Source of the DNA: Thiomargarita sp.
Lineage (GTDB): Bacteria; Pseudomonadota; Gammaproteobacteria; Beggiatoales; Beggiatoaceae
Reading direction: 5' to 3'
NCBI GenBank assembly: GCA_020720115.1
Contig: DYPD01000007.1
Coordinates: 1-56,504 of the forward strand
Length of the DNA stretch: 56,504 bases
Under the pieces are notes generated by a model. That model did no database searches. It was not told the origin of the DNA and saw only the letters and a list, made by a program, of their open reading frames with translations. The position numbers and the translations under genes were made by a program. Positions 1-56,504 of the stretch are shown one piece after another (the first letter of the stretch is position 1; the number at the start of each line of letters is the position of its first letter).

Positions 1-2
1 CC

Positions 3-389
3 GCGTTTGCTGGCAAACACATCCTCCTGCCAGTAGACGGCTCGCGCCACAGTGATGTCGCCGCCGCTACGGTGGTGAAATTGGCGAAACAGTCGCAAGC
101 GCCGGTAACTGTCATTGCCGCAAGTGCAGACGCATCCAAACAAGCCGAAGCACAAGCCAATGCCAACCGCATTCAAAATCTGCTCAAACAAGAAGGCGTG
201 GACGCCCGCGCCGAAGTACGCAGCGGTCAGCCGGATGTGGTGATTAGCGAAACCGCCCAGCACTGTCAAGCCGATTTAATCGTCATGGGCAGTCATGGTC
301 GTAGCGGTTTGGGACGTTTGTTGATTGGTAGCGTTTCCGAAAAAGTCATAGGTCAGGCACGTTGCCCGGTACTGGTGGTGAAAGGCTAG
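3..389 (+). CDS. Universal stress protein (UspA family), 5' end outside window
   Basis: The reading frame is already open at the first complete codon, so the N-terminus lies upstream of the window. The visible product starts with GKHILLPVDGS, which is the first beta strand and conserved Asp of the Usp nucleotide-binding fold. It ends with the ATP-binding signature G-2x-G-9x-G-S, seen as GSHGRSGLGRLLIGS, followed by the last strand CPVLVVKG. Proteins of this family bind ATP and modulate stress tolerance in the cytoplasm, usually as dimers; the specific target here is unknown. Because the fold starts only a few residues into the visible part, either little is missing or this is the second domain of a tandem Usp protein. 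A strong terminator follows the stop codon. Confidence 0.9.
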   Translation, partial: AFAGKHILLPVDGSRHSDVAAATVVKLAKQSQAPVTVIAASADASKQAEAQANANRIQNLLKQEGVDARAEVRSGQPDVVISETAQHCQADLIVMGSHGRSGLGRLLIGSVSEKVIGQARCPVLVVKG

Positions 390-415
390 ACTTCTTTTGG
401 CTGGTGCAGTTACCC

Positions 416-450
416 AAACCCCGCCAGATGGCTTGAATCTGGCGGGGTTT
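416..450 (+). terminator. Rho-independent terminator-like hairpin after the Usp gene
   Basis: A perfect 13-bp inverted repeat (AAACCCCGCCAGA / TCTGGCGGGGTTT, 416-428 and 438-450) closes a 9-base loop 26 bases after the Usp stop codon. A modest T-rich run (GTTGTTT) follows. The GC-rich stem flanked by A and T runs is typical of a bidirectional intrinsic terminator. Confidence 0.85.
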
Positions 451-508
451 GTTGTTTGGCAGCGGCACTAAAGAATCGTCAACAATTTGAAAACATCACC
501 CCGCTATG

Positions 509-523
509 CTTCGGCAGGCTCAG
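509..523. repeat. 15-bp copy of the core of a REP-like element
   Basis: The sequence CTTCGGCAGGCTCAG here is identical to 830-844, inside the palindromic element at 807-867. The two copies bracket the duplicated gene fragment at 530-787. The motif resembles the short interspersed CTTCGACAGGCTCAG-type repeats known from many bacterial genomes; assignment to that class is from memory. Confidence 0.6.
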
Positions 524-529
524 CACAAG

Positions 530-787
530 TCACCACCACAGCCGCCTCTTCCCGATACCGCCCCAGCCCCAAATCTTGCGAGTCAGCAAACCCCTCCAAC
601 CAAGCTTCGCTCAAGGCATATTGCTCCGCGACATTGGCTTGTAACATGTTCAAAGCCTCTTGAAACTGCGCCCGTCGTCCCACGCCGTCTAGGTATTGCC
701 AGAAGCCTGCAACGAAGCGCATCGCCTCACCGCTGGCGGTGAACTGTTGTCCGCCTTGTTTGAGTTCTGCAAGCAGGTATTCGGCAG
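530..787 (-). pseudogene. Duplicated 3'-terminal fragment of the DNA-repair-ATPase-like gene
   Basis: About 258 bases match 1460-1717 at a constant offset of 930 with roughly ten mismatches (about 96% identity by eye). In the same frame it encodes the last ~85 residues of the large protein at 1449-4946, including LLAELKQGGQQF and YREEAAVVV. There is no start codon of its own. On the upstream side the frame runs into the REP-like palindrome (807-867), and on the downstream side into a second REP-like piece (509-523), so it is a non-functional remnant or the displaced original 3' end. The BrnT/BrnA module lies between the two copies. Most mismatches are silent or conservative, so either the duplication is recent or the copies are homogenised by recombination. 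Confidence 0.85.
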
Positions 788-806
788 CACATAAGAACGT
801 CGAGAA

Positions 807-867
807 TTTTCCGTTCCCTTCGACAGGCCCTTCGGCAGGCTCAGGGTGGCGCTCAGGGAACGGAAAA
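807..867. repeat. REP-like palindromic element
   Basis: A perfect 13-bp inverted repeat (TTTTCCGTTCCCT 807-819, AGGGAACGGAAAA 855-867) encloses CTTCGACAGGCCCTTCGGCAGG and CTCAGGG motifs. The whole unit can fold into a long hairpin. It abuts the stop codon of the BrnA-like gene at 868 and could serve as its transcription terminator. The motif family is dispersed in many proteobacterial genomes; its copy number in this genome cannot be judged from the window. Confidence 0.7.
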
Positions 868-1137
868 TCAAGCTTTCGGATAATGATGATGTGCCTGCGC
901 ATACAAACGCAATGCAGCATTGATTTTTTGTGTGTAGTCTTGCTGGGTTTTGAACCACGCCAAGGTATCGGCATCTATTTGTAAAGTGACATCAACTAAA
1001 TGCGGCGGTGTCCACCAGTCGGCAGCTTGAAAAAACTTTTCATCCAATGGCGGAATATCGGAAGTATCAATATCCACATCTTCAAGTTGTGCAATCCTAT
1101 TCCAATCGGAGGTATTTTTCGTAGTTGATTCGTTCAT
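868..1137 (-). CDS. brnA: BrnA-like antitoxin
   Basis: An 89-residue acidic protein (start chosen at MNESTTKN, AAAGG about nine bases upstream) that overlaps the 3' end of the BrnT-like gene by 41 bases, the usual toxin-first BrnT/BrnA order. The N-terminal half is acidic (LEDVDIDTSDIPPLDEKFF), and the C-terminal half VTLQIDADTLAWFKTQ...YTQKINAALRLY is a ribbon-helix-helix-like DNA-binding segment. In this family the antitoxin neutralises the BrnT ribonuclease and represses the shared promoter. An alternative start 45 bases upstream would add 15 residues. The pair lies between two copies of a gene fragment, suggesting mobility. Confidence 0.8.
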   Translation of the reverse strand: MNESTTKNTSDWNRIAQLEDVDIDTSDIPPLDEKFFQAADWWTPPHLVDVTLQIDADTLAWFKTQQDYTQKINAALRLYAQAHHHYPKA

Positions 1138-1381
1138 ATTTGAGTGCCTTTCGTAGTGAAATAATTCTGATGGTTTCTTCATCAGATTGTGAAAATATTA
1201 AGGTCACGACATAGCCGCGTAACATACCTATGCCTATCCAACGATCTTCGCCGTAATCTTCGCGTTTATCTAATGCGGTTAATAACGGCAAATTGAAAAT
1301 TTCAGCGGCATCATGGAAGCTGAAACCCTGTTTACGCAGGTTGATTTGATTCTTATTTTCGTCCCATTCAAAGCGCATCAA
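1097..1381 (-). CDS. brnT: BrnT-family ribonuclease toxin
   Basis: A 94-residue protein beginning MMRFEWDENKNQINLRKQG, the hallmark N-terminus of BrnT toxins (F-x-W-D-x-x-K-x-x-x-N-x-x-K-H/Q-G). It continues with DAAEIFNLP, a DRWIGIGML segment, and IISLRKALKYERINYEKY near the end, which carries the conserved Arg and Tyr residues of the RelE-like fold. BrnT cleaves RNA and arrests growth until bound by BrnA, encoded next with a 41-base overlap. The ATG at 1378 is an alternative start. The cassette separates the large ATPase-like gene from the displaced copy of its 3' end. Confidence 0.88.
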   Translation of the reverse strand: MMRFEWDENKNQINLRKQGFSFHDAAEIFNLPLLTALDKREDYGEDRWIGIGMLRGYVVTLIFSQSDEETIRIISLRKALKYERINYEKYLRLE

Positions 1382-1448
1382 TCATTCTCTGCCATTCTGT
1401 GAGAATTTGGGTTTTATTCGCTACTCAAAATATAGCACAAACGCATCA

Positions 1449-4400
1449 TCAGCCCGTCATCACCACCACAGCCGCCTCTTCTCGATACCGCCCCAGCCCC
1501 AAATCTTGCGAGTCAGCAAACCCCTCCAACCAAGCTTCGCTCAAGGCATATTGCTCCGCGACATTGGCTTGTAACACGTTCAAAGCCTCTTGAAACTGCG
1601 CCCGTCGTCCCTCGCCGTCTAGGTGTTGCCAAAAGCCTGCAACGAAGCGCATGGCTTCACCGCTGGCGGTGAACTGTTGTCCGCCTTGTTTGAGTTCTGC
1701 AAGCAGGCATTCGGCGGCTTGTATGAAGCTTACATTGTTGAAGGCATGTAGTTGATATTGCTCAATAAATAACCCAATTTCCCGCGCCAAGCTGTTCCGT
1801 AACCGCAGCGCATATTCTAACCCGCTGCCGTCAAATAACTGCTGTAAATCATTGAGGTTTTTGGCGGATAGCAGCCAGTTTTGCGCTTCACTGTCTTCGG
1901 GCTGCATTGCCCAAAAAAGCTGCGCTAAGGCGCGGGTGGCGGGTGCGTAGCGCAACAAGCCGGCGCTTTTGTACAGCTTGAGTACGGCGCTGAGGATTTG
2001 TGCGGCATCCACATCATGCACGCCGCGTTCGTAGCCTTCGTCGTAGCGATCCGTAGCGAACTCGCGCACCCGCTTGACTAAACCATCGCTCAAGGCGGCG
2101 GCATTGATTTTTGCTGCCCACTCAGCATCGTTTAGGCTGGCAAAAAACACTTCGGCTGCCAAATATTCAGCGCGATATACCTGTGCAGTTTCTGAGGCTA
2201 GATTTTGCGTCCAATAGGCTTGCAAGGCGTTGAGTGGTTCGTCTTCAAGGTCTTGGAAAAAGTCGGTGCCGGTTAAGTGCAGCGCCAGGCGTAAGCCATT
2301 GTCAGTTTCGCGGGGTAATAGGGTTAAATCCAGGGCTTGGGTATTGACGCTGAAACTGTGCTTGCCAAGCTGAATCACTGCGCCGCCGTCGCTGAAAATT
2401 TCTTGGCGGTCACGCAGTTCGCGTCCGGCTTGATCGCGGGCGCTTTTTAAGCGTGATTCGAGATCGCCCGCTCGCACCGCGTCGCCGATGGCGTACAGTT
2501 GCGCAATGCTGTCGCGGACTTTTTGCACCATCGCATCGGCGGCAAAATAGGCATTTTGTGCGTCTAAGTTGTCAAAACTGGCTAAACGGCGGCTCACGCC
2601 TTGCAAAATGCGCGTAGCGGCGTTGTTGAGATTAAGCGCACGGCGCTGGCGTTCTTCCAGCAGGCTTTGTTTGCGGCTTTCAAAGTGGGCGTAGACGGCT
2701 TCGCGTTGTTCGGTAATTTGTAGCAAGAAGTCATCAAATTCATTGAAACGGCTTTCTAGTTCCTCTAATTGCACCAATAAGCGTGACAGTTGTTCTTCGG
2801 TTTTTTCTGGTGTATCGGCAAGATTTAAAGCACTGGTCACGCTTTGCGAGAACAATTTGAATTGTGCGCCAAATTCAGCAGTGGCTTCAGTAGAACCTAA
2901 AGCTTTACGTTTTAAGGCTAATTCGGCTTTGGCGCGGTTGAGTTTGGCATAGACTTCGGCAATGTCTTCAAGGATGCGGGTGCGGGATGCGCTATCTTCA
3001 ATGTGTAAATCATTTAAGACTTGGGTAAGCAACTCTAAGCCGCTGCTGGTTTCATTTAAGGCGCTTTCCAGGCTCTCTACTTCTAAGGTTTTGCTTAGAT
3101 TTTCAATGCGGGCAAGATGGGTGTCTAGTTGAGCATGATAGGGCGCAAAAGCATCCTGTTTAAGCATGTAGGCAACCGTTGCACGGCTGAGTTCTTCAAA
3201 CACAGCGACCACTTGCTGCTCAAGTTTTTCCAGCCGAGGCAAATCCAGATAACGCAATTCGCGCAGGCTGATGAGATGTCCGCGTTGCGAGCGCACTTGG
3301 GTCAAATGCTGCACATAGTCAGCAATGTCGTGCCAACCGCTGCGTTTTGCCACCGCTTGCAGCAGGTGTTGCTGTGTTTGTTGCGCTTGCGCTAAAGCCG
3401 CATCTGCTTGTTTACGCAGGCTTTGTACCTTTTCAAACTCATCAATAATGAGTTCGGCGTTGTCCAGCACCGTGCGAAATAGTGTGTGTAAATTGCCGAC
3501 TTCGGCATGTTCTAGCCAATGAAAAGCGTCCAGCACGCGATTGGTAGCAGCGATGAGTTGCTCATACATCGCCCGCGTCGGGCTTTGCTCATCAATCAGG
3601 CGCTTCACGCTGTAGGCTTCTGCCAGCCCGCGCACCAGCTCGGCATTACCGATTTTGGCAACAAAAGACCCGTCAGTCGGGGTTTGCGCGGCAAATTCGT
3701 CGCTCATGTACGGCGTTTGCCAGATTTGCATCGGATGCACCTTGCTTGGGGCATCGTTATCAGCGCGAAACACGGTCATGCGACCCTCATCAAAAATAGA
3801 ATAGCCATGACAAATCAAGGGATTCTGTACTTCTTTGCGAATCAAGTTATAAGATAAAAGAGCAAATTTACCCGCCTGCGGCTCAAAAAAACTGTACAGC
3901 ACATCTTCGCCGTTGGGCGCCCGCAACATGCCCTTGTAAGTCATTTCTGCCAGGTGCGGCTCGTCAAAAATCTTAGTTTCACCGGTTTGCAAATAATAAC
4001 CGCCAGGAAAAATAATCCCCTGATCTTCTGGCAATGTGATGCAGGCGCGACCTATAGCATCAATACGCTTTACCTTTTCAATCAATGGATTAAATATCAG
4101 ATAACGCCAGTTGCTTTCCTTGTAGGGGCGGATTTTTAATAGAATCAACTTGCCTACTTCAGCGTATTCAATCTGCGCATCCGCCAGCGATTGATTCGGA
4201 TCATCCACCGCTTCTTCATAAATCCCCTGCCCGGTACTGGTGTTATTTTCAATTTTGACCGTCAGACTACCGCCCACAGTTTCAACAAAAACCCTTTCTA
4301 AAATAGAAACATGCGGATGAATACCCAGCACATGCTGGTCGCGGGTGGTGGGCATCCAGTTAAAATCATGCGCAGCGGGAAACACATTGTCCTTCTCGCC

Positions 4401-4946
4401 GCGATGGTCAATATAGCTGACCTGTCCCTGCGCATTGATTGCCCAGCGGAACACCCGCACGTCGGTAAACCTTTGCCCAATCTGAAACACCGCCAACCGC
4501 TTGCCGTGAATGCGGCGCAAATACAACAGCTTGGCATCCTTGTAATAACGATATAACTCTTTGAAATCACGAATAAATTGCGCATCACCTAAAAAGCTCT
4601 CGGCGAGCGGCACCGGCGCGTATTCAAAGCCCTCTTCTGTCTGCTCAATGCGGTGCAGGCTAAACACATCACTGACTTCAATTTCGCTACGCATCCCCAC
4701 AAACAGGTTGTAGCCAAACAGTATCAGGTTGCCAAATTCTTTGATGTCACGCGGTACGCAGTTGTTTTCAGTGCGAATGCGCGTGCGCCCAATGACTTGC
4801 ATTTGGGTGTTGCCAAACACCGCCAGGCGCTTTTGATTCAAGGTATTGAGTTTATCTGCCAGCAAGCGGCTTTGTTCTGCCAAGCGGGCGCGGATGATTT
4901 CATAAGCACCGCCGCTGTCGAGTTGTTCTGGGGTCTTGTCGGTCAT
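1449..4946 (-). CDS. DUF3686-type DNA-repair-ATPase-like protein, apparently lacking its ATPase domain
   Basis: A 1165-residue cytoplasmic protein. Roughly residues 1-450 match the DUF3686 type found in so-called DNA repair ATPases: a beta-rich region with NTQMQVIGRTRIRTENN and repeated strands such as YLRRIHGKRLAVFQIG. Residues ~470-900 are predicted coiled coil with many Leu, Glu, Gln and Arg. Residues ~930-1165 are helical. In full-length relatives I expect a C-terminal AAA ATPase with a P-loop, but no GxxxxGK(S/T) motif occurs anywhere in this product. The frame stops just after YREEAAVVV, exactly where the duplicated copy at 530-787 also loses similarity. I infer that the gene is 3'-truncated and that the true continuation was lost during the rearrangement that placed brnTA beside it. 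Whether the remnant functions is unknown. It lies 27 bases downstream of the TumE-like gene in a minus-strand run with sohB. Confidence 0.6.
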   Translation of the reverse strand: MTDKTPEQLDSGGAYEIIRARLAEQSRLLADKLNTLNQKRLAVFGNTQMQVIGRTRIRTENNCVPRDIKEFGNLILFGYNLFVGMRSEIEVSDVFSLHRIEQTEEGFEYAPVPLAESFLGDAQFIRDFKELYRYYKDAKLLYLRRIHGKRLAVFQIGQRFTDVRVFRWAINAQGQVSYIDHRGEKDNVFPAAHDFNWMPTTRDQHVLGIHPHVSILERVFVETVGGSLTVKIENNTSTGQGIYEEAVDDPNQSLADAQIEYAEVGKLILLKIRPYKESNWRYLIFNPLIEKVKRIDAIGRACITLPEDQGIIFPGGYYLQTGETKIFDEPHLAEMTYKGMLRAPNGEDVLYSFFEPQAGKFALLSYNLIRKEVQNPLICHGYSIFDEGRMTVFRADNDAPSKVHPMQIWQTPYMSDEFAAQTPTDGSFVAKIGNAELVRGLAEAYSVKRLIDEQSPTRAMYEQLIAATNRVLDAFHWLEHAEVGNLHTLFRTVLDNAELIIDEFEKVQSLRKQADAALAQAQQTQQHLLQAVAKRSGWHDIADYVQHLTQVRSQRGHLISLRELRYLDLPRLEKLEQQVVAVFEELSRATVAYMLKQDAFAPYHAQLDTHLARIENLSKTLEVESLESALNETSSGLELLTQVLNDLHIEDSASRTRILEDIAEVYAKLNRAKAELALKRKALGSTEATAEFGAQFKLFSQSVTSALNLADTPEKTEEQLSRLLVQLEELESRFNEFDDFLLQITEQREAVYAHFESRKQSLLEERQRRALNLNNAATRILQGVSRRLASFDNLDAQNAYFAADAMVQKVRDSIAQLYAIGDAVRAGDLESRLKSARDQAGRELRDRQEIFSDGGAVIQLGKHSFSVNTQALDLTLLPRETDNGLRLALHLTGTDFFQDLEDEPLNALQAYWTQNLASETAQVYRAEYLAAEVFFASLNDAEWAAKINAAALSDGLVKRVREFATDRYDEGYERGVHDVDAAQILSAVLKLYKSAGLLRYAPATRALAQLFWAMQPEDSEAQNWLLSAKNLNDLQQLFDGSGLEYALRLRNSLAREIGLFIEQYQLHAFNNVSFIQAAECLLAELKQGGQQFTASGEAMRFVAGFWQHLDGEGRRAQFQEALNVLQANVAEQYALSEAWLEGFADSQDLGLGRYREEAAVVVMTG
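1460..1717. repeat. Second copy of the ~258-bp direct repeat
   Basis: This is the in-gene partner of 530-787: same orientation, constant offset of 930 bases, about ten differences. It lies at the very 3' end of the large ATPase-like gene. Together the copies form a direct repeat of about 258 bp around a ~670-bp interval that carries brnT and brnA. Confidence 0.85.
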
Positions 4947-4973
4947 GAGGATACCTGCTGGTTTTGTACGAAA

Positions 4974-5330
4974 TTATGCTTTGAATAAAGCAGCAATTTC
5001 GGCAAAGAGGGTTGTTAAATCACCGCCTAAAGAATGCGTCACAGTTTCAATATTGTTTTGCATCACATGTTTATGGTGTGGATAAGTCGCAATATCAGAC
5101 CAATGCGGCGCATTATCCCAACGACAAATTAACCCCCCTGATTCATCTTGCCAATGATACGCATACTTAAAAGTGCTTTCACCCAACACAATTTGTTTGA
5201 TATGTAAAATGCTGGAATCCTTAAACAGCACTTGGGCTTTTAGACGAAAATTAGCCCCCTCTTGATCATAAGCTTGAATTTCAAAAGAAGCTATGATTTC
5301 CTGATATTGCTTCAATAGATCAAGCAACAT
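4974..5330 (-). CDS. tumE: TumE-family (DUF6516) toxin-like protein
   Basis: A 118-residue protein with the pattern of the TumE/DUF6516 family: an internal YAYHWQDESGGLICRWDNAPHW block followed by a DIATYPHHKHV motif, and a C-terminal helix ending in IAALFKA. The family is annotated as the toxin of TumE-TumA type II modules; the biochemical activity is not firmly known to me. It overlaps the upstream partner gene (5320-5610) by 11 bases, consistent with coupled translation, and is followed by the large ATPase-like gene. Recognition is by motif memory without a search. Confidence 0.65.
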   Translation of the reverse strand: MLLDLLKQYQEIIASFEIQAYDQEGANFRLKAQVLFKDSSILHIKQIVLGESTFKYAYHWQDESGGLICRWDNAPHWSDIATYPHHKHVMQNNIETVTHSLGGDLTTLFAEIAALFKA

Positions 5331-5610
5331 TTTTAACTTCTCGCAAACAATTTTTCCACCAGTCTAAAGCAGATTGCGCATATTCCCAATCTAATAAGTC
5401 ATCTTCTAAAGAAAAGTTCTCGGTTTGATTGGGGGTTGCTTGCTGCATTGCTGATAAAGAGTGGCTGTATTTTTTCTCAAATAAAGCACATTCAGCTTGA
5501 TAACGAGAAATTTTAGTTAATGCCTGTAATACCAAATGTTCACGCACAATAGTCTGTTCTGTTTGTGAGGTTTTTTTTAGAGCATCTTTAATAGTAGAGG
5601 TTTGTTGCAT
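5320..5610 (-). CDS. tumA: TumA-like antitoxin
   Basis: A 96-residue acidic helical protein. Its most recognisable stretch is ENFSLEDDLLDWEYA followed by LDWWKNCLREV, an E-D-D-x-x-D-W-E pattern I associate with partners of TumE-family toxins. An AAGGA element precedes the ATG at a normal distance. It starts 17 bases after the sohB stop codon and overlaps the toxin gene by 11 bases, so the pair is probably read through from sohB or from a promoter inside it. No helix-turn-helix is evident, so autoregulation cannot be inferred. Confidence 0.55.
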   Translation of the reverse strand: MQQTSTIKDALKKTSQTEQTIVREHLVLQALTKISRYQAECALFEKKYSHSLSAMQQATPNQTENFSLEDDLLDWEYAQSALDWWKNCLREVKNVA

Positions 5611-5626
5611 CGCTATTGAGTTCCTT

Positions 5627-6691
5627 TCAGGGTAAGATGGATAACAGCAAGCGATCTAAACTGCTGCGCACTTGAATACCCATTTTTTCTAACAGGCTAT
5701 GATGTTCTTTATAAGTAACTTCATACAAATCTGCGTATTGCGCAGCTTGCAATAAGTAATCATCACTGGTCAGCAGTTCATCTACCAATTGCTGGCTTTG
5801 TGCATGGATACCGTACCAGTGTTCTCCGGTAGCTAATAATTCTAAGTTTAATTGCGGGCGAAACTGCAAAATATGTTGCTTGAATAATTCATGCGTTTCT
5901 TCAATTTCGGCTTTGAATTTTTCCCGTCCAGCGTCGGTATTTTCACCAAACAGACTCAGGGTGCGTTTATATTCTCCGGCAGTGATTTGTTCATAATCAA
6001 TGTCGTGTTTCTTTAATAAACGATGGAAGTTGGGTAATTGTGCCAGTACCCCAATAGAACCCACCACTGCAAAAGGGGCGGCAATGATTTTATGTGCCAC
6101 GCACGCCATCATGTAACCACCGCTGGCGGCTACCTTATCTACTGCGACGGTTAAACGTAAGCCTTTGTCTCGAATGCGCTTTAATTGTGAAGCGGCGAGT
6201 CCGTAGCTATGCACCAAGCCGCCTGGACTTTCCAGTCGTACCAGTACCTCGTCTTCTAATTCTGGCTTGGCAGCGGTGAGAATGGCGGTGATTTCTATGC
6301 GCAATGCTTCTACTCCAGAAGCCCGCATATCGCCATCAAAATTCAATACAAACACTCGGCGCCGAGGAGGTTCTACAGGTATTGTCGTGCTATCAGCCGT
6401 TCTATTTTTGGCGTGTTCTTTTGCTTGGGCTTTTTGGGCTTTGAGTTTGGCTTTTTCTTCACGTTTTTCTTGTTTTTGTTGCAGCTTCAAAGTGCTTGCA
6501 TCGAGAATGCTGTGCTCTAAGGTTTGGCGATAGTGTTTGAAGCGAGCGCCTAAATCAGTGACATGCAGTTCGCCTTCTTCTTCGCGTTGACGGGAGGCAA
6601 AAAACACGCTGACACCAATGACCGAAATAATGGCAATGGTTAAGGTCAGAGTTTTGGCAAAAAATAAACCATAGTTGTATAGAAATTCCAC
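5627..6691 (-). CDS. sohB: Inner-membrane serine peptidase SohB (S49 family)
   Basis: A 354-residue S49 peptidase related to signal peptide peptidase SppA. The GTG start at 6691 is preferred: it has AAGGA upstream and gives VEFLYNYGLFFAKTLTLT, matching the start and length (~349) of E. coli SohB; an upstream ATG at 6745 would add 18 unlikely residues. One N-terminal membrane helix (about residues 8-30) is followed by a Lys/Glu/Ala-rich linker with EKREEKAKLK. The protease domain shows RVFVLNFDGDM, the nucleophile context KVAASGGYMMAC and the general-base region around AGEYKRTLSLFGE. It probably digests membrane peptides or misfolded segments on the periplasmic side. The TumA/TumE genes follow at 17 bases. 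Confidence 0.93.
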   Translation of the reverse strand: MEFLYNYGLFFAKTLTLTIAIISVIGVSVFFASRQREEEGELHVTDLGARFKHYRQTLEHSILDASTLKLQQKQEKREEKAKLKAQKAQAKEHAKNRTADSTTIPVEPPRRRVFVLNFDGDMRASGVEALRIEITAILTAAKPELEDEVLVRLESPGGLVHSYGLAASQLKRIRDKGLRLTVAVDKVAASGGYMMACVAHKIIAAPFAVVGSIGVLAQLPNFHRLLKKHDIDYEQITAGEYKRTLSLFGENTDAGREKFKAEIEETHELFKQHILQFRPQLNLELLATGEHWYGIHAQSQQLVDELLTSDDYLLQAAQYADLYEVTYKEHHSLLEKMGIQVRSSLDRLLLSILP

Positions 6692-7045
6692 TGAATTGTC
6701 CTTAATATATGAGTTGTATAGAAGAATCATCTGGATTTTTAGCATAGCTAATCTATTATTGCTTGCTTAAATTACACAGATAAAATACCTGATGAGACAT
6801 GAGTGCAGCTTTGTATGGGTAAGGCTGATTGCTGCAAATGTCGAGCATTTTCTGTATTTTTTATGCTACTTATTTGATATATCATAACCACTTTTAGACA
6901 TTTGCCGGAACAAATGTAGCCAAAATCGCTGCTTTGGTTTTGTCACAAGTGTCTAAAACTAACCGCCAGCGTTACGGGATATGCCTGTAAAACAGCTACT
7001 TAAATGACTTAACGCCTTGATGTTTACCGAAAATGAGATGATTGC
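6692..7045. other. 354-bp divergent intergenic region between sohB and ileS
   Basis: No credible gene. It must carry the promoters of sohB (minus) and ileS (plus). The visible structure is an imperfect 15-bp inverted repeat (6890-6904 and 6946-6960, 13 of 15 matching). Inside its left half is a short perfect hairpin (ACATTTG at 6898-6904, CAAATGT at 6911-6917). AT-rich stretches at 6850-6890 could serve as promoter elements, but I cannot assign -35/-10 boxes with confidence. Confidence 0.5.
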
Positions 7046-9865
7046 GTGGCTGACTATAAACCTACCTTAAACTTGCCTAAAACTGACTTTCCAATGCGCG
7101 GCGACCTTACTAAGCGCGAGCCTCAATGTCTGGACCATTGGCTACAGACTAAGCTTTATCAACAGCTTCGCCAGGCGCGTGCGGGCGCTCAAACCTTTAT
7201 TTTGCATGATGGTCCGCCTTACGCAAACGGCAATATTCACATTGGTCATGCGGTCAATAAGGTGCTTAAAGATATTATCGTTAAGTCGCAGACTTTGAAC
7301 GGTTTTGATGCGCCCTATGTGCCAGGCTGGGATTGTCACGGTTTACCGATTGAGTTGGCGGTGGAAAAAAGCAAGGGTAAGGCGGGGCGGCAAGTGGATG
7401 CGACTGAGTTTCGCCAAGCCTGCCGTGAGTACGCGCAGCAGCAGGTCAATCAACAGCGTGAAGATTTTAAGCGTTTGGGCGTGTTGGGCGATTGGGATCA
7501 GCCTTATTTGACCATGAATTATCAAACCGAAGCCGATACGATTCGCGCTTTGGGTAAAATCATTGCCAATGGGCACTTGGAAAAGGGCGCTAAACCAGTG
7601 CATTGGTGTACCGATTGCGGCTCGGCGTTGGCAGAAGCTGAGGTGGAATATGATAACAAGCAATCGCTGGCGATTGATGTGCGTTTCACTGTGTTGGAAG
7701 CAGACGCCATGCTGGCGCGTTGCCATGCACCTGGAACCGGCGGTCAGGGACCTATTTCTGTGGTGATCTGGACGACCACGCCTTGGACTTTGCCGGCTAA
7801 TCAAGCAGTTGCGCTGCATCCCGCGTTGGAATATGTGCTGGTTGAATGTGCAGGCGAATATGGTACTGAGCGGTTGGTGTTGGCGGAGGCGTTGCTGAAG
7901 GATGCGATGTGCCGCTACAACATTGATCACTATCGGGTTGTGGGCTATTGCAAGGGTGAGGCGTTGGAAGGGCTATTGTTGCAACATCCGTTTTATGAGC
8001 GCGAAGTGCCGGTAATTTTGGGCGAACACGTCACCACTGAAGCGGGCACTGGCGCGGTGCATACGGCGCCTGGACATGGACAGGAAGACTATGTGGTGGG
8101 GAAAAAATACCATTTGCCAGTGCATAATCCGGTCGGCGGCGATGGGCATTTTCTGGCGGATACGCCGCTGTTTGCTGGGGAATTTGTCTTTAAAGCCGAC
8201 CGTAAAGTCATTGAGGTGTTGAAAGCCAAAGGCAAATTGCTGCGGGAAAAAATCATCACGCACAGTTATCCACATTGCTGGCGGCACAAAATCCCAATTA
8301 TTTTCCGCGCTACGCCACAGTGGTTTATCAGCATGGAAAAAGCCGGTTTGCGCCAACAGGCAATGGCGGCGATTGAAACCGTCAACTGGCTGCCGGATTG
8401 GGGGAAAGAGCGCATCAAAGGCATGATTACCAATCGCCCGGATTGGTGTGTGTCTCGCCAGCGCAACTGGGGTACGCCGATTGCGCTGTTTGTACACAAA
8501 CACAGCGGCAATCTGCATCCAAACAGCTTGGCATTGCTGGAAAAGGTCGCGCAAAAAGTCGAACAGGCGGGGATTGAAGCCTGGTTTTCGCTTGACGCGC
8601 AAGAACTCCTGGGCGAAGAAGCGCAAGACTATGAAAAACTTAAAGATACGCTGGATGTCTGGTTTGATTCTGGGGTCACGCACACGGCTGTTGTGCAGCA
8701 ACAATTGGGCTTGGCATTGCCAGTAGACTTGTATTTAGAAGGCTCAGATCAGCATCGCGGCTGGTTTCAATCCGCGCTTTTAACCGCTGTGGCAATGTAT
8801 GGCAGTGCGCCTTACAAAGCAGTGCTCACGCACGGTTTCACGGTGGACGCCGACGGGCGCAAAATGTCCAAATCGTTGGGCAATGTGGTTGAGCCGCAAA
8901 AAGTCATCAAAACCCTGGGCGCGGATATTTTGCGTCTGTGGGTGTCTGCCACCGACTACCGCACGGAAATGAACGTGTCGGACGAGATTCTCAAGCGCAT
9001 TGCCGATGCGTACCGCCGCTTGCGCAACACCGCACGTTTTCTGCTGGCTAATTTGCATGATTTTGATCCCGCACAACATTTGGTCCAACCGCAAGACATG
9101 CTGGCGCTAGACCGTTGGGCGGTGGATCGCGCTTATCGCTTGCAGCAAGAAGTCATCAAAGCTTATGACGGCTATGGATTTCATCAGGTGTATCAAAAAG
9201 TGCATCAATTTTGTGCAGTAGACCTGGGCGCTTTGTATTTGGACATCATCAAAGATCGCCAATACACGGTACAAACCGAGGCGCTGGCGCGTCGTTCGGC
9301 GCAAACCGCGCTGTATCACATTGTTGAAGCACTGGTGCGTTGGTTAGCGCCCATTCTCAGTTTCACTGCCGATGAAATCTGGCAACATATTCCAGGACAA
9401 CGCACGCCCGATTCAGTGTTTTTAGCCACCTGGTACACGGGTTTATTTTCCTTAGCTGAAACAGAAACTATGAATCCGGCTTTTTGGCAGCAGGTCTTTG
9501 TCGTGCGTGAAGCCGTCAGCAAAGAACTGGAGAAACTGCGGGTGGCAGAACAAATCGGTTCTTCATTGGATGCTGAAGTGAACATTTATTGCGAAGGCGC
9601 AGTGTTTGAATGCTTAAATGCGCTGAATGAAGAATTGCGTTTTGTACTAATGACCTCAGCCGCAAAAGTCTATGCCTTAGCAGAGAAACCCGACGCGGCT
9701 GTGACTGTCGGTGAATTTGCCTTGCTTGCCAAAGCCTCAAGTCATACCAAATGTATACGCTGTTGGCATCACAGTGCTGACGTAGGCAGCCACGCCGAGC
9801 ATCCCGAACTCTGTGGACGCTGCATTGAAAATATCGGGATAGGGGAACAACGCCGCTATGCTTGA
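7046..9865 (+). CDS. ileS: Isoleucyl-tRNA synthetase
   Basis: A 939-residue class I aminoacyl-tRNA synthetase that charges tRNA-Ile and edits valine. The GTG start gives [21 protein letters not shown], closely matching the E. coli N-terminus. The HIGH signature is at residues 65-68 (GNIHIGHA) and KMSKS at 606-610 ([10 protein letters not shown]). The CP1 editing domain lies between them ([27 protein letters not shown]). The C-terminal zinc site is complete: CIRCWHH and CGRC. The overall length equals the bacterial norm. The lspA gene overlaps its last 8 bases, the classic ileS-lspA operon. Confidence 0.98.
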
Positions 9866-10442
9866 ACATGATGATTCCAACTACGACAAAGAACTTGCCC
9901 TTATTGAAACCGAAGAGGAACTGACGCAGCGTTTAGTGGGTAAACCGCTCCCGCGTTCTATGATCAAACGCAAAACCAATTACCCTTGGTTGACGTTAGC
10001 GGTGGCAGTGTTTTTTTTCGATCAACTCACCAAAGGCTGGGTGTCAGATAATCTCGAACTGCGTGAAACCATTAACCTGACGTCTTTCTTGAATATCACC
10101 TTATTGCACAACGAGGGCGCGGCTTTTAGTTTTTTGGCGAATGCCGGCGGCTGGAAACACTGGTTTTTCGTGACTATTTCTTCCATTGTGTGCATCTTAC
10201 TCACCATTGGATTGATGCGCATGACACGCGGACGGCATTGGATAGCAGCGGCTTTAGCGATGATTCTAGGTGGTGCGGCGGGGAATCTGTGGGATCGGTT
10301 GGATTTTGGCTATGTGGTTGACTTTATTGATGTTTACTACCAAGGCTGGCATTGGCCTGCGTTTAACATTGCCGATAGCGCCATTAGCCTGGGTGCTTTT
10401 ATTTTGATTTTATACAGCTTTTTTGCGCATCGAAAAGATTAA
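9858..10442 (+). CDS. lspA: Lipoprotein signal peptidase (signal peptidase II)
   Basis: An integral membrane aspartyl peptidase that removes signal peptides from diacylglyceryl-modified prolipoproteins. It has four membrane helices and conserved boxes: [18 protein letters not shown], the catalytic Asp regions [18 protein letters not shown] and [11 protein letters not shown]. The start overlapping ileS gives 194 residues, about 30 more than usual, with an acidic leader ([13 protein letters not shown]). An AGGGG element lies about 11 bases upstream of that ATG. A second ATG at 9960 ([10 protein letters not shown]) would give the standard length but has no visible ribosome binding site, so I keep the longer form with some doubt. 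It ends 52 bases from a convergent kinase gene. Confidence 0.95.
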
Positions 10443-10494
10443 AGAGAACCTGCAACGGGCGGCGCAAGGCGTCTTGCCCTTGCTGCTTCCGGTT

Positions 10495-11721
10495 TCAGTA
10501 TCTGAACATCTGCTGGATGCGTAGCGGAAAACAGGCTTCAAAGCGGCTGCCCTGTCCAGGTTGGCTTTCTACCGACAAACTGCCGCCGTGCAAATCCACC
10601 AGCCGCTTAACCAGGCTTAAGCCTAATCCGCTGCCTTCATATTCCCGCGCTAAACGGCTGTCTAATTGCACAAAAGGCTGGAATAACTGGTCTACCCGCT
10701 TAGGATCAATGCCAATTCCGTTATCCCACACGGCAAAACAAACGCGTTGTTTGGCACTATCAGCACGCGATTCCAGACCGATTTGCCCGCCTTCCGCGGT
10801 GAATTTAACTGCATTGGATAAAAGATCGAGTAAAATCTGCTTAAATCTCTGCGGATCAACTTGGATTTTGCCGACTTGTGGGTCTAATGCCAAACTGATA
10901 CTCAGCCGCTTGCGTTGCGCAGTCTCCTGAATTTGCTGCACAGACTCCTCGCAGAGCCGTTGCGCCGAGACCGCTTGCACATGCAGTTCCAGCCCCCCTT
11001 TATTGCTGTTGGCTAAATCTAACATGCGGTTGATCAAGGTGAGTAAATCTTGCCCGCCGTCTTGAATGTGTTGAGCAGCCTGCTGTTGTTTAGCATTGAT
11101 AGCGCCGTACACGCCTTCCAGCAAAATTTCCGCATTGCCCAAAATGCCATTTAAGGGCGTGCGCAACTCATGGCTTACGTTGGCTAAAAACTCATCTTTC
11201 ATGCGCGATAGTTGGCGTAATTGCAAATTGGCTTGCTGCAATTCAAGCGTGCGCTCCGCGACCTTGTATTCCAACTCATCGTGGGCTTTTTGCAAACGCG
11301 CTTCATTTTGCGCTAAGGCGCGTCGGGTGTAAGAAAGGCTTAAATGGGTATGCACCCGCGCAATGACTTCTTGGGGTTGAAAAGGCTTAGTGATGTAATC
11401 CACACCGCCGGCTAAAAACCCCTTAAGCTTGTCCTCTGTTTCGCCCAAGGCGGTGAGAAAAATGATCGGGATATTGGCGGTTGCGGGATGTTTTTTGAAA
11501 TGCCGACAGACTTCGTAACCGTTCATATCTGGCATATTAATGTCCAGCAAGCACAGGTCTGGCTGTGTTTGCCGTCCTATTTCCAGGGCGTATTGTCCAC
11601 CTTTCGCAGCAAATACTTGAAAACCCTGGCGTTGTAAAATGTCGTATAGCAATTTAAGATTGCTTTTTTGGTCATCTACAATCAATAACGCGCTGTTTTT
11701 AAGAGGAAAATTGGTTGGCAT
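10495..11721 (-). CDS. Response regulator/histidine kinase fusion (REC-HisKA-HATPase)
   Basis: A 408-residue soluble signalling protein. The receiver domain spans residues ~10-130, with acidic pocket DD at 16-17, phosphoacceptor D60 (LCLLDINMPDMNG) and K at DYITKPF. A coiled-coil linker (~135-172) leads into HisKA with phosphoacceptor H184 (FLANVSHELRTPL), and an HATPase domain follows with DLLSNAVKFT, DNGIGI and GSGLGLSLVKRL. It has no membrane segment, so its input is probably phosphorylation of its own receiver by another kinase. Its N-terminal REC-first order is the same as in the kinase at 31833-33356. It is a single gene facing lspA, with no cognate output regulator adjacent; the signal is unknown. 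Confidence 0.9.
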   Translation of the reverse strand: MPTNFPLKNSALLIVDDQKSNLKLLYDILQRQGFQVFAAKGGQYALEIGRQTQPDLCLLDINMPDMNGYEVCRHFKKHPATANIPIIFLTALGETEDKLKGFLAGGVDYITKPFQPQEVIARVHTHLSLSYTRRALAQNEARLQKAHDELEYKVAERTLELQQANLQLRQLSRMKDEFLANVSHELRTPLNGILGNAEILLEGVYGAINAKQQQAAQHIQDGGQDLLTLINRMLDLANSNKGGLELHVQAVSAQRLCEESVQQIQETAQRKRLSISLALDPQVGKIQVDPQRFKQILLDLLSNAVKFTAEGGQIGLESRADSAKQRVCFAVWDNGIGIDPKRVDQLFQPFVQLDSRLAREYEGSGLGLSLVKRLVDLHGGSLSVESQPGQGSRFEACFPLRIQQMFRY

Positions 11722-11927
11722 TAGGTTGTTCTAAAGTTGCCTAAAACTGCAAATTGTGTATTAAATTGTAACAATTTTAGTCAAAAACGTCATTACATCC
11801 ATAACAGTATTCAATACATGCGAATGCGGGTGTTTTTATAGTAGCTACGATTGAAAACCAGTCTGTTAAAATGCCCCGTCGCCCAAACGCCCACTATTTT
11901 TCCCCCACTAAACCCAGGTAAAAAACT

Positions 11928-12518
11928 ATGACATGCTCCTCTCTGCAAACCCTAACCCTTTCTTTAATCATCAGTTTCAGTAGCTTTACTGCACAGGCAG
12001 CTTGGCAGTTAGATAATACCCAGTCACGTTTAAGCTATATTTCCATCAAAAAAGGCGATGTGGCGGAAATCAATCATTTTACTACCCTGAGCGGGCGCCT
12101 AGATGAGCAGGGTAAAGCAACGCTCAGCATCCAACTTGACAGCGTAAAAACCCAAGTTGATCTACGCGACGAGCGGATGCGCACTGTGCTGTTTGAAACC
12201 AGTAAATTTTCCCAAGCCCAATTTTCTGCCCAATTCGACCTACACAAGCTGCAACAGTTAGCCGTTGGTAGCATGATGGTTTTGCGTTTGGAAGGCGAAT
12301 TTAGTTTGCACGGTATCCAGCAAAAAATGCCAGCGGAGTTAGCGGTGAGCAAACTCAGTGAACACCGGTTGCAAGTCAGCAGCTACGCGCCTTTAGTGCT
12401 TGACGCTAATTATTTTCAATTGGCACAGGGCGTTGAAAAACTAAGAGAATTAGCCGGCTTACCCAGCATCAGCATGGCAGTGCCAGTGAGCTTTGTCCTG
12501 ATCTTTAAGGCAGAATAA
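11928..12518 (+). CDS. YceI-family periplasmic protein
   Basis: A 196-residue protein with a cleavable signal peptide (about residues 1-24, ending TAQA) followed by the YceI lipocalin-like beta barrel: AWQLDNTQSRLSY, a VDLRDERMRTVLFETSKF block typical of the family, and the closing ELAVSKL...SYAPLVLDANYF strands. Members bind polyisoprenoid or similar amphiphiles in the periplasm; some are induced by high pH or osmotic stress. The ATG is preceded by an AGG-containing stretch. It stands alone between the minus-strand kinase and the DUF3011-like gene 69 bases downstream. No cytochrome b561 partner is adjacent. Confidence 0.9.
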   Translation: MTCSSLQTLTLSLIISFSSFTAQAAWQLDNTQSRLSYISIKKGDVAEINHFTTLSGRLDEQGKATLSIQLDSVKTQVDLRDERMRTVLFETSKFSQAQFSAQFDLHKLQQLAVGSMMVLRLEGEFSLHGIQQKMPAELAVSKLSEHRLQVSSYAPLVLDANYFQLAQGVEKLRELAGLPSISMAVPVSFVLIFKAE

Positions 12519-12586
12519 AATGTTATAAACCGCCTCTTTGAGTAACAGGATTCCGTTCTAACTGCCTTATTGTAAAAGGAAAGTAT

Positions 12587-13075
12587 ATGAAAAGATTATC
12601 CACCCGGGGGCTTTGCTGTGTGTTGTTGTGGAGCGCCAGCCCCCAAGCGGCTGTCACCGGACGCATTTTGCGTTGCGAATCTGCCGATCAAGAGAGGAAT
12701 TATTGTCTGGCGTATATTCGTAGCAGTGCCCGCTTGGCGCGTCAATTGAGCCTGGCAGATTGCCGCTATTTGGAATCCTGGGGTTACGATGCGGGCGGCG
12801 TGTGGGTGGATAAGGGCTGTCGGGCGGAGTTTTTCATCCGCGAAACGCAGGATTTAGCCGACAGCACGGAAAAACCTGATCCAAGCGTTACCGAGTTGAT
12901 GAATATGACCATTATGGCAGAAACCCTCAACTCGGATAAAATGCCGGATTGGTCTGTGCCTTTGACCGAGCACCTCAAAATAGGCGTAGATTACAATCAT
13001 TTTTATCCGCTGCAACCCTATGATTATTGGCAAGATTTTTGGCTTTTACCGGCATTTTTAAGGATTGAATTTTAA
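12587..13075 (+). CDS. DUF3011-like secreted protein
   Basis: A 162-residue protein with an N-terminal signal peptide (about residues 1-22, cleavage near PQAAV). Residues ~28-85 match the DUF3011 pattern: C-E-S near the start, then RLARQLSLADCRYLESWGYD, GVWVDKGCRAEF. The four cysteines (RCES, YCLA, DCRY, GCRA) would form two disulfides in the periplasm. The C-terminal ~75 residues are Asp/Pro/Tyr-rich and unrecognised. No function is established for the family. A ribosome binding site (AAAGGAAAG) precedes the ATG. Its stop lies one base before the ATG of the TAXI binding-protein gene, so the two are probably co-translated. Confidence 0.75.
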   Translation: MKRLSTRGLCCVLLWSASPQAAVTGRILRCESADQERNYCLAYIRSSARLARQLSLADCRYLESWGYDAGGVWVDKGCRAEFFIRETQDLADSTEKPDPSVTELMNMTIMAETLNSDKMPDWSVPLTEHLKIGVDYNHFYPLQPYDYWQDFWLLPAFLRIEF

Positions 13076-13076
13076 C

Positions 13077-14030
13077 ATGAAGCGGCTTTTTGTAATGCTC
13101 CTCTGCCTATTCAGCAGCCAAGTGGTCGCCGAAGCAATAACGCCCGATCCGCTTGAACTCAGCCTGATGAGCGGACACGAAACCAGTCTTGAATACAAAA
13201 TGGGCACAGACCTGCGACGCTTGCTAAAACTACATCATATTGATTTGCAAGTAATTCCTTCTAGTGGCGCGGTGGAAAACATGGTCAAAGTGTATGAATT
13301 TCCTAGCATTCAACTGGGTATCGTGCCGATGGATACGCTGACTTACCAATCCTTGTATCCTTTAGCGCAAGAATTTGGTGTCAGCGCAGAATTGCAAAAT
13401 ATTGTCAGTACTATGCAATTGGTGTTGCCGCTATATGCTCAAACGCTGCATCTGATTGCGCCGATTAATTTGAAACAAATCAATGACTTAAATGGCAAAC
13501 GCATCGCTATTGGGCGGCGCAGCAGCGGGACGCATGGCAGCGCTTTAAGCTTGTTGCAGCTATTTCGCATTAAACCCGACAAGTTGCTGCCCATTGATGC
13601 ACCGCAAGCGTTGGAATTGATGCAAGCCGGACGACTTGACGCAGCGTTCCATGTCGCGCCCTTGCCTGATAAGCAGCTGAATCTGGTGTTGCAGGACACT
13701 GATAAATTTCACTGTTTACCCATTGATTTAACTCAAGTACCGGATCAACAGCTCTTTGCGCCTCTGTATCAAACTGCTAAGATTTCGCCGCAACACTACC
13801 CCTGGCAGCCCGACACCGTATCCAGCCTCAGCGTGCGCACGTCGCTAATCACCACTGACACGGGCGATTGTGCCGCAGTGGCTAAGCTGGCGCGGTTGGT
13901 ATATGACAATTTGGATTGGTTACAGCAGCATGGACACGAAAAATGGCGCGAGGTGACATTTGATAAAGCACAACTGCTCGCACATCGCAGCCTGTCGCCT
14001 TGCGTTAAAACCGCTTTGCAAGCGCATTGA
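13077..14030 (+). CDS. TAXI-family periplasmic substrate-binding protein
   Basis: A 317-residue protein. I start it at ATG 13077 because this gives a clean signal peptide (MKRLFVMLLCLFSSQVVAEA); a TTG at 13065 in the same frame is possible. The body is the TAXI (TRAP-associated extracytoplasmic immunogenic) two-lobe fold: GAVENMVKVY, QLGIVPMDTL, LNGKRIAIGRRSSGTHGSALSLL and DAAFHVAPLPD. Such proteins usually deliver organic acids or glutamate to a TRAP membrane permease. No DctM/DctQ-type permease gene is in this window, so this is an orphan binding protein or a sensor component. It begins one base after the DUF3011-like gene and ends 16 bases before ackA. Confidence 0.82.
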   Translation: MKRLFVMLLCLFSSQVVAEAITPDPLELSLMSGHETSLEYKMGTDLRRLLKLHHIDLQVIPSSGAVENMVKVYEFPSIQLGIVPMDTLTYQSLYPLAQEFGVSAELQNIVSTMQLVLPLYAQTLHLIAPINLKQINDLNGKRIAIGRRSSGTHGSALSLLQLFRIKPDKLLPIDAPQALELMQAGRLDAAFHVAPLPDKQLNLVLQDTDKFHCLPIDLTQVPDQQLFAPLYQTAKISPQHYPWQPDTVSSLSVRTSLITTDTGDCAAVAKLARLVYDNLDWLQQHGHEKWREVTFDKAQLLAHRSLSPCVKTALQAH

Positions 14031-14046
14031 ATAAGGATATTCAGCT

Positions 14047-15228
14047 ATGAAAGACGCAATTTTGGTAGTCAACGCCGGTTCTTCGAGTATTAAATGCGCA
14101 TTGTTTTCTTGCGAAAATAATGACTTAAAGCGTATCTACCAAGCCAGCATCAGCGGCATAGGCACGCACACTGAGTTTAAGGTGTCAGCCCTACAGCGGG
14201 CTGGCAAATCAGCAAACTCGCTTTTGCATCAGCAAGATTTAGGTGACGCCAGCCATGACAGGGCGTTTCGCGCTCTGCTGGCTTGGATTGAACAGCGCGA
14301 CGATGGCTATTGTTTACGCGGTGTCGGACACCGGGTCGTGCATGGCGGTACGCGCTTTGTCGAACCCGTGCGGGTAGATGCGGAAATTCTTCGCGCCTTA
14401 GAAAGCCTGATTCCGCTGGCGCCGTTGCACCAACCGCACAACCTCAAACCGATTCACACCCTGCACGCGCACCAACCAGACTTGCCACAAGTGGCTTGTT
14501 TTGACACCGCTTTTCACGCCACACAGCCCACCGTTGCGCAGCAATTTGCCATTCCGCGCCAACACACAGCCGCTGGCGTGCGGCGCTACGGTTTTCACGG
14601 GCAATCTTACGCCTATATCGCACAACGCCTGCCAGAACTAGCGGGCACTATGCCGGAAAAAACCATCGTCGCTCACCTGGGCAACGGCGCGAGCTTAGCC
14701 GCGTTAAAAAACGGCAAAAGCCTCGCCACTACAATGGGTTTCACTGCTTTAGACGGGCTGATGATGGGCACGCGCAGCGGCGCTATTGATCCGGGTGTGT
14801 TACTGCATTGGCTGGCGCAAGGCATGAGCCTTACAGACTTAGAAAAACTTCTGTACCACCAATCTGGTTTGCTCGGCGTCTCTGGCATCAGCAACGATAT
14901 GCAGGATTTGTTGAATAATCCTGACCCCCATGCGCAGGAAGCGGTGGAATTATTTATCTATCGCATTAGCCGCGAAATTGGCTCACTGACCGCCGCACTC
15001 GGTGGACTGGACGCGCTGGTGTTTACCGCTGGCATCGGCGAACATGCCGCGCTCATTCGCGCCCGCATTTGTGAACAAGCCGCCTGGCTCGGTGCAGAAT
15101 TAGACAGCCAAGCCAATGCTCGCCATGCGCAACGCATTGATAGCCCCAACAGTCGCTTAAGCCTCTGGGTCATCCCCACCGATGAAGAAAAAATGATCGC
15201 GCAACAAACCAGAGATTGCTTGCCCTAA
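14047..15228 (+). CDS. ackA: Acetate kinase
   Basis: A 393-residue ASKHA-fold kinase interconverting acetate + ATP and acetyl phosphate + ADP. Signatures: N-terminal LVVNAGSSSIKCALF, VGHRVVHGGTRF with the conserved His and Arg, ACFDTAFH, RYGFHGQSY, HLGNGASLAAL, TTMGFTALDGLMMGTRSG, and the C-terminal FTAGIGEHAALIR. Length matches the family. No phosphotransacetylase gene is next to it, so the partner enzyme is elsewhere or it works with another acetyl-phosphate source. It is preceded by a TAXI binding-protein gene at 16 bases, suggesting co-transcription. A weak terminator-like hairpin follows. Confidence 0.97.
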   Translation: MKDAILVVNAGSSSIKCALFSCENNDLKRIYQASISGIGTHTEFKVSALQRAGKSANSLLHQQDLGDASHDRAFRALLAWIEQRDDGYCLRGVGHRVVHGGTRFVEPVRVDAEILRALESLIPLAPLHQPHNLKPIHTLHAHQPDLPQVACFDTAFHATQPTVAQQFAIPRQHTAAGVRRYGFHGQSYAYIAQRLPELAGTMPEKTIVAHLGNGASLAALKNGKSLATTMGFTALDGLMMGTRSGAIDPGVLLHWLAQGMSLTDLEKLLYHQSGLLGVSGISNDMQDLLNNPDPHAQEAVELFIYRISREIGSLTAALGGLDALVFTAGIGEHAALIRARICEQAAWLGAELDSQANARHAQRIDSPNSRLSLWVIPTDEEKMIAQQTRDCLP

Positions 15229-15234
15229 AGTGCC

Positions 15235-15276
15235 AAAAAAACCCCTATAGAGCGGCATCGGAATAGAGGATTTTTT
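15235..15276 (+). terminator. Possible intrinsic terminator after ackA
   Basis: An A-tract with CCCCTA (15235-15247) pairs imperfectly, with two mismatches, with TAGAGGATTTTTT (15264-15276), leaving a run of six T. The stem is weak but position and T-run fit termination of the ackA transcript before qmoA. Confidence 0.45.
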
Positions 15277-15466
15277 AGTTTGAATCGGAAAATTCAATAA
15301 GCATTTTCTGATATAACTGTGTATCCTGATTCGCTGTCCTTGAAAAGCTTAATCAATGTTACACAGGCCGCGCCACAAGCTGTATTAGAATACCCAGTGC
15401 CTAACATATCCCACAATCTTTAGTAGATTTTTATCCTGAAAATCAAGTCTTTTAGGAGGCATCACA

Positions 15467-16768
15467 ATGACGGAAGTCGTCGCAACCAACCAGACCATCG
15501 TGGTCGTGGGCGGTGGCATCAGCGGAATGACCGCAGCCCTGGAAGCCGCTGAGTGCGGTAAACAGGTGATTCTGATCGAGAAAAATCCCTCTCTCGGCGG
15601 TCGAGTGTCACAGCTCTATAAATACTTTCCAAAACTCTGCTTTCCAACCTGCGGACTGGAAATTAATCTGCGCCGCATTAAGGCGAATCCAAACATCAGC
15701 CTACTGACGCTGGCTGAAGTGACCGCTGTTTCAGGTCAAGCCGGAGATTACAGCTTGACGGTGAAGATCGCGCCGCGTTATATCAACAGCAATTGCACCG
15801 CTTGCGGGGCTTGCGCTGATGCAGTGGAAAGCACATTTCCGAATGAATTTAACTACAACTTAAATCAACGCAAAGGTGCGTATTTACCCTTTAACATGGC
15901 GTATCCACAACGTTTTGTGATCGATCCGCGCATGATCGGCACAGCCGACGCAGATAAAGCCAAAGCCGCCTGCAAATTTGAGGCGATTGATTTAGACATG
16001 CAGCCCGAAGAGTTAAAACTCAAAGCGGGCGCTATTATCTGGGCAACTGGCTGGCAACCTTACGATGCCAACAAAATCCAGCCTTACGGCTATGACCGCT
16101 TCGCCAATGTAATCACCAGTGTAGAACTGGAGCGCATGATGGACCCACAAGGTCCTACGGGCGGCAAGCTGGTGCGTCCTTCCGACGGCAAAGAAGCAAA
16201 AGACATTGCTTTCATTCAATGTGCCGGCTCGCGTGATCGCAATTACTTAAAACACTGCTCACGCATTTGCTGCATGGCGTCACTCAAACAAAGCACCTAT
16301 CCCCGCGAAAAATTCGGCGCTGAAGGCAAATCCACGATTTATTACATTGACATCCGTGCGATTGACCGCTTTGAAGATTTTTACCAGAAAGTTCAAGCAG
16401 ATACGACCGTAAACTTCATCAAATCCAAAGTCGCCAGCATCACCTTGGACAAAGCCACACAAAATCCCATTTTGAACGGCAACGACTTGGAAAAATCCGG
16501 CACCGGCAAAGATATGCGCTACAGCAACGCACATGATTTGGTGGTGTTAGCCGTAGGGATGCAGCCTAGCGTAGATTTCAAAGCCATGAATTTGGGCCTG
16601 AGCGTCAACGACGAAGGCTTTATTGAGCTTGATCCCGCCAATGGGGGTCAGTTCGCCGCCGGTTGTGCGTCCGATGCGCTGGATGTTAATCGTGCAGTGC
16701 AAAACGCGACAGCCAGTGCCTTACGGGCAATTCAAGTGATTAATCAAGTCGCCAACGCGGAGGGTTAG
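15467..16768 (+). CDS. qmoA: QmoA (HdrA-like flavoprotein of the quinone-interacting oxidoreductase)
   Basis: A 433-residue FAD protein. The N-terminal dinucleotide-binding motif is VVVGGGISGMTAALEAAE (residues ~12-29). It is followed by EKNPSLGGRVSQL and the YFPKLCFPTCGLEIN block typical of QmoA. CTACGACA offers cysteines of a partial iron-sulfur motif, and the C-terminal FAD-contacting region includes DLVVLAVGMQPS. Qmo complexes couple adenosine 5'-phosphosulfate (APS) reductase to the membrane quinone pool, in either direction depending on the organism; in a sulfur oxidiser electrons would flow toward quinone. A strong ribosome binding site (TAGGAGG) precedes the ATG. qmoB follows after 3 bases. 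No aprAB or sat genes are in the window. Confidence 0.9.
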   Translation: MTEVVATNQTIVVVGGGISGMTAALEAAECGKQVILIEKNPSLGGRVSQLYKYFPKLCFPTCGLEINLRRIKANPNISLLTLAEVTAVSGQAGDYSLTVKIAPRYINSNCTACGACADAVESTFPNEFNYNLNQRKGAYLPFNMAYPQRFVIDPRMIGTADADKAKAACKFEAIDLDMQPEELKLKAGAIIWATGWQPYDANKIQPYGYDRFANVITSVELERMMDPQGPTGGKLVRPSDGKEAKDIAFIQCAGSRDRNYLKHCSRICCMASLKQSTYPREKFGAEGKSTIYYIDIRAIDRFEDFYQKVQADTTVNFIKSKVASITLDKATQNPILNGNDLEKSGTGKDMRYSNAHDLVVLAVGMQPSVDFKAMNLGLSVNDEGFIELDPANGGQFAAGCASDALDVNRAVQNATASALRAIQVINQVANAEG

Positions 16769-16771
16769 AAA

Positions 16772-19033
16772 ATGGCAGCAGATAAAAAAATCGGCGCATA
16801 CATTTGTAAAGGTTGTGGTCTGGGCGAGCGTCTTGATTGCAATCAACTGGAAAAAATCGCCAAAACCGAAGGCAAAGTCGCCCTCGCTAAACAGCACGAT
16901 TTCCTGTGCAGTCAAGCCGGCGTGGAAATGATTAAAGCCGACATCAGCGAGGGCGTCACCCATGTAATGATTGGCGCTTGTTCACGTCGTGCTAAAACCG
17001 AAGCCTTTAATTTTACCGGGGTTGCCATTGCCCGCGCTAACTTGCGCGAAGGCGTGATTTGGGTGCGCCCAGACACAGACGATGCCCGCGAAACCACGCA
17101 GGAAATGGCAAACGACTACATCCGCATGAGCTGCGCAGAAATCAAGTTCATGACACAGCCAGAAACCAGTGGCGAACAGGGCTTAATCAAACACATTTTG
17201 GTCGTCGGCGGCGGTATCACCGGCATGACCAGCGCCTTGGAAGCGGCTAAAGCCGGTTACAACGTCTCTATTGTAGAAAAACAAGCACAACTGGGCGGCG
17301 CTGCCGGTCAACTCTTCAAACGCATTCCCGTGCGTGCGCCTTACCAGCACCCGGCTGATACCGGCATCGCAGAACTGGCAACCGCAATTGCAGCCAGCGA
17401 TAAAATCAAAGTCTACTTAAACGCCACAGTCACCCGCACCAGCGGCGCACCTGGGCGCTTTAGCGCAGACATTAGCCAAGAAAGCGGTTCAACTGTCACT
17501 GAACAATTCGGCGCTATTATTCAAGCCTCTGGTTTCAAACCCTACGACATGAATCAATTGACCGAGTTCAATCCAGACAATGCCGATGTGGTTGATCAAT
17601 TAGGTTTAGAAGCACTGGCAAAAGCGGCGAATGGCGCAGCCATCAAACGTCCTTCCGATGGCAAAGCAGTACAAAATGTCTTGTTTATTCAATGCGCTGG
17701 TCAACGTAGCCAGAAACCTGGGCATTTGTCTTATTGCTCTGGTCACTGCTGCTCAACCAGCATTAAACAAGCTATGTATTTCAAACAATACAATCCTGAT
17801 ATTCAAACCACTGTGTTATTCACTGATTTGCGCACCCCTGGCGCCGGCGGTGAAAACTTCTATCGCAGCGGTCAAGATCAATGCGTGACTTTCCTTAAAG
17901 GGATAGCAGAAAGCGTTACCCCAGGAAAAACCGGACCTAAAGTCAAATTTGACAACCTGTTGCTGAATGAAACAGTAGAACAAGAATTTGATTTAGTGGT
18001 ACTGGCAACCGGCATGGTGCCCAATTCTGGTCCCAATCCGTATTTGGAACAAGAATTAGCGTTAGCCAAAGAAAAGAAAGAAACAGAAAAAGTGGTGGTT
18101 CTGGAACAAGAACTGGTATTTGAAAAATCCAAGGCTTCCATTTTGAACTTGGATTATCGCCAGGGCACAGACATGCCGCAATTGGTGCATGGTTTTACCG
18201 ATTCGCATTTCATTTGCTTCCCTTACGAAACCCGCCGTACAGGTATTTACACTGCTGGTCCCGTGCGCCGTCCGATGGACATTGGACAAGCCATGGACGA
18301 CGCTACAGGCGCGGCGCTGAAAGCCATCCAAGCAATAGAAAATTCCGCTTTAGGGCGTGCCGCACATCCACGTTCTGGGGATTTAAGCTATCCTAAATTC
18401 CGCAAAGAAGGCTGCACCCAGTGCAAACGTTGCACCGTAGAATGTCCGTTTGGCGCCATTAACGAAGACGAACAACGCTATCCGCAATTCAACGAAGCCC
18501 GTTGCCGCCGTTGCGGCACCTGCATGGGCGCCTGCCCAGTGCGCGTGATTTCATTTGACAACTACTCAGTAGATAGCGTCGGGCAAGCCATTAAAGCCGT
18601 TGATATTCCTGATGAATTTTCAGAAAAACCGCGTATCCTAGTGCTGGCATGTGAAAATGACGCCTATCCCGCATTAGACATGGCAGCCATGAATCGCAGC
18701 GAATATTCGGCTTTTGTGCGTGTTATTCCGGTACGTTGCCTAGGTTCAGTCAACACCATTTGGCTGACCGACGCGCTCAATAGCGGCTATGACGGCGCGG
18801 TGCTGCTGGGCTGTCAAAAAGGGGATAACTATCAATGTCACTTCGTCAAAGGCTCCGAAATGGCGCATTACCGCATGAGCAAAATCGGCGACACTCTAAC
18901 CCAATTAAACCTGGAAACCGAGCGTGTAGAAACCCATGAAGTAGCGATCACAGACATCCAGCGGATTCCTGAAATCATCAACAACATGGCAAAGACGATT
19001 GAAAAAATCGGCATGAGTCCGTTTAAGTTCTAA
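16772..19033 (+). CDS. qmoB: QmoB (HdrA/MvhD-like fusion subunit)
   Basis: A 753-residue cytoplasmic subunit with several modules. The N-terminal ~140 residues resemble the HdrA N-terminus (GAYICKGCGLGERLDC, MIGACSRRAKTE). An FAD domain starts with ILVVGGGITGMTSALEAAK (~147). Two [4Fe-4S] ferredoxin motifs, CTQCKRCTVECP and CRRCGTCMGACP, lie at ~550-590. A C-terminal MvhD-like domain (ILVLACENDAYPA, LGCQKGDNYQCHF) accepts electrons. It pairs with QmoA. An unusual charged insert near residues 424-455 contains LEQEL twice, 19 codons apart. The gene starts 3 bases after qmoA and is followed by a hairpin at 19040-19074, which may give qmoAB and hdrC different transcript levels. Confidence 0.9.
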   Translation: MAADKKIGAYICKGCGLGERLDCNQLEKIAKTEGKVALAKQHDFLCSQAGVEMIKADISEGVTHVMIGACSRRAKTEAFNFTGVAIARANLREGVIWVRPDTDDARETTQEMANDYIRMSCAEIKFMTQPETSGEQGLIKHILVVGGGITGMTSALEAAKAGYNVSIVEKQAQLGGAAGQLFKRIPVRAPYQHPADTGIAELATAIAASDKIKVYLNATVTRTSGAPGRFSADISQESGSTVTEQFGAIIQASGFKPYDMNQLTEFNPDNADVVDQLGLEALAKAANGAAIKRPSDGKAVQNVLFIQCAGQRSQKPGHLSYCSGHCCSTSIKQAMYFKQYNPDIQTTVLFTDLRTPGAGGENFYRSGQDQCVTFLKGIAESVTPGKTGPKVKFDNLLLNETVEQEFDLVVLATGMVPNSGPNPYLEQELALAKEKKETEKVVVLEQELVFEKSKASILNLDYRQGTDMPQLVHGFTDSHFICFPYETRRTGIYTAGPVRRPMDIGQAMDDATGAALKAIQAIENSALGRAAHPRSGDLSYPKFRKEGCTQCKRCTVECPFGAINEDEQRYPQFNEARCRRCGTCMGACPVRVISFDNYSVDSVGQAIKAVDIPDEFSEKPRILVLACENDAYPALDMAAMNRSEYSAFVRVIPVRCLGSVNTIWLTDALNSGYDGAVLLGCQKGDNYQCHFVKGSEMAHYRMSKIGDTLTQLNLETERVETHEVAITDIQRIPEIINNMAKTIEKIGMSPFKF

Positions 19034-19039
19034 TTGTGT

Positions 19040-19074
19040 AGCGGCTTCCAGGTTTTCAAACCCTGGAAGCTGCT
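19040..19074 (+). terminator. Hairpin between qmoB and hdrC
   Basis: AGCGGCTTCCAGG (19040-19052) and CCTGGAAGCTGCT (19062-19074) pair at 12 of 13 positions around a 9-base loop, 6 bases after the qmoB stop. No T-run follows, so it is more likely an mRNA-stabilising or partially terminating intercistronic hairpin than a full terminator. The same spacer carries the TAAGGAG ribosome binding site of hdrC. Confidence 0.55.
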
Positions 19075-19182
19075 AACAAAAGACCTAAAAAACCAAGCGT
19101 TTTTATTTCAGACTCAACTCAATATGCTATGCAAAGGTTTTCACTTGCAACCTAACAGGTCGCAGGATTAAGGAGATTTAAG

Positions 19183-20316
<1,134 letters not shown>

Positions 20317-20353
20317 ACTAAAGTGCTTATGCACTTTATATGGAGAAACGCAA

Positions 20354-21253
20354 ATGGCTAAGAAAGAATACTCTTTTTACCCCGGATGCTCCTCACAAAA
20401 AGGTGCATCTTCTTCAAATTATTTGGTGTCCGTTGAAAGTATGTGTAAAGAACTGGACATTCAACTTAACCACATTCCCGATTGGAACTGCTGTTCTGCT
20501 TCAATTGGTTACAATGGTGGCGGTGAATTACCGCGCTTAGCTTTATCAGCGCGTAATCTGGCTTTATCTGAACAAGCCCATCCCACTCAAGATGTAGTTG
20601 CAACGTGCGCGGCTTGCTGGTTAGCCACGAAAGAAACCAAAGAACGTCTGGAACATGATCCAGAACTTTTTGCCGAAACCAATATCGCTTTGAAAGAAGC
20701 AGGTTTGCAATTGAAAAACGATAAGAACGTTCGCCACATGGTAGAAGTTCTCATTGAAGATTTGGGTTATGAAGAAATTGGCAAACATGTCAAAAGACCG
20801 CTAGAAGGATTAAAGATCGCCGGCTATGTCGGTTGTCAAACCAATCGTCCGTTTGGCATTGCCGGAGAATCCTTTGAAAATCCGATGTATTTAGACAAGC
20901 TGACTGAAACTCTAGGTGCAGAATCTATTCCCACTTATGAAAAGAAAGTGCAATGCTGTGGCGGTGCTTTAGCTTTCACTGAGCCAGATAAATCTCAAGC
21001 AATGATTAAAGACATCATTGGCGCGGCTTATGACAATGGTGCAGATATGATTGTCACCCCTTGCCCAGTTTGCCAGATGAATGTTGAAGTTTATCAGGAT
21101 CAAATCAACGCAACACATGGCACTAAATTCAATATGCCAGTGGTGTATTATTCAACGCTGATGAGTGTTGCTTTTGGCAAAAATGCTAAAGAATCTGCAC
21201 TGAATGGACAGATCATTAAAGTCAAGAAATTAGAAGATATTGCTGCAAAATAG
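20354..21253 (+). CDS. hdrB: HdrB-like subunit (two CCG domains) of the Qmo system
   Basis: A 299-residue protein of the heterodisulfide reductase B family. The start at 20354 follows TGGAGAAACGCAA, a good ribosome binding site, and gives MAKKEYSFYPGCSSQKGAS. Two cysteine-rich CCG blocks are present: YPGC ... DWNCCSASI ... CAACW in the first half, and YVGCQTN ... VQCCGGALAFTE ... TPCPVCQ in the second. These bind the non-cubane iron-sulfur clusters of HdrB. With HdrC it probably replaces QmoC as the quinone-side or partner-side module of the complex. It is separated from hdrC by a BrnT/BrnA pair. A strong terminator follows at 21277-21314. Confidence 0.92.
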   Translation: MAKKEYSFYPGCSSQKGASSSNYLVSVESMCKELDIQLNHIPDWNCCSASIGYNGGGELPRLALSARNLALSEQAHPTQDVVATCAACWLATKETKERLEHDPELFAETNIALKEAGLQLKNDKNVRHMVEVLIEDLGYEEIGKHVKRPLEGLKIAGYVGCQTNRPFGIAGESFENPMYLDKLTETLGAESIPTYEKKVQCCGGALAFTEPDKSQAMIKDIIGAAYDNGADMIVTPCPVCQMNVEVYQDQINATHGTKFNMPVVYYSTLMSVAFGKNAKESALNGQIIKVKKLEDIAAK

Positions 21254-21276
21254 CTGCATTTCTTAGTTTTAATGAG

Positions 21277-21314
21277 GATCAAAAATGGCGCATTTTTATG
21301 CGCCATTTTTGATC
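21277..21314 (+). terminator. Intrinsic terminator after hdrB
   Basis: A perfect 16-bp stem (GATCAAAAATGGCGCA at 21277-21292 and its complement at 21299-21314) with a 6-base loop lies 24 bases after the hdrB stop codon. The T run is inside the right arm (CCATTTTTGATC). It marks the end of the qmo-hdr operon. Confidence 0.88.
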
Positions 21315-21349
21315 AATGCTTGTTTGAAATACCCACCTCATTGTCAATA

Positions 21350-21380
21350 GGAATAGCACTGCTTTGAGCAGTGCTATTCC
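21350..21380 (-). terminator. Hairpin at the 3' end of the minus-strand membrane gene
   Basis: A 14-bp perfect stem (GGAATAGCACTGCT / AGCAGTGCTATTCC) with a 3-base loop directly abuts the stop codon of the gene at 21381-22040. No T-run follows on the minus strand, so termination there may be inefficient. With the hdrB terminator it insulates the two convergent units. Confidence 0.65.
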
Positions 21381-22040
21381 TTAGGCTAACATGGATTTTC
21401 GCCAATAGCGCAAAACCCATTGGCACAGACGCAGCAACAGCGGTTTGTAGCTAAATCCCAAGGTCAATGCCAGAAGAAAAAGACTGCTACCATCCCGCCA
21501 GGCGGGTGGGCTGCTGGCTAACAGGCTTGCCACTACGCCTAAACCTATTCCTACCAATGCCGCTTCCAATAATAAAAGTAGCCGGAAAGAATCTGGTAAT
21601 GGTTTGTGCGCTGCTGTTACTGGCTGTTGTATAAAAGAAAAACAAGCGCCGAGTAGGCTATACAGCACAGGTAAGCAACAGTAATGTAGAAAATCAAAAC
21701 AGTAAGAGCAATGCAGCCAAGTAGGTAAAAGAAACTGCTGTATGCTCTGCATGGCTTCGCCATGACGTTGGTGATTTAATGCTAACCTTTTCAAGTTCAT
21801 CAAATGCGCATCTGTGGTAAAAGCCTGCTGTATTTGTAGCGGTGTTTTGATAACTTTCTGTGCAAGGTATTTTTCAATGCTTTGCTCGAAAGCAATTGTT
21901 TCCTGCTGAAAATGCCATTCAATCTGCAACCAATATACGCCAAAGCACCAGGCTGCTTGTAGCAATAAAACACTGATGCTTAACCACAAAACCAGAAAGC
22001 GGAATTGTAACTGGCTAATAGTTGCAGGAAACCTGAGCAT
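21381..22040 (-). CDS. Membrane protein of unknown function, related to the protein encoded upstream
   Basis: A 219-residue protein starting at ATG 22040, four bases after the stop of the upstream gene. Four membrane helices are visible: residues ~14-38 (FLVLWLSISVLLLQAAWCF), ~118-138 (CLPVLYSLLGACFSF), ~150-170 (LLLLEAALVGIGLGVVASLL) and ~180-205. A soluble helical segment of about 70 residues (~45-115), rich in Gln, lies between helices 1 and 2. The helix 2-4 part matches the C-terminal membrane domain of the larger neighbour (LPLLYGLLGAC versus LPVLYSLLGAC). I recognise no named family. It probably forms a complex with its neighbour. Confidence 0.7.
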   Translation of the reverse strand: MLRFPATISQLQFRFLVLWLSISVLLLQAAWCFGVYWLQIEWHFQQETIAFEQSIEKYLAQKVIKTPLQIQQAFTTDAHLMNLKRLALNHQRHGEAMQSIQQFLLPTWLHCSYCFDFLHYCCLPVLYSLLGACFSFIQQPVTAAHKPLPDSFRLLLLLEAALVGIGLGVVASLLASSPPAWRDGSSLFLLALTLGFSYKPLLLRLCQWVLRYWRKSMLA

Positions 22041-22044
22041 TGAT

Positions 22045-23736
22045 TTAACGCTCGCCTTCCTTTTGTGGCGGTGTAGCCTTGCTTGAGGAACCAGATTCTG
22101 CAACCAGTGGTGGCGGCGGGGGTTCTGCTGGCGCGGCTTGCATAACTGGAGTGAGCGGCATTTCTTTAGATATTCTCTCCAAATTATTAACATTAGTAGG
22201 CAGATAGCCTAAAGACGTTGCATTGCTTTGTGCGGGTAAACGTCCGTCTCGCTTGATTTGCTCTTCTTCTACGGTTTGTAGTGAGTTCAATGCTGTGTTA
22301 ATGATTTTATCCATAATGGCAAACAATAATTCGACGTTATAGCCCGTTAAAAATGCTAATGCCATAGGTGATAAAGAAGCAAACCCGCTGGTATCCTCAG
22401 CTTTAATAAACCAACTCATAGCCATTCCTCCTAAAGCACCTAATGCTAGGCGTAAGCCATAGCGAATCTCGGCAACTCGTGAATAGGTCAGTTGCTTAAC
22501 TTCCACTGAGAGCTGCCGCAACACATAAGTACAAGCACCTAATAAGCCATACAACAAGGGCAGAAAGTAAATCTGCAAAGCTTCCAAAACAAAATGTGCA
22601 GAGGTAAAGTGTAAGAAAAAAAGGTTATAGGCTTTATCTTTTTCATGGCTAATTTGAGCTTGAATAATTTCATTAGACATTTCTTTAATATTCTGTTGAA
22701 GTGCCAAGCTATCTACATTAGAAACTACTGAAGTCTGGTCCTGTGTTGCTGCATTTTGCTTCTGTGTCGGCAGTATTTCTTCAGTCGTTGTACTGCTAAG
22801 ATGGGCCTCAGCGCCAGTATCCTGTGCAGATGCAGATGAAGATGCGCTTCGTTCTTCTATTAAAGATAATCTAGTAGAAGGGGAAGCTGTACTGTCAGCA
22901 GCTAATTCATCCTGCAAGATGGATAATTGAATATTTAATTGTTTTTGTTCTAACAGAAATTCAATTTCAGTATATTCTGTTACTGCGCGTTTAAATCCTT
23001 CTTGATATAAGATAGATAACCAGATGCTATTCCAGCTTTTTAATAACTTATAGTTGGCATCTAGTTTTTGTTCATGAAAATGTAATTGCTCAATCAAACC
23101 TTTAAATTCCACATCATAGGATTCTAGCGTGGCAAGTTTTTCATATTTTAAGCCCCTGGCATTAAGCAAATCAGTTATTTTGGTCTGTGCTGCACCGACT
23201 TCTTTATAGAGGCTATTCAAATCAAATACCATGCGTGTACCGGTCACCCAGTAAATTTGTACCATCAATAAAACAGCTAAAGAAAAAAAAGCAAATTTTT
23301 TATACCGTTGTACTGCTTCATGGGCTTGACTCATAGGAGCTTTATGTTTGCCAAAACCTAGGAAATAAAATACGCGCCGCCAGCCCTGCTGCCATTTTTT
23401 TTGCTTGGCTTGGCGTTCGCTTTTCTCTTCTGTGGTTTCAATCGCTGGTAAGCTGGCAATGAGGGTTTCTGGCGTGACCGGATGAACCAGTTCTACTAAT
23501 TCATTTAATGCCACCCAAAAGCAGGCTTCATCTTCTATGCTCCAGTTATTAGTACGTTGTAATCGTCGAGAGCGTAGCAAGATTTGCAAATTTTGTTCTC
23601 CAGGAACAATGCCCTGATGTGCTGCGTAATTCAACAGAATTTCTGATTCTTCAACGGCTTGTGTTAGAGTAAGACTACCGCTGTGCCCGCTTGTATGAAC
23701 TGCTGTGGCATCAGTCTGATCAATTGCTTGTGACAT
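22045..23736 (-). CDS. Large coiled-coil membrane protein of unknown function
   Basis: A 563-residue protein. Residues 1-145 are soluble, with SLTLTQAVEESEILLNYAAH and RQAKQKKWQQGWRR. One membrane helix lies at ~147-167 (FAFFSLAVLLMVQIYWVTG). About 220 residues of predicted coiled coil follow, with a low-complexity Ser/Ala/Thr stretch (SASSSASAQDTGAEAHLSST). A C-terminal three-helix membrane domain contains YFLPLLYGLLGACTYVLRQL, LRLALGALGGMAMSWFI and MALAFLTGYNVELLF. The tail is Pro-rich (AEPPPPPLVAES). The coiled coil would sit between membrane helices, probably in the periplasm. It is the first gene of a two-gene unit with a smaller homolog and is divergent from a YfiR-family gene 266 bases away. 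Confidence 0.7.
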   Translation of the reverse strand: MSQAIDQTDATAVHTSGHSGSLTLTQAVEESEILLNYAAHQGIVPGEQNLQILLRSRRLQRTNNWSIEDEACFWVALNELVELVHPVTPETLIASLPAIETTEEKSERQAKQKKWQQGWRRVFYFLGFGKHKAPMSQAHEAVQRYKKFAFFSLAVLLMVQIYWVTGTRMVFDLNSLYKEVGAAQTKITDLLNARGLKYEKLATLESYDVEFKGLIEQLHFHEQKLDANYKLLKSWNSIWLSILYQEGFKRAVTEYTEIEFLLEQKQLNIQLSILQDELAADSTASPSTRLSLIEERSASSSASAQDTGAEAHLSSTTTEEILPTQKQNAATQDQTSVVSNVDSLALQQNIKEMSNEIIQAQISHEKDKAYNLFFLHFTSAHFVLEALQIYFLPLLYGLLGACTYVLRQLSVEVKQLTYSRVAEIRYGLRLALGALGGMAMSWFIKAEDTSGFASLSPMALAFLTGYNVELLFAIMDKIINTALNSLQTVEEEQIKRDGRLPAQSNATSLGYLPTNVNNLERISKEMPLTPVMQAAPAEPPPPPLVAESGSSSKATPPQKEGER

Positions 23737-24002
23737 GGAATCCTACCTGTCAAGATGATTTAGGTTAAGGTAAAAAGGGGACTTGGTTTTTTGAAAAGCT
23801 GACGCTAATGTGTAAATAGAGGTTAATTGTCAACTTGGTAAAACTTTCTTATACACTGTTGGCTCTTAATAGCAAACGATTCATAATTCTTTAAGTGGGC
23901 AAAGAGAATTTTGGCAAAACAATCTTTCATATATTTGCCGTTTGCCCTTGTTATCTTGCTACCCTTTAGGATTTCTGCACATAGCACCAAACCGGAGTCC
24001 CT

Positions 24003-24545
24003 ATGCAATTTTTTAAACGCCTAAGTGTTGCTGCCAGCTTGATATTGACGCTAAGCCAAAATGCGGGGGCGATTGATGCGGCTAAAGAATACGATATTAA
24101 AGCTGCTTATCTGATGAATATAGGGAGTTTTGTGTATTGGCCTGAGGGTGTTTTTACGGCGCCAAGCAGTCCTTTTAATATCTGTACGTTGGGAAAAGAC
24201 CCCTTTGCTGGCGCACTGGAGTTTTTGCTGAAAGAATACGCCAGCATCCAAAATCATCCGCTGGCGGTTTACCGTTTTGCTCAGGTGGCTGAGGTGGATG
24301 TGTGCCATGTGCTGTTTATCAGTGATTCGGAAATTTTGCACTTGTCTGATATTGTTAATAGTTTGAAAAATAAGCCTATTTTGTTAGTCAGTGACCTAGA
24401 ACATTTTGTGCTGAAAGGGGGCATGGTGGAGTTTTACCAGCACGATAGTCGAATCCGTTTGCGGCTTGATCCGCAAGCCTTTACCAATGCTGGACTTAAA
24501 GCCAGTGCGCATCTTATGCGCGTAGGCACAGTTGTGAGTAAATGA
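24003..24545 (+). CDS. YfiR-family periplasmic protein (DUF4154)
   Basis: A 180-residue protein with a signal peptide (about residues 1-23, ending NAGA) and the YfiR/DUF4154 fold: EYDIKAAYLMNIGSFVYWPEG, FNICTLGKDPF, the CHVLFISDSE strand with a conserved Cys, ILLVSDLEHFVLKGGMVEF, and LRLDPQAFTNAGLKASAHLM. YfiR proteins sit in the periplasm and hold a membrane sensor inactive, in the known Pseudomonas case the diguanylate cyclase YfiN. No YfiN-type protein is adjacent; the divergent membrane genes at 21381-23736 are the nearest candidates for a partner. It differs from the second YfiR-like protein at 35618-36190. Confidence 0.88.
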   Translation: MQFFKRLSVAASLILTLSQNAGAIDAAKEYDIKAAYLMNIGSFVYWPEGVFTAPSSPFNICTLGKDPFAGALEFLLKEYASIQNHPLAVYRFAQVAEVDVCHVLFISDSEILHLSDIVNSLKNKPILLVSDLEHFVLKGGMVEFYQHDSRIRLRLDPQAFTNAGLKASAHLMRVGTVVSK

Positions 24546-24647
24546 TTGGGTAGTGGGTTGCCTTCGCCGTTTGATCTCAGTCTTACGATTAGCTCTCCCA
24601 GCCATAACGTCTCTCTTTTTTCATTTCACCTTTGCAGTGCTGCTTTT

Positions 24648-25787
24648 ATGTCTAACCCGCGTTTGCTTGTTGTGTCTCTGGCGTCTGTCAACACTTTGGA
24701 TATTTGGTTAATTTTCAGTGCCTTAACGCTGTTGTTGTTGGGGCTTTTGATGGTGGCGTCTAGCTCGGTGAATTTGGGTGAGGAGCACCACGCGCTGCCG
24801 CTGTATTATTTTTGGCGACAAGCGGGTTATGCGGCGCTGGGTATTTTGTTGGCTGCGGGGGCTTGGCATTTGAGTATTGCGACTTGGCAAAGATTGAGTG
24901 CTTTGCTGTTGTTGTTTGGCATTGTGTTGCTGATGCTGGCGCTGGTGCCGGGTGTGGGGCATGTGGTGAATGGGAGTATGCGGTGGATTAATCTGGGGGG
25001 GATACGCTTACAACCTTCTGAACTGATGAAGCTTTTTATGCTGTTGTATCTGGCGGGCTATTTGATTCGGCGGGGTGAAGAGGTGCGCCGTGCGCTCAGT
25101 GGTTTTGCTAAGCCTATGCTGGTGTTGTTGGTGATCACGGGGTTGTTGTTGCTGGAACCGGATTATGGCAGTGCGGTTGTGCTGTTTGCGACTGTGCTGG
25201 GTATGTTGTTTATTGCGGGTGTGCCTTTGCGCCAGTTTTTTGGCTGGGCGCTGTTGGTTGGTGCTGCGTTGCTGGGGCTGGTGTTGGTTGCGCCTTATCG
25301 TATTCAACGGCTGACGACTTTTATGGACCCTTGGGCGGACCCTTTTAACACGGGTTTTCAATTGACGCAGGCGCTTATCGCTATTGGGCGCGGCGAGTGG
25401 CTGGGGGTTGGGTTGGGTGCGAGTTTGCAAAAACTGACTTATCTCCCTGAAGCCCATACGGATTTTTTGTTTGCCATCTTGACTGAGGAATTGGGCTTAG
25501 TCGGGGCATTGCTGGTCATAGGGCTGTTTGCGCTGTTGGTGTGGCGCATTTTTCGCCTGGCTCGCCGCGCTTTGTTGGCACAGCAGCTTTATGCGGCGTA
25601 TTTGGCTTATGGCATTGGTTTTAATTTCGCGTTGCAGGCGGGGATTAATTTAGGCGTGAATCTGGGGCTTTTGCCGACTAAGGGCTTGACCTTGCCGCTG
25701 ATGAGTTATGGGGGGTCTAGTTTGCTGGTGAGTTGTTTGATGTTGGGTTTGTTGTTGCGCATTGACTATGAAGTCAAGCGGAGTTAA
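24648..25787 (+). CDS. ftsW: Lipid II polymerase FtsW (SEDS family)
   Basis: A 379-residue ten-helix membrane protein of the SEDS family, a peptidoglycan glycosyltransferase working with PBP3 at the division septum. I start at MSNPRLL (24648); an upstream in-frame TTG would add 34 hydrophilic residues. It matches FtsW rather than RodA: VNGSMRWINLGGIRLQPSEL, DPWADPFNTGFQLTQALIAIGRGEW, LPEAHTDFLFAILTEELG and LMSYGGSSLLVSC. The ribosome binding site is not obvious. It is not surrounded by mur/ddl/ftsQAZ genes, so either this genome has a split division cluster or this is a second SEDS copy. It converges with a secretion-ATPase gene through an 83-bp tandem duplication. Confidence 0.88.
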   Translation: MSNPRLLVVSLASVNTLDIWLIFSALTLLLLGLLMVASSSVNLGEEHHALPLYYFWRQAGYAALGILLAAGAWHLSIATWQRLSALLLLFGIVLLMLALVPGVGHVVNGSMRWINLGGIRLQPSELMKLFMLLYLAGYLIRRGEEVRRALSGFAKPMLVLLVITGLLLLEPDYGSAVVLFATVLGMLFIAGVPLRQFFGWALLVGAALLGLVLVAPYRIQRLTTFMDPWADPFNTGFQLTQALIAIGRGEWLGVGLGASLQKLTYLPEAHTDFLFAILTEELGLVGALLVIGLFALLVWRIFRLARRALLAQQLYAAYLAYGIGFNFALQAGINLGVNLGLLPTKGLTLPLMSYGGSSLLVSCLMLGLLLRIDYEVKRS

Positions 25788-25891
25788 GCCGTTTGCGTGC
25801 CGGCGACTTGGTGAGTTGTTTGATGTTGGGTTTGTTGTTGCGCGTTGCCTATGAAGTCAAGTGGAATTAAGCCGTTTGAGTGCCGGCAACG
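25726..25891. repeat. 83-bp imperfect tandem duplication at the ftsW/ATPase convergence
   Basis: 25726-25808 and 25809-25891 are direct tandem copies with about seven differences in 83 bases. Copy 1 contains the last ~20 codons of ftsW. Copy 2 carries the last seven codons and stop (VAGTQTA) of the minus-strand ATPase gene. Each copy encodes both gene ends, so the duplication covered the original junction and left a spare end for each gene. Confidence 0.9.
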
Positions 25892-27651
25892 CGGAATACT
25901 TCTTCAAAGGTGGTGAGTCCGGCGGCAATTTTACTGGCGCCGCTTAAGCGCAGTGGGTATAGCCCTTCTTTGAGGGCTTGGCGGCGCAGGGCTTGTAGGT
26001 CTAGGTCGTCGTTAATCAAGGCTTCGAGGGTGCGGGTCATGGGCATGATTTCGTAGACGCCCATGCGCCCGTGATAACCGGTTTGGCGGCAGTCTTCGCA
26101 GCCGACGGCTTGGTAAACCTGCGCGGGTGGCGGAATTTTGCGCGGTGTGACCAGGGATTGCCAGAGCACTTCGTCCGTGGGCACCGCTTTTTTGCATTTG
26201 GTACACAGGGTGCGTACTAGGCGTTGGGCGACGACACCGAGTACGGTGGCGTTGATGAGATAAGCGGGTAAGCCGATGTTGAGTAGGCGGGTGATGCTGG
26301 AAGCGGCGTCGTTGGTGTGTAGGGTGGCGAATACCAGGTGTCCGGTCAGTGCGGCTTGCATACTGATTTCGGCGGTTTCTTGGTCGCGGATTTCGCCGAC
26401 CATGATGATGTCTGGGTCTTGACGTAACAGGGTGCGCACGCCGCTGGCGAAGTCTACGCCAATGTTGTGTTGCACTTGCATTTGGTTGAAGCGTTCGTCC
26501 ACGATTTCGATGGGGTCTTCAACGGTGCAGATGTTGATGTCGGGTTTGTAGATGTAGCGTAGCGTGGAATAGAGGGTGCTGGTTTTGCCAGAGCCGGTAG
26601 GTCCGGTGACAAGCACTACGCCGTGCGGACGCTGGATCATCGGTAGCCAGCGTTCTAAGTCCCGCTTGGTAAAGCCCAAGGCTTTGAAATCTTTTACTAA
26701 AACTTCTGGATCGAAGATACGCATGACCATTTTTTCGCCAAAGGCGGTGGGCATGGTGGAGAGGCGTAGCTCAACATTTTTGCCGGTGTCTGGCACTACG
26801 GTTTTGATGCGTCCGTCTTGGGGTTTGCGGCGTTCGGCGAGGTTCATGCGCCCTAGGGATTTGATGCGGCTCACCATGCCGAGCATGACGGCGGTAGGCA
26901 CTTCGTGAATCAGGTGCAACGCGCCGTCAATGCGAAAACGGATTTTACTGTTATCGCGGCGCGGCTCTAGGTGAATGTCGCTGGCGCGTTGGGCAAAAGC
27001 ATGTTGGAGCAACCAATCCACAATCTGCACTATGTGCTGATCGCCTGCGTCCATCTCGGTTTTGCCTTTGCCAATTTCCAGTAATTGCTCGAAATTCTGG
27101 CTACTGCCAGCGGCTTGGCGTTCTTTATCGCCGGCACCTTGGATGGAATGCTGTAGCTTATAAAATTCATCCAGATAGCGTTCTATGTCTACCGGATTAG
27201 CCACCACACGCTGAATGCTTTTTTGCAATGTGTGTTCTAAGTCACTGATCCAATCAGTGATATAGGGTTCGGCGGTGGCGATAGTAAGGCTGTTGTCCTG
27301 AGTAGCAACGGGCAAAATCTGCCAACGTTCGGCATAAAAATGTGAGACCAACGAGGTCAGCTTGGAAAAGTCAGTTTTCAGCGGATCAATGTGTAAATAG
27401 GGCAGTTGCGCTGTGTCCGCCAGCCAGCGCGTGAGGCGTTCGATGCTCAACGGAAAGGCGGGTTGTGTGGCGCTTTGCCATTTCATCGCGGCTATCGCAG
27501 TCAGCGGATGAATGCCTTTACGCTTGTTTTCTTCCGATTCACCCAACAAGCGATTGTGTTGTATTTGATCAATCAACCCTGCTTGTTTCAGGTCTTTTAG
27601 CACCCGTGCAAGAATCAGTTGATTGGCATGAAACTTAGGATTAGCGGGCAT
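25867..27651 (-). CDS. GspE/PulE/PilB-family secretion or pilus assembly ATPase
   Basis: A 594-residue hexameric motor ATPase for type II secretion or type IV pilus extension. The N-terminal ~170 residues are the adaptor domain (RLTRWLADTAQLPYLHIDPLK). The motor has Walker A GPTGSGKT at 350-357, Asp box and Walker B region DPDIIMVGEIRD, His box TGHLVFATLHTNDA, and a C-terminal zinc tetracysteine (LCTKCKKA, CEDCRQTGY). A GAGG ribosome binding site precedes the ATG. No pilin, PilC/GspF or secretin gene is adjacent, so pilus versus secretion cannot be decided from context. The final seven codons lie inside the tandem duplication shared with ftsW. Confidence 0.92.
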   Translation of the reverse strand: MPANPKFHANQLILARVLKDLKQAGLIDQIQHNRLLGESEENKRKGIHPLTAIAAMKWQSATQPAFPLSIERLTRWLADTAQLPYLHIDPLKTDFSKLTSLVSHFYAERWQILPVATQDNSLTIATAEPYITDWISDLEHTLQKSIQRVVANPVDIERYLDEFYKLQHSIQGAGDKERQAAGSSQNFEQLLEIGKGKTEMDAGDQHIVQIVDWLLQHAFAQRASDIHLEPRRDNSKIRFRIDGALHLIHEVPTAVMLGMVSRIKSLGRMNLAERRKPQDGRIKTVVPDTGKNVELRLSTMPTAFGEKMVMRIFDPEVLVKDFKALGFTKRDLERWLPMIQRPHGVVLVTGPTGSGKTSTLYSTLRYIYKPDINICTVEDPIEIVDERFNQMQVQHNIGVDFASGVRTLLRQDPDIIMVGEIRDQETAEISMQAALTGHLVFATLHTNDAASSITRLLNIGLPAYLINATVLGVVAQRLVRTLCTKCKKAVPTDEVLWQSLVTPRKIPPPAQVYQAVGCEDCRQTGYHGRMGVYEIMPMTRTLEALINDDLDLQALRRQALKEGLYPLRLSGASKIAAGLTTFEEVFRVAGTQTA

Positions 27652-27712
27652 TAGGTGCCTCGTAGCAAGTGCAGCAGCATTAAACTGCTGTAGAAAACGG
27701 CATTTTTAGCAT

Positions 27713-27744
27713 AAAAAAAGATGCCTTTTAGAGAAGGCATCTTT
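27713..27744 (-). terminator. Intrinsic terminator for eno
   Basis: On the minus strand AAAGATGCCTT and AAGGCATCTTT form an 11-bp stem with a 6-base loop followed by a run of seven T. It lies 31 bases beyond the eno stop codon and separates eno from the downstream ATPase gene. Confidence 0.92.
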
Positions 27745-27774
27745 CCACAACAGCGTTCAGCATTGCAACCCGTA

Positions 27775-29596
<1,822 letters not shown>

Positions 29597-31741
29597 ATGA
29601 AAATACCTTGTCCATCTCATCTTGTGCGTATTGCAGCGGGTATCTACCTGGTTGTGCTTGCCGCTGAGCCTGTGCCAGCGCAGGAGCTTGATCTGACCAA
29701 ATTGTCGCTGAAGGAATTGCTGGATGTGGAAATCACCCTGGACACAGTGTTTGATATTTTCGGCGCACTGGTGGAAACCAAGCAGGTTTCGGTGGCGACT
29801 GGCAAAAAGCAAGACGCCAGTCGTGCGCCAGCAGTGACTTCGGTGATTACCGCGCAAGACATTGAAGCCATGGGCGCACGCACCCTGAGCGAAGCGTTGG
29901 AAGGGGTGCCGGGTTTTCATGTGGCGCGGCAGAATATCTACCAGCCGGCGTATATAGTGCGCGGCATTTCCTCGATCAATAACCCGGAAATTCTGGTGCT
30001 GATCAACGGCGAACCGCTGAAAGGGCTAGAAAGCGGGGATCGCGGACTGGGCTGGCGCGACATGCCGGTGCAGGCGATAGCGCGTGTTGAGGTGATGCGT
30101 GGACCCGGATCGGCGCTGTACGGCGCGGATGCGTTTTCTGGCGTCGTCAATATCGTCACCAAGACCGCCGATGATATTAAAGGCAGCACGGCGGGCGTGC
30201 GCACGGGCAGTTACAATACTTACGATGCCTGGGCGTTGCACGGCGGCAAATACCAGGGCTGGCAGCTTGCTACTATGCTTGAATACCAGGATACCAATGG
30301 CTTGGACGCGCTGATCCAACAAGACGTGCAAAGCCTAATGGATCAGCAAATGGGCACCCGCGCCTCGCTCGCGCCAGGCAAACTGAACCTGGCTGGACGC
30401 ACCCTGAATGCACACGCCGACATGGCTAAAAAAGCCTGGCGGCTGCGCCTGGGCTATCAGGGACAGTACGACAGCGGCACGGGCTTGGGGGTCAACAACG
30501 CGCTAGACCCCTGGGGACGTTTTGAGCGGGATCGCTTCAGTGCTGATCTGGTTTATCACAATCCCATGTTTACCCCGCACTGGGACTTGACCGTGCAGTT
30601 GAATTACGTTGACGATAGGGCGCAAGGCAAGGAACTGCGAATTTTGCCTTCCGGCACTATGGGTATATTCCCAGACGGGATCATCGCGCACATGGAAACT
30701 GGCGAAGAACACCTTCATTTTGGCGTATCCGGGTTTTATTACGGGTTCGACGACCACTTGCTGCGGATCGGTGCGGGCTACCGCTATGAAGACCTATACG
30801 AAGTGATTTCGCGCAGCAATTTGGGGCTAGGGCTGGATGGCAAGCCAATGCCACCGGGCAGCCCCGTGGTGGACAAGAGCGATACGCCCTTTGCGGTCTA
30901 TCCCGAAGCCTTGCGTAAAAATTGGTATGTGTTCATCCAGGATAGCTGGAATTTGCGCCCAGACTGGGATTTGACCCTGGGATTGCGTTACGACAATTAT
31001 TCGGATTTCGGTTCGACCCTCAATCCTCGTGCCGCGCTGATCTGGCAGGTTACCCCGAATTTCACCAGCAAGCTGCTCTACGGCGAGGCATTCCGCGCCC
31101 CGTCTTTTCGCGAACTGTATCTGAGCAGCAACCCGTTATTGCTGGGTAATCCCGCGTTACAACCAGAAACCATCCGCACCTGGGAACTGGCTTTCGATTG
31201 GCGTGCCAATGACACCCTAAACCTCGCCCTGACCCCGTATTCTTACCGCATTCAGGACAAAATCCTCGCCGAAAGCATCAGCGGACAAGGTGATCTCCGA
31301 GTGATGAAGAGCGCCGGAGAGCAAACAGGCTACGGCGTGGAATTTGAAGCGCGCTGGAAAATGACCAAGAAATCCAGCCTGTTATTCAACTACAGCCACG
31401 CGCACAGCGAACTCAACGGCGGGAAAGCGGAAGGCTATCCCGAACAGGGCGCTTATCTGCGGATGGATTGGCTGGTCTATCCAAGCTGGTATCTGGACAC
31501 CCAGCTCAACTGGATAGGCAAGCGCGAGCGCACGAAATTCGATCCCAGACCCGCGCTGGACGGCTATACCTCGGTTGACCTGACGCTGCGCTACAAAAAC
31601 ATTCGCCAGGGCAACTGGAATTTCGCGCTAGGGGTGCGCAACCTATTCGATACCGACATGCGCGATCCAGGCACGCTGTCAGACGACGTGCCGCTGCCCG
31701 GACGCAACGGGTTTGCCGAAGCGCGTTACCGTTTTGATTGA
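29597..31741 (+). CDS. TonB-dependent outer-membrane receptor
   Basis: A 714-residue outer-membrane transporter with signal peptide (about residues 1-30, ending VPAQ). The N-terminal LTKLSLKELLDVEI motif is typical of a receptor subgroup often found near signalling genes. The plug domain spans ~65-180 (SVITAQDIEAMGARTLSEAL, VRGISSINNPEILVLING, VEVMRGPGSALYGADAFSGVVNIVTK), and a 22-strand barrel ends ARYRFD with the usual penultimate aromatic. It imports a siderophore, cobalamin or other ligand using TonB energy; the substrate is not evident. AGGAAAG precedes the ATG. It converges with the apbE-yfiR-kinase operon, which may respond to it. Local G+C is visibly higher than in the flanking intergenic DNA. 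Confidence 0.95.
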   Translation: MKIPCPSHLVRIAAGIYLVVLAAEPVPAQELDLTKLSLKELLDVEITLDTVFDIFGALVETKQVSVATGKKQDASRAPAVTSVITAQDIEAMGARTLSEALEGVPGFHVARQNIYQPAYIVRGISSINNPEILVLINGEPLKGLESGDRGLGWRDMPVQAIARVEVMRGPGSALYGADAFSGVVNIVTKTADDIKGSTAGVRTGSYNTYDAWALHGGKYQGWQLATMLEYQDTNGLDALIQQDVQSLMDQQMGTRASLAPGKLNLAGRTLNAHADMAKKAWRLRLGYQGQYDSGTGLGVNNALDPWGRFERDRFSADLVYHNPMFTPHWDLTVQLNYVDDRAQGKELRILPSGTMGIFPDGIIAHMETGEEHLHFGVSGFYYGFDDHLLRIGAGYRYEDLYEVISRSNLGLGLDGKPMPPGSPVVDKSDTPFAVYPEALRKNWYVFIQDSWNLRPDWDLTLGLRYDNYSDFGSTLNPRAALIWQVTPNFTSKLLYGEAFRAPSFRELYLSSNPLLLGNPALQPETIRTWELAFDWRANDTLNLALTPYSYRIQDKILAESISGQGDLRVMKSAGEQTGYGVEFEARWKMTKKSSLLFNYSHAHSELNGGKAEGYPEQGAYLRMDWLVYPSWYLDTQLNWIGKRERTKFDPRPALDGYTSVDLTLRYKNIRQGNWNFALGVRNLFDTDMRDPGTLSDDVPLPGRNGFAEARYRFD

Positions 31742-31832
31742 AGAAACAGCCAGGCAGGGCATCCCACGCACCTTAGTTTTATCCATTAAGTAAGGCGCGG
31801 GAAATCATTTTCTTGGGGTGAATGAGGGGAGG

Positions 31833-33356
31833 TCATGTCGCTTCTTCGATTTTGATGGGCAATATCACTTCAAAACGACTGCCTTGACCGGGTTGGCTGC
31901 TGACTTGGATGTCGCCACCCATTAAACGACAAAATTGCCGGCTCAACACCAGCCCTAAACCTGTGCCTCCATATTTTTGTGCTGTTTTATCAGTGGCTTG
32001 CGCATATTTATGGAACAATCGCTGTAGCTCTTCTGCGCTCATGCCAATACCTGTGTCTACCACATAAAAAATCAGGGTGTCTGTTTGTCGTATCGCTCCG
32101 AGCGTGATGTCGCCTTGCTCGGTGAATTTGCAAGCGTTACTGAGTAAATTCAGTAGCACTTGCTGCACTTTAAGCGAGTCGGCGTAGATTTCGCCTAAAT
32201 CTGCTTCGGCTTTGATAATCAAGCGGTTGGCGTTTTTGCGCACGAGCGGCATGATGGTGGACTCGACTTTACGCAGCAGTGGTAGGACGGCAAAGCTCTC
32301 CAAATTCAGCGGCATTTTGTTTGCCTCTAATTTGGATAGGTCGAGTATGTTGTTGAGCAAATTCAGCAAGTATTTGCTGGCGTGGGAGATTTTTTCTAAA
32401 TCTTCGTGATCTTGCGCGTCGCTGGCATCCTCTAACAGCATTTCGCTGTAACCGATAATGGCATTCATGGGGGTGCGTAGTTCGTGGCTCATGCCCGCCA
32501 GAAATTCGGATTTGGCTTTGACTGCTGATTCGGCGTCTTCTTTGGCTTTGAGTAGGGCGGTTTCGTATTCTTTGCGCTGGCTGATGTCTTCCAGTGAGCC
32601 AACAAAACCGTTGCAAATGTTGTCGTGCAACAGGGGTACGGCACGCATTTCCACCCACAGAAAAACTCCACCAAGATCGGTGGATAAGCGAAATTCAGCA
32701 TAAAATTCATTGGGTTGTGCGATTACCCTTTGCCAGTCTAGGAGCAGACGCGGGCGATCTAGCGGGTGTGCAATCTGTAGCCAGTCGCTATCTAGTTGCA
32801 GCAAACCCTTGCCAGTAATCTGTTCCCACTGCGGGTTTGCGTAGAGCAACGTGCCCTGTGCGTCAGTTTGGAAAATGCCGATGGGCGACCAGGTAGACAG
32901 CAGGCGAAAACGCTTTTCTGAGGTTTGAATCTGGCTCAAGAGCAGTTCGCGTTGTTTAATCAATAAGCGCGTGTGCAAATGGACACGAACGCGGGCGCAG
33001 ACTTCTTCTTGCTTGAAAGGTTTGGTGATGTAATCCACTGCGCCCAAGCGGAAACCATCCATCAGGTCTTGGGTGTCGGTTTTGGCGCTGATGAAAATCA
33101 CCGGAATATCGGCATTATTTGGATTCGCTTTCAGGCGGCGGCAGGTTTCAAAGCCATCTATACCGGGCATCATAATGTCGAGCAAAATCAAGTCAGGTTG
33201 GGTACGCTCGGTGATTTTAAGGGCTTTTTCGCCGTCGTTGGCGAAAGAGAGGCGATAGCCTTCAGGCGTTAGCACTTTGCGCAACACGTCAATGTTGGCA
33301 GGCGTGTCGTCTACCATCAAGACTTTGGCTTGGGTTAAATCAAGGTCATTGAGCAT
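31833..33356 (-). CDS. Response regulator/PAS histidine kinase (REC-PAS-HisKA-HATPase)
   Basis: A 507-residue soluble protein. Receiver domain: residues 1-130, with DD at 16-17, phosphoacceptor D60 (ILLDIMMPGIDG) and K in DYITKPF. PAS domain: ~145-260 (FQTDAQGTLLYANPQWEQITG, GSLEDISQRK). HisKA: H291 in FLAGMSHELRTPMNAI. HATPase: NLLSNACKFTEQG, DTGIGM and GGTGLGLVLSRQF. The start codon lies inside the upstream kinase gene (11-base overlap), so translation is coupled. The likely flow is CHASE8 hybrid kinase to this receiver and then its own kinase core, but no DNA-binding or cyclic-di-GMP output domain is encoded nearby. It is the last gene of the operon. Confidence 0.9.
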   Translation of the reverse strand: MLNDLDLTQAKVLMVDDTPANIDVLRKVLTPEGYRLSFANDGEKALKITERTQPDLILLDIMMPGIDGFETCRRLKANPNNADIPVIFISAKTDTQDLMDGFRLGAVDYITKPFKQEEVCARVRVHLHTRLLIKQRELLLSQIQTSEKRFRLLSTWSPIGIFQTDAQGTLLYANPQWEQITGKGLLQLDSDWLQIAHPLDRPRLLLDWQRVIAQPNEFYAEFRLSTDLGGVFLWVEMRAVPLLHDNICNGFVGSLEDISQRKEYETALLKAKEDAESAVKAKSEFLAGMSHELRTPMNAIIGYSEMLLEDASDAQDHEDLEKISHASKYLLNLLNNILDLSKLEANKMPLNLESFAVLPLLRKVESTIMPLVRKNANRLIIKAEADLGEIYADSLKVQQVLLNLLSNACKFTEQGDITLGAIRQTDTLIFYVVDTGIGMSAEELQRLFHKYAQATDKTAQKYGGTGLGLVLSRQFCRLMGGDIQVSSQPGQGSRFEVILPIKIEEAT

Positions 33357-35613
33357 CCGCTAAACTCTCTAGCAAGGCGATGATTCCGCTGCTGTCGTAC
33401 TGATCCAGGCGTTGCTGGCAGTGTTCGGCAAACTGTTGCCACGCGGGTTCACCGCTGCGTAACTGCACAAGTAACTGTTCTAATTCAGTTAATTCGTTAA
33501 ATTCTGCCGCTTCCAACAACTGCTGATAGAGTGCGGGCGGCAATTTCAGCGTTGTAAAATCTATTTCAGCGGCAACCACTGGCTGCTCATCAGCCGCCAG
33601 CACGGGTTCAAACTCTACCTGAAGGTGCTGGCGCAGCGCCTCGTATACAGCTTCAAAATAAAAGGGTTTGCTGATAAAAGCTTGGTAGCCGGCGTCTAGC
33701 ACCTCTTGATTTTGCTGGCGCAAGGGAGACGCAGAAATGGCAATGCACACCGGCATTGCCGTGACCCATTGGGCTTGAATGGCTTGAATCAATTCTACGC
33801 CGTCCATGCCGGGCATCCGAATATCGGAAAATACGACTTCTGGCAGTTGCTGACGCAGCATCGCCAAAGCCGCCGCGCCGCTGTCAGCAAGTGCTACTTG
33901 GATGCCCAAATCGCCCAACAGATGCGCCAACAGGCTGCGATTTTCTTCGATGTCATCCACCACCAATGCGTGTAGCGATTGTCCGGCACGCAAGCGCATT
34001 TTGCCCAAAATCGGGGCAGGTGCGTGCGGGAATTGGCTACTATCGCCCGCTTGCAACGGCAATTCCACCGCAAAACAAGCCCCCTTGCCCAGTTCAGAAT
34101 GCACATTGATGCGCCCTTGCATCAATTCGATCTGGCGGCGGGTAATGGCTAAACCTAAGCCAGTGCCGCCCTTGTCCAGTCCGGCTTGTTCTTGCTGAAA
34201 AGGCTCAAAAATGCTGCGCTGTGCAGCGGGCGCAATGCCGGGACCTGTGTCACACACGGTAAAGCGGTAAAGGGCTTGCGCCCCGTCTGCTGGCGTTGTG
34301 AGGCGCTCTACGCTTAAGGTGACGCTGCCGTTGTCGGTAAATTTTACGGCATTACCCAGCAGGTTAATCAAAATTTGCCGCAGTTTGCCTTGATCGGCAT
34401 AAATGGGTTGTGGAATAGCGACTTGGTTTTGTACTTGCCAGTGCAATTTTTTTTGTGTGCAGCGCAATTGAAACAGGGCGCTGATTTCTTCTAGCAAAGC
34501 TGACAAACAAAAATGCTCTAGGCGTAATTCCACCGCACCTGCTTCGATTTTAGAAATGTCTAAAATATCGTGAATCAACCCCAGCAGATGATTGCCGCTG
34601 CTTTCAATGGTTTTTAAGGCATTGCGCTGGACGGCGGTAAGTTCGGTATCACGGCGCAAAATCTGCGTATAGCCCAACACTGCATTCATGGGCGTGCGGA
34701 TTTCGTGCGACATGTTCGCTAAAAAAATGCTTTTGGCTTTACTGGCAGCGAGGGCTTGATCGCGGGCTTCGGCAAGTTCGACAGTGCGCTGTTCAACTTT
34801 CTCTTCCAAGTGCTGGCGATAGTCTTTAAGCTCTTGGTTATTATCATGAATTTGTCCAAGCATATGATTAAAGCCGTCAATCAATGTGCCCAGTTCATCG
34901 TCGCTATTTTTGTGCGCCCGCACCTGGTAATTTTTCTCTGTGGACACTTGGCGCATGATGTCTAGCAAGTGAAAAACCGGCGCTGTGACCAGACGCTGTA
35001 GACGCGACGCCAGCAAAAATGCCAGTAACATGCTCAGTAACATGACCGCCAGCGTGATGCCTGCTGCCCAAGTCAGACGGTTATGCAATTCGGTTAAATC
35101 GGCGCTGATGTACACAGTGCCCAGTATTTCTTTTTGGAAATAGATATGTTGAAACACCTCAACGCGGTTTTCTTCCCAAAACACCTGATCAGAAACGGCT
35201 AAGCCCGTCACCTCTGGTTTGCGCTGGATAAAGTAGAGGTCGCCCACCGTCAAACCAGGCTTAAAATCCGCTGGCACTTTTTCGTGGCGGAAATAGCTGG
35301 CGAACAACAAGCCATCCTTACCGAAAATGTGCGCACACTGGATATTGGGTTTGGCTTTTAAGGCGCTCATGTTTTCGCGGGCAATACGGGCATCTTGAAA
35401 CAGCAAACCCGCAGTGCTGTTAATGCCCACCAATTCTGCCATTGCCCGCAAATCCAGAGCCACGTTACGGCGAAAAATGAAAAATTCGTTACTGACAAAC
35501 GCCAGCGAAGCCCCCAGCAGCACAATGGCGCTGGTCAGCATGATAATGGCGGTCAGTTTGTTGCGTAACGAACTATTGCGGAAACTGTGGCGTAAGCGAT
35601 TGAGTGCCAGCAT
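33346..35613 (-). CDS. CHASE8-HAMP hybrid histidine kinase
   Basis: A 755-residue inner-membrane kinase. TM1 is at ~20-42. The periplasmic segment ~43-180 reads as CHASE8, the YfiN/TpbB-type sensor (DLRAMAELVGINSTAGLLFQD, LKAKPNIQCAHIFGKDG). TM2 is at ~182-204, HAMP at ~205-260, then coiled coil. HisKA has H303 (FLANMSHEIRTPMNAVLG), and HATPase has NLLGNAVKFTDNG and GGTGLGLAITRRQ. A receiver follows at ~550-680 (VVFSDIRMPGMDG). The C-terminal helical region lacks the H-x-L-K-G of an Hpt domain. The gene directly upstream encodes a YfiR-family protein, the known periplasmic repressor of CHASE8 sensors. I infer YfiR controls this kinase as it does YfiN. It overlaps the next kinase gene by 11 bases. 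Confidence 0.9.
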   Translation of the reverse strand: MLALNRLRHSFRNSSLRNKLTAIIMLTSAIVLLGASLAFVSNEFFIFRRNVALDLRAMAELVGINSTAGLLFQDARIARENMSALKAKPNIQCAHIFGKDGLLFASYFRHEKVPADFKPGLTVGDLYFIQRKPEVTGLAVSDQVFWEENRVEVFQHIYFQKEILGTVYISADLTELHNRLTWAAGITLAVMLLSMLLAFLLASRLQRLVTAPVFHLLDIMRQVSTEKNYQVRAHKNSDDELGTLIDGFNHMLGQIHDNNQELKDYRQHLEEKVEQRTVELAEARDQALAASKAKSIFLANMSHEIRTPMNAVLGYTQILRRDTELTAVQRNALKTIESSGNHLLGLIHDILDISKIEAGAVELRLEHFCLSALLEEISALFQLRCTQKKLHWQVQNQVAIPQPIYADQGKLRQILINLLGNAVKFTDNGSVTLSVERLTTPADGAQALYRFTVCDTGPGIAPAAQRSIFEPFQQEQAGLDKGGTGLGLAITRRQIELMQGRINVHSELGKGACFAVELPLQAGDSSQFPHAPAPILGKMRLRAGQSLHALVVDDIEENRSLLAHLLGDLGIQVALADSGAAALAMLRQQLPEVVFSDIRMPGMDGVELIQAIQAQWVTAMPVCIAISASPLRQQNQEVLDAGYQAFISKPFYFEAVYEALRQHLQVEFEPVLAADEQPVVAAEIDFTTLKLPPALYQQLLEAAEFNELTELEQLLVQLRSGEPAWQQFAEHCQQRLDQYDSSGIIALLESLADAQ

Positions 35614-35617
35614 AGAT

Positions 35618-36190
35618 TTATTCCAGGGTGTCTACTAACTTTGCCAATGCCAGCAAGCGGGCGCTGATGTTCACTCCTGCCTGCTGTGCGACTTGGCGAT
35701 TGATTTCCAAACGTACTCGTTGGTCATCGCCAGTAGCCAGATTTACCATGCCGCCGCGCTCGGCAAACGCTTCTATATCAGAAACCGTCAATACCGGATA
35801 AGCCTGCAACAGCCGCAAAAGCTCAGTCAAATGCGCGGTTTCTGAGCGATCAATAAAAAGCACATGACAGGCAAGCTGCGTCTGCGCTGGCGGGTAGGCA
35901 TAAAACGCTACACGAATAGGATGACCGCGCACCTGTTTGTCACGAATGGCTTCAAAGGCATCGCCAAAGCTATTGTTACCCAGCACACACAGGTTCAACG
36001 GCTGCTCAGCGGTTTGCGTTTGCTCTTGCGGCCATTCCACCATGCGCATTAGGTTGAAAATAAAGGCGGCTTTAAGCGGATACTCGTTGCTCGCAGACGA
36101 CGGGCTAATCAGCAGCAAGCTGCTGATTAAAAACGCTAAAAAACTGCACACTAAGCGGTAGCGACAGAGTCTGATGAAGGCAGAAAACAT
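35618..36190 (-). CDS. YfiR-family periplasmic protein upstream of the CHASE8 kinase
   Basis: A 190-residue protein. I start at MFSAFIRLC (36190), just after apbE; an upstream ATG at 36229 would overlap apbE by 25 bases. A signal peptide or anchor (LVCSFLAFLISSLLLISPSSAS) precedes the DUF4154 domain: NEYPLKAAFIFNLMRMVEWPQE, LNLCVLGNNSFGDAF, ACHVLFIDRSE, VLTVSDIEAFAERGGMVNL and LEINRQVAQQAGVNISARLL. It ends 4 bases before the CHASE8 kinase gene. In Pseudomonas, YfiR binds the periplasmic domain of YfiN and is released by the outer-membrane protein YfiB; here the YfiN-like sensor is fused to a kinase and no YfiB is present. Confidence 0.88.
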   Translation of the reverse strand: MFSAFIRLCRYRLVCSFLAFLISSLLLISPSSASNEYPLKAAFIFNLMRMVEWPQEQTQTAEQPLNLCVLGNNSFGDAFEAIRDKQVRGHPIRVAFYAYPPAQTQLACHVLFIDRSETAHLTELLRLLQAYPVLTVSDIEAFAERGGMVNLATGDDQRVRLEINRQVAQQAGVNISARLLALAKLVDTLE

Positions 36191-36204
36191 TACACCAACG
36201 ACAA

Positions 36205-37302
36205 TTAAATTAAACAAGAGACAATGCAAGAGGGCAGGCGATAAGTCGCATAGCGCGAAACCTGTGCCGCTTGTGCTTGAACAAAACCCGCAAAAGCTTT
36301 GGAATAATGTTCCACAATGCCGGTTTCAGTGTCTTCCAGCAAATACACAGCTAACTGTTCTCGCTCTGCCAGCGCCAAGGCTTTTTCCACGCCCAATACC
36401 ATAAAAGTGGTCGCCAGCGCATCGGCTTGCATGGATTCTGGGTGCAGCACCGTCACTGACACCAGGCGATGCGACACGGGCGAACCTGTATGGGGATCAA
36501 TGGTGTGGGAATAGGTTTGCCCCTGCCACTGGAAAAAATTACGGTAACTGCCCGAAGTGGCTACGCCGGTGTCAGGCAACGCCACCACGCGCTCAACGGT
36601 TCTCACACTGGGATTGGGATCAGGCTGCTCAATCGCCACGCGCCATTGCTGGTCTTCAGCGTTATGCCCTGCCAGGCGCAATTCGCCGCCAATATCCACC
36701 AAATAATTTTTAATGCCCAACTGGACTAAATAGTTGGCTAATTGATCCGCTGCATAACCTTCGGCAAGCGCGGATAAATCCAGGTATACATCAGGAATGT
36801 CTTTGCGCAAGGCAGGCGGATTCTCGCGCACATGCACGCGCTGGTAGCCAACACGCGCCTTTGCCGCCGCAATTTCTGCCGCTGTAGGTATTTGATCGGC
36901 TTTCGGTGTGGGACCAAAGCCCCATAAATTCACCAAGGGACCCACGCTAATGTCAAAAGCGCCGTCGCTGAGGCGGCTAAAGTTCAGCGCCGCCTGTACG
37001 ACATACAAGAGTTCTGGCGAAACAGCGACCCAATCAGTGCTGGGATTTTGGTTAAAACGCGAGAGTTCCGAGTCTTTTTGGTAAGTAGACATGAGCGCAT
37101 TGATCGCCTGTAAGCGGGTTTCCAAGGCTTCATGCACTTGTTTTGGCTGAATATTTGGCGGAATATCCACAATTTTCACCGCATACTGAGTGCCCATCGT
37201 TTGCCCTTGCAACTGGGTTAAACGCGATGCAGGTGTGGGTTGGCAAGCCATCAACGAAAGGCTACAAAAGGCAATAACAAGGCGACAAAATGAGGGATTC
37301 AT
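36205..37302 (-). CDS. apbE: FAD:protein FMN transferase (ApbE), lipoprotein form
   Basis: A 365-residue protein. Start at 37302 chosen because it gives a lipoprotein signal (MNPSFCRLVIAFCSLSLMACQP, lipobox LMAC). ApbE features: LQGQTMGTQYAVKI, DSELSRFNQNP, DGAFDISVGPLVNLWGFGP, LDLSALAEGYAADQLA, YLVDIGGELRLAG, GVATSGSYRNFF, YSHTIDPHTGSPV and the metal-binding DALATTFMVLG. ApbE covalently attaches FMN to Thr residues of exported or membrane flavoproteins such as NqrB/RnfG or FMN-bind domains. No such target is recognised in the window. It is the first gene of the minus-strand yfiR-kinase operon, 14 bases before the yfiR start. Confidence 0.93.
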   Translation of the reverse strand: MNPSFCRLVIAFCSLSLMACQPTPASRLTQLQGQTMGTQYAVKIVDIPPNIQPKQVHEALETRLQAINALMSTYQKDSELSRFNQNPSTDWVAVSPELLYVVQAALNFSRLSDGAFDISVGPLVNLWGFGPTPKADQIPTAAEIAAAKARVGYQRVHVRENPPALRKDIPDVYLDLSALAEGYAADQLANYLVQLGIKNYLVDIGGELRLAGHNAEDQQWRVAIEQPDPNPSVRTVERVVALPDTGVATSGSYRNFFQWQGQTYSHTIDPHTGSPVSHRLVSVTVLHPESMQADALATTFMVLGVEKALALAEREQLAVYLLEDTETGIVEHYSKAFAGFVQAQAAQVSRYATYRLPSCIVSCLI

Positions 37303-37467
37303 GGCAAAAGATTTCACAAAGTTTGGTGTGGGAAGGGTTTTAAAAGTACAATATTTTACAACACTATTGCACCTAAGTTTATGCGCAATACTAAAGATCA
37401 TTGATGCACAAAATCTGTCATTATCGCGCCGTCTCATCACCCTAAAGTACCGACAAAGAGGAACCCC

Positions 37468-38091
37468 ATGAACAGCGAAAACACCCCTTATCTCGCCACT
37501 GTTGGCACACTAGAAACCCAATTACGCGCAGCAGAAAACAGCTTGCAAGAGGATGCAGCGGACGATGAAGCCGCTGCTGGTGGCGGTAATGTAGATAAAA
37601 TCCGCGATATTCTGTTTGGTGGGCAAATGCGCGATTACGAAAAACGCTTTAAGCGCATGGAAGATCGCTTTGCCAAAGAAAACACCCATGTGCGCGAAGA
37701 TTTAGGACAGCGGATTCGTGCGCTAGAAGAAATGCTCAATAGCGAACTCGACAGCTTAGGCGACAAGCTTAAAACCGAGCGCCAAGAACGCCAGGGCATG
37801 TATCAAGAATTGCAGCAAGAAATCACCAGCCTGAAAAATGAATTAAACAACCGCATCACGCAGTTAGATGAATTGTTTAGCAAAGACATGAAACAACTGC
37901 GCCAGCATATGCACAACAAGTTTCAAGAAATCAGCAATCAAATGCGCCAGCAAAACGATAATCTGGCTACCCTCATGAAACAAGAAGTTGCGCATTTGCA
38001 AGAAGCTAAAGTCAATCGTAGTGATTTAGCCTCTTTCTTCACCGAGTTTGCTGTGCGTTTAAATAAAGACTTTAATGCCAGCGGGCAATAA
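37468..38091 (+). CDS. Coiled-coil protein, first gene of the GTPase signalling locus
   Basis: A 207-residue soluble protein with no signal peptide or membrane helix. Residues ~1-60 are acidic and low in complexity (LQEDAADDEAAAGGGN) and include DKIRDILFGGQMRDYEKRF. Residues ~65-190 are an almost uninterrupted coiled coil rich in Glu, Lys, Arg and Gln. The tail is FFTEFAVRLNKDF. The segment ILFGGQMRDYEKRF with its following helices is distinctive and may define a family, but I recognise no named domain. GAGGAACCCC precedes the ATG. It is 74 bases upstream of the OmpA-domain protein gene, whose N-terminus is also helical, so a direct interaction is plausible (inference). Confidence 0.75.
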   Translation: MNSENTPYLATVGTLETQLRAAENSLQEDAADDEAAAGGGNVDKIRDILFGGQMRDYEKRFKRMEDRFAKENTHVREDLGQRIRALEEMLNSELDSLGDKLKTERQERQGMYQELQQEITSLKNELNNRITQLDELFSKDMKQLRQHMHNKFQEISNQMRQQNDNLATLMKQEVAHLQEAKVNRSDLASFFTEFAVRLNKDFNASGQ

Positions 38092-38099
38092 GCTTTGCC

Positions 38100-38138
38100 A
38101 GATGCTTGCTTTTTTCATTAGGCTAAGAGCAAGCATCT
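38100..38138 (+). other. Intercistronic hairpin
   Basis: An 11-bp perfect stem (AGATGCTTGCT at 38100-38110, AGCAAGCATCT at 38128-38138) with a 17-base T-rich loop lies 8 bases after the coiled-coil gene. No T-run follows, so it may be a processing or stabilising hairpin or a leaky terminator that sets different levels of the two proteins. Confidence 0.6.
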
Positions 38139-38165
38139 CATTCACCCAACACGACTCCCCCCCTC

Positions 38166-41087
38166 ATGGATGACTATACTCGGTTGCGCAAGCTACTGTT
38201 GCAAGATGAACAAGATCGCCTAGATAAGCTCGATCAACGTCTTAACGATCCGCAACAGCGTTCGCGTGAAACGGCTGAAGTGTTACCGCAAGCAATCCAC
38301 TTGCTTGCCCAGCATAAACCCGCGCATTTGCAAAAAGCTCTGCAAACCCCAGTAGAAAACTGCGTGGAAACTTCATTTCAGGCTGATGCTCAAAAATTTG
38401 CTAAACCGCTATTGAATGCCATGTCTCAACCTTTGCGCAAAGCTATCGCGGATTCCTTTAAGTCCATCCGCGAATTCGTACAAATCAATCAAGAACAGAT
38501 TGTGGCGTTGGAAGCTCGCGTGCAAACACTTGAACAGCGCGACTGGGCGGGTTTGCTTAAACAACTAGAACAGCGCGAACACAATATACTGGCTCAGTTG
38601 CAAGCCTTTGAAACTGAAATGCAGGATATTGACAAGCGTTCTTCCGAACTTGCTCAGATTCTGCCAGTGGCGATTCGTAAAGCCAGCGAAGCCCAAATGC
38701 AGCGCCTAGAAACGCCCGCTGAACCTGCGGGTGCTTTGCAAGTGGATATTGAAGAACTCAGCGCCTCACTCAAAGGACCGGTGGAGCGTTCTTTACGCCA
38801 ATCCATCAGCGATGATCCGCACAGTTTGGCCAATGCGCTGTTTCCCATTATGGGACCTGCGATTCGTAAATCTATTAACGAATCCATTAAAGGTTTGGTA
38901 CAAAATCTTAATCGTACCATTGAGCGCAGCCTCTCCCCACAGGGCATGGCGTGGCGCTTAGAAGCGCTGCGTAGCGGGCGTCCCTTTGCCGACATTGTGT
39001 TACAAAAAACCCTGGTTTACCGCGTTGAACAAGCGTTTCTCATTCACCGTGAAACCGGTTTGCTGATGCAGCATTTGCACTTGGAAGGCGTCGCGGTGGG
39101 CGATTCGGATGCGGTGTCTGGAATGCTCACTGCGATTCAAGATTTCATCCGCGATTCTTTCTCGACTACGAAAAAAGAAGAATTAGACAGCGTAGACATC
39201 GGGGATTTCACCGTGTGGCTAGAGCGCGGACCTTATGCAGTGTTGGCGTGCGTCATGCGCGGCACTGCACCCTATGCGTTTCGCAGCACCATGCGGGCAT
39301 TGCTAGAACTGATGCACGCCCGCTACGGACAGGCTTTAGAACATTTCTCTGGCGATTCAACAGAAGTAGAACTGTGTCGTCCATTGCTGCAAAAAGTCAT
39401 GCAAGTCGAGGAAGTTCCTAGTGAAGCAGCAAAGCAAAAACGTCGTTTTTCTCCGACGCTGATACTGTTGGTGCCCTTGACGTTCGTCATCGGTGGCTGG
39501 GTGGGCTATCGGCAGTGGCATCATTATTTGCTGCAACAACACATTGTCCACTATTTACACGCCTTAGCCCAAGAACCTGGCATTATTGTCACCGACACAC
39601 AGCAGGATGAAAATTACTTGTATTTGCGTGGTTTGCGCGATCCTTTAGCGCGTACCCATAGCGCAGTGGCGGCGGATACGGGTTTTGTCGCGTTGGGCGT
39701 CAGCGCCCATTGGGAGGCTTATCAGGATATGTCCGCGCCCTTTGTCGAGCAGCGTCTGCAAGCGCAAGCCGCTCGCTGGTTACAGCCGCCAGAGAGTGTG
39801 ACGGTAGGCTGGCAAGGCAGCGCCCTGGTGCTCAGCGGTCATGCGGATCGAGACTGGATTGAGCGCATCCAAAACGATGCCCCCATGCTGGCGGGTTTAA
39901 GCGGATTAGACACGCACGCACTGGTAGAAAACGATGACTATTGGCAACAAACCCAGGCACAATTTGACGCATTTCTCAAAGCCTTGAACAGCACGCCAGG
40001 AATTATTGTGGTGTCTTCGGGTATAGAAAATAACAAGCGATTTATCAATGGAATGCGCGATCCGCTGGCGGCTGATCCAGAACACACTGCCGCGCAAATG
40101 CAAATTCGCAGCCTGGATATGCGGTGGCGCAATTACCAGGATTTAACCCCAGAATTTGTGCGCCAGCGTGCGGCTCAATACCTCGCACCCGTGCCCGATA
40201 CCGTACAATACCAAATCGAAGGCAATCTGCTGCGCCTGCAAGGTCACGCGCCGCAAGCCTGGCTGGATAAAGCCCTGCGCGTTACCAGCGTCGCCGGCAT
40301 CAACCAAGTAGACGCCAGTGCGCTACAAGAGACCGACCAGATTTTGCTGGCACGCGCCACCGCACAACTTCAGCCCGAAGCCAGCATTAAATTGGCAGTC
40401 GAACACAGCGTGCTCAACGTATCTGGCGTTGCCGAACAAGCCTGGCTAGAAGAGGTGCTCACACCTGCCAAAATCGAAGGCATTGCACAAATACACACAG
40501 AAGCCCTGCAAAGCCGCGATGCGCTACTGTTAGCGCAAGCGCAAATCCAGCTAAAGCCACCTGTTGGAGTGCAGCTTAAAGTCCATCGCCGTCATCTCAA
40601 GCTCAGCGGGCAAGCCAGTCTGCCAGACATCCAGCGCCTACGCTCAGAGGCGCAAGCCCTAGAAGGCATCCAGGCAATAGACAGCAGCGAATTGCAAGAC
40701 CAGGACGCACCGCGCCGTGAAAACTTGCGCCAAGCCATTGATAATACTAAGCTTCTATTTATTGACGGCACCGAACTCGACACCCGCCAGCAACGCGCCA
40801 TGCGGAAACTGGCACAGCAAATCAGCGAACTAGCCACCTTGAATGCCGGACTCGCGCCGCCATTACAGGTCGCCGTCACTGGCTACACCGACGGCTTAGG
40901 CAGCCAAGAACACAACAGCGCCCTCAGCCGCGAACGCGCTCAAGCCATACGCCAAGACCTCATTGCCGCTGGTGTGCCGCCTAATCTGTTGATCGTACAG
41001 ATGCCAGAACATATTCTGTTTGGCGAACAGAAAGCAGATTTACAACAGCGCAAGGTAGTGTTTCAAGTGATGAATGCTCATCCATAA
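38166..41087 (+). CDS. Large inner-membrane protein with BON-like repeats and C-terminal OmpA-like domain
   Basis: A 973-residue protein. Residues 1-280 are cytoplasmic and mostly helical (MDDYTRLRKLLLQDEQDRLDK, internal repeats around PVERSLRQSI and LVQNLNRTIERSL). Residues ~283-395 form an alpha/beta segment (VEQAFLIHRETGLLMQHLH, AVSGMLTAIQDFIRDSF, FTVWLERGPYAVLACVMRG) with a longin/roadblock-like order of strands and helices. A single membrane helix follows at ~430-450. Then come repeated BON-like modules (PPESVTVGWQGSALVLSGHA, PDTVQYQIEGNLLRLQGHA, and two more), and a C-terminal OmpA/MotB peptidoglycan-binding domain (~860-973; VTGYTDGLGSQEHNSALSRERA). It would link the cytoplasm to peptidoglycan. 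The Ras-like GTPase encoded downstream is a candidate ligand of the cytoplasmic segment (inference). Confidence 0.85.
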   Translation: MDDYTRLRKLLLQDEQDRLDKLDQRLNDPQQRSRETAEVLPQAIHLLAQHKPAHLQKALQTPVENCVETSFQADAQKFAKPLLNAMSQPLRKAIADSFKSIREFVQINQEQIVALEARVQTLEQRDWAGLLKQLEQREHNILAQLQAFETEMQDIDKRSSELAQILPVAIRKASEAQMQRLETPAEPAGALQVDIEELSASLKGPVERSLRQSISDDPHSLANALFPIMGPAIRKSINESIKGLVQNLNRTIERSLSPQGMAWRLEALRSGRPFADIVLQKTLVYRVEQAFLIHRETGLLMQHLHLEGVAVGDSDAVSGMLTAIQDFIRDSFSTTKKEELDSVDIGDFTVWLERGPYAVLACVMRGTAPYAFRSTMRALLELMHARYGQALEHFSGDSTEVELCRPLLQKVMQVEEVPSEAAKQKRRFSPTLILLVPLTFVIGGWVGYRQWHHYLLQQHIVHYLHALAQEPGIIVTDTQQDENYLYLRGLRDPLARTHSAVAADTGFVALGVSAHWEAYQDMSAPFVEQRLQAQAARWLQPPESVTVGWQGSALVLSGHADRDWIERIQNDAPMLAGLSGLDTHALVENDDYWQQTQAQFDAFLKALNSTPGIIVVSSGIENNKRFINGMRDPLAADPEHTAAQMQIRSLDMRWRNYQDLTPEFVRQRAAQYLAPVPDTVQYQIEGNLLRLQGHAPQAWLDKALRVTSVAGINQVDASALQETDQILLARATAQLQPEASIKLAVEHSVLNVSGVAEQAWLEEVLTPAKIEGIAQIHTEALQSRDALLLAQAQIQLKPPVGVQLKVHRRHLKLSGQASLPDIQRLRSEAQALEGIQAIDSSELQDQDAPRRENLRQAIDNTKLLFIDGTELDTRQQRAMRKLAQQISELATLNAGLAPPLQVAVTGYTDGLGSQEHNSALSRERAQAIRQDLIAAGVPPNLLIVQMPEHILFGEQKADLQQRKVVFQVMNAHP

Positions 41088-41110
41088 AATCCACTTTTGT
41101 TGGAGGAATT

Positions 41111-41335
41111 ATGCGCCAAATTAGCTGGAATGAATTACTCACTTCACCGGCGGAATTATTAGAATGGATACAACAGGGTAATGCTTTAAGAATTTATCAG
41201 TCAGGCAAACCCATTGCTGAACTTCTACCATTATCTGCTACGCCCCAACCTGCTTGGAAACATTCTATTCAACGCATGAGTTTATCTGGGGTAAAATTGA
41301 GTGCAGAAATTCTACATGATCGAGATGAAAGCTAG
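41111..41335 (+). CDS. Phd/YefM-type antitoxin, apparently orphaned
   Basis: A 74-residue protein (MRQISWNELLTSPAELLEWIQQGNALRIYQSGKPIAELLP) with the Phd-like pattern: N-terminal DNA-binding region followed by a strand containing G-K-P-I-A-E-L-L. A strong ribosome binding site (TTGGAGGAATT) precedes the ATG. In this family such antitoxins are followed by PIN-domain VapC ribonucleases. Here only a 14-codon stub of a PIN protein remains (41338-41382), so the antitoxin has lost its toxin. It sits between the OmpA-domain protein and the GTPase genes. Confidence 0.78.
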   Translation: MRQISWNELLTSPAELLEWIQQGNALRIYQSGKPIAELLPLSATPQPAWKHSIQRMSLSGVKLSAEILHDRDES

Positions 41336-41337
41336 GT

Positions 41338-41382
41338 ATGAAACTCTTTTTTGACACCTCCGCATTAGTATTCATCAGATGA
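41338..41382 (+). pseudogene. VapC/PIN toxin remnant
   Basis: An open frame of 14 codons (MKLFFDTSALVFIR, then TGA) starting 2 bases after the antitoxin stop. M-K-L-F-F-D-T-S-A-L-V is the canonical first strand of PIN-domain toxins, including the first catalytic Asp, and is normally followed by ~120 more residues. The rest is absent: the GTPase gene begins 22 bases later. A large 3' deletion has removed the nuclease. Confidence 0.85.
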
Positions 41383-41404
41383 ATAAAACAGGACAAAACA
41401 CCCT

Positions 41405-41905
41405 ATGGTTCAGAAAAAAATCTGCATGATTGGTGATTTTTCGGTGGGCAAAACCTGCACCGTCGGGCGCTTTATACGTCAAACTTTCTCCGACAAATAT
41501 TTAACTACCGTCGGCGTGAAGATTGACACCAAAGTCGTGCAACTGCCCTCCGGCGACGAAGTCAAATTCATTCTCTGGGATATTGCAGGTAACGATGCCC
41601 TGACCACCGCCAGCGCCTCCTATTTGCGCGGCGCAGCGGGTTATTTATTGGTCGTGGATGGCACTCGCCGCCCAACTTGGGAAAGCGCCAAAAAACTCCA
41701 GGCAGCAGTAACGCAACAAATCGGCGAAAAACCCTTTTTAGTGTTGCTCAACAAAGCCGACTTAACCGAACAATGGGAAATCAAACAAGCTGATGTAGAT
41801 GAGCAACTTAAACAAGGTTGGAAAATGCTCAAAACCAGCGCCAAAACCGGCGAAAATGTAGAACAAGCCTTTGCAATATTGGGGCGCTTACTGGTAGGAA
41901 AGTAA
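41405..41905 (+). CDS. Ras/Rab-like small GTPase
   Basis: A 166-residue single-domain GTPase of the Ras superfamily. G1 is GDFSVGKT at residues 10-17, G2 Thr is at ~34-35 (YLTTVGVK), G3 is WDIAGND at 58-64, G4 is NKAD at 116-119, and G5 is SAK at 145-147. The position of the catalytic Gln61 of Ras is Asn63, so intrinsic hydrolysis is probably weak and a GAP or partner is expected. There is no C-terminal Cys for lipidation, so membrane recruitment must come from a partner. Ras-like prokaryotic GTPases (MglA, Rup) are known from many phyla; this one is closer to Rab-like Rup proteins than to MglA by eye. It is encoded 114 bases upstream of a histidine kinase. Confidence 0.92.
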   Translation: MVQKKICMIGDFSVGKTCTVGRFIRQTFSDKYLTTVGVKIDTKVVQLPSGDEVKFILWDIAGNDALTTASASYLRGAAGYLLVVDGTRRPTWESAKKLQAAVTQQIGEKPFLVLLNKADLTEQWEIKQADVDEQLKQGWKMLKTSAKTGENVEQAFAILGRLLVGK

Positions 41906-42018
41906 CTCAAATCACCTGTGTTATAGCAAAATGTTCTTGGTTGCTCTCCCCCATCACCCAAATTTTTCTGCCGCAACCCAGCGTTTTTGCTCACTCATTT
42001 ACCTTTGGATTTTTTCTT

Positions 42019-43569
42019 ATGCAACATATCCCATTGAGCATTGCTAAATACATTCGTTCTTTATGGATGTCAGAATTAATTTTGACCTATTTCCATGTGG
42101 ATAAACAAGGCTTATTGGTCGAATGGGGCGGGCATCCGCGCCATTACGGTTTACCTACACCAGAAATAGGTGAAGCAGCGAATGAACAAATCAATTTCTT
42201 AGAAGGCGTCTTGCCTATTGAATATACCCAGGTATTGGAATTTGTTGGGGTCAGCAGTGGGCGCGTTGCGCATGTACATTTGATTCCGTTTGAAAAAGGC
42301 ACTTGGGTATTGTTATTTGATGCAACAGCAGAACATGATCGCCAGCAACAGATTCAACAGCAATATAATGAACTGAGCGTACAATCTTATCGGCAAATGC
42401 AATTACTCCAAAACTTAGAAAGCGCCCGTCAACAATTGCAGGCAGAAAAACACAAACTAGAACACTCTACCGAAGCCAAAAGTCGCTTTATTTCTAGCCT
42501 CTCACATGAACTTCGCACACCTTTAACTTCCATTGTTGGTTACACGCATTTACTCAATGAAACAGAACAAGCCAAGGCACAAGAAAGCCAATACCTTAAT
42601 TCGGTACAACAGAACGCCAGTTATTTATTGAATTTAATTGATAATGTACTTGCACAAGCACGTTCAGAAACCCAGCAAATTTCTATTCATCCTAGCAGTT
42701 GTCAGGTGAAAAAACTCTTAGATGATATTGAACACTTATTTTTCCCGCTGGCACAAGAAAGAAAATTAGCCTTTAGCTTAATTCGCCAGGTGGATTTACC
42801 TGAACAATTGCTGCTGGATGAATTGCGAGTACGGCAGGTATTCATTAATCTGATCTCTAATGCCTTAAAATTCACCACTCAGGGTTCTGTCACGGTGCAG
42901 GTCAATTGGCAGGCGGAGCGTTTACAATTTAGTGTGCAAGACACGGGACCTGGCATTTCTGCAGCGGGACAAAGCAAGATTTTTGAGGCTTTTCACCGCG
43001 AGCAAAGCACCACCCATGTGCAAGGCGTAGGCTTAGGGCTGTTCATTAGCCGCCAACTGGTGCAACTCATGGGCGGCGACCTAAGTCTGATCTCAGAACT
43101 GCACAAAGGCAGCACTTTTACTGTTGAAATTCAAGCACCTGCCGTACAAGCGGCGGCGCCCACAGCCGCCGCGTTACGCTCCAAACCCAACAGCAGCAAC
43201 CCCTATAACATCCTGCTGGCAGAAGACAGCTTGGGTATTCGCACTTTATTAGAACTTTATTTGCAGGAAGGTGGCTATAAAACTCTGCTTGCTGAAGACG
43301 GCGAACAAGCGGTGAAAATGGCGTTGCAACACCAGCCTGACGCGGTTTTGATGGATTTGCAAATGCCAGTTTTAGATGGCTTTGCCGCTACCATTGAGTT
43401 GCGCAAACAGGGTTTCACTGCGCCCATCATCGCGCTGTCTGCTTCAACGCTGGCGCAAGATCGCAAAGAGGCGATGCAGGCTGGCTGCGATCTGTATCTG
43501 ATGAAGCCCCTGGATGCCGATTATCTCTGGTTTAATCTGCAACAAATCCTTCCCCCCAACGCGGCTTAA
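42019..43569 (+). CDS. PAS-like hybrid histidine kinase (input-HisKA-HATPase-REC)
   Basis: A 516-residue soluble kinase. I start at ATG 42019 (MQHIPLSIAKYIRSL); the open frame extends upstream into the GTPase gene, but that part looks non-coding. Residues ~18-106 are a PAS-like input domain (LTYFHVDKQGLLVEWGG, VHLIPFEKGTWVLLFD), followed by coiled coil. HisKA has phosphoacceptor H163 (FISSLSHELRTPLTSIVG). HATPase has NLISNALKFTTQG, DTGPGIS and GVGLGLFISRQL. A C-terminal receiver has AED and VLMDLQMPVLDG with K in LMKPLD. The input domain resembles the N-terminus of the cyclase encoded next, including the linker QQxNELS. It lies downstream of the GTPase, a possible upstream regulator. Confidence 0.88.
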   Translation: MQHIPLSIAKYIRSLWMSELILTYFHVDKQGLLVEWGGHPRHYGLPTPEIGEAANEQINFLEGVLPIEYTQVLEFVGVSSGRVAHVHLIPFEKGTWVLLFDATAEHDRQQQIQQQYNELSVQSYRQMQLLQNLESARQQLQAEKHKLEHSTEAKSRFISSLSHELRTPLTSIVGYTHLLNETEQAKAQESQYLNSVQQNASYLLNLIDNVLAQARSETQQISIHPSSCQVKKLLDDIEHLFFPLAQERKLAFSLIRQVDLPEQLLLDELRVRQVFINLISNALKFTTQGSVTVQVNWQAERLQFSVQDTGPGISAAGQSKIFEAFHREQSTTHVQGVGLGLFISRQLVQLMGGDLSLISELHKGSTFTVEIQAPAVQAAAPTAAALRSKPNSSNPYNILLAEDSLGIRTLLELYLQEGGYKTLLAEDGEQAVKMALQHQPDAVLMDLQMPVLDGFAATIELRKQGFTAPIIALSASTLAQDRKEAMQAGCDLYLMKPLDADYLWFNLQQILPPNAA

Positions 43570-43589
43570 GCAGCCAATAAGGAGTGCCT

Positions 43590-44666
43590 GTGCCAGAAAG
43601 CTGCCCGCCCCTGCTGGAAGCGCTGCTGTATGAGCAAAAATTGGCGTATATCCTACTTTCGCCGGAGCAACAGCTGTTAGCTCAAGGCGGCGACGCCAGC
43701 TTATTTTTTTCACCGCCCACGCCAGATTCCGATTTCTACGAACTCATCCCCGAACTCATGGGCTGTGAAGAAATTTTGCACGAGATTCTCAACGCACAAA
43801 TGCCGCGTTTTGAATTACCCAATATCAACCGAGACTTGAAAAACGGCGGCATCCGTTATGTCAGTATCAGCGTTTTACCACATCAAACCGAAGTGCAAGG
43901 GCAAACCGGCTTACTCATCATCCTGGCAGACACGAGCGATTGGCTGCACAACGAACAAGAGCTGACCCAACAGCGCAACGAATTATCGCTGCTAAAACAT
44001 AGCCTTGACGACACCAACCAACGCTTAAACTTCATCATGCAGCGTTATGTGCCCAAGGAAGTCAGCAAAGCCCTGATGGAAAACCGTTTGCTCCCCAGCT
44101 TAGGCGGCGAAGTGCGCGAAATCAGTGCCCTGTTTGTGGATTTACGCAACTACACGGGCATCAGTGAACGCCTAACGCCGACAGAAACCATTGAAATGAT
44201 TAATAATTTCCTCTCTGTCGTGTGTCAAGCCATTGCCGATGCTGGCGGCATGGTGGTCAATTACATGGGTGATGCAGTGATGGCAATCTTCAACGCCCTG
44301 GAGTATCAACCCGACCACGCCCGCCGTGCGGTACAAGCGGGTTTGCAGATGCAATCCAACCCATTACAGCTACACTGCGAGCGCGTCGGGCACAGCGAAA
44401 CCCTCTATTTCGGCGTCGGCATCAACAGCGGACAAGCCTTAGTCGGCAACATAGGCGCATTACAGCACTATCAATACACCGCCATTGGCGACATCATCAA
44501 CGTCGCCTCGCGCATTTGCGGACAAGCCCGCCCCACCGAAGTGTTGATTGGTGCAAACACCTTTACCCACATCCAAGCCGGTGTAGACGCCGACTCTCTG
44601 CCACCCATGCTCTTCAAAGGCAAAACTCAACCCCTCACCGTCTACCGCGTGCGCAACTTGACATGA
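43590..44666 (+). CDS. Class III adenylate/guanylate cyclase with PAS-like input domain
   Basis: A 358-residue soluble cyclase. GTG at 43590 is chosen because AAGGA sits at proper spacing; GTG at 43584 would overlap it. Residues ~14-118 form the input domain (LAYILLSPEQQLLAQGGD ... GLLIILADTSDW), then a coiled-coil linker. The catalytic domain (~165-345) has both metal Asp residues (FVDLRNYT D184, YMGDAVMA D228), the transition-state Asn304/Arg308 (INVASR), and T297 in YTAIGD. The adenine-selecting Lys that usually precedes the second metal motif is Asn224 (VVNYMGD), so nucleotide preference is uncertain. The start is 20 bases after the kinase gene, and the stop overlaps the next start (ATGA). 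Confidence 0.92.
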   Translation: MPESCPPLLEALLYEQKLAYILLSPEQQLLAQGGDASLFFSPPTPDSDFYELIPELMGCEEILHEILNAQMPRFELPNINRDLKNGGIRYVSISVLPHQTEVQGQTGLLIILADTSDWLHNEQELTQQRNELSLLKHSLDDTNQRLNFIMQRYVPKEVSKALMENRLLPSLGGEVREISALFVDLRNYTGISERLTPTETIEMINNFLSVVCQAIADAGGMVVNYMGDAVMAIFNALEYQPDHARRAVQAGLQMQSNPLQLHCERVGHSETLYFGVGINSGQALVGNIGALQHYQYTAIGDIINVASRICGQARPTEVLIGANTFTHIQAGVDADSLPPMLFKGKTQPLTVYRVRNLT

Positions 44667-45685
44667 ACCCTGCCACCAAACCCCCTGCTTCGCCAGCACG
44701 TCTCACTTGGGAATGCAACATTAGGCTGCTGCGCGAGCCGCTACTGCTGGGTTCAGTGGTAAAGGCTTTTGCCATTGTGTACCTGCTCATGGCGCTGCTG
44801 ATGGGGGTAATTTTTCTGGGACAGGGCGAATGGCGGGTGTGGCTGGATATGCTGTGGCTATTTGCCCTGGTGACAGGTGCATTGCTGGTGCTTAGTGTAT
44901 TGATTATGCTGCTTATTTTTCGTAACCGCATGGATGCCAGTTTTATTTTGGACAAGCGCCGCGCCTTTTGCCAACTGTACGGTCGTGATGCACAACAGAT
45001 GGCGCCTTATGCACGCTGGTTAGGTTTTCTGCTGGGAAAACCGCAATTAGGCGGAAAATTCAATAAGTTAGTGAGACAAGCTGTGGAATACGATTGGGCA
45101 CAAATCAGCGCGGCTCACTACCAAGCACAACGCTACCGCATAGTGCTACGCAATGGCTGGCGCACTTTGCTAATCCTCTATTGCCCAGCGCCGCGTTACG
45201 CAGAAATTGCGGCTTTTGTAGAGCGCCACATCAAGGCAGCGCACCCGCCCAGACAGCCGCGTCCCGCTTCGCCCTTGCCGCGTATTTTGTGGCGCTCGGT
45301 TTTGATTGTGCTTGCCAGCGCCAGCTTGTTTGCATTACCTTATCCCTTTGAGCAAGATGTTTTTTTCTTGATATTTTTACTCTGTTTTGGCTTTGCCACT
45401 GCGTGGATTCTTAGCTTGCTAGGCTATGCAGTGCTGTTTGGCGTGCTTTGGAGTCTGGGCGAAATACTTTACACGGGTTTTCACCAGCGCCCCGCCACTT
45501 TTCACTTCAGCGGAATGCCCGATCACTACAGCGGTTTTGATTTACTATTCGGCGATGAATGGCTGGCATTGGCGCTGACGCTGGCGGGATTAACCTATCT
45601 TGCTTGGGATGCCTGGCAAGCCGTGCGTGGCAGAAATCCTTCAATGCTCGAACGCGATTATGGCGCAGAGCGCCGCGATGACTAA
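44663..45685 (+). CDS. Membrane protein of unknown function, coupled to the cyclase
   Basis: A 340-residue protein starting with an ATGA overlap on the cyclase stop codon, so it is translationally coupled. Membrane helices are visible at ~33-55 (VVKAFAIVYLLMALLMGVIFL), ~63-88, ~208-225 (ILWRSVLIVLASASLFALP), ~229-265 and ~300-318. Between helices 2 and 3 is a ~115-residue soluble domain (NRMDASFILDKRRAFCQLYG, GFLLGKPQLGG, YRIVLRNGWRTLLILYCPAPRY). A C-terminal basic/acidic tail follows. I recognise no named family. As the last gene of the GTPase locus it may be the output or localisation partner of the cyclase. Confidence 0.75.
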   Translation: MNPATKPPASPARLTWECNIRLLREPLLLGSVVKAFAIVYLLMALLMGVIFLGQGEWRVWLDMLWLFALVTGALLVLSVLIMLLIFRNRMDASFILDKRRAFCQLYGRDAQQMAPYARWLGFLLGKPQLGGKFNKLVRQAVEYDWAQISAAHYQAQRYRIVLRNGWRTLLILYCPAPRYAEIAAFVERHIKAAHPPRQPRPASPLPRILWRSVLIVLASASLFALPYPFEQDVFFLIFLLCFGFATAWILSLLGYAVLFGVLWSLGEILYTGFHQRPATFHFSGMPDHYSGFDLLFGDEWLALALTLAGLTYLAWDAWQAVRGRNPSMLERDYGAERRDD

Positions 45686-45744
45686 AAAGCGACTGACTGA
45701 CCGCCATCAATATTCACGCTCTTCACCGAGCAGAGCCTCTTTTA

Positions 45745-46236
45745 ATGCCATCACCTATTGATACAAAAAACACGCTGGTGCTGGGTATAGGCAATATTTT
45801 ACTGTCTGATGAAGGTGTCGGCGTGCATTTACTGCATTATCTGCAACAGCATTATCAGTTTGAATCTGTAGAGTTTATAGACGGCGGCACTTTGAGTTTT
45901 ACGCTGGCTATTGCCATTGAAAACACCGAACAATTGATTGTTCTCGATGCGGCTCAATGGCATGAACCCCCTGGCACTATTCGCTGCTTGCAAGATGAAG
46001 CAATGGATGTTTTCTTAAGCAAACCCAGCTTAAGTGTGCATGAAGTGAGCCTGGTTGATTTATTGAATATTGCCCGTTTAACTGGACGTTTTCCTAAAAG
46101 ACGTGCTTTAATAGGCATTCAGCCAGAAACCCTCAGTTGGGGTACAACAGCAACCACACAAGTAACCCAAGCACTGCCAATAGCGGCTCAACAAGTGGCT
46201 AAACTTATTCAACAATGGCAACAACAACCTGCCTAA
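45745..46236 (+). CDS. [NiFe] hydrogenase maturation protease (HyaD/HybD/HycI family)
   Basis: A 163-residue endopeptidase that removes the C-terminal peptide of a [NiFe] hydrogenase large subunit after nickel insertion. Signatures: LVLGIGNILLSDEGVGVHLL with the first nickel-sensing Glu/Asp, FIDGGTLSFTL, LIVLDAAQW, and the conserved His in SLSVHEVSLVDLL. Length is normal. It implies that a large subunit is made in this organism, although none is encoded in the window. It is followed 39 bases later by a HupH-like gene and further on by the hydrogenase small subunit. Confidence 0.93.
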   Translation: MPSPIDTKNTLVLGIGNILLSDEGVGVHLLHYLQQHYQFESVEFIDGGTLSFTLAIAIENTEQLIVLDAAQWHEPPGTIRCLQDEAMDVFLSKPSLSVHEVSLVDLLNIARLTGRFPKRRALIGIQPETLSWGTTATTQVTQALPIAAQQVAKLIQQWQQQPA

Positions 46237-46275
46237 TAGCGGGCAATCTATCCGGCTTTAAGCAGCTAAAATAAG

Positions 46276-46698
46276 ATGATTCCCACAGAACACTTCAAAT
46301 TAAACGCTGAACCCAACACAGACCTAGACACGGGCAATTTATTACCCGTGTTACATCAGATTTGTCATGCTACAGACAAATTGATACAGCACAATAGCGA
46401 AACCCTCATAGACCTAAACGCCATGCCGTTTGCCCCAGGTGAAAAAGAGCGCCTAAAAGCCACTTTAGGGCGCGGCGAAATCAGTATACAACTGAATGTA
46501 TTAGGGCGTAGCGAACTGTACGAAACCCAGTATGCGGGCGTATGGTGGATAGAACATTACAACAGCAATGATAACCTCATGGCACAGCTCATTGAAATTA
46601 ACTGGCTACCCGCTATTGCGCGCAGCCAAGCAGAAGATGTTCATGCCGGGTTACACAAGATGAAAGCATTTTTTATTCAACACAACGGAGATGATTAA
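46276..46698 (+). CDS. hupH: HupH/HyaF-like hydrogenase expression protein
   Basis: A 140-residue protein matching the C-terminal conserved region of HupH/HyaF: LKATLGRGEISIQLNVLGRSELYETQYAGVWW (by parts), followed by LIEINWLPAI. These factors assist assembly of the iron-sulfur-containing small subunit of uptake hydrogenases, often under oxygen. The N-terminal ~40 residues (LPVLHQICHATDKLI) are helical. Full HupH proteins are about twice as long, so this is a short form that keeps only the C-terminal module. It overlaps the ATG of the next gene by one base (TAATG). Confidence 0.8.
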   Translation: MIPTEHFKLNAEPNTDLDTGNLLPVLHQICHATDKLIQHNSETLIDLNAMPFAPGEKERLKATLGRGEISIQLNVLGRSELYETQYAGVWWIEHYNSNDNLMAQLIEINWLPAIARSQAEDVHAGLHKMKAFFIQHNGDD

Positions 46699-47279
46699 TG
46701 AAAAAGCTGGTATTTATGCTGATCCCTTTTACCCTAGCCGCCTGTCAGTGGCTACCCAACAAAGAACAAAAACTTACAGAAGCATCGTCGCCCCCAAATA
46801 CTTTAACAAGCCAAGCGCAAGAAACAGAACAACCAGAGAGGAGATCAACTAAAAATTATTTTGGTCTTGAAGATGAATTATTAAGCGTAGAAAGCCAATC
46901 TAGCCGTGCTGCCCGCAAAGTTTTATCTGAAGGACGGCGCATGGCATTAGCAGAACAAAAAATTATACGCGGCAGTTGTTGGGATTATGTCAACACAGTG
47001 TTTAGACGTGCTGGCTATGCAAACAAACTAGAAACAGTATTTGACAGCCCTAAGTATAGAGGACGCTATGCCAAAGCCAGTCAAATAAAACCAGGCGATT
47101 GGTTGTACTATATTAATCATTCCTATAATGGCATTGAACACAGCGCTATTTTTATAGATTGGGTAGATAAAAAACATGCTTTAATGCTCAGTTATGCAGG
47201 TGAAGGCAGAAGAAAACCCGCACGCTATTTAACTTATGACTTATCTCATGTGTATAAAATAGTTCGCGCTGTTGACTAA
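46698..47279 (+). CDS. NlpC/P60-like lipoprotein
   Basis: A 193-residue protein with a lipoprotein signal (MKKLVFMLIPFTLAACQW, lipobox LAAC), a low-complexity linker, and a C-terminal ~120-residue domain with a Cys-His arrangement: GSCWDYVNTVFRRAGY supplies the nucleophile candidate, KPGDWLYYINH is the usual post-catalytic strand, and IEHSAIFIDWVD supplies the His. This fits papain-like NlpC/P60 peptidases that cut peptidoglycan peptides, but the similarity is distant. The ATG overlaps the hupH stop by one base, so it is co-translated with hydrogenase maturation genes. A terminator-like hairpin follows. Confidence 0.65.
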   Translation: MKKLVFMLIPFTLAACQWLPNKEQKLTEASSPPNTLTSQAQETEQPERRSTKNYFGLEDELLSVESQSSRAARKVLSEGRRMALAEQKIIRGSCWDYVNTVFRRAGYANKLETVFDSPKYRGRYAKASQIKPGDWLYYINHSYNGIEHSAIFIDWVDKKHALMLSYAGEGRRKPARYLTYDLSHVYKIVRAVD

Positions 47280-47288
47280 GTTGCACAA

Positions 47289-47321
47289 AAACCTGGCAAA
47301 CTTGCAAAGTCTGTCAGGTTT
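47289..47321 (+). terminator. Terminator-like hairpin before the hydrogenase small subunit gene
   Basis: AAACCTGGCA (47289-47298) pairs with TGTCAGGTTT (47312-47321), with one G:T pair, and an inner ACTT/AAGT stem. It sits 10 bases after the lipoprotein gene. It probably ends the maturation transcript, so hynS-isp1-isp2 would have its own promoter in 47322-47457. Confidence 0.6.
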
Positions 47322-47457
47322 GCCCTTGCAAAACTCAATAATTGATGTAGTTTTTATGTATTGGGTAGAGCTTTCGGATGTTAATTTTTTAAGAAATTGC
47401 TTTCCAGATATTTTTAACTGGCATTTTTTGAGTTTAGCAAATAAACAGGAGTCAAAG

Positions 47458-48576
47458 ATGACCACGCGCATAAAAGACCTTAATACTGCACCCAACAATG
47501 TTGGCAAATATCTGAGCACGCAGGGCATTTCTCGACGCGGTTTTTTGAAATTCTGCACCACAATGGCGTCAATGATGGCAGTATCGCCAACACTGCTACC
47601 ACAGTTGGTTGAAGCTTTAGAAAATGCTCCGCGTCCTTCCGTCATTTGGCTGTCTTTTCAAGAGTGTACGGGTTGCACCGAGTCCTTAACCCGTGCCCAT
47701 TCGCCAACAGTGGAAGGGCTGATTTTCGACGCTATTTCGCTGGATTATCATCACACTTTGCAAGCCGCGTCAGGTGAAGCTGCGGAATTGGCGCGCGAAG
47801 AAGCAATGAAAGCGCACTGGGGCAAGTATCTGCTGGTGGTGGATGGCTCTATTCCATTGGGCAATCCAGGTTTTTCCACCATCGCCGGCATGAGCAATCT
47901 GGACATGCTGTTGGAAGCCGCAAAAGGCGCAGCAGCTATTATTGCTGCGGGTACTTGCGCAGCTTATGGTGGCATTCCTAAAGCCAATCCAAACCCCACC
48001 GGCGCTGTGGCGGTGCAGGATTTAATCAAAGATAAGCCAATTATCAATGTGCCTGGTTGCCCGCCCATTCCAGTGGTGATCACCGGCGTATTGGCGCATT
48101 TTCTGGCGTTTGGATTGCCTGAATTAGACAGTTTAGGGCGTCCAAAGGCGTTTTACGGACAGAGCATTCACGACCGTTGCTATCGTCGTCCTTTTTATGA
48201 ACGCGGTCAATTTGCAGAAACTTTTGATGATGAAGGCGCAAAACAAGGTTGGTGTTTGTTTAAATTAGGCTGTAAAGGACCCAGCACCTACAACGCTTGT
48301 GCCACGACCAAATGGAATCAGGGCACCAGTTTCCCAATTGAATCAGGGCATGGTTGCTTGGGGTGCTCAGAGCCAAATTTCTGGGATGCGGGCAGCTTTT
48401 ACAAGGCGCTATCTGTGCCCACTGGCGATTTGGGCAAAATCGCTGGCTATGCCTTGGCGGCTGGCGGTATTGCGGGTGCGGCGGCAGGTTTGCTTGCCCA
48501 GCATAAAAAAGGACAGGCGATCAAAGAACATAAAATAGTCACTGTGAATGATTTAGAAAAAGGAAACTCAGCATGA
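47458..48576 (+). CDS. hynS: [NiFe] hydrogenase small subunit, Isp-type (group 1e-like)
   Basis: A 372-residue electron-transfer subunit. The start at 47458 follows AGGAG and gives a Tat signal (ISRRGFLKF, residues ~23-31), so the folded heterodimer is exported. Cluster ligands are all visible: proximal CTGC ... GTCAAYGG ... VPGCPP; distal HDRC ... GWCLFKLGC; medial YNAC ... GHGCLGC. A C-terminal Ala/Gly-rich membrane helix (IAGYALAAGGIAGAAAGLL) anchors it. It overlaps isp1 by four bases (ATGA). The order small subunit-isp1-isp2 is that of Thiocapsa-type Isp hydrogenases, where the large subunit gene comes next; here it does not. Confidence 0.95.
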   Translation: MTTRIKDLNTAPNNVGKYLSTQGISRRGFLKFCTTMASMMAVSPTLLPQLVEALENAPRPSVIWLSFQECTGCTESLTRAHSPTVEGLIFDAISLDYHHTLQAASGEAAELAREEAMKAHWGKYLLVVDGSIPLGNPGFSTIAGMSNLDMLLEAAKGAAAIIAAGTCAAYGGIPKANPNPTGAVAVQDLIKDKPIINVPGCPPIPVVITGVLAHFLAFGLPELDSLGRPKAFYGQSIHDRCYRRPFYERGQFAETFDDEGAKQGWCLFKLGCKGPSTYNACATTKWNQGTSFPIESGHGCLGCSEPNFWDAGSFYKALSVPTGDLGKIAGYALAAGGIAGAAAGLLAQHKKGQAIKEHKIVTVNDLEKGNSA

Positions 48577-49235
48577 ACGGCGCAGAATTTTTGCTCTGGA
48601 CGCGAGGAACAGCATTTGACATCGCTTTTGCCGTGTTTGTATTCGGCTTAATATTGCGCTTTTTAGAAATTTTCTTGCTTGGACGCAAGCCGGATTTAAG
48701 TGCGCCGCGCGGCAGTGCGATGCTAGGCGGAGTACGCACTGTCTTTAGGCGTTCATTACCTGCCGATGGTAATAGCTTTAGGCGTTCTTCTTTTACCATT
48801 GTTGCTGGCTATGTATTTCATTTTGGGTTGCTGGTATCTCTCTTATTACTTGCCCCCCATATTGAGTTGTTTAAATCAATTTTAGGATTTGGGTGGTTTG
48901 CTCTACCCTCGCCTATCGTAGATTTCTTTACTGCCATGTCTTTAATTGCACTCATCGCCGTCTTACTACATCGCATCACCCATCCAGTGTTAAAGTTTCT
49001 CTCTACACCAGAAGATTACCTGGTGTGGTTTGTCACCTTTCTACCTTTGCTAACGGGTTACATGACTTTTCACCACTTGTTTCTGCCCTACCCCTGGCTA
49101 TTAGGCATACATATTTTAAGTGTTGAGTTACTTTTGCTGCTGTTTCCTTTTACCAAGTTGATGCACACCTTTACTTTGTTTATTGCGCGTTGGTATAACG
49201 GTGCGATAGCAGGTCGCAAAGGAGTTGAATCATGA
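48573..49235 (+). CDS. isp1: Isp1, HdrE/NarI-like membrane cytochrome b
   Basis: A 220-residue membrane protein with five or six helices (about 12-32, 66-90, 103-123, 133-150, 155-175 and 180-200). Candidate heme-binding His residues lie in AGYVFHFGLLVSLL, VLLHRITHPVLKFL and YMTFHHLFLP. It resembles the gamma subunit of nitrate reductase and HdrE. In Isp-type hydrogenases it passes electrons from the periplasmic small subunit to quinone or to Isp2. ATGA overlaps on both sides show tight translational coupling with hynS and isp2. Confidence 0.9.
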   Translation: MNGAEFLLWTRGTAFDIAFAVFVFGLILRFLEIFLLGRKPDLSAPRGSAMLGGVRTVFRRSLPADGNSFRRSSFTIVAGYVFHFGLLVSLLLLAPHIELFKSILGFGWFALPSPIVDFFTAMSLIALIAVLLHRITHPVLKFLSTPEDYLVWFVTFLPLLTGYMTFHHLFLPYPWLLGIHILSVELLLLLFPFTKLMHTFTLFIARWYNGAIAGRKGVES

Positions 49236-50494
49236 GCGCAAGTTTAGAACGTGGAATTAATGCTTTTAAGGAACATCTGGATGCACCCATTGCAGCTTTC
49301 TTCAGCAGTTGTGTGCATTGTGGTTTATGTGCAGATGCGTGTTTGTTTTATACAGAAACCGGTGATCTACAGTACACACCTATTCACAAACTAGAACCTT
49401 TACGGCGGATTTGGGAACAAGAATATACCTTGCTAGGTATCTTAAAAAAAGCCCTTGGTTTATCTAAACCCTTAACCGATAAAGACTTACAAGACTGGCA
49501 GCCATTGCTTTACAACTCATGTACTTTATGCGGGCGCTGCTCAATGGTTTGTCCAGTAGGTAATGATTTGGTGTACATGATTCGTAAAGCCCGCGAAGGG
49601 ATGTCGGCATCGGGTAATGCGCCCGCAGGCATGATAGGCGCTGCCAAACGCACGGTAGAAATAGGTAGTCCTATGGGGGTACGTTTACCCGCACTACAAG
49701 CACAAGCCAAGCATGTGGAAAAAGATACTGGTTTGCATATTCCTTTTGATCAAGTAGGTGCGGAATATCTCGTCATGCTGTCTTCTATGGAAATCATGAA
49801 TTATCCTGAATACCTGCAAGCGGTGGCAAAAATCTTTAAGCAAGCGGGTAAAAGCTGGACACTGAGTAGCGAAGCCTTTGAAGCCACCAATGCTGGGATT
49901 CAAATCGGTTCTTCGGATATTGCGCGAGAAATTGTTTTACGCATAGTGACTGCTGCGGAGAAGTTGAAAGTTAAAACTGTGATTAGCCCAGAATGCGGTC
50001 ATGCCTATACAGCGATTCGTTGGGAAGGTGCAAATTTGGTAGGACGCGCTTTCACTTTTAAAGTTCAACATATTCTCGAAGTATTAGATGAATTGCGTGA
50101 GCAAGGTTTGTTGAAAACCCAAGGTTTTGAAGAAGAAAAGCTGACATTTCACGATCCTTGTCAATTAGTGCGGCGCGGCGGCGTGATTCAACAGCCGCGT
50201 AATCTCATGAATCTGATTGCGCACAATTTTGTAGAAATGAATGATCATGGCAAGATGAATTGGTGTTGTGGTGCGGGTGGTGGTGTTAGCGCCAATGAAG
50301 ATGCAGATGAAATAAAGATGAAAGCCTTTAATCGTAAGAAAATCCAGTTAGATGAATTACAGGTTGAGGGATTGGTGACTGCCTGCGCTAATTGTCGCAT
50401 TCAATTGGAAGCAGGCTTAGAAGAATACGAAATGGAACTGCCTGTGTATGGTTTGACCGAGTTACTGGCAGATCATTTGGTAGAAGATAAGTAA
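49232..50494 (+). CDS. isp2: Isp2, HdrD-like iron-sulfur protein
   Basis: A 420-residue cytoplasmic protein. Two N-terminal [4Fe-4S] motifs, CVHCGLCADAC (~28-38) and CTLCGRCSMVCP (~92-103), are followed by two CCG-type regions. The second has the expected cysteines (HDPCQLV, NWCCGAGGGVSANED, ACANC). The first (residues ~170-225) has no cysteines and looks degenerate, although CGHAY follows at ~255. With Isp1 it forms an HdrDE-like module that connects H2 oxidation to a cytoplasmic thiol/disulfide or quinone reaction. The ATG overlaps the isp1 stop. Its own context in this sulfur-type genome parallels the Qmo-Hdr cluster at 15-21 kb. Confidence 0.92.
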   Translation: MSASLERGINAFKEHLDAPIAAFFSSCVHCGLCADACLFYTETGDLQYTPIHKLEPLRRIWEQEYTLLGILKKALGLSKPLTDKDLQDWQPLLYNSCTLCGRCSMVCPVGNDLVYMIRKAREGMSASGNAPAGMIGAAKRTVEIGSPMGVRLPALQAQAKHVEKDTGLHIPFDQVGAEYLVMLSSMEIMNYPEYLQAVAKIFKQAGKSWTLSSEAFEATNAGIQIGSSDIAREIVLRIVTAAEKLKVKTVISPECGHAYTAIRWEGANLVGRAFTFKVQHILEVLDELREQGLLKTQGFEEEKLTFHDPCQLVRRGGVIQQPRNLMNLIAHNFVEMNDHGKMNWCCGAGGGVSANEDADEIKMKAFNRKKIQLDELQVEGLVTACANCRIQLEAGLEEYEMELPVYGLTELLADHLVEDK

Positions 50495-50585
50495 TATGGG
50501 AATATTGAGTACCGGCTTAAAATAGCTTTGTTTTTAGCTTGGATAAGCGTTTTACGCTCCCTGAAACCCCAGGCAGGAGATCAAG

Positions 50586-51026
50586 ATGACCAGTATCAAT
50601 AATGACGCGGGCTTTCGTGCTGCCTTAGAAAATTTGGATATACCTCAACAGCGTGCAGTTGCCGCACGTTTTGTTGAAAATGTGTTGGTTTTATTTGATG
50701 TAGAGCCGGTTAAACGGGCAATTGGAGTCGCGGCAAATTTAAGTGCTGCGGAAGATGAATTGCAACTGGCTTATAAAAATGCCAAAGCTGCCAGTGTAGA
50801 AAGTTATGCCCGTTGCGGTGCGGATGGTGACTGGCGAGATCAAGCGGGGCATTTTGTTGCTAAAGCCGCTGCGGCTTGTGTATCACCTACTGCTAAAGCT
50901 AACCTTGCTTGGGAGGTCGCTATGCAGTGTCGCATGGCATGTACTTGCGAGGGCATCGCGCAGGGCACTGGCTCGGTCAATACGGAAAATGAAGCCCAGT
51001 ACAAACTATTGGCTGCATTTGTTTAA
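50586..51026 (+). CDS. Conserved-looking small protein after isp2, function unknown
   Basis: A 146-residue soluble, helical, Ala-rich protein with a good ribosome binding site (CAGGAGATCAAG). Features: FRAALENLDIPQQRAVAARF near the start, SYARCGADGDWRDQAGHFVAKAAAACV in the middle, and WEVAMQCRMACTCEG near the end. Two of the cysteines form CRMACTC. It is not the hydrogenase large subunit: the R-x-C-G-x-C and D-P-C-x-x-C motifs are absent. Its position 91 bases after isp2 suggests a hydrogenase-linked role, but I recognise no family. It converges with ptsN, 28 bases away. Confidence 0.75.
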   Translation: MTSINNDAGFRAALENLDIPQQRAVAARFVENVLVLFDVEPVKRAIGVAANLSAAEDELQLAYKNAKAASVESYARCGADGDWRDQAGHFVAKAAAACVSPTAKANLAWEVAMQCRMACTCEGIAQGTGSVNTENEAQYKLLAAFV

Positions 51027-51054
51027 GAACATTGAAATTGAACGAGTGCTACTG

Positions 51055-51561
51055 TTATTTATGAGTGTCTTCTGGTTCTGCTGAGTTATTGCGCCAATTC
51101 AACATGAGTTGGTATTTCTTTGCCAGACTTTCGGTATCACGCAGTTGTTCGCGCCAGGCATCATCGTTAAACATAGCCGCAAGATGTGCCAGGGTTTGCA
51201 AGTGGGTTTCTTGTTCATGAGTGGCGGATTCTGGAACTAGCAAGGCAAAAACAAGATCAACGGGGCGATTATCAATGGCGTTAAAATCAACGGGCGTTTC
51301 CAGTTGTATAAATGCTGCCATCGTGTGTTCCAGATTGCTCATGCGTGCATGAGGAATGGCGACGCCTTTACCAATACCAGTGCTGCCGAGGCGTTCGCGC
51401 TCAAACAGCTGTTGGTAAATAGCGTTGCTGTCAAGTTCTGGGTCGTACTTGGCAAACAAGCGGCTGAGTTGTTCGAGTACGCGCCGCTTAATGCCAGCCT
51501 GAACGCCGCACAGCACACGTTCAGGTGTCAGTATGTCAGCAATCAGCATGGCTGTGCGCAT
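51055..51561 (-). CDS. ptsN: Nitrogen-regulatory phosphotransferase protein EIIA-Ntr
   Basis: A 168-residue EIIA domain with phosphoacceptor His in GVAIPHARM (about residue 70) and the family blocks RERLGSTGIGKG, QLETPVDFNAIDNRPVDLVFALLVP. It is phosphorylated by the PTS-Ntr chain (EI-Ntr, NPr) and regulates K+ transport, sigma-54-linked and envelope functions. The ATG at 51561 or the one four codons later may start translation; neither has a clear ribosome binding site. It is the last gene of the rpoN-hpf-ptsN series. The usual downstream rapZ and npr genes are missing; the hydrogenase genes converge here instead. Confidence 0.95.
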   Translation of the reverse strand: MRTAMLIADILTPERVLCGVQAGIKRRVLEQLSRLFAKYDPELDSNAIYQQLFERERLGSTGIGKGVAIPHARMSNLEHTMAAFIQLETPVDFNAIDNRPVDLVFALLVPESATHEQETHLQTLAHLAAMFNDDAWREQLRDTESLAKKYQLMLNWRNNSAEPEDTHK

Positions 51562-51617
51562 AAAAAACTGTTGCTGAAGCAGATAGGTTTCATTGATGAA
51601 ATTAAAACAATGCTGGT

Positions 51618-51944
51618 TTAATCAAACTGCCTTTTTACTGCACCATCTTCTTGATGATGGTCTTTAAGTTTTTCTTTGTGTTTTTTGATTTGGCGATCCA
51701 ATTTGTCGGTCAGGGCATCAATGGCTGCATACATATCTTCATGCACTGAGTCGGCAAACAGGTTACCGCCGCCGCTTACATGCAGAGTAGCTTCTGCTTT
51801 TTGGCTGAGTTTTTCTACGGTTAGAACTACATGCATATTGGTAACGTGGTCAAAATGGCGTTCCAGGCGTTCCATTTTGGAGGTGACATAACTACGCAAA
51901 GCGGGAGTAACATCAATGTGGTGACCGGAGAGGTTCAGTTGCAT
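51618..51944 (-). CDS. hpf: Short-form ribosome hibernation promoting factor
   Basis: A 108-residue short-type HPF/YhbH (MQLNLSGHHIDVTPALRSYV, KMERLERHFDHV, VLTVEKLSQKAEATLHVSG, HEDMYAAIDALTDKLDRQIKKHKEKL). It binds the 30S decoding region in stationary phase and promotes 100S dimers. Its basic/acidic tail is typical of the family. GGAGCG precedes the ATG. It lies 20 bases after rpoN, the conserved gammaproteobacterial order. Confidence 0.96.
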   Translation of the reverse strand: MQLNLSGHHIDVTPALRSYVTSKMERLERHFDHVTNMHVVLTVEKLSQKAEATLHVSGGGNLFADSVHEDMYAAIDALTDKLDRQIKKHKEKLKDHHQEDGAVKRQFD

Positions 51945-51964
51945 ACAACGCTCCTTTATTCAAC

Positions 51965-53431
51965 TTAAACTAAGCATTTACGCTCGTTGGATGGAGGAAT
52001 GGTCATCGCCTCACGGTATTTAGCCACCGTGCGGCGTGCGACCTGGATTCCCTGCTCTGATAAAATTTTGGCTATTTTATTATCACTCAGGGGTTTAGAA
52101 GAATCTTCAGCGGCAATCAGTTTTTTAATTAAAGCACGAATAGCGGTGGAGGAGCATTCGCCTCCGCTATCGGTACTGACGTGGCTGGAGAAAAAGTACT
52201 TCAGTTCAAAAATCCCGCGTGGGGTATGTATGTACTTTTGTGTGGTGACGCGAGAAATAGTGGATTCGTGCATTTCTAGTTCGCTGGCGATGTCGTGTAG
52301 AACTAATGGTTTCATGGCTTCTTCGCCATAATCAAGGAAACCGCTTTGGCGTTCGACGATACAGTGAGTTACTTTTAGCAAGGTTTCATGGCGGCTTTTT
52401 AGACTTTTTATAAACCAACGTGCTTCTTGTAAATGATTTTTTAGGCTTTCTGCATCGCTACGCGATTTAACTTGATTAACTAGACTGGCGTAGTGCGCAT
52501 TGACGCGCAATTTGGGGGCGACTTCTGGGTTGAGTTCAACTTGCCATTTGCCTTTGATTTTACGCACAAATACGTCAGGTACAACGTAAGAGGTCTGGGC
52601 GTTTTCTAGCGCATTGCCAGGACGCGGATTGAGGGATTGGATAAGCGTAAGCACAGACTGGAGGTCTTCGCGGCTTAATTTCATTTTTCTCATAAGCTGA
52701 GTATAGTCGCGGCTTGCCAGAACATCCAGATAATTTTCTGTGAGTATTAAAGCTTCGCTACGCCATTCAGTCTCTCTATCTAACTGTTTGAGTTGCAACC
52801 ATAAACATTCGCTTAAATTGCGGGCTGCGACGCCAGGCGGATCAAAGTGCTGTACGCGCCGCAAGACGGTTTCAATTTCTTCGAGTTCTACTTCTGTGCT
52901 GTGCAATCCTTCTAAGATTTCTTCTAAATCGGCTTGCAGGTAGCCTTCTGCATTAATGGAGTCAATGATCAGTAAAGCAATTGCACGGTCTGTTTCTGTA
53001 AAGGGGGTAAGATCAAGCTGCCAGCGCAGGTAGTTGTACAGGGTTTCTGCTTCGCTATTTTGTTCGGTAAAATCGCGGGTATCGGGATCGCGTGCGCCGT
53101 CGCGGGAAGGGTAGTCTGCTAGGCTGGTTGAGGCTTCGTAGGTATCTTCCCAGGTGCTATCAACTGGGAACTCATCAGGCATTTGTTCTGTTTTGTCTAA
53201 ACTGAGTTCTTGTTCTGCGCTGTTATTGATTTCTGTTGGGAGTTCTTCGCGTTCGTCGTCAGGGCTTTCAAATTCATCTTCGACAACTTCCAACATCATA
53301 TTGGATTCCAACGTTTGTTGGATTTCCAGTTGTAAATCCAAGGTAGACAGTTGCAGCAGGCGGATAGCCTGTTGCAACTGTGGGGTCATGGTAATTTGCT
53401 GCCCTAAACGAAGTTGTAAACCTTGCTTCAT
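51965..53431 (-). CDS. rpoN: RNA polymerase sigma-54 factor
   Basis: A 488-residue sigma-54. Region I is the Gln/Leu-rich N-terminus ([28 protein letters not shown]). An acidic region II spans ~50-130. The core-binding domain contains [19 protein letters not shown]. The helix-turn-helix is [19 protein letters not shown], and the RpoN box [10 protein letters not shown], which reads the -24 element, is close to the C-terminus. It needs AAA activators for open complex formation. It is transcribed from the lpt side; 124 bases separate it from lptB. Confidence 0.98.
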
Positions 53432-53555
53432 TGTCTTGCTACATGAGAATTTATATTCGTACCCACTGAAAGCTATACCGGCATCAAATAAACAAGGAAT
53501 TTATACAAATTCCTGCCATACAGTTGTTGGTGGGGAAAGGTTTATTATGAGCTTT

Positions 53556-54290
53556 TTATAAACTGAAATCTTCGCCCAAATATACGCGGCGCACTTGTTC
53601 ATTGTGCAAAATCATACTGGGTGAGCCTTCGGCAATGATAGTGCCTTCATTTACAATATAAGCGCGATCACAAATGCCTAGTGTTTCTCTGACATTGTGG
53701 TCGGTAATTAGAACACCTATGCCAAGACTTCGCAAATGCTTGATGATATTTTGAATGTCAATCACTGAGAGCGGATCAATACCGGCAAAGGGTTCGTCTA
53801 GTAGCATGAAGCGCGGATTGGCTGCCAGTGCTCGCGCAATCTCTACGCGCCGCCGCTCGCCGCCGGATAAACTCATGCCCAAATGCGTGCGTAAGTGCAT
53901 GATATTTAATTCGCGTAGCAGTTTTTCGAGGCGCAAAAGGCGCTGCTGACGGCGCAAATGCGGCTGTACTTCTAAAATTGCCAGGATGTTTTCTTCTACA
54001 TTGAGCTTGCGAAAAATCGAGGCTTCCTGTGGCAAATATCCCAGCCCCATGCGAGCACGCAAGTGCATGGGAAAACTACTGATGTTCTTGTTGTTAAGAT
54101 AAATGGCGCCCTGTTCGCAAGCAATCAAGCCAACCAACATATAAAAACTGGTGGTTTTTCCTGCTCCGTTGGGTCCCAGCAGCCCAACTATTTCGCCGCC
54201 ATGCAGATTGATGCTGATGTCTTTGACCACTACGCGCTTGCGGTAGGTTTTACCTAAGCCACGTGCGGCTAGTATTTGTTCTTCGCCCAT
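53556..54290 (-). CDS. lptB: LPS export ABC transporter ATPase LptB
   Basis: A 244-residue ABC ATPase: Walker [12 protein letters not shown] (~37-47), Q-loop in [12 protein letters not shown], signature [17 protein letters not shown], Walker [16 protein letters not shown], and switch His in [10 protein letters not shown]. It energises extraction of LPS from the inner membrane with LptF, LptG and LptC. The starting ATG follows closely on lptA (9 bases). The order lptC-lptA-lptB-rpoN is standard. Confidence 0.98.
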
Positions 54291-54299
54291 GTTGCGGCT

Positions 54300-54830
54300 T
54301 TATTTGGACGCTGCGGGCGGTTCGATGGTGACTTTAACCCGTCCGCCTCCGGCTTTGGCATTAGAGGCGGGTTTACCTTCAGCGGTAATTTTGCCTTCTT
54401 TGGCGTCGTACATTATGTGCTCACCGGTGATTTTGTCTTTATTTTTCCAGATACTTGCGGATTTTTTTAAGTGTAGCAAGTCTTGTTTGGCATGATATTC
54501 CATTAACCGTGCTTCCGCATGTACTTTTTCTTTATTATCGAGCACTTGTTCAAAATACACGGGGGGCGATCCGGCGTTTTCAGTTTCGGCAATCACTACA
54601 TCAATCTGGCGCTTTTCGTCGTAAGTGAGGGTCACTTTTTCTGCTTTCAGTGTCAGTGAGCCTTGCACTATGACAACATTGCCGAAATAGAGGGTTAGCC
54701 CTTTTTTGTTATCCAGAGAAGCACGATCTGCTTCGATTTCAATGGCTTTGTCCCGATCATTGGACAGCGCGTGAGCACCAGTGCTCAAGATGAGACACCA
54801 TCCTAACAGCAGTAGTGGTTTCTTATTCAT
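54300..54830 (-). CDS. lptA: LPS transport periplasmic bridge protein LptA
   Basis: A 176-residue protein with signal peptide (MNKKPLLLLGWCLILSTGAHA) and an OstA beta-jellyroll domain: IEIEADRASLDNKKGLTLYFG, VVIVQGSLTLKAEKVTLTYD, ARLMEYHAKQDLLHL and ITGEHIMYDAKEGKITAEG. It oligomerises between LptC and LptD to shield lipid A in the periplasm. The ATG overlaps lptC by 8 bases, so the two are coupled. Confidence 0.95.
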   Translation of the reverse strand: MNKKPLLLLGWCLILSTGAHALSNDRDKAIEIEADRASLDNKKGLTLYFGNVVIVQGSLTLKAEKVTLTYDEKRQIDVVIAETENAGSPPVYFEQVLDNKEKVHAEARLMEYHAKQDLLHLKKSASIWKNKDKITGEHIMYDAKEGKITAEGKPASNAKAGGGRVKVTIEPPAASK

Positions 54831-55377
54831 AAGTGCTTTTTACCTGTGAAAGCAAGTCAACTTGTTGATGACGCATAAACATTTTTAAACCCTGACTATC
54901 AGTTACACCTGTGTGCGTGAGTACGGTCACGGGGGCGTGGCTTTCGGCATAGGCTTCGTCGGGTTTCACCAGCATATTGTTGGCAAACATTTGCAGCCAA
55001 TCCGAGGCTTTGCTGGCATAACGCCATAGCCAGACTTTGCCTGGCATATACACTGTAGAGCCGTCTAGGGAAAGACGCGCCTGCTCTGCTCGAACATACC
55101 ACAGTGGTTGCCCTTTTTGGTAAAACACTAGATAAGGCTGCACTAATTCGGTATTGATCACCGGATAATGCTTGAGCAGATAAGCTTGCAACTGGTAAAC
55201 GATTTGTCCACTTTCATCTGTTGCGGTGGAAACAAAATCTACCATTGCATAATCAGGCACATACCCGGTCTGAATCTGTGAAGGTACTAGCGTTTGCTGT
55301 TCCAGCGTTTTTAACAGCCAGGTAGTACCGCCTGCCAGCAGTAATAGCCAAAATAAAGTGAGGTAAGTGCGCATCAT
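54823..55377 (-). CDS. lptC: LPS export protein LptC
   Basis: A 184-residue bitopic inner-membrane protein with one N-terminal helix (LTLFWLLLLAGGTTWLL) and a periplasmic OstA-like fold (VPDYAMVDFVSTATDESG, LYQ-type strands such as IVYQLQAYLLKHYP, and LLTHTGVTDSQGLK-like region near the C-terminus). It docks LptA onto LptBFG. It is recognised mainly by position between kdsC and lptA and by fold pattern, since LptC sequences vary. The second Met codon is an equally likely start. Confidence 0.92.
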   Translation of the reverse strand: MMRTYLTLFWLLLLAGGTTWLLKTLEQQTLVPSQIQTGYVPDYAMVDFVSTATDESGQIVYQLQAYLLKHYPVINTELVQPYLVFYQKGQPLWYVRAEQARLSLDGSTVYMPGKVWLWRYASKASDWLQMFANNMLVKPDEAYAESHAPVTVLTHTGVTDSQGLKMFMRHQQVDLLSQVKSTYE

Positions 55378-55391
55378 ACGGCTCAGGGGCG

Positions 55392-55922
55392 TTAGGGTTC
55401 AACCTCAAAACGTACCAGTTGTTGTGCCCAAGTGCCTTGTGCCTGCATGATGAGTTCGCAGACTTCTCGTGCCGCACCGTGCCCGCCGCCGCTGGGTGTG
55501 TGCCAATGCGCATGGCGAATCACCAGCGGATGGGCGTCTGCAACTGCGATAGCCAGCCCAACGCGCTTCATCACGGGCAGGTCAATCACGTCATCGCCGA
55601 CATAAGCTATGTATTCTGGTGGCAGTTGCGTGACTTGGCAAAGTTTTTCAAACGCGGGCAATTTATCGGTATAGCCTTGAAATACATGGTTAATCGCCAG
55701 TGAGTGCATCCGATGTTCAACAACTTGCGAAGTGCGTCCGGTAATGATGCCGATTTCTACCCCTGAATGTTGTAGCATTTTGATACCCAAACCGTCACGC
55801 GAACAAAAGGCTTTGTATTCTTGACCGTCGTCGCCGAGGAATAGGCTACCGTCAGTCAAGACGCCATCCACATCGAAAATCACTAAGCGTATCTGCGCCG
55901 CTTTATCCAGTATATCACGCAT
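55392..55922 (-). CDS. kdsC: 3-deoxy-D-manno-octulosonate 8-phosphate phosphatase
   Basis: A 176-residue HAD phosphatase that makes Kdo for LPS: motif I FDVDGVLTDG with the nucleophile Asp, GIKMLQHSGVEIGIITGRTS (motif II), Lys in YTDKLPAF, and motif IV YVGDDVIDLPVMKRVG. Length equals the family norm and the C-terminus has HTPSGGGHGAAREVCELI. It is the first gene of the minus-strand lpt-rpoN cluster within the window; no kdsD precedes it. Confidence 0.96.
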   Translation of the reverse strand: MRDILDKAAQIRLVIFDVDGVLTDGSLFLGDDGQEYKAFCSRDGLGIKMLQHSGVEIGIITGRTSQVVEHRMHSLAINHVFQGYTDKLPAFEKLCQVTQLPPEYIAYVGDDVIDLPVMKRVGLAIAVADAHPLVIRHAHWHTPSGGGHGAAREVCELIMQAQGTWAQQLVRFEVEP

Positions 55923-56140
55923 GAATTTCCCTCTTTCCGATTACTCAAAGCGGTGGGCTATGCCGACCAAAGTCCACCGCTCACGAAATTTATTGAAGAC
56001 GGTTCGCTATGGTACAGGAAGTTATAGGAGGCGTCCTGCTCTAAACGCCGTTCTATGTGCTTAAATGTCATAAATAGGCACAATTTTAAGCGGCTTGCGG
56101 CGACTGTTTCTGCTTAATCATTGCTGTTATGCAGTGAATT

Positions 56141-56182
56141 GGCGGATACGGCGCAAACAGACGCGCCTTAATCCGCCCTACG
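56141..56182. repeat. Hairpin-forming intergenic repeat
   Basis: GGCGGAT (56141-56147) pairs with ATCCGCC (56171-56177), and an inner GGCGC (56150-56154) pairs with GCGCC (56163-56167). On the minus strand it reads GTAGGGCGGATTAAGGCGCG..., resembling short GTAGGG(C/T)GGATTA palindromes that recur in some genomes. It lies just past the stop of the glycosyltransferase gene and may act as its terminator. Confidence 0.45.
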
Positions 56183-56197
56183 TTCTATCACTCACTT

Positions 56198-56504
56198 TCA
56201 AGCAAGCAACGGCGTATCCACCACCTGCAAAGGGGCGGGCGCAAGCCCCTGCGCGTAGCGTTGCCACATCAACCGATACGCCTGCTCCAAATGCCGCACA
56301 TAACGCGGCGTATCAAACAATGCACAAGTATCGCGGCTCGCTTGCAAACGCTGCTTAAACGCAGCGAGTTTGGCGGGATGCAACGCCAACTCAACGGCAA
56401 GTGCTTCATAAGCCTGAACGCTGTGCGTGACCAACTCTGGGAGCTTAGCGGCGCGAAGTAAACCGCCGCCAATGCGTGAAGTAAAGCTGTTCCCCAAGTA
56501 TGTA
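56198..56504 (-). CDS. GT41 (OGT/SPINDLY-like) glycosyltransferase, C-terminal part only
   Basis: The last ~101 residues of a larger protein whose 5' part lies beyond the window. TYLGNSFTSRIGGGLLRAA, LPELVTHSVQAYEALAVELA, QRLQASRDTCALFDT and RYVRHLEQAYRLMW are the end of the catalytic domain of O-linked GlcNAc transferase-like GT41 enzymes, which in bacteria usually follow TPR repeats and modify proteins such as adhesins or flagellins. The target is unknown. The gene ends before a hairpin-forming repeat. Confidence 0.85.
   Translation of the reverse strand, partial: TYLGNSFTSRIGGGLLRAAKLPELVTHSVQAYEALAVELALHPAKLAAFKQRLQASRDTCALFDTPRYVRHLEQAYRLMWQRYAQGLAPAPLQVVDTPLLA

Follow-up and report, generated by a model that had tools for sequence, protein, structure and literature searches.

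Six genes on one strand of a Thiomargarita sp. genome, among them a Ras-like GTPase, a histidine kinase and a nucleotide cyclase, raise the question of whether they make up one signalling system and, if so, whether that system is already known. The window (the whole 56,504-nucleotide stretch of DNA analysed) had been read as holding a Ras-like GTPase module that is anchored in the envelope and feeds a kinase and a cyclase, in a combination that the original prediction could not name. The open reading frame list confirmed six frames at 37468-45685, all on the plus strand and in the claimed order (Table 1). A name for the combination exists: it is the neighbourhood of the Group 1 Rup GTPases, described in silico in 2014 by Wuichet and Sogaard-Andersen (PMC4316618). 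The set described there (Rup1) comprises a coiled-coil protein, a DUF-TM-OmpA protein, a GTPase without the catalytic Gln and an output protein with an invariant N-terminal Gln; typical outputs are a kinase or a diguanylate cyclase/phosphodiesterase, and hosts include Cyanobacteria and gammaproteobacteria. The paper also records transcription of a Group 1 Rup gene in Nostoc punctiforme. According to the same text, no member of the Rup family had been characterised experimentally as of 2014.

Table 1. Features of the locus, in coordinates of the window.
Feature	Coordinates	Strand	Basis
Coiled-coil protein, 207 aa	37468..38091	+	ORF; consensus over 57 sequences
Longin-TM-OmpA protein, 973 aa	38166..41087	+	Pfam OmpA; transmembrane segment; GTPase-linked homologues
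Predicted longin-fold domain, residues about 277-418	38994..39419	+	AlphaFold2 model; Foldseek; VIA-align 2
Transmembrane segment, residues 428-446	39447..39503	+	Hydropathy; KQKRR just before
OmpA domain, residues 870-945	40773..41000	+	Pfam PF00691, 4.8e-9, above cut-off
Phd/YefM-like antitoxin ORF, 74 aa	41111..41335	+	Phd/YefM match E 0.011, below cut-off
Rup Group 1 type Ras-like GTPase, 166 aa	41405..41905	+	Pfam Ras; motifs
Hybrid histidine kinase, 516 aa	42019..43569	+	Pfam; PAS model; Gln count
Class III nucleotide cyclase, 360 aa, GTG start	43584..44666	+	Pfam Guanylate_cyc; hhalign; Gln count
Polytopic membrane protein, 340 aa	44663..45685	+	ATGA overlap with cyclase; judged outside the system

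The GTPase is a single Ras/Rab-like domain, as predicted (Pfam Ras, 1.1e-29, residues 5-161 of 166), with motifs G1 to G5 intact (G1 GDFSVGKT, G3 DIAGN, G4 NKAD, G5 TSAK). It keeps D59 and has Asn63 at the Gln61 position, where 74 of 77 GTPase sequences lack Gln and three carry it. The G3 Asp is present in 77/77, whereas the MglA family is described as lacking it (PMC4316618), and membership of that family was rejected. All four Rup1 gene types and a G3 motif without Gln are present in the window, and by its motifs, neighbours and output Gln the locus appears to be a system of the Group 1 Rup type. An MglB partner, whose gene is a typical though not universal neighbour in the MglA family, was also rejected. 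Roadblock genes occur in 24/31 GTPase-positive versus 9/11 GTPase-negative family genomes and thus do not track the GTPase, and none lies on the contig of the window (C141); Robl_LC7 matched two genes in this genome, only on contigs C174 and C128. Those two genes could serve the GTPase instead.

The 973-residue protein consists, in order, of cytoplasmic helices, a longin-like domain, one transmembrane segment, periplasmic repeats and a C-terminal OmpA domain. Pfam upheld the OmpA-like domain that had been predicted; the BON-like domains predicted alongside it were not adopted for want of such support, as Pfam matched no BON family in the full-length protein (E<=1) or in its periplasmic portion (E<=0.1), where repeats are visible by eye. 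The KQKRR stretch ahead of the transmembrane segment suggests that the N-terminus faces inwards. For the cytoplasmic part, Pfam and NCBIfam gave no name. An AlphaFold2 model built from six sequences (mean pLDDT 67.2, pTM 0.56; ten-residue means of 53 to 91 in the longin part) predicted two strands, a helix, three strands and two C-terminal helices, the order of a longin fold. Foldseek returned 13 matches at E<=1e-3, comprising adaptor sigma/coat chains, the Sec22b longin, an MglA-MglB complex, MglC, Ego3, folliculin-Ragulator and Mon1-Ccz1. With VIA-align 2 the model aligned to Sec22b at Z 13.6 (125 residues, 2.8 A) and to Ykt6 at Z 13.3; Ego3, which we take to have a roadblock fold, was the first roadblock entry among the best 50 (Z 10.3). 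A 77-sequence profile searched against 177,635 PDB sequences gave five matches at E<=10, led by a BET5 entry, then a roadblock protein and a further BET5 entry; matches to longin families were weak (E 0.29-0.92), the best of them, BET5 of TRAPP at 0.29, not being significant alone. Pfam Fuz_longin_1 matched 3 of the 77 members (best E 0.052), with two unrelated families matching equally many at better E-values. We assign the domain a longin fold with middling confidence, from the model.

The coiled-coil protein has no Pfam or NCBIfam name, with generic matches below cut-off only, and is conserved near both ends (RdilFG.q.Rdy..RF.rlE and K..R.dLA..f.E.a.rL in the 57-sequence consensus). It is a putative partner of the OmpA protein.

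Pfam upheld both enzymes that had been predicted as outputs. The hybrid kinase (Pfam HisKA, HATPase_c and Response_reg) carries, from its N-terminus, a PAS domain, a Q-x-x-N-E helix, HisKA, HATPase_c and a receiver. Its start at ATG 42019 agrees with homologues; the listed TTG at 41818 overlaps the GTPase gene. Across 32 members the N-terminal domain drew no Pfam family at E<=0.01; the structural matches listed for its model (pLDDT 87.2) were PAS domains or proteins that contain one (best Z 10.0), and a PAS fold is predicted with high confidence. The cyclase (Pfam Guanylate_cyc, 2.4e-19, above cut-off) has the motifs FVDLRN, NYMGDAV and INVASR, which we take to carry the two metal Asp and the transition-state Asn/Arg. 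An Asn precedes the second Asp in the window and in all 24 family orthologues aligned, at the position of the usual Lys, presumably base-recognising, so neither cAMP nor cGMP can be assigned to the enzyme. No hydrophobic segments were found in either the kinase or the cyclase.

The N-terminal domain of the cyclase is related to the kinase PAS domain, and the conserved Gln is common to both. Its hhalign probability was 95.1% against the kinase-type PAS set and 99.8% against the cyanobacterial set; the match between the kinase-type and cyanobacterial-output sets, both picked by iterated profiles, was weak (33%). The Gln is conserved in 60/60 kinase-type and 40/41 cyclase-type domains, and we infer that it is the Gln of the Rup1 description (PMC4316618). 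Searched as a single sequence against 1552 ORFs (E<=1e-3), the cyclase domain found 24 distinct cyclase orthologues (itself included) and 16 cyanobacterial proteins encoded after Rup GTPases.

We assign five of the six genes to a conserved system and exclude the polytopic membrane protein, which had been counted as a member. It has five hydrophobic segments and no Pfam family at E<=1, and a scan of loci L004-L013 and L043-L158 turned up no homologue among their ORFs. Homologues occurred in 3 of 115 relatives, the genome of the window included; same-genus genome G001 had none, and in the genome with the closest one (G005) neither GTPase nor OmpA protein passed the thresholds applied. With the gene rare in relatives and missing from the scanned loci, its place in the module was rejected. 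The cyclase and polytopic genes share the 4-bp ATGA overlap that had been claimed; the preceding gaps are 74, 317, 113 and 14 bp, and the 317-bp gap between the OmpA and GTPase genes holds an overlooked ORF (74 aa; Table 1) that is probably an insertion outside the system. After that ORF, the same gap contains a short ATG-started frame with an early stop. Promoter-like sites (10 versus 9.3 in shuffles) and terminator-like sites (14 versus 12.9) showed no excess in a scan of the locus, and these scans were rejected as a route to a single operon.

Recurrence was counted over 89 GTPase loci: the window, 60 of 80 proteobacterial matches other than its own (all 34 of one match set and 26/46 of another), 20 of 21 cyanobacterial matches, and eight cyanobacterial loci reached via domain matches and so biased towards those domains. 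One locus (L174) was dropped for having no GTPase, and those with unlinked genes (L159-L166, L168) stand outside the count. Genes count as "near" when their centres lie no more than 9 kb apart; several loci are truncated at contig ends, so counts are lower bounds. The coiled-coil gene lies upstream of the GTPase on the same strand in 58/89 loci and a longin-OmpA homologue upstream in 65/89; a PAS-cyclase is near the GTPase in at least 33/89, and kinase and cyclase together in at least 8/89, four of them cyanobacterial (L120, L121, L170 and L171, the last with its kinase on the other strand). Partner enzymes with the common N-terminal domain type vary between kinase, class III cyclase and GGDEF.

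That the genes would be neighbours in related genomes proved true of the PAS-kinase in the family of the window (near the GTPase in 28/31) but less so of longin-OmpA (14/31), the coiled coil (10/31) and the cyclase (4/31); outside the family it held for longin-OmpA (51 of 58 loci) and the coiled coil (48 of 58), all again lower bounds. The 20 unbiased cyanobacterial loci held a coiled coil in 15, longin-OmpA in 17, PAS-kinase in 7, PAS-cyclase in 7 and both enzymes in 2. A GTPase grouped with a coiled coil, longin-OmpA and a PAS output occurs again in cyanobacteria and in several families of proteobacteria, and recurrence of the grouping over the 89 loci makes the core more than chance.

Unlinked genes co-occur as well. 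Among 42 family genomes the cyclase is present in 25, 21 of which have it elsewhere in the genome, away from the GTPase, and 25/25 have the OmpA protein, mostly unlinked; that protein is found in 29/31 GTPase-positive versus 1/11 GTPase-negative family genomes. Of 194 cyanobacterial genomes, 24 had strong matches to the cyclase-type N-terminal domain, and 23 of these a longin domain; in the 24th (G617) a longin domain adjoins a GTPase. Eight of 32 genomes with weak partial matches only (E 2e-8 to 6e-7) were kept out of the strong set. A genus-level test of co-occurrence gave p 7.5e-5 (Fisher-type tests ignore phylogeny and genome size).

These comparative data, drawn from sequence, are consistent with the proposed envelope-anchored module with kinase and cyclase outputs. 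The OmpA domain would bind peptidoglycan, with a single pass through the inner membrane placing the longin domain in the cytoplasm, and the protein may sense the state of the envelope or wall. The longin domain and the coiled-coil protein would recruit the Rab-like GTPase and set its nucleotide state, in a GEF-like manner or as a platform. The loaded GTPase would then dock on the PAS-type domains of kinase and cyclase, giving one switch two outputs, phosphorelay and cyclic nucleotide. The near-invariant Gln, on the helix leaving the PAS domain, may supply the missing catalytic Gln in trans, as the 2014 authors suggested (PMC4316618); GTP hydrolysis and output switching would then be coupled. 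We hold this whole mechanism, a Group 1 Rup module of wall-anchored longin-OmpA protein, GTPase and PAS-Gln outputs, to be reasonably probable.

Signals could instead run in the opposite, conservon-like direction, with PAS-kinase and cyclase as inputs that set the GTPase, the GTPase as an envelope output and the longin-OmpA protein perhaps as its effector. PAS folds often bind ligands, and the structural matches show the longin fold in adaptor subunits and SNAREs as well, both of which count for this arrangement; the GTPase of the conservon has moreover been posited as an output and Rup1 called analogous to it (PMC4316618). Interchangeable enzymes on a constant N-terminal domain nevertheless fit one switch with several outputs better, the kinase carries its own receiver, and we judge the input arrangement unlikely. 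It seems still less likely that the cyclase is independent, its place next to the kinase in this genus being accidental and its N-terminal domain an ordinary PAS-like one, while the core is real. Its scarcity near the GTPase in the family, its usual location elsewhere in the relatives and its unusual base-recognition site would suit that account. Yet its N-terminal domain was found only in orthologues and Rup outputs (the 1552 ORFs were sampled around Rup-type loci and say little on other genes), the Gln is conserved, the OmpA protein accompanies it throughout the family, kinase-cyclase pairs recur by cyanobacterial GTPases, and at locus L123 a divergent cyclase adjoins the coiled-coil and OmpA genes.

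The cytoplasmic domain might alternatively be of the roadblock type (MglB-like), making the system a divergent GTPase-roadblock pair. Chain 3t12_C of the MglA-MglB complex (E 4.2e-4; taken as MglB by its length) and MglC were among the 13 best Foldseek matches, a roadblock protein was the second sequence match (E 0.54), and the model has a short helix before the first strand. Longin entries nevertheless stood about 3 Z above the first roadblock entry among the best 50, over an aligned range that includes the C-terminal helices, and a roadblock identity strikes us as improbable. That unrelated regulatory genes merely lie side by side would agree with the mixed linkage in the family and with the antitoxin-like ORF that breaks the gene order; against it the core recurs in proteobacterial families, in cyanobacteria and in the published set (PMC4316618), and we give such an absence of any system almost no credence.

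Set beside known systems, the favoured Rup1 module extends the published one in several respects. The 2014 paper left the domain of the OmpA protein as unknown, here predicted to be a longin fold. The predicted PAS fold, the class III cyclases as outputs, the presence of two outputs close to a single GTPase and the unlinked outputs also go beyond it; its main text makes no mention of longin, PAS, adenylate or guanylate cyclase, class III or cAMP (PMC4316618). Among openly licensed PMC papers, available in part, neither a bacterial longin-OmpA protein tied to a Rab-like GTPase nor a class III cyclase as Rup output was found. As a class, longin-like domains are already on record from bacteria: a table of PMC4917890 gives 'Longin/Roadblock' jointly as present there. 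In the actinobacterial conservon (CvnA-D), likewise, a small Ras-like GTPase is encoded alongside a histidine kinase and a member of the roadblock/longin superfamily. Its GTPase, however, is of the MglA family, its MglB-like protein is separate, the function of CvnC is unknown, and its four proteins, unlike the window, include no OmpA protein and no cyclase (PMC4316618).

In the MglA/MglB polarity switch, too, a bacterial Ras-like GTPase has a regulator from the roadblock/longin superfamily. That regulator, MglB, is a small protein in its own right, whereas the longin domain of the window lies inside a predicted wall-anchored membrane protein. TRAPP core, Mon1-Ccz1 and Fuzzy-Inturned, which are among the structural matches, resemble the present pair in joining a longin fold to Rab-like GTPases. 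These eukaryotic regulators are soluble multi-subunit complexes on endomembranes; the window by contrast has a single longin domain on a predicted single-pass, peptidoglycan-binding protein.

If the mechanism is right, it would offer a testable route from envelope state to kinase, cyclic-nucleotide and c-di-GMP outputs via one Rab-like switch. The longin fold is a small-GTPase platform in eukaryotes, and the locus would supply a candidate bacterial longin-GTPase pair bearing on the origin of the eukaryotic Rab-longin machinery. Rab, Ran, Ras and Rho group closely with Group 1 Rup and have been hypothesised to derive from horizontal transfer (PMC4316618). Tentatively, and as a doubtful proposition for now, the Rup1 GTPase with its wall-anchored longin may correspond in bacteria to the eukaryotic pairing of Rab and longin, and may possibly be its source.

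The locus is a Group 1 Rup system, a known kind uncharacterised so far; its anatomy was computed. All six plus-strand ORFs of the original prediction were present in the order claimed (see table). The combination, which the original prediction could not name, matches the Group 1 Rup neighbourhood (coiled-coil protein, DUF-TM-OmpA protein, Ras-like GTPase, output) already described (PMC4316618); in that source, Group 1 Rup GTPases are without the G3 Gln, which its authors suggest is provided in trans. By sequence motifs, the window GTPase has G1 to G5 intact, Asp59 present, and Asn63 at the Gln61 position, where only 3/77 GTPase sequences have Gln. At E≤1e-25, with its own genome counted, the GTPase was present in 35/115 relatives (including 31/42 genomes of the window's own family), 44/398 genomes of the phylum, and 19/194 cyanobacteria.

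Features of the GTPase locus and its neighbours
Feature	Position	Strand	Basis	Remark
YfiR-like periplasmic protein (NCBIfam TOL_0243 type) adjoining CHASE8-HAMP hybrid kinase	33346-36229	-		TOL_0243 match barely over cut-off; kinase of YfiR-associated type
Coiled-coil protein	37468-38091	+	ORF	
OmpA-type membrane protein	38166-41087	+	ORF, Pfam	973 aa
Phd/YefM-like antitoxin ORF, then short early-stopping frame	41111-41404			74 aa, E 0.011; between OmpA and GTPase genes (317-bp gap)
Ras-like GTPase	41405-41905	+	ORF, Pfam	
Hybrid histidine kinase	42019-43569	+	ORF, Pfam	Best start, ATG 42019
Class III nucleotide cyclase	43584-44666	+	ORF, Pfam	
Polytopic membrane protein	44663-45685	+	ORF	
HycI (hydrogenase maturation protease) and HupH-type genes	45745-46698			Begin 59 bp 3′ of polytopic membrane protein gene

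The antitoxin-like ORF and short frame 5′ of the GTPase look like a remnant toxin-antitoxin insertion. The YfiR-like protein and CHASE8-HAMP kinase are a second envelope signalling pair, adjoining the GTPase locus. The closest homologue of the polytopic membrane protein (G005:C48:2119-3090, 46% identity) is in a genome with neither the GTPase nor the OmpA protein at the thresholds used.

Gene neighbourhoods were compared over 89 loci (window, 60 proteobacterial, 28 cyanobacterial, 8 of the latter reached through domain matches and so biased; contig ends make counts lower bounds). On the same strand 5′ of the GTPase were the coiled-coil protein (58/89) and the OmpA protein (65/89). Within 9 kb of the GTPase were a PAS-kinase (44/89), a PAS-class III cyclase (33/89), or a PAS-GGDEF protein (4/89), with kinase and cyclase together at 8/89 and GGDEF and cyclase at 2/89; at 11/89, the profiles used found no output within this distance, and one of these (L090) has a nearby protein with GGDEF and EAL-like motifs. 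Within the family, the OmpA protein is near the GTPase in only 14/31 loci and the cyclase in only 4/31, which counts against tight linkage. Of 18 sampled loci where the OmpA-protein gene lies apart from the GTPase gene, 8 still have the coiled-coil gene next to the OmpA-protein gene; at one of these, L123, the cyclase is divergent from this pair.

Residues 194-427 of the OmpA protein, which hold its DUF on the predicted cytoplasmic side, were modelled with AlphaFold2 (six sequences; pLDDT 67.2, pTM 0.56), giving the secondary-structure order ββαβββαα. A Foldseek search of the PDB gave 13 matches at E≤1e-3 (adaptor sigma/coat chains, Sec22b longin, MglA-MglB complex, MglC, Ego3, folliculin-Ragulator complex, Mon1-Ccz1). 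VIA-align 2 placed the Sec22b longin top (Z 13.6, rmsd 2.8 Å, 125 residues) and the Ykt6 longin second (Z 13.3), with Fuzzy-Inturned (Z 12.5) and Mon1-Ccz1 (Z 10.9) further down; among the best 50 alignments, the first of what we take to be roadblock type was Ego3 (Z 10.3). A profile of 77 homologues, run against 177,635 PDB sequences, gave five matches at E≤10, namely BET5 (0.29), a roadblock/LC7 protein (0.54), BET5 (0.92), and two unrelated glucansucrases. Pfam Fuz_longin_1 matched 3/77 members (best E, 0.052), and other subthreshold families matched as many with better E-values. Longin and roadblock domains are described as related platforms for small GTPases (PMC3521125, PMC10933270). We read the domain as a putative longin-fold domain, with a roadblock domain as the rival reading.

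In Fisher tests on genome counts, which ignore phylogeny, the OmpA protein occurred in 29/31 GTPase-positive versus 1/11 GTPase-negative family genomes (4.7e-7; n=42), and the cyclase in 25/30 OmpA-positive versus 0/12 OmpA-negative ones (5.6e-7; per genus, 16/18 versus 0/7, 7.5e-5). By contrast, roadblock genes were found in 24/31 GTPase-positive and 9/11 GTPase-negative family genomes. Among 194 cyanobacteria, a strong cyclase-type N-domain match occurred in 23/25 longin-positive versus 1/169 longin-negative genomes (1.7e-26, phylogeny ignored); in the sole longin-negative exception (G617), this domain adjoins a GTPase.

The N-terminal domain (N-domain) of the kinase was modelled as a PAS fold (pLDDT 87.2; structure search), and 0/32 members matched any Pfam family at E≤0.01. 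Profile comparison places the cyclase N-domain in a family of its own, related to the kinase type: with disjoint sets chosen by iterated profiles, hhalign gave 95.1% for the kinase type versus the window's cyclase type, 99.8% for the kinase type versus cyclase N-domains from two other proteobacterial families, 99.8% for the window's cyclase type versus cyanobacterial outputs, and only 33% for the kinase type versus the latter. In both types, the helix after the N-domain carries a Gln, with an Asn three positions further on (kinase type, 60/60; cyclase type, 40/41). In cyanobacteria, the cyclase-type N-domain is found at the start of kinases, of GGDEF proteins, and of class III cyclases encoded 3′ of the GTPase. 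Kinase and cyclase accompany the GTPase at L120, L121, L170, and L171, as in the window (L171 kinase on the opposite strand); the PAS-cyclase lies elsewhere in the genome in G603, G686, G514, and G578, and the cyclase is unlinked in 21/25 cyclase-positive family genomes. Both N-domain types stand in tandem on one 793-aa kinase (L010/L070), and at L175 a cyanobacterial GTPase precedes a 2515-aa protein with cyclase-type N-domain, kinase, and receiver domains. A stand-alone kinase-type N-domain protein (148-173 aa) encoded 5′ of the GTPase (L044, L046, L047, L050, L054, L059, L060, L062) may serve as a separate subunit with a GAP-like or docking role. In the cyclase, the metal-binding and transition-state residues are kept, and Asn replaces the usual base-recognition Lys in the window and all 24 family orthologues aligned (residue roles presumed), so its nucleotide specificity may be unusual.

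In the openly licensed PMC literature searched, we found no report of a longin assignment for this domain, of class III cyclases as outputs that carry the N-domain particular to the system, of a pair of outputs close to one GTPase, or of unlinked outputs. We infer wall sensing, a signal direction, a GEF role, and Gln in trans. In the most likely mechanism, the OmpA domain would serve as the wall anchor of its protein, the coiled-coil protein and the longin domain together would set the nucleotide state of the GTPase, and the loaded GTPase would dock on the N-domains, switching kinase and cyclase, while the N-domain Gln of either would complete the GTPase active site.
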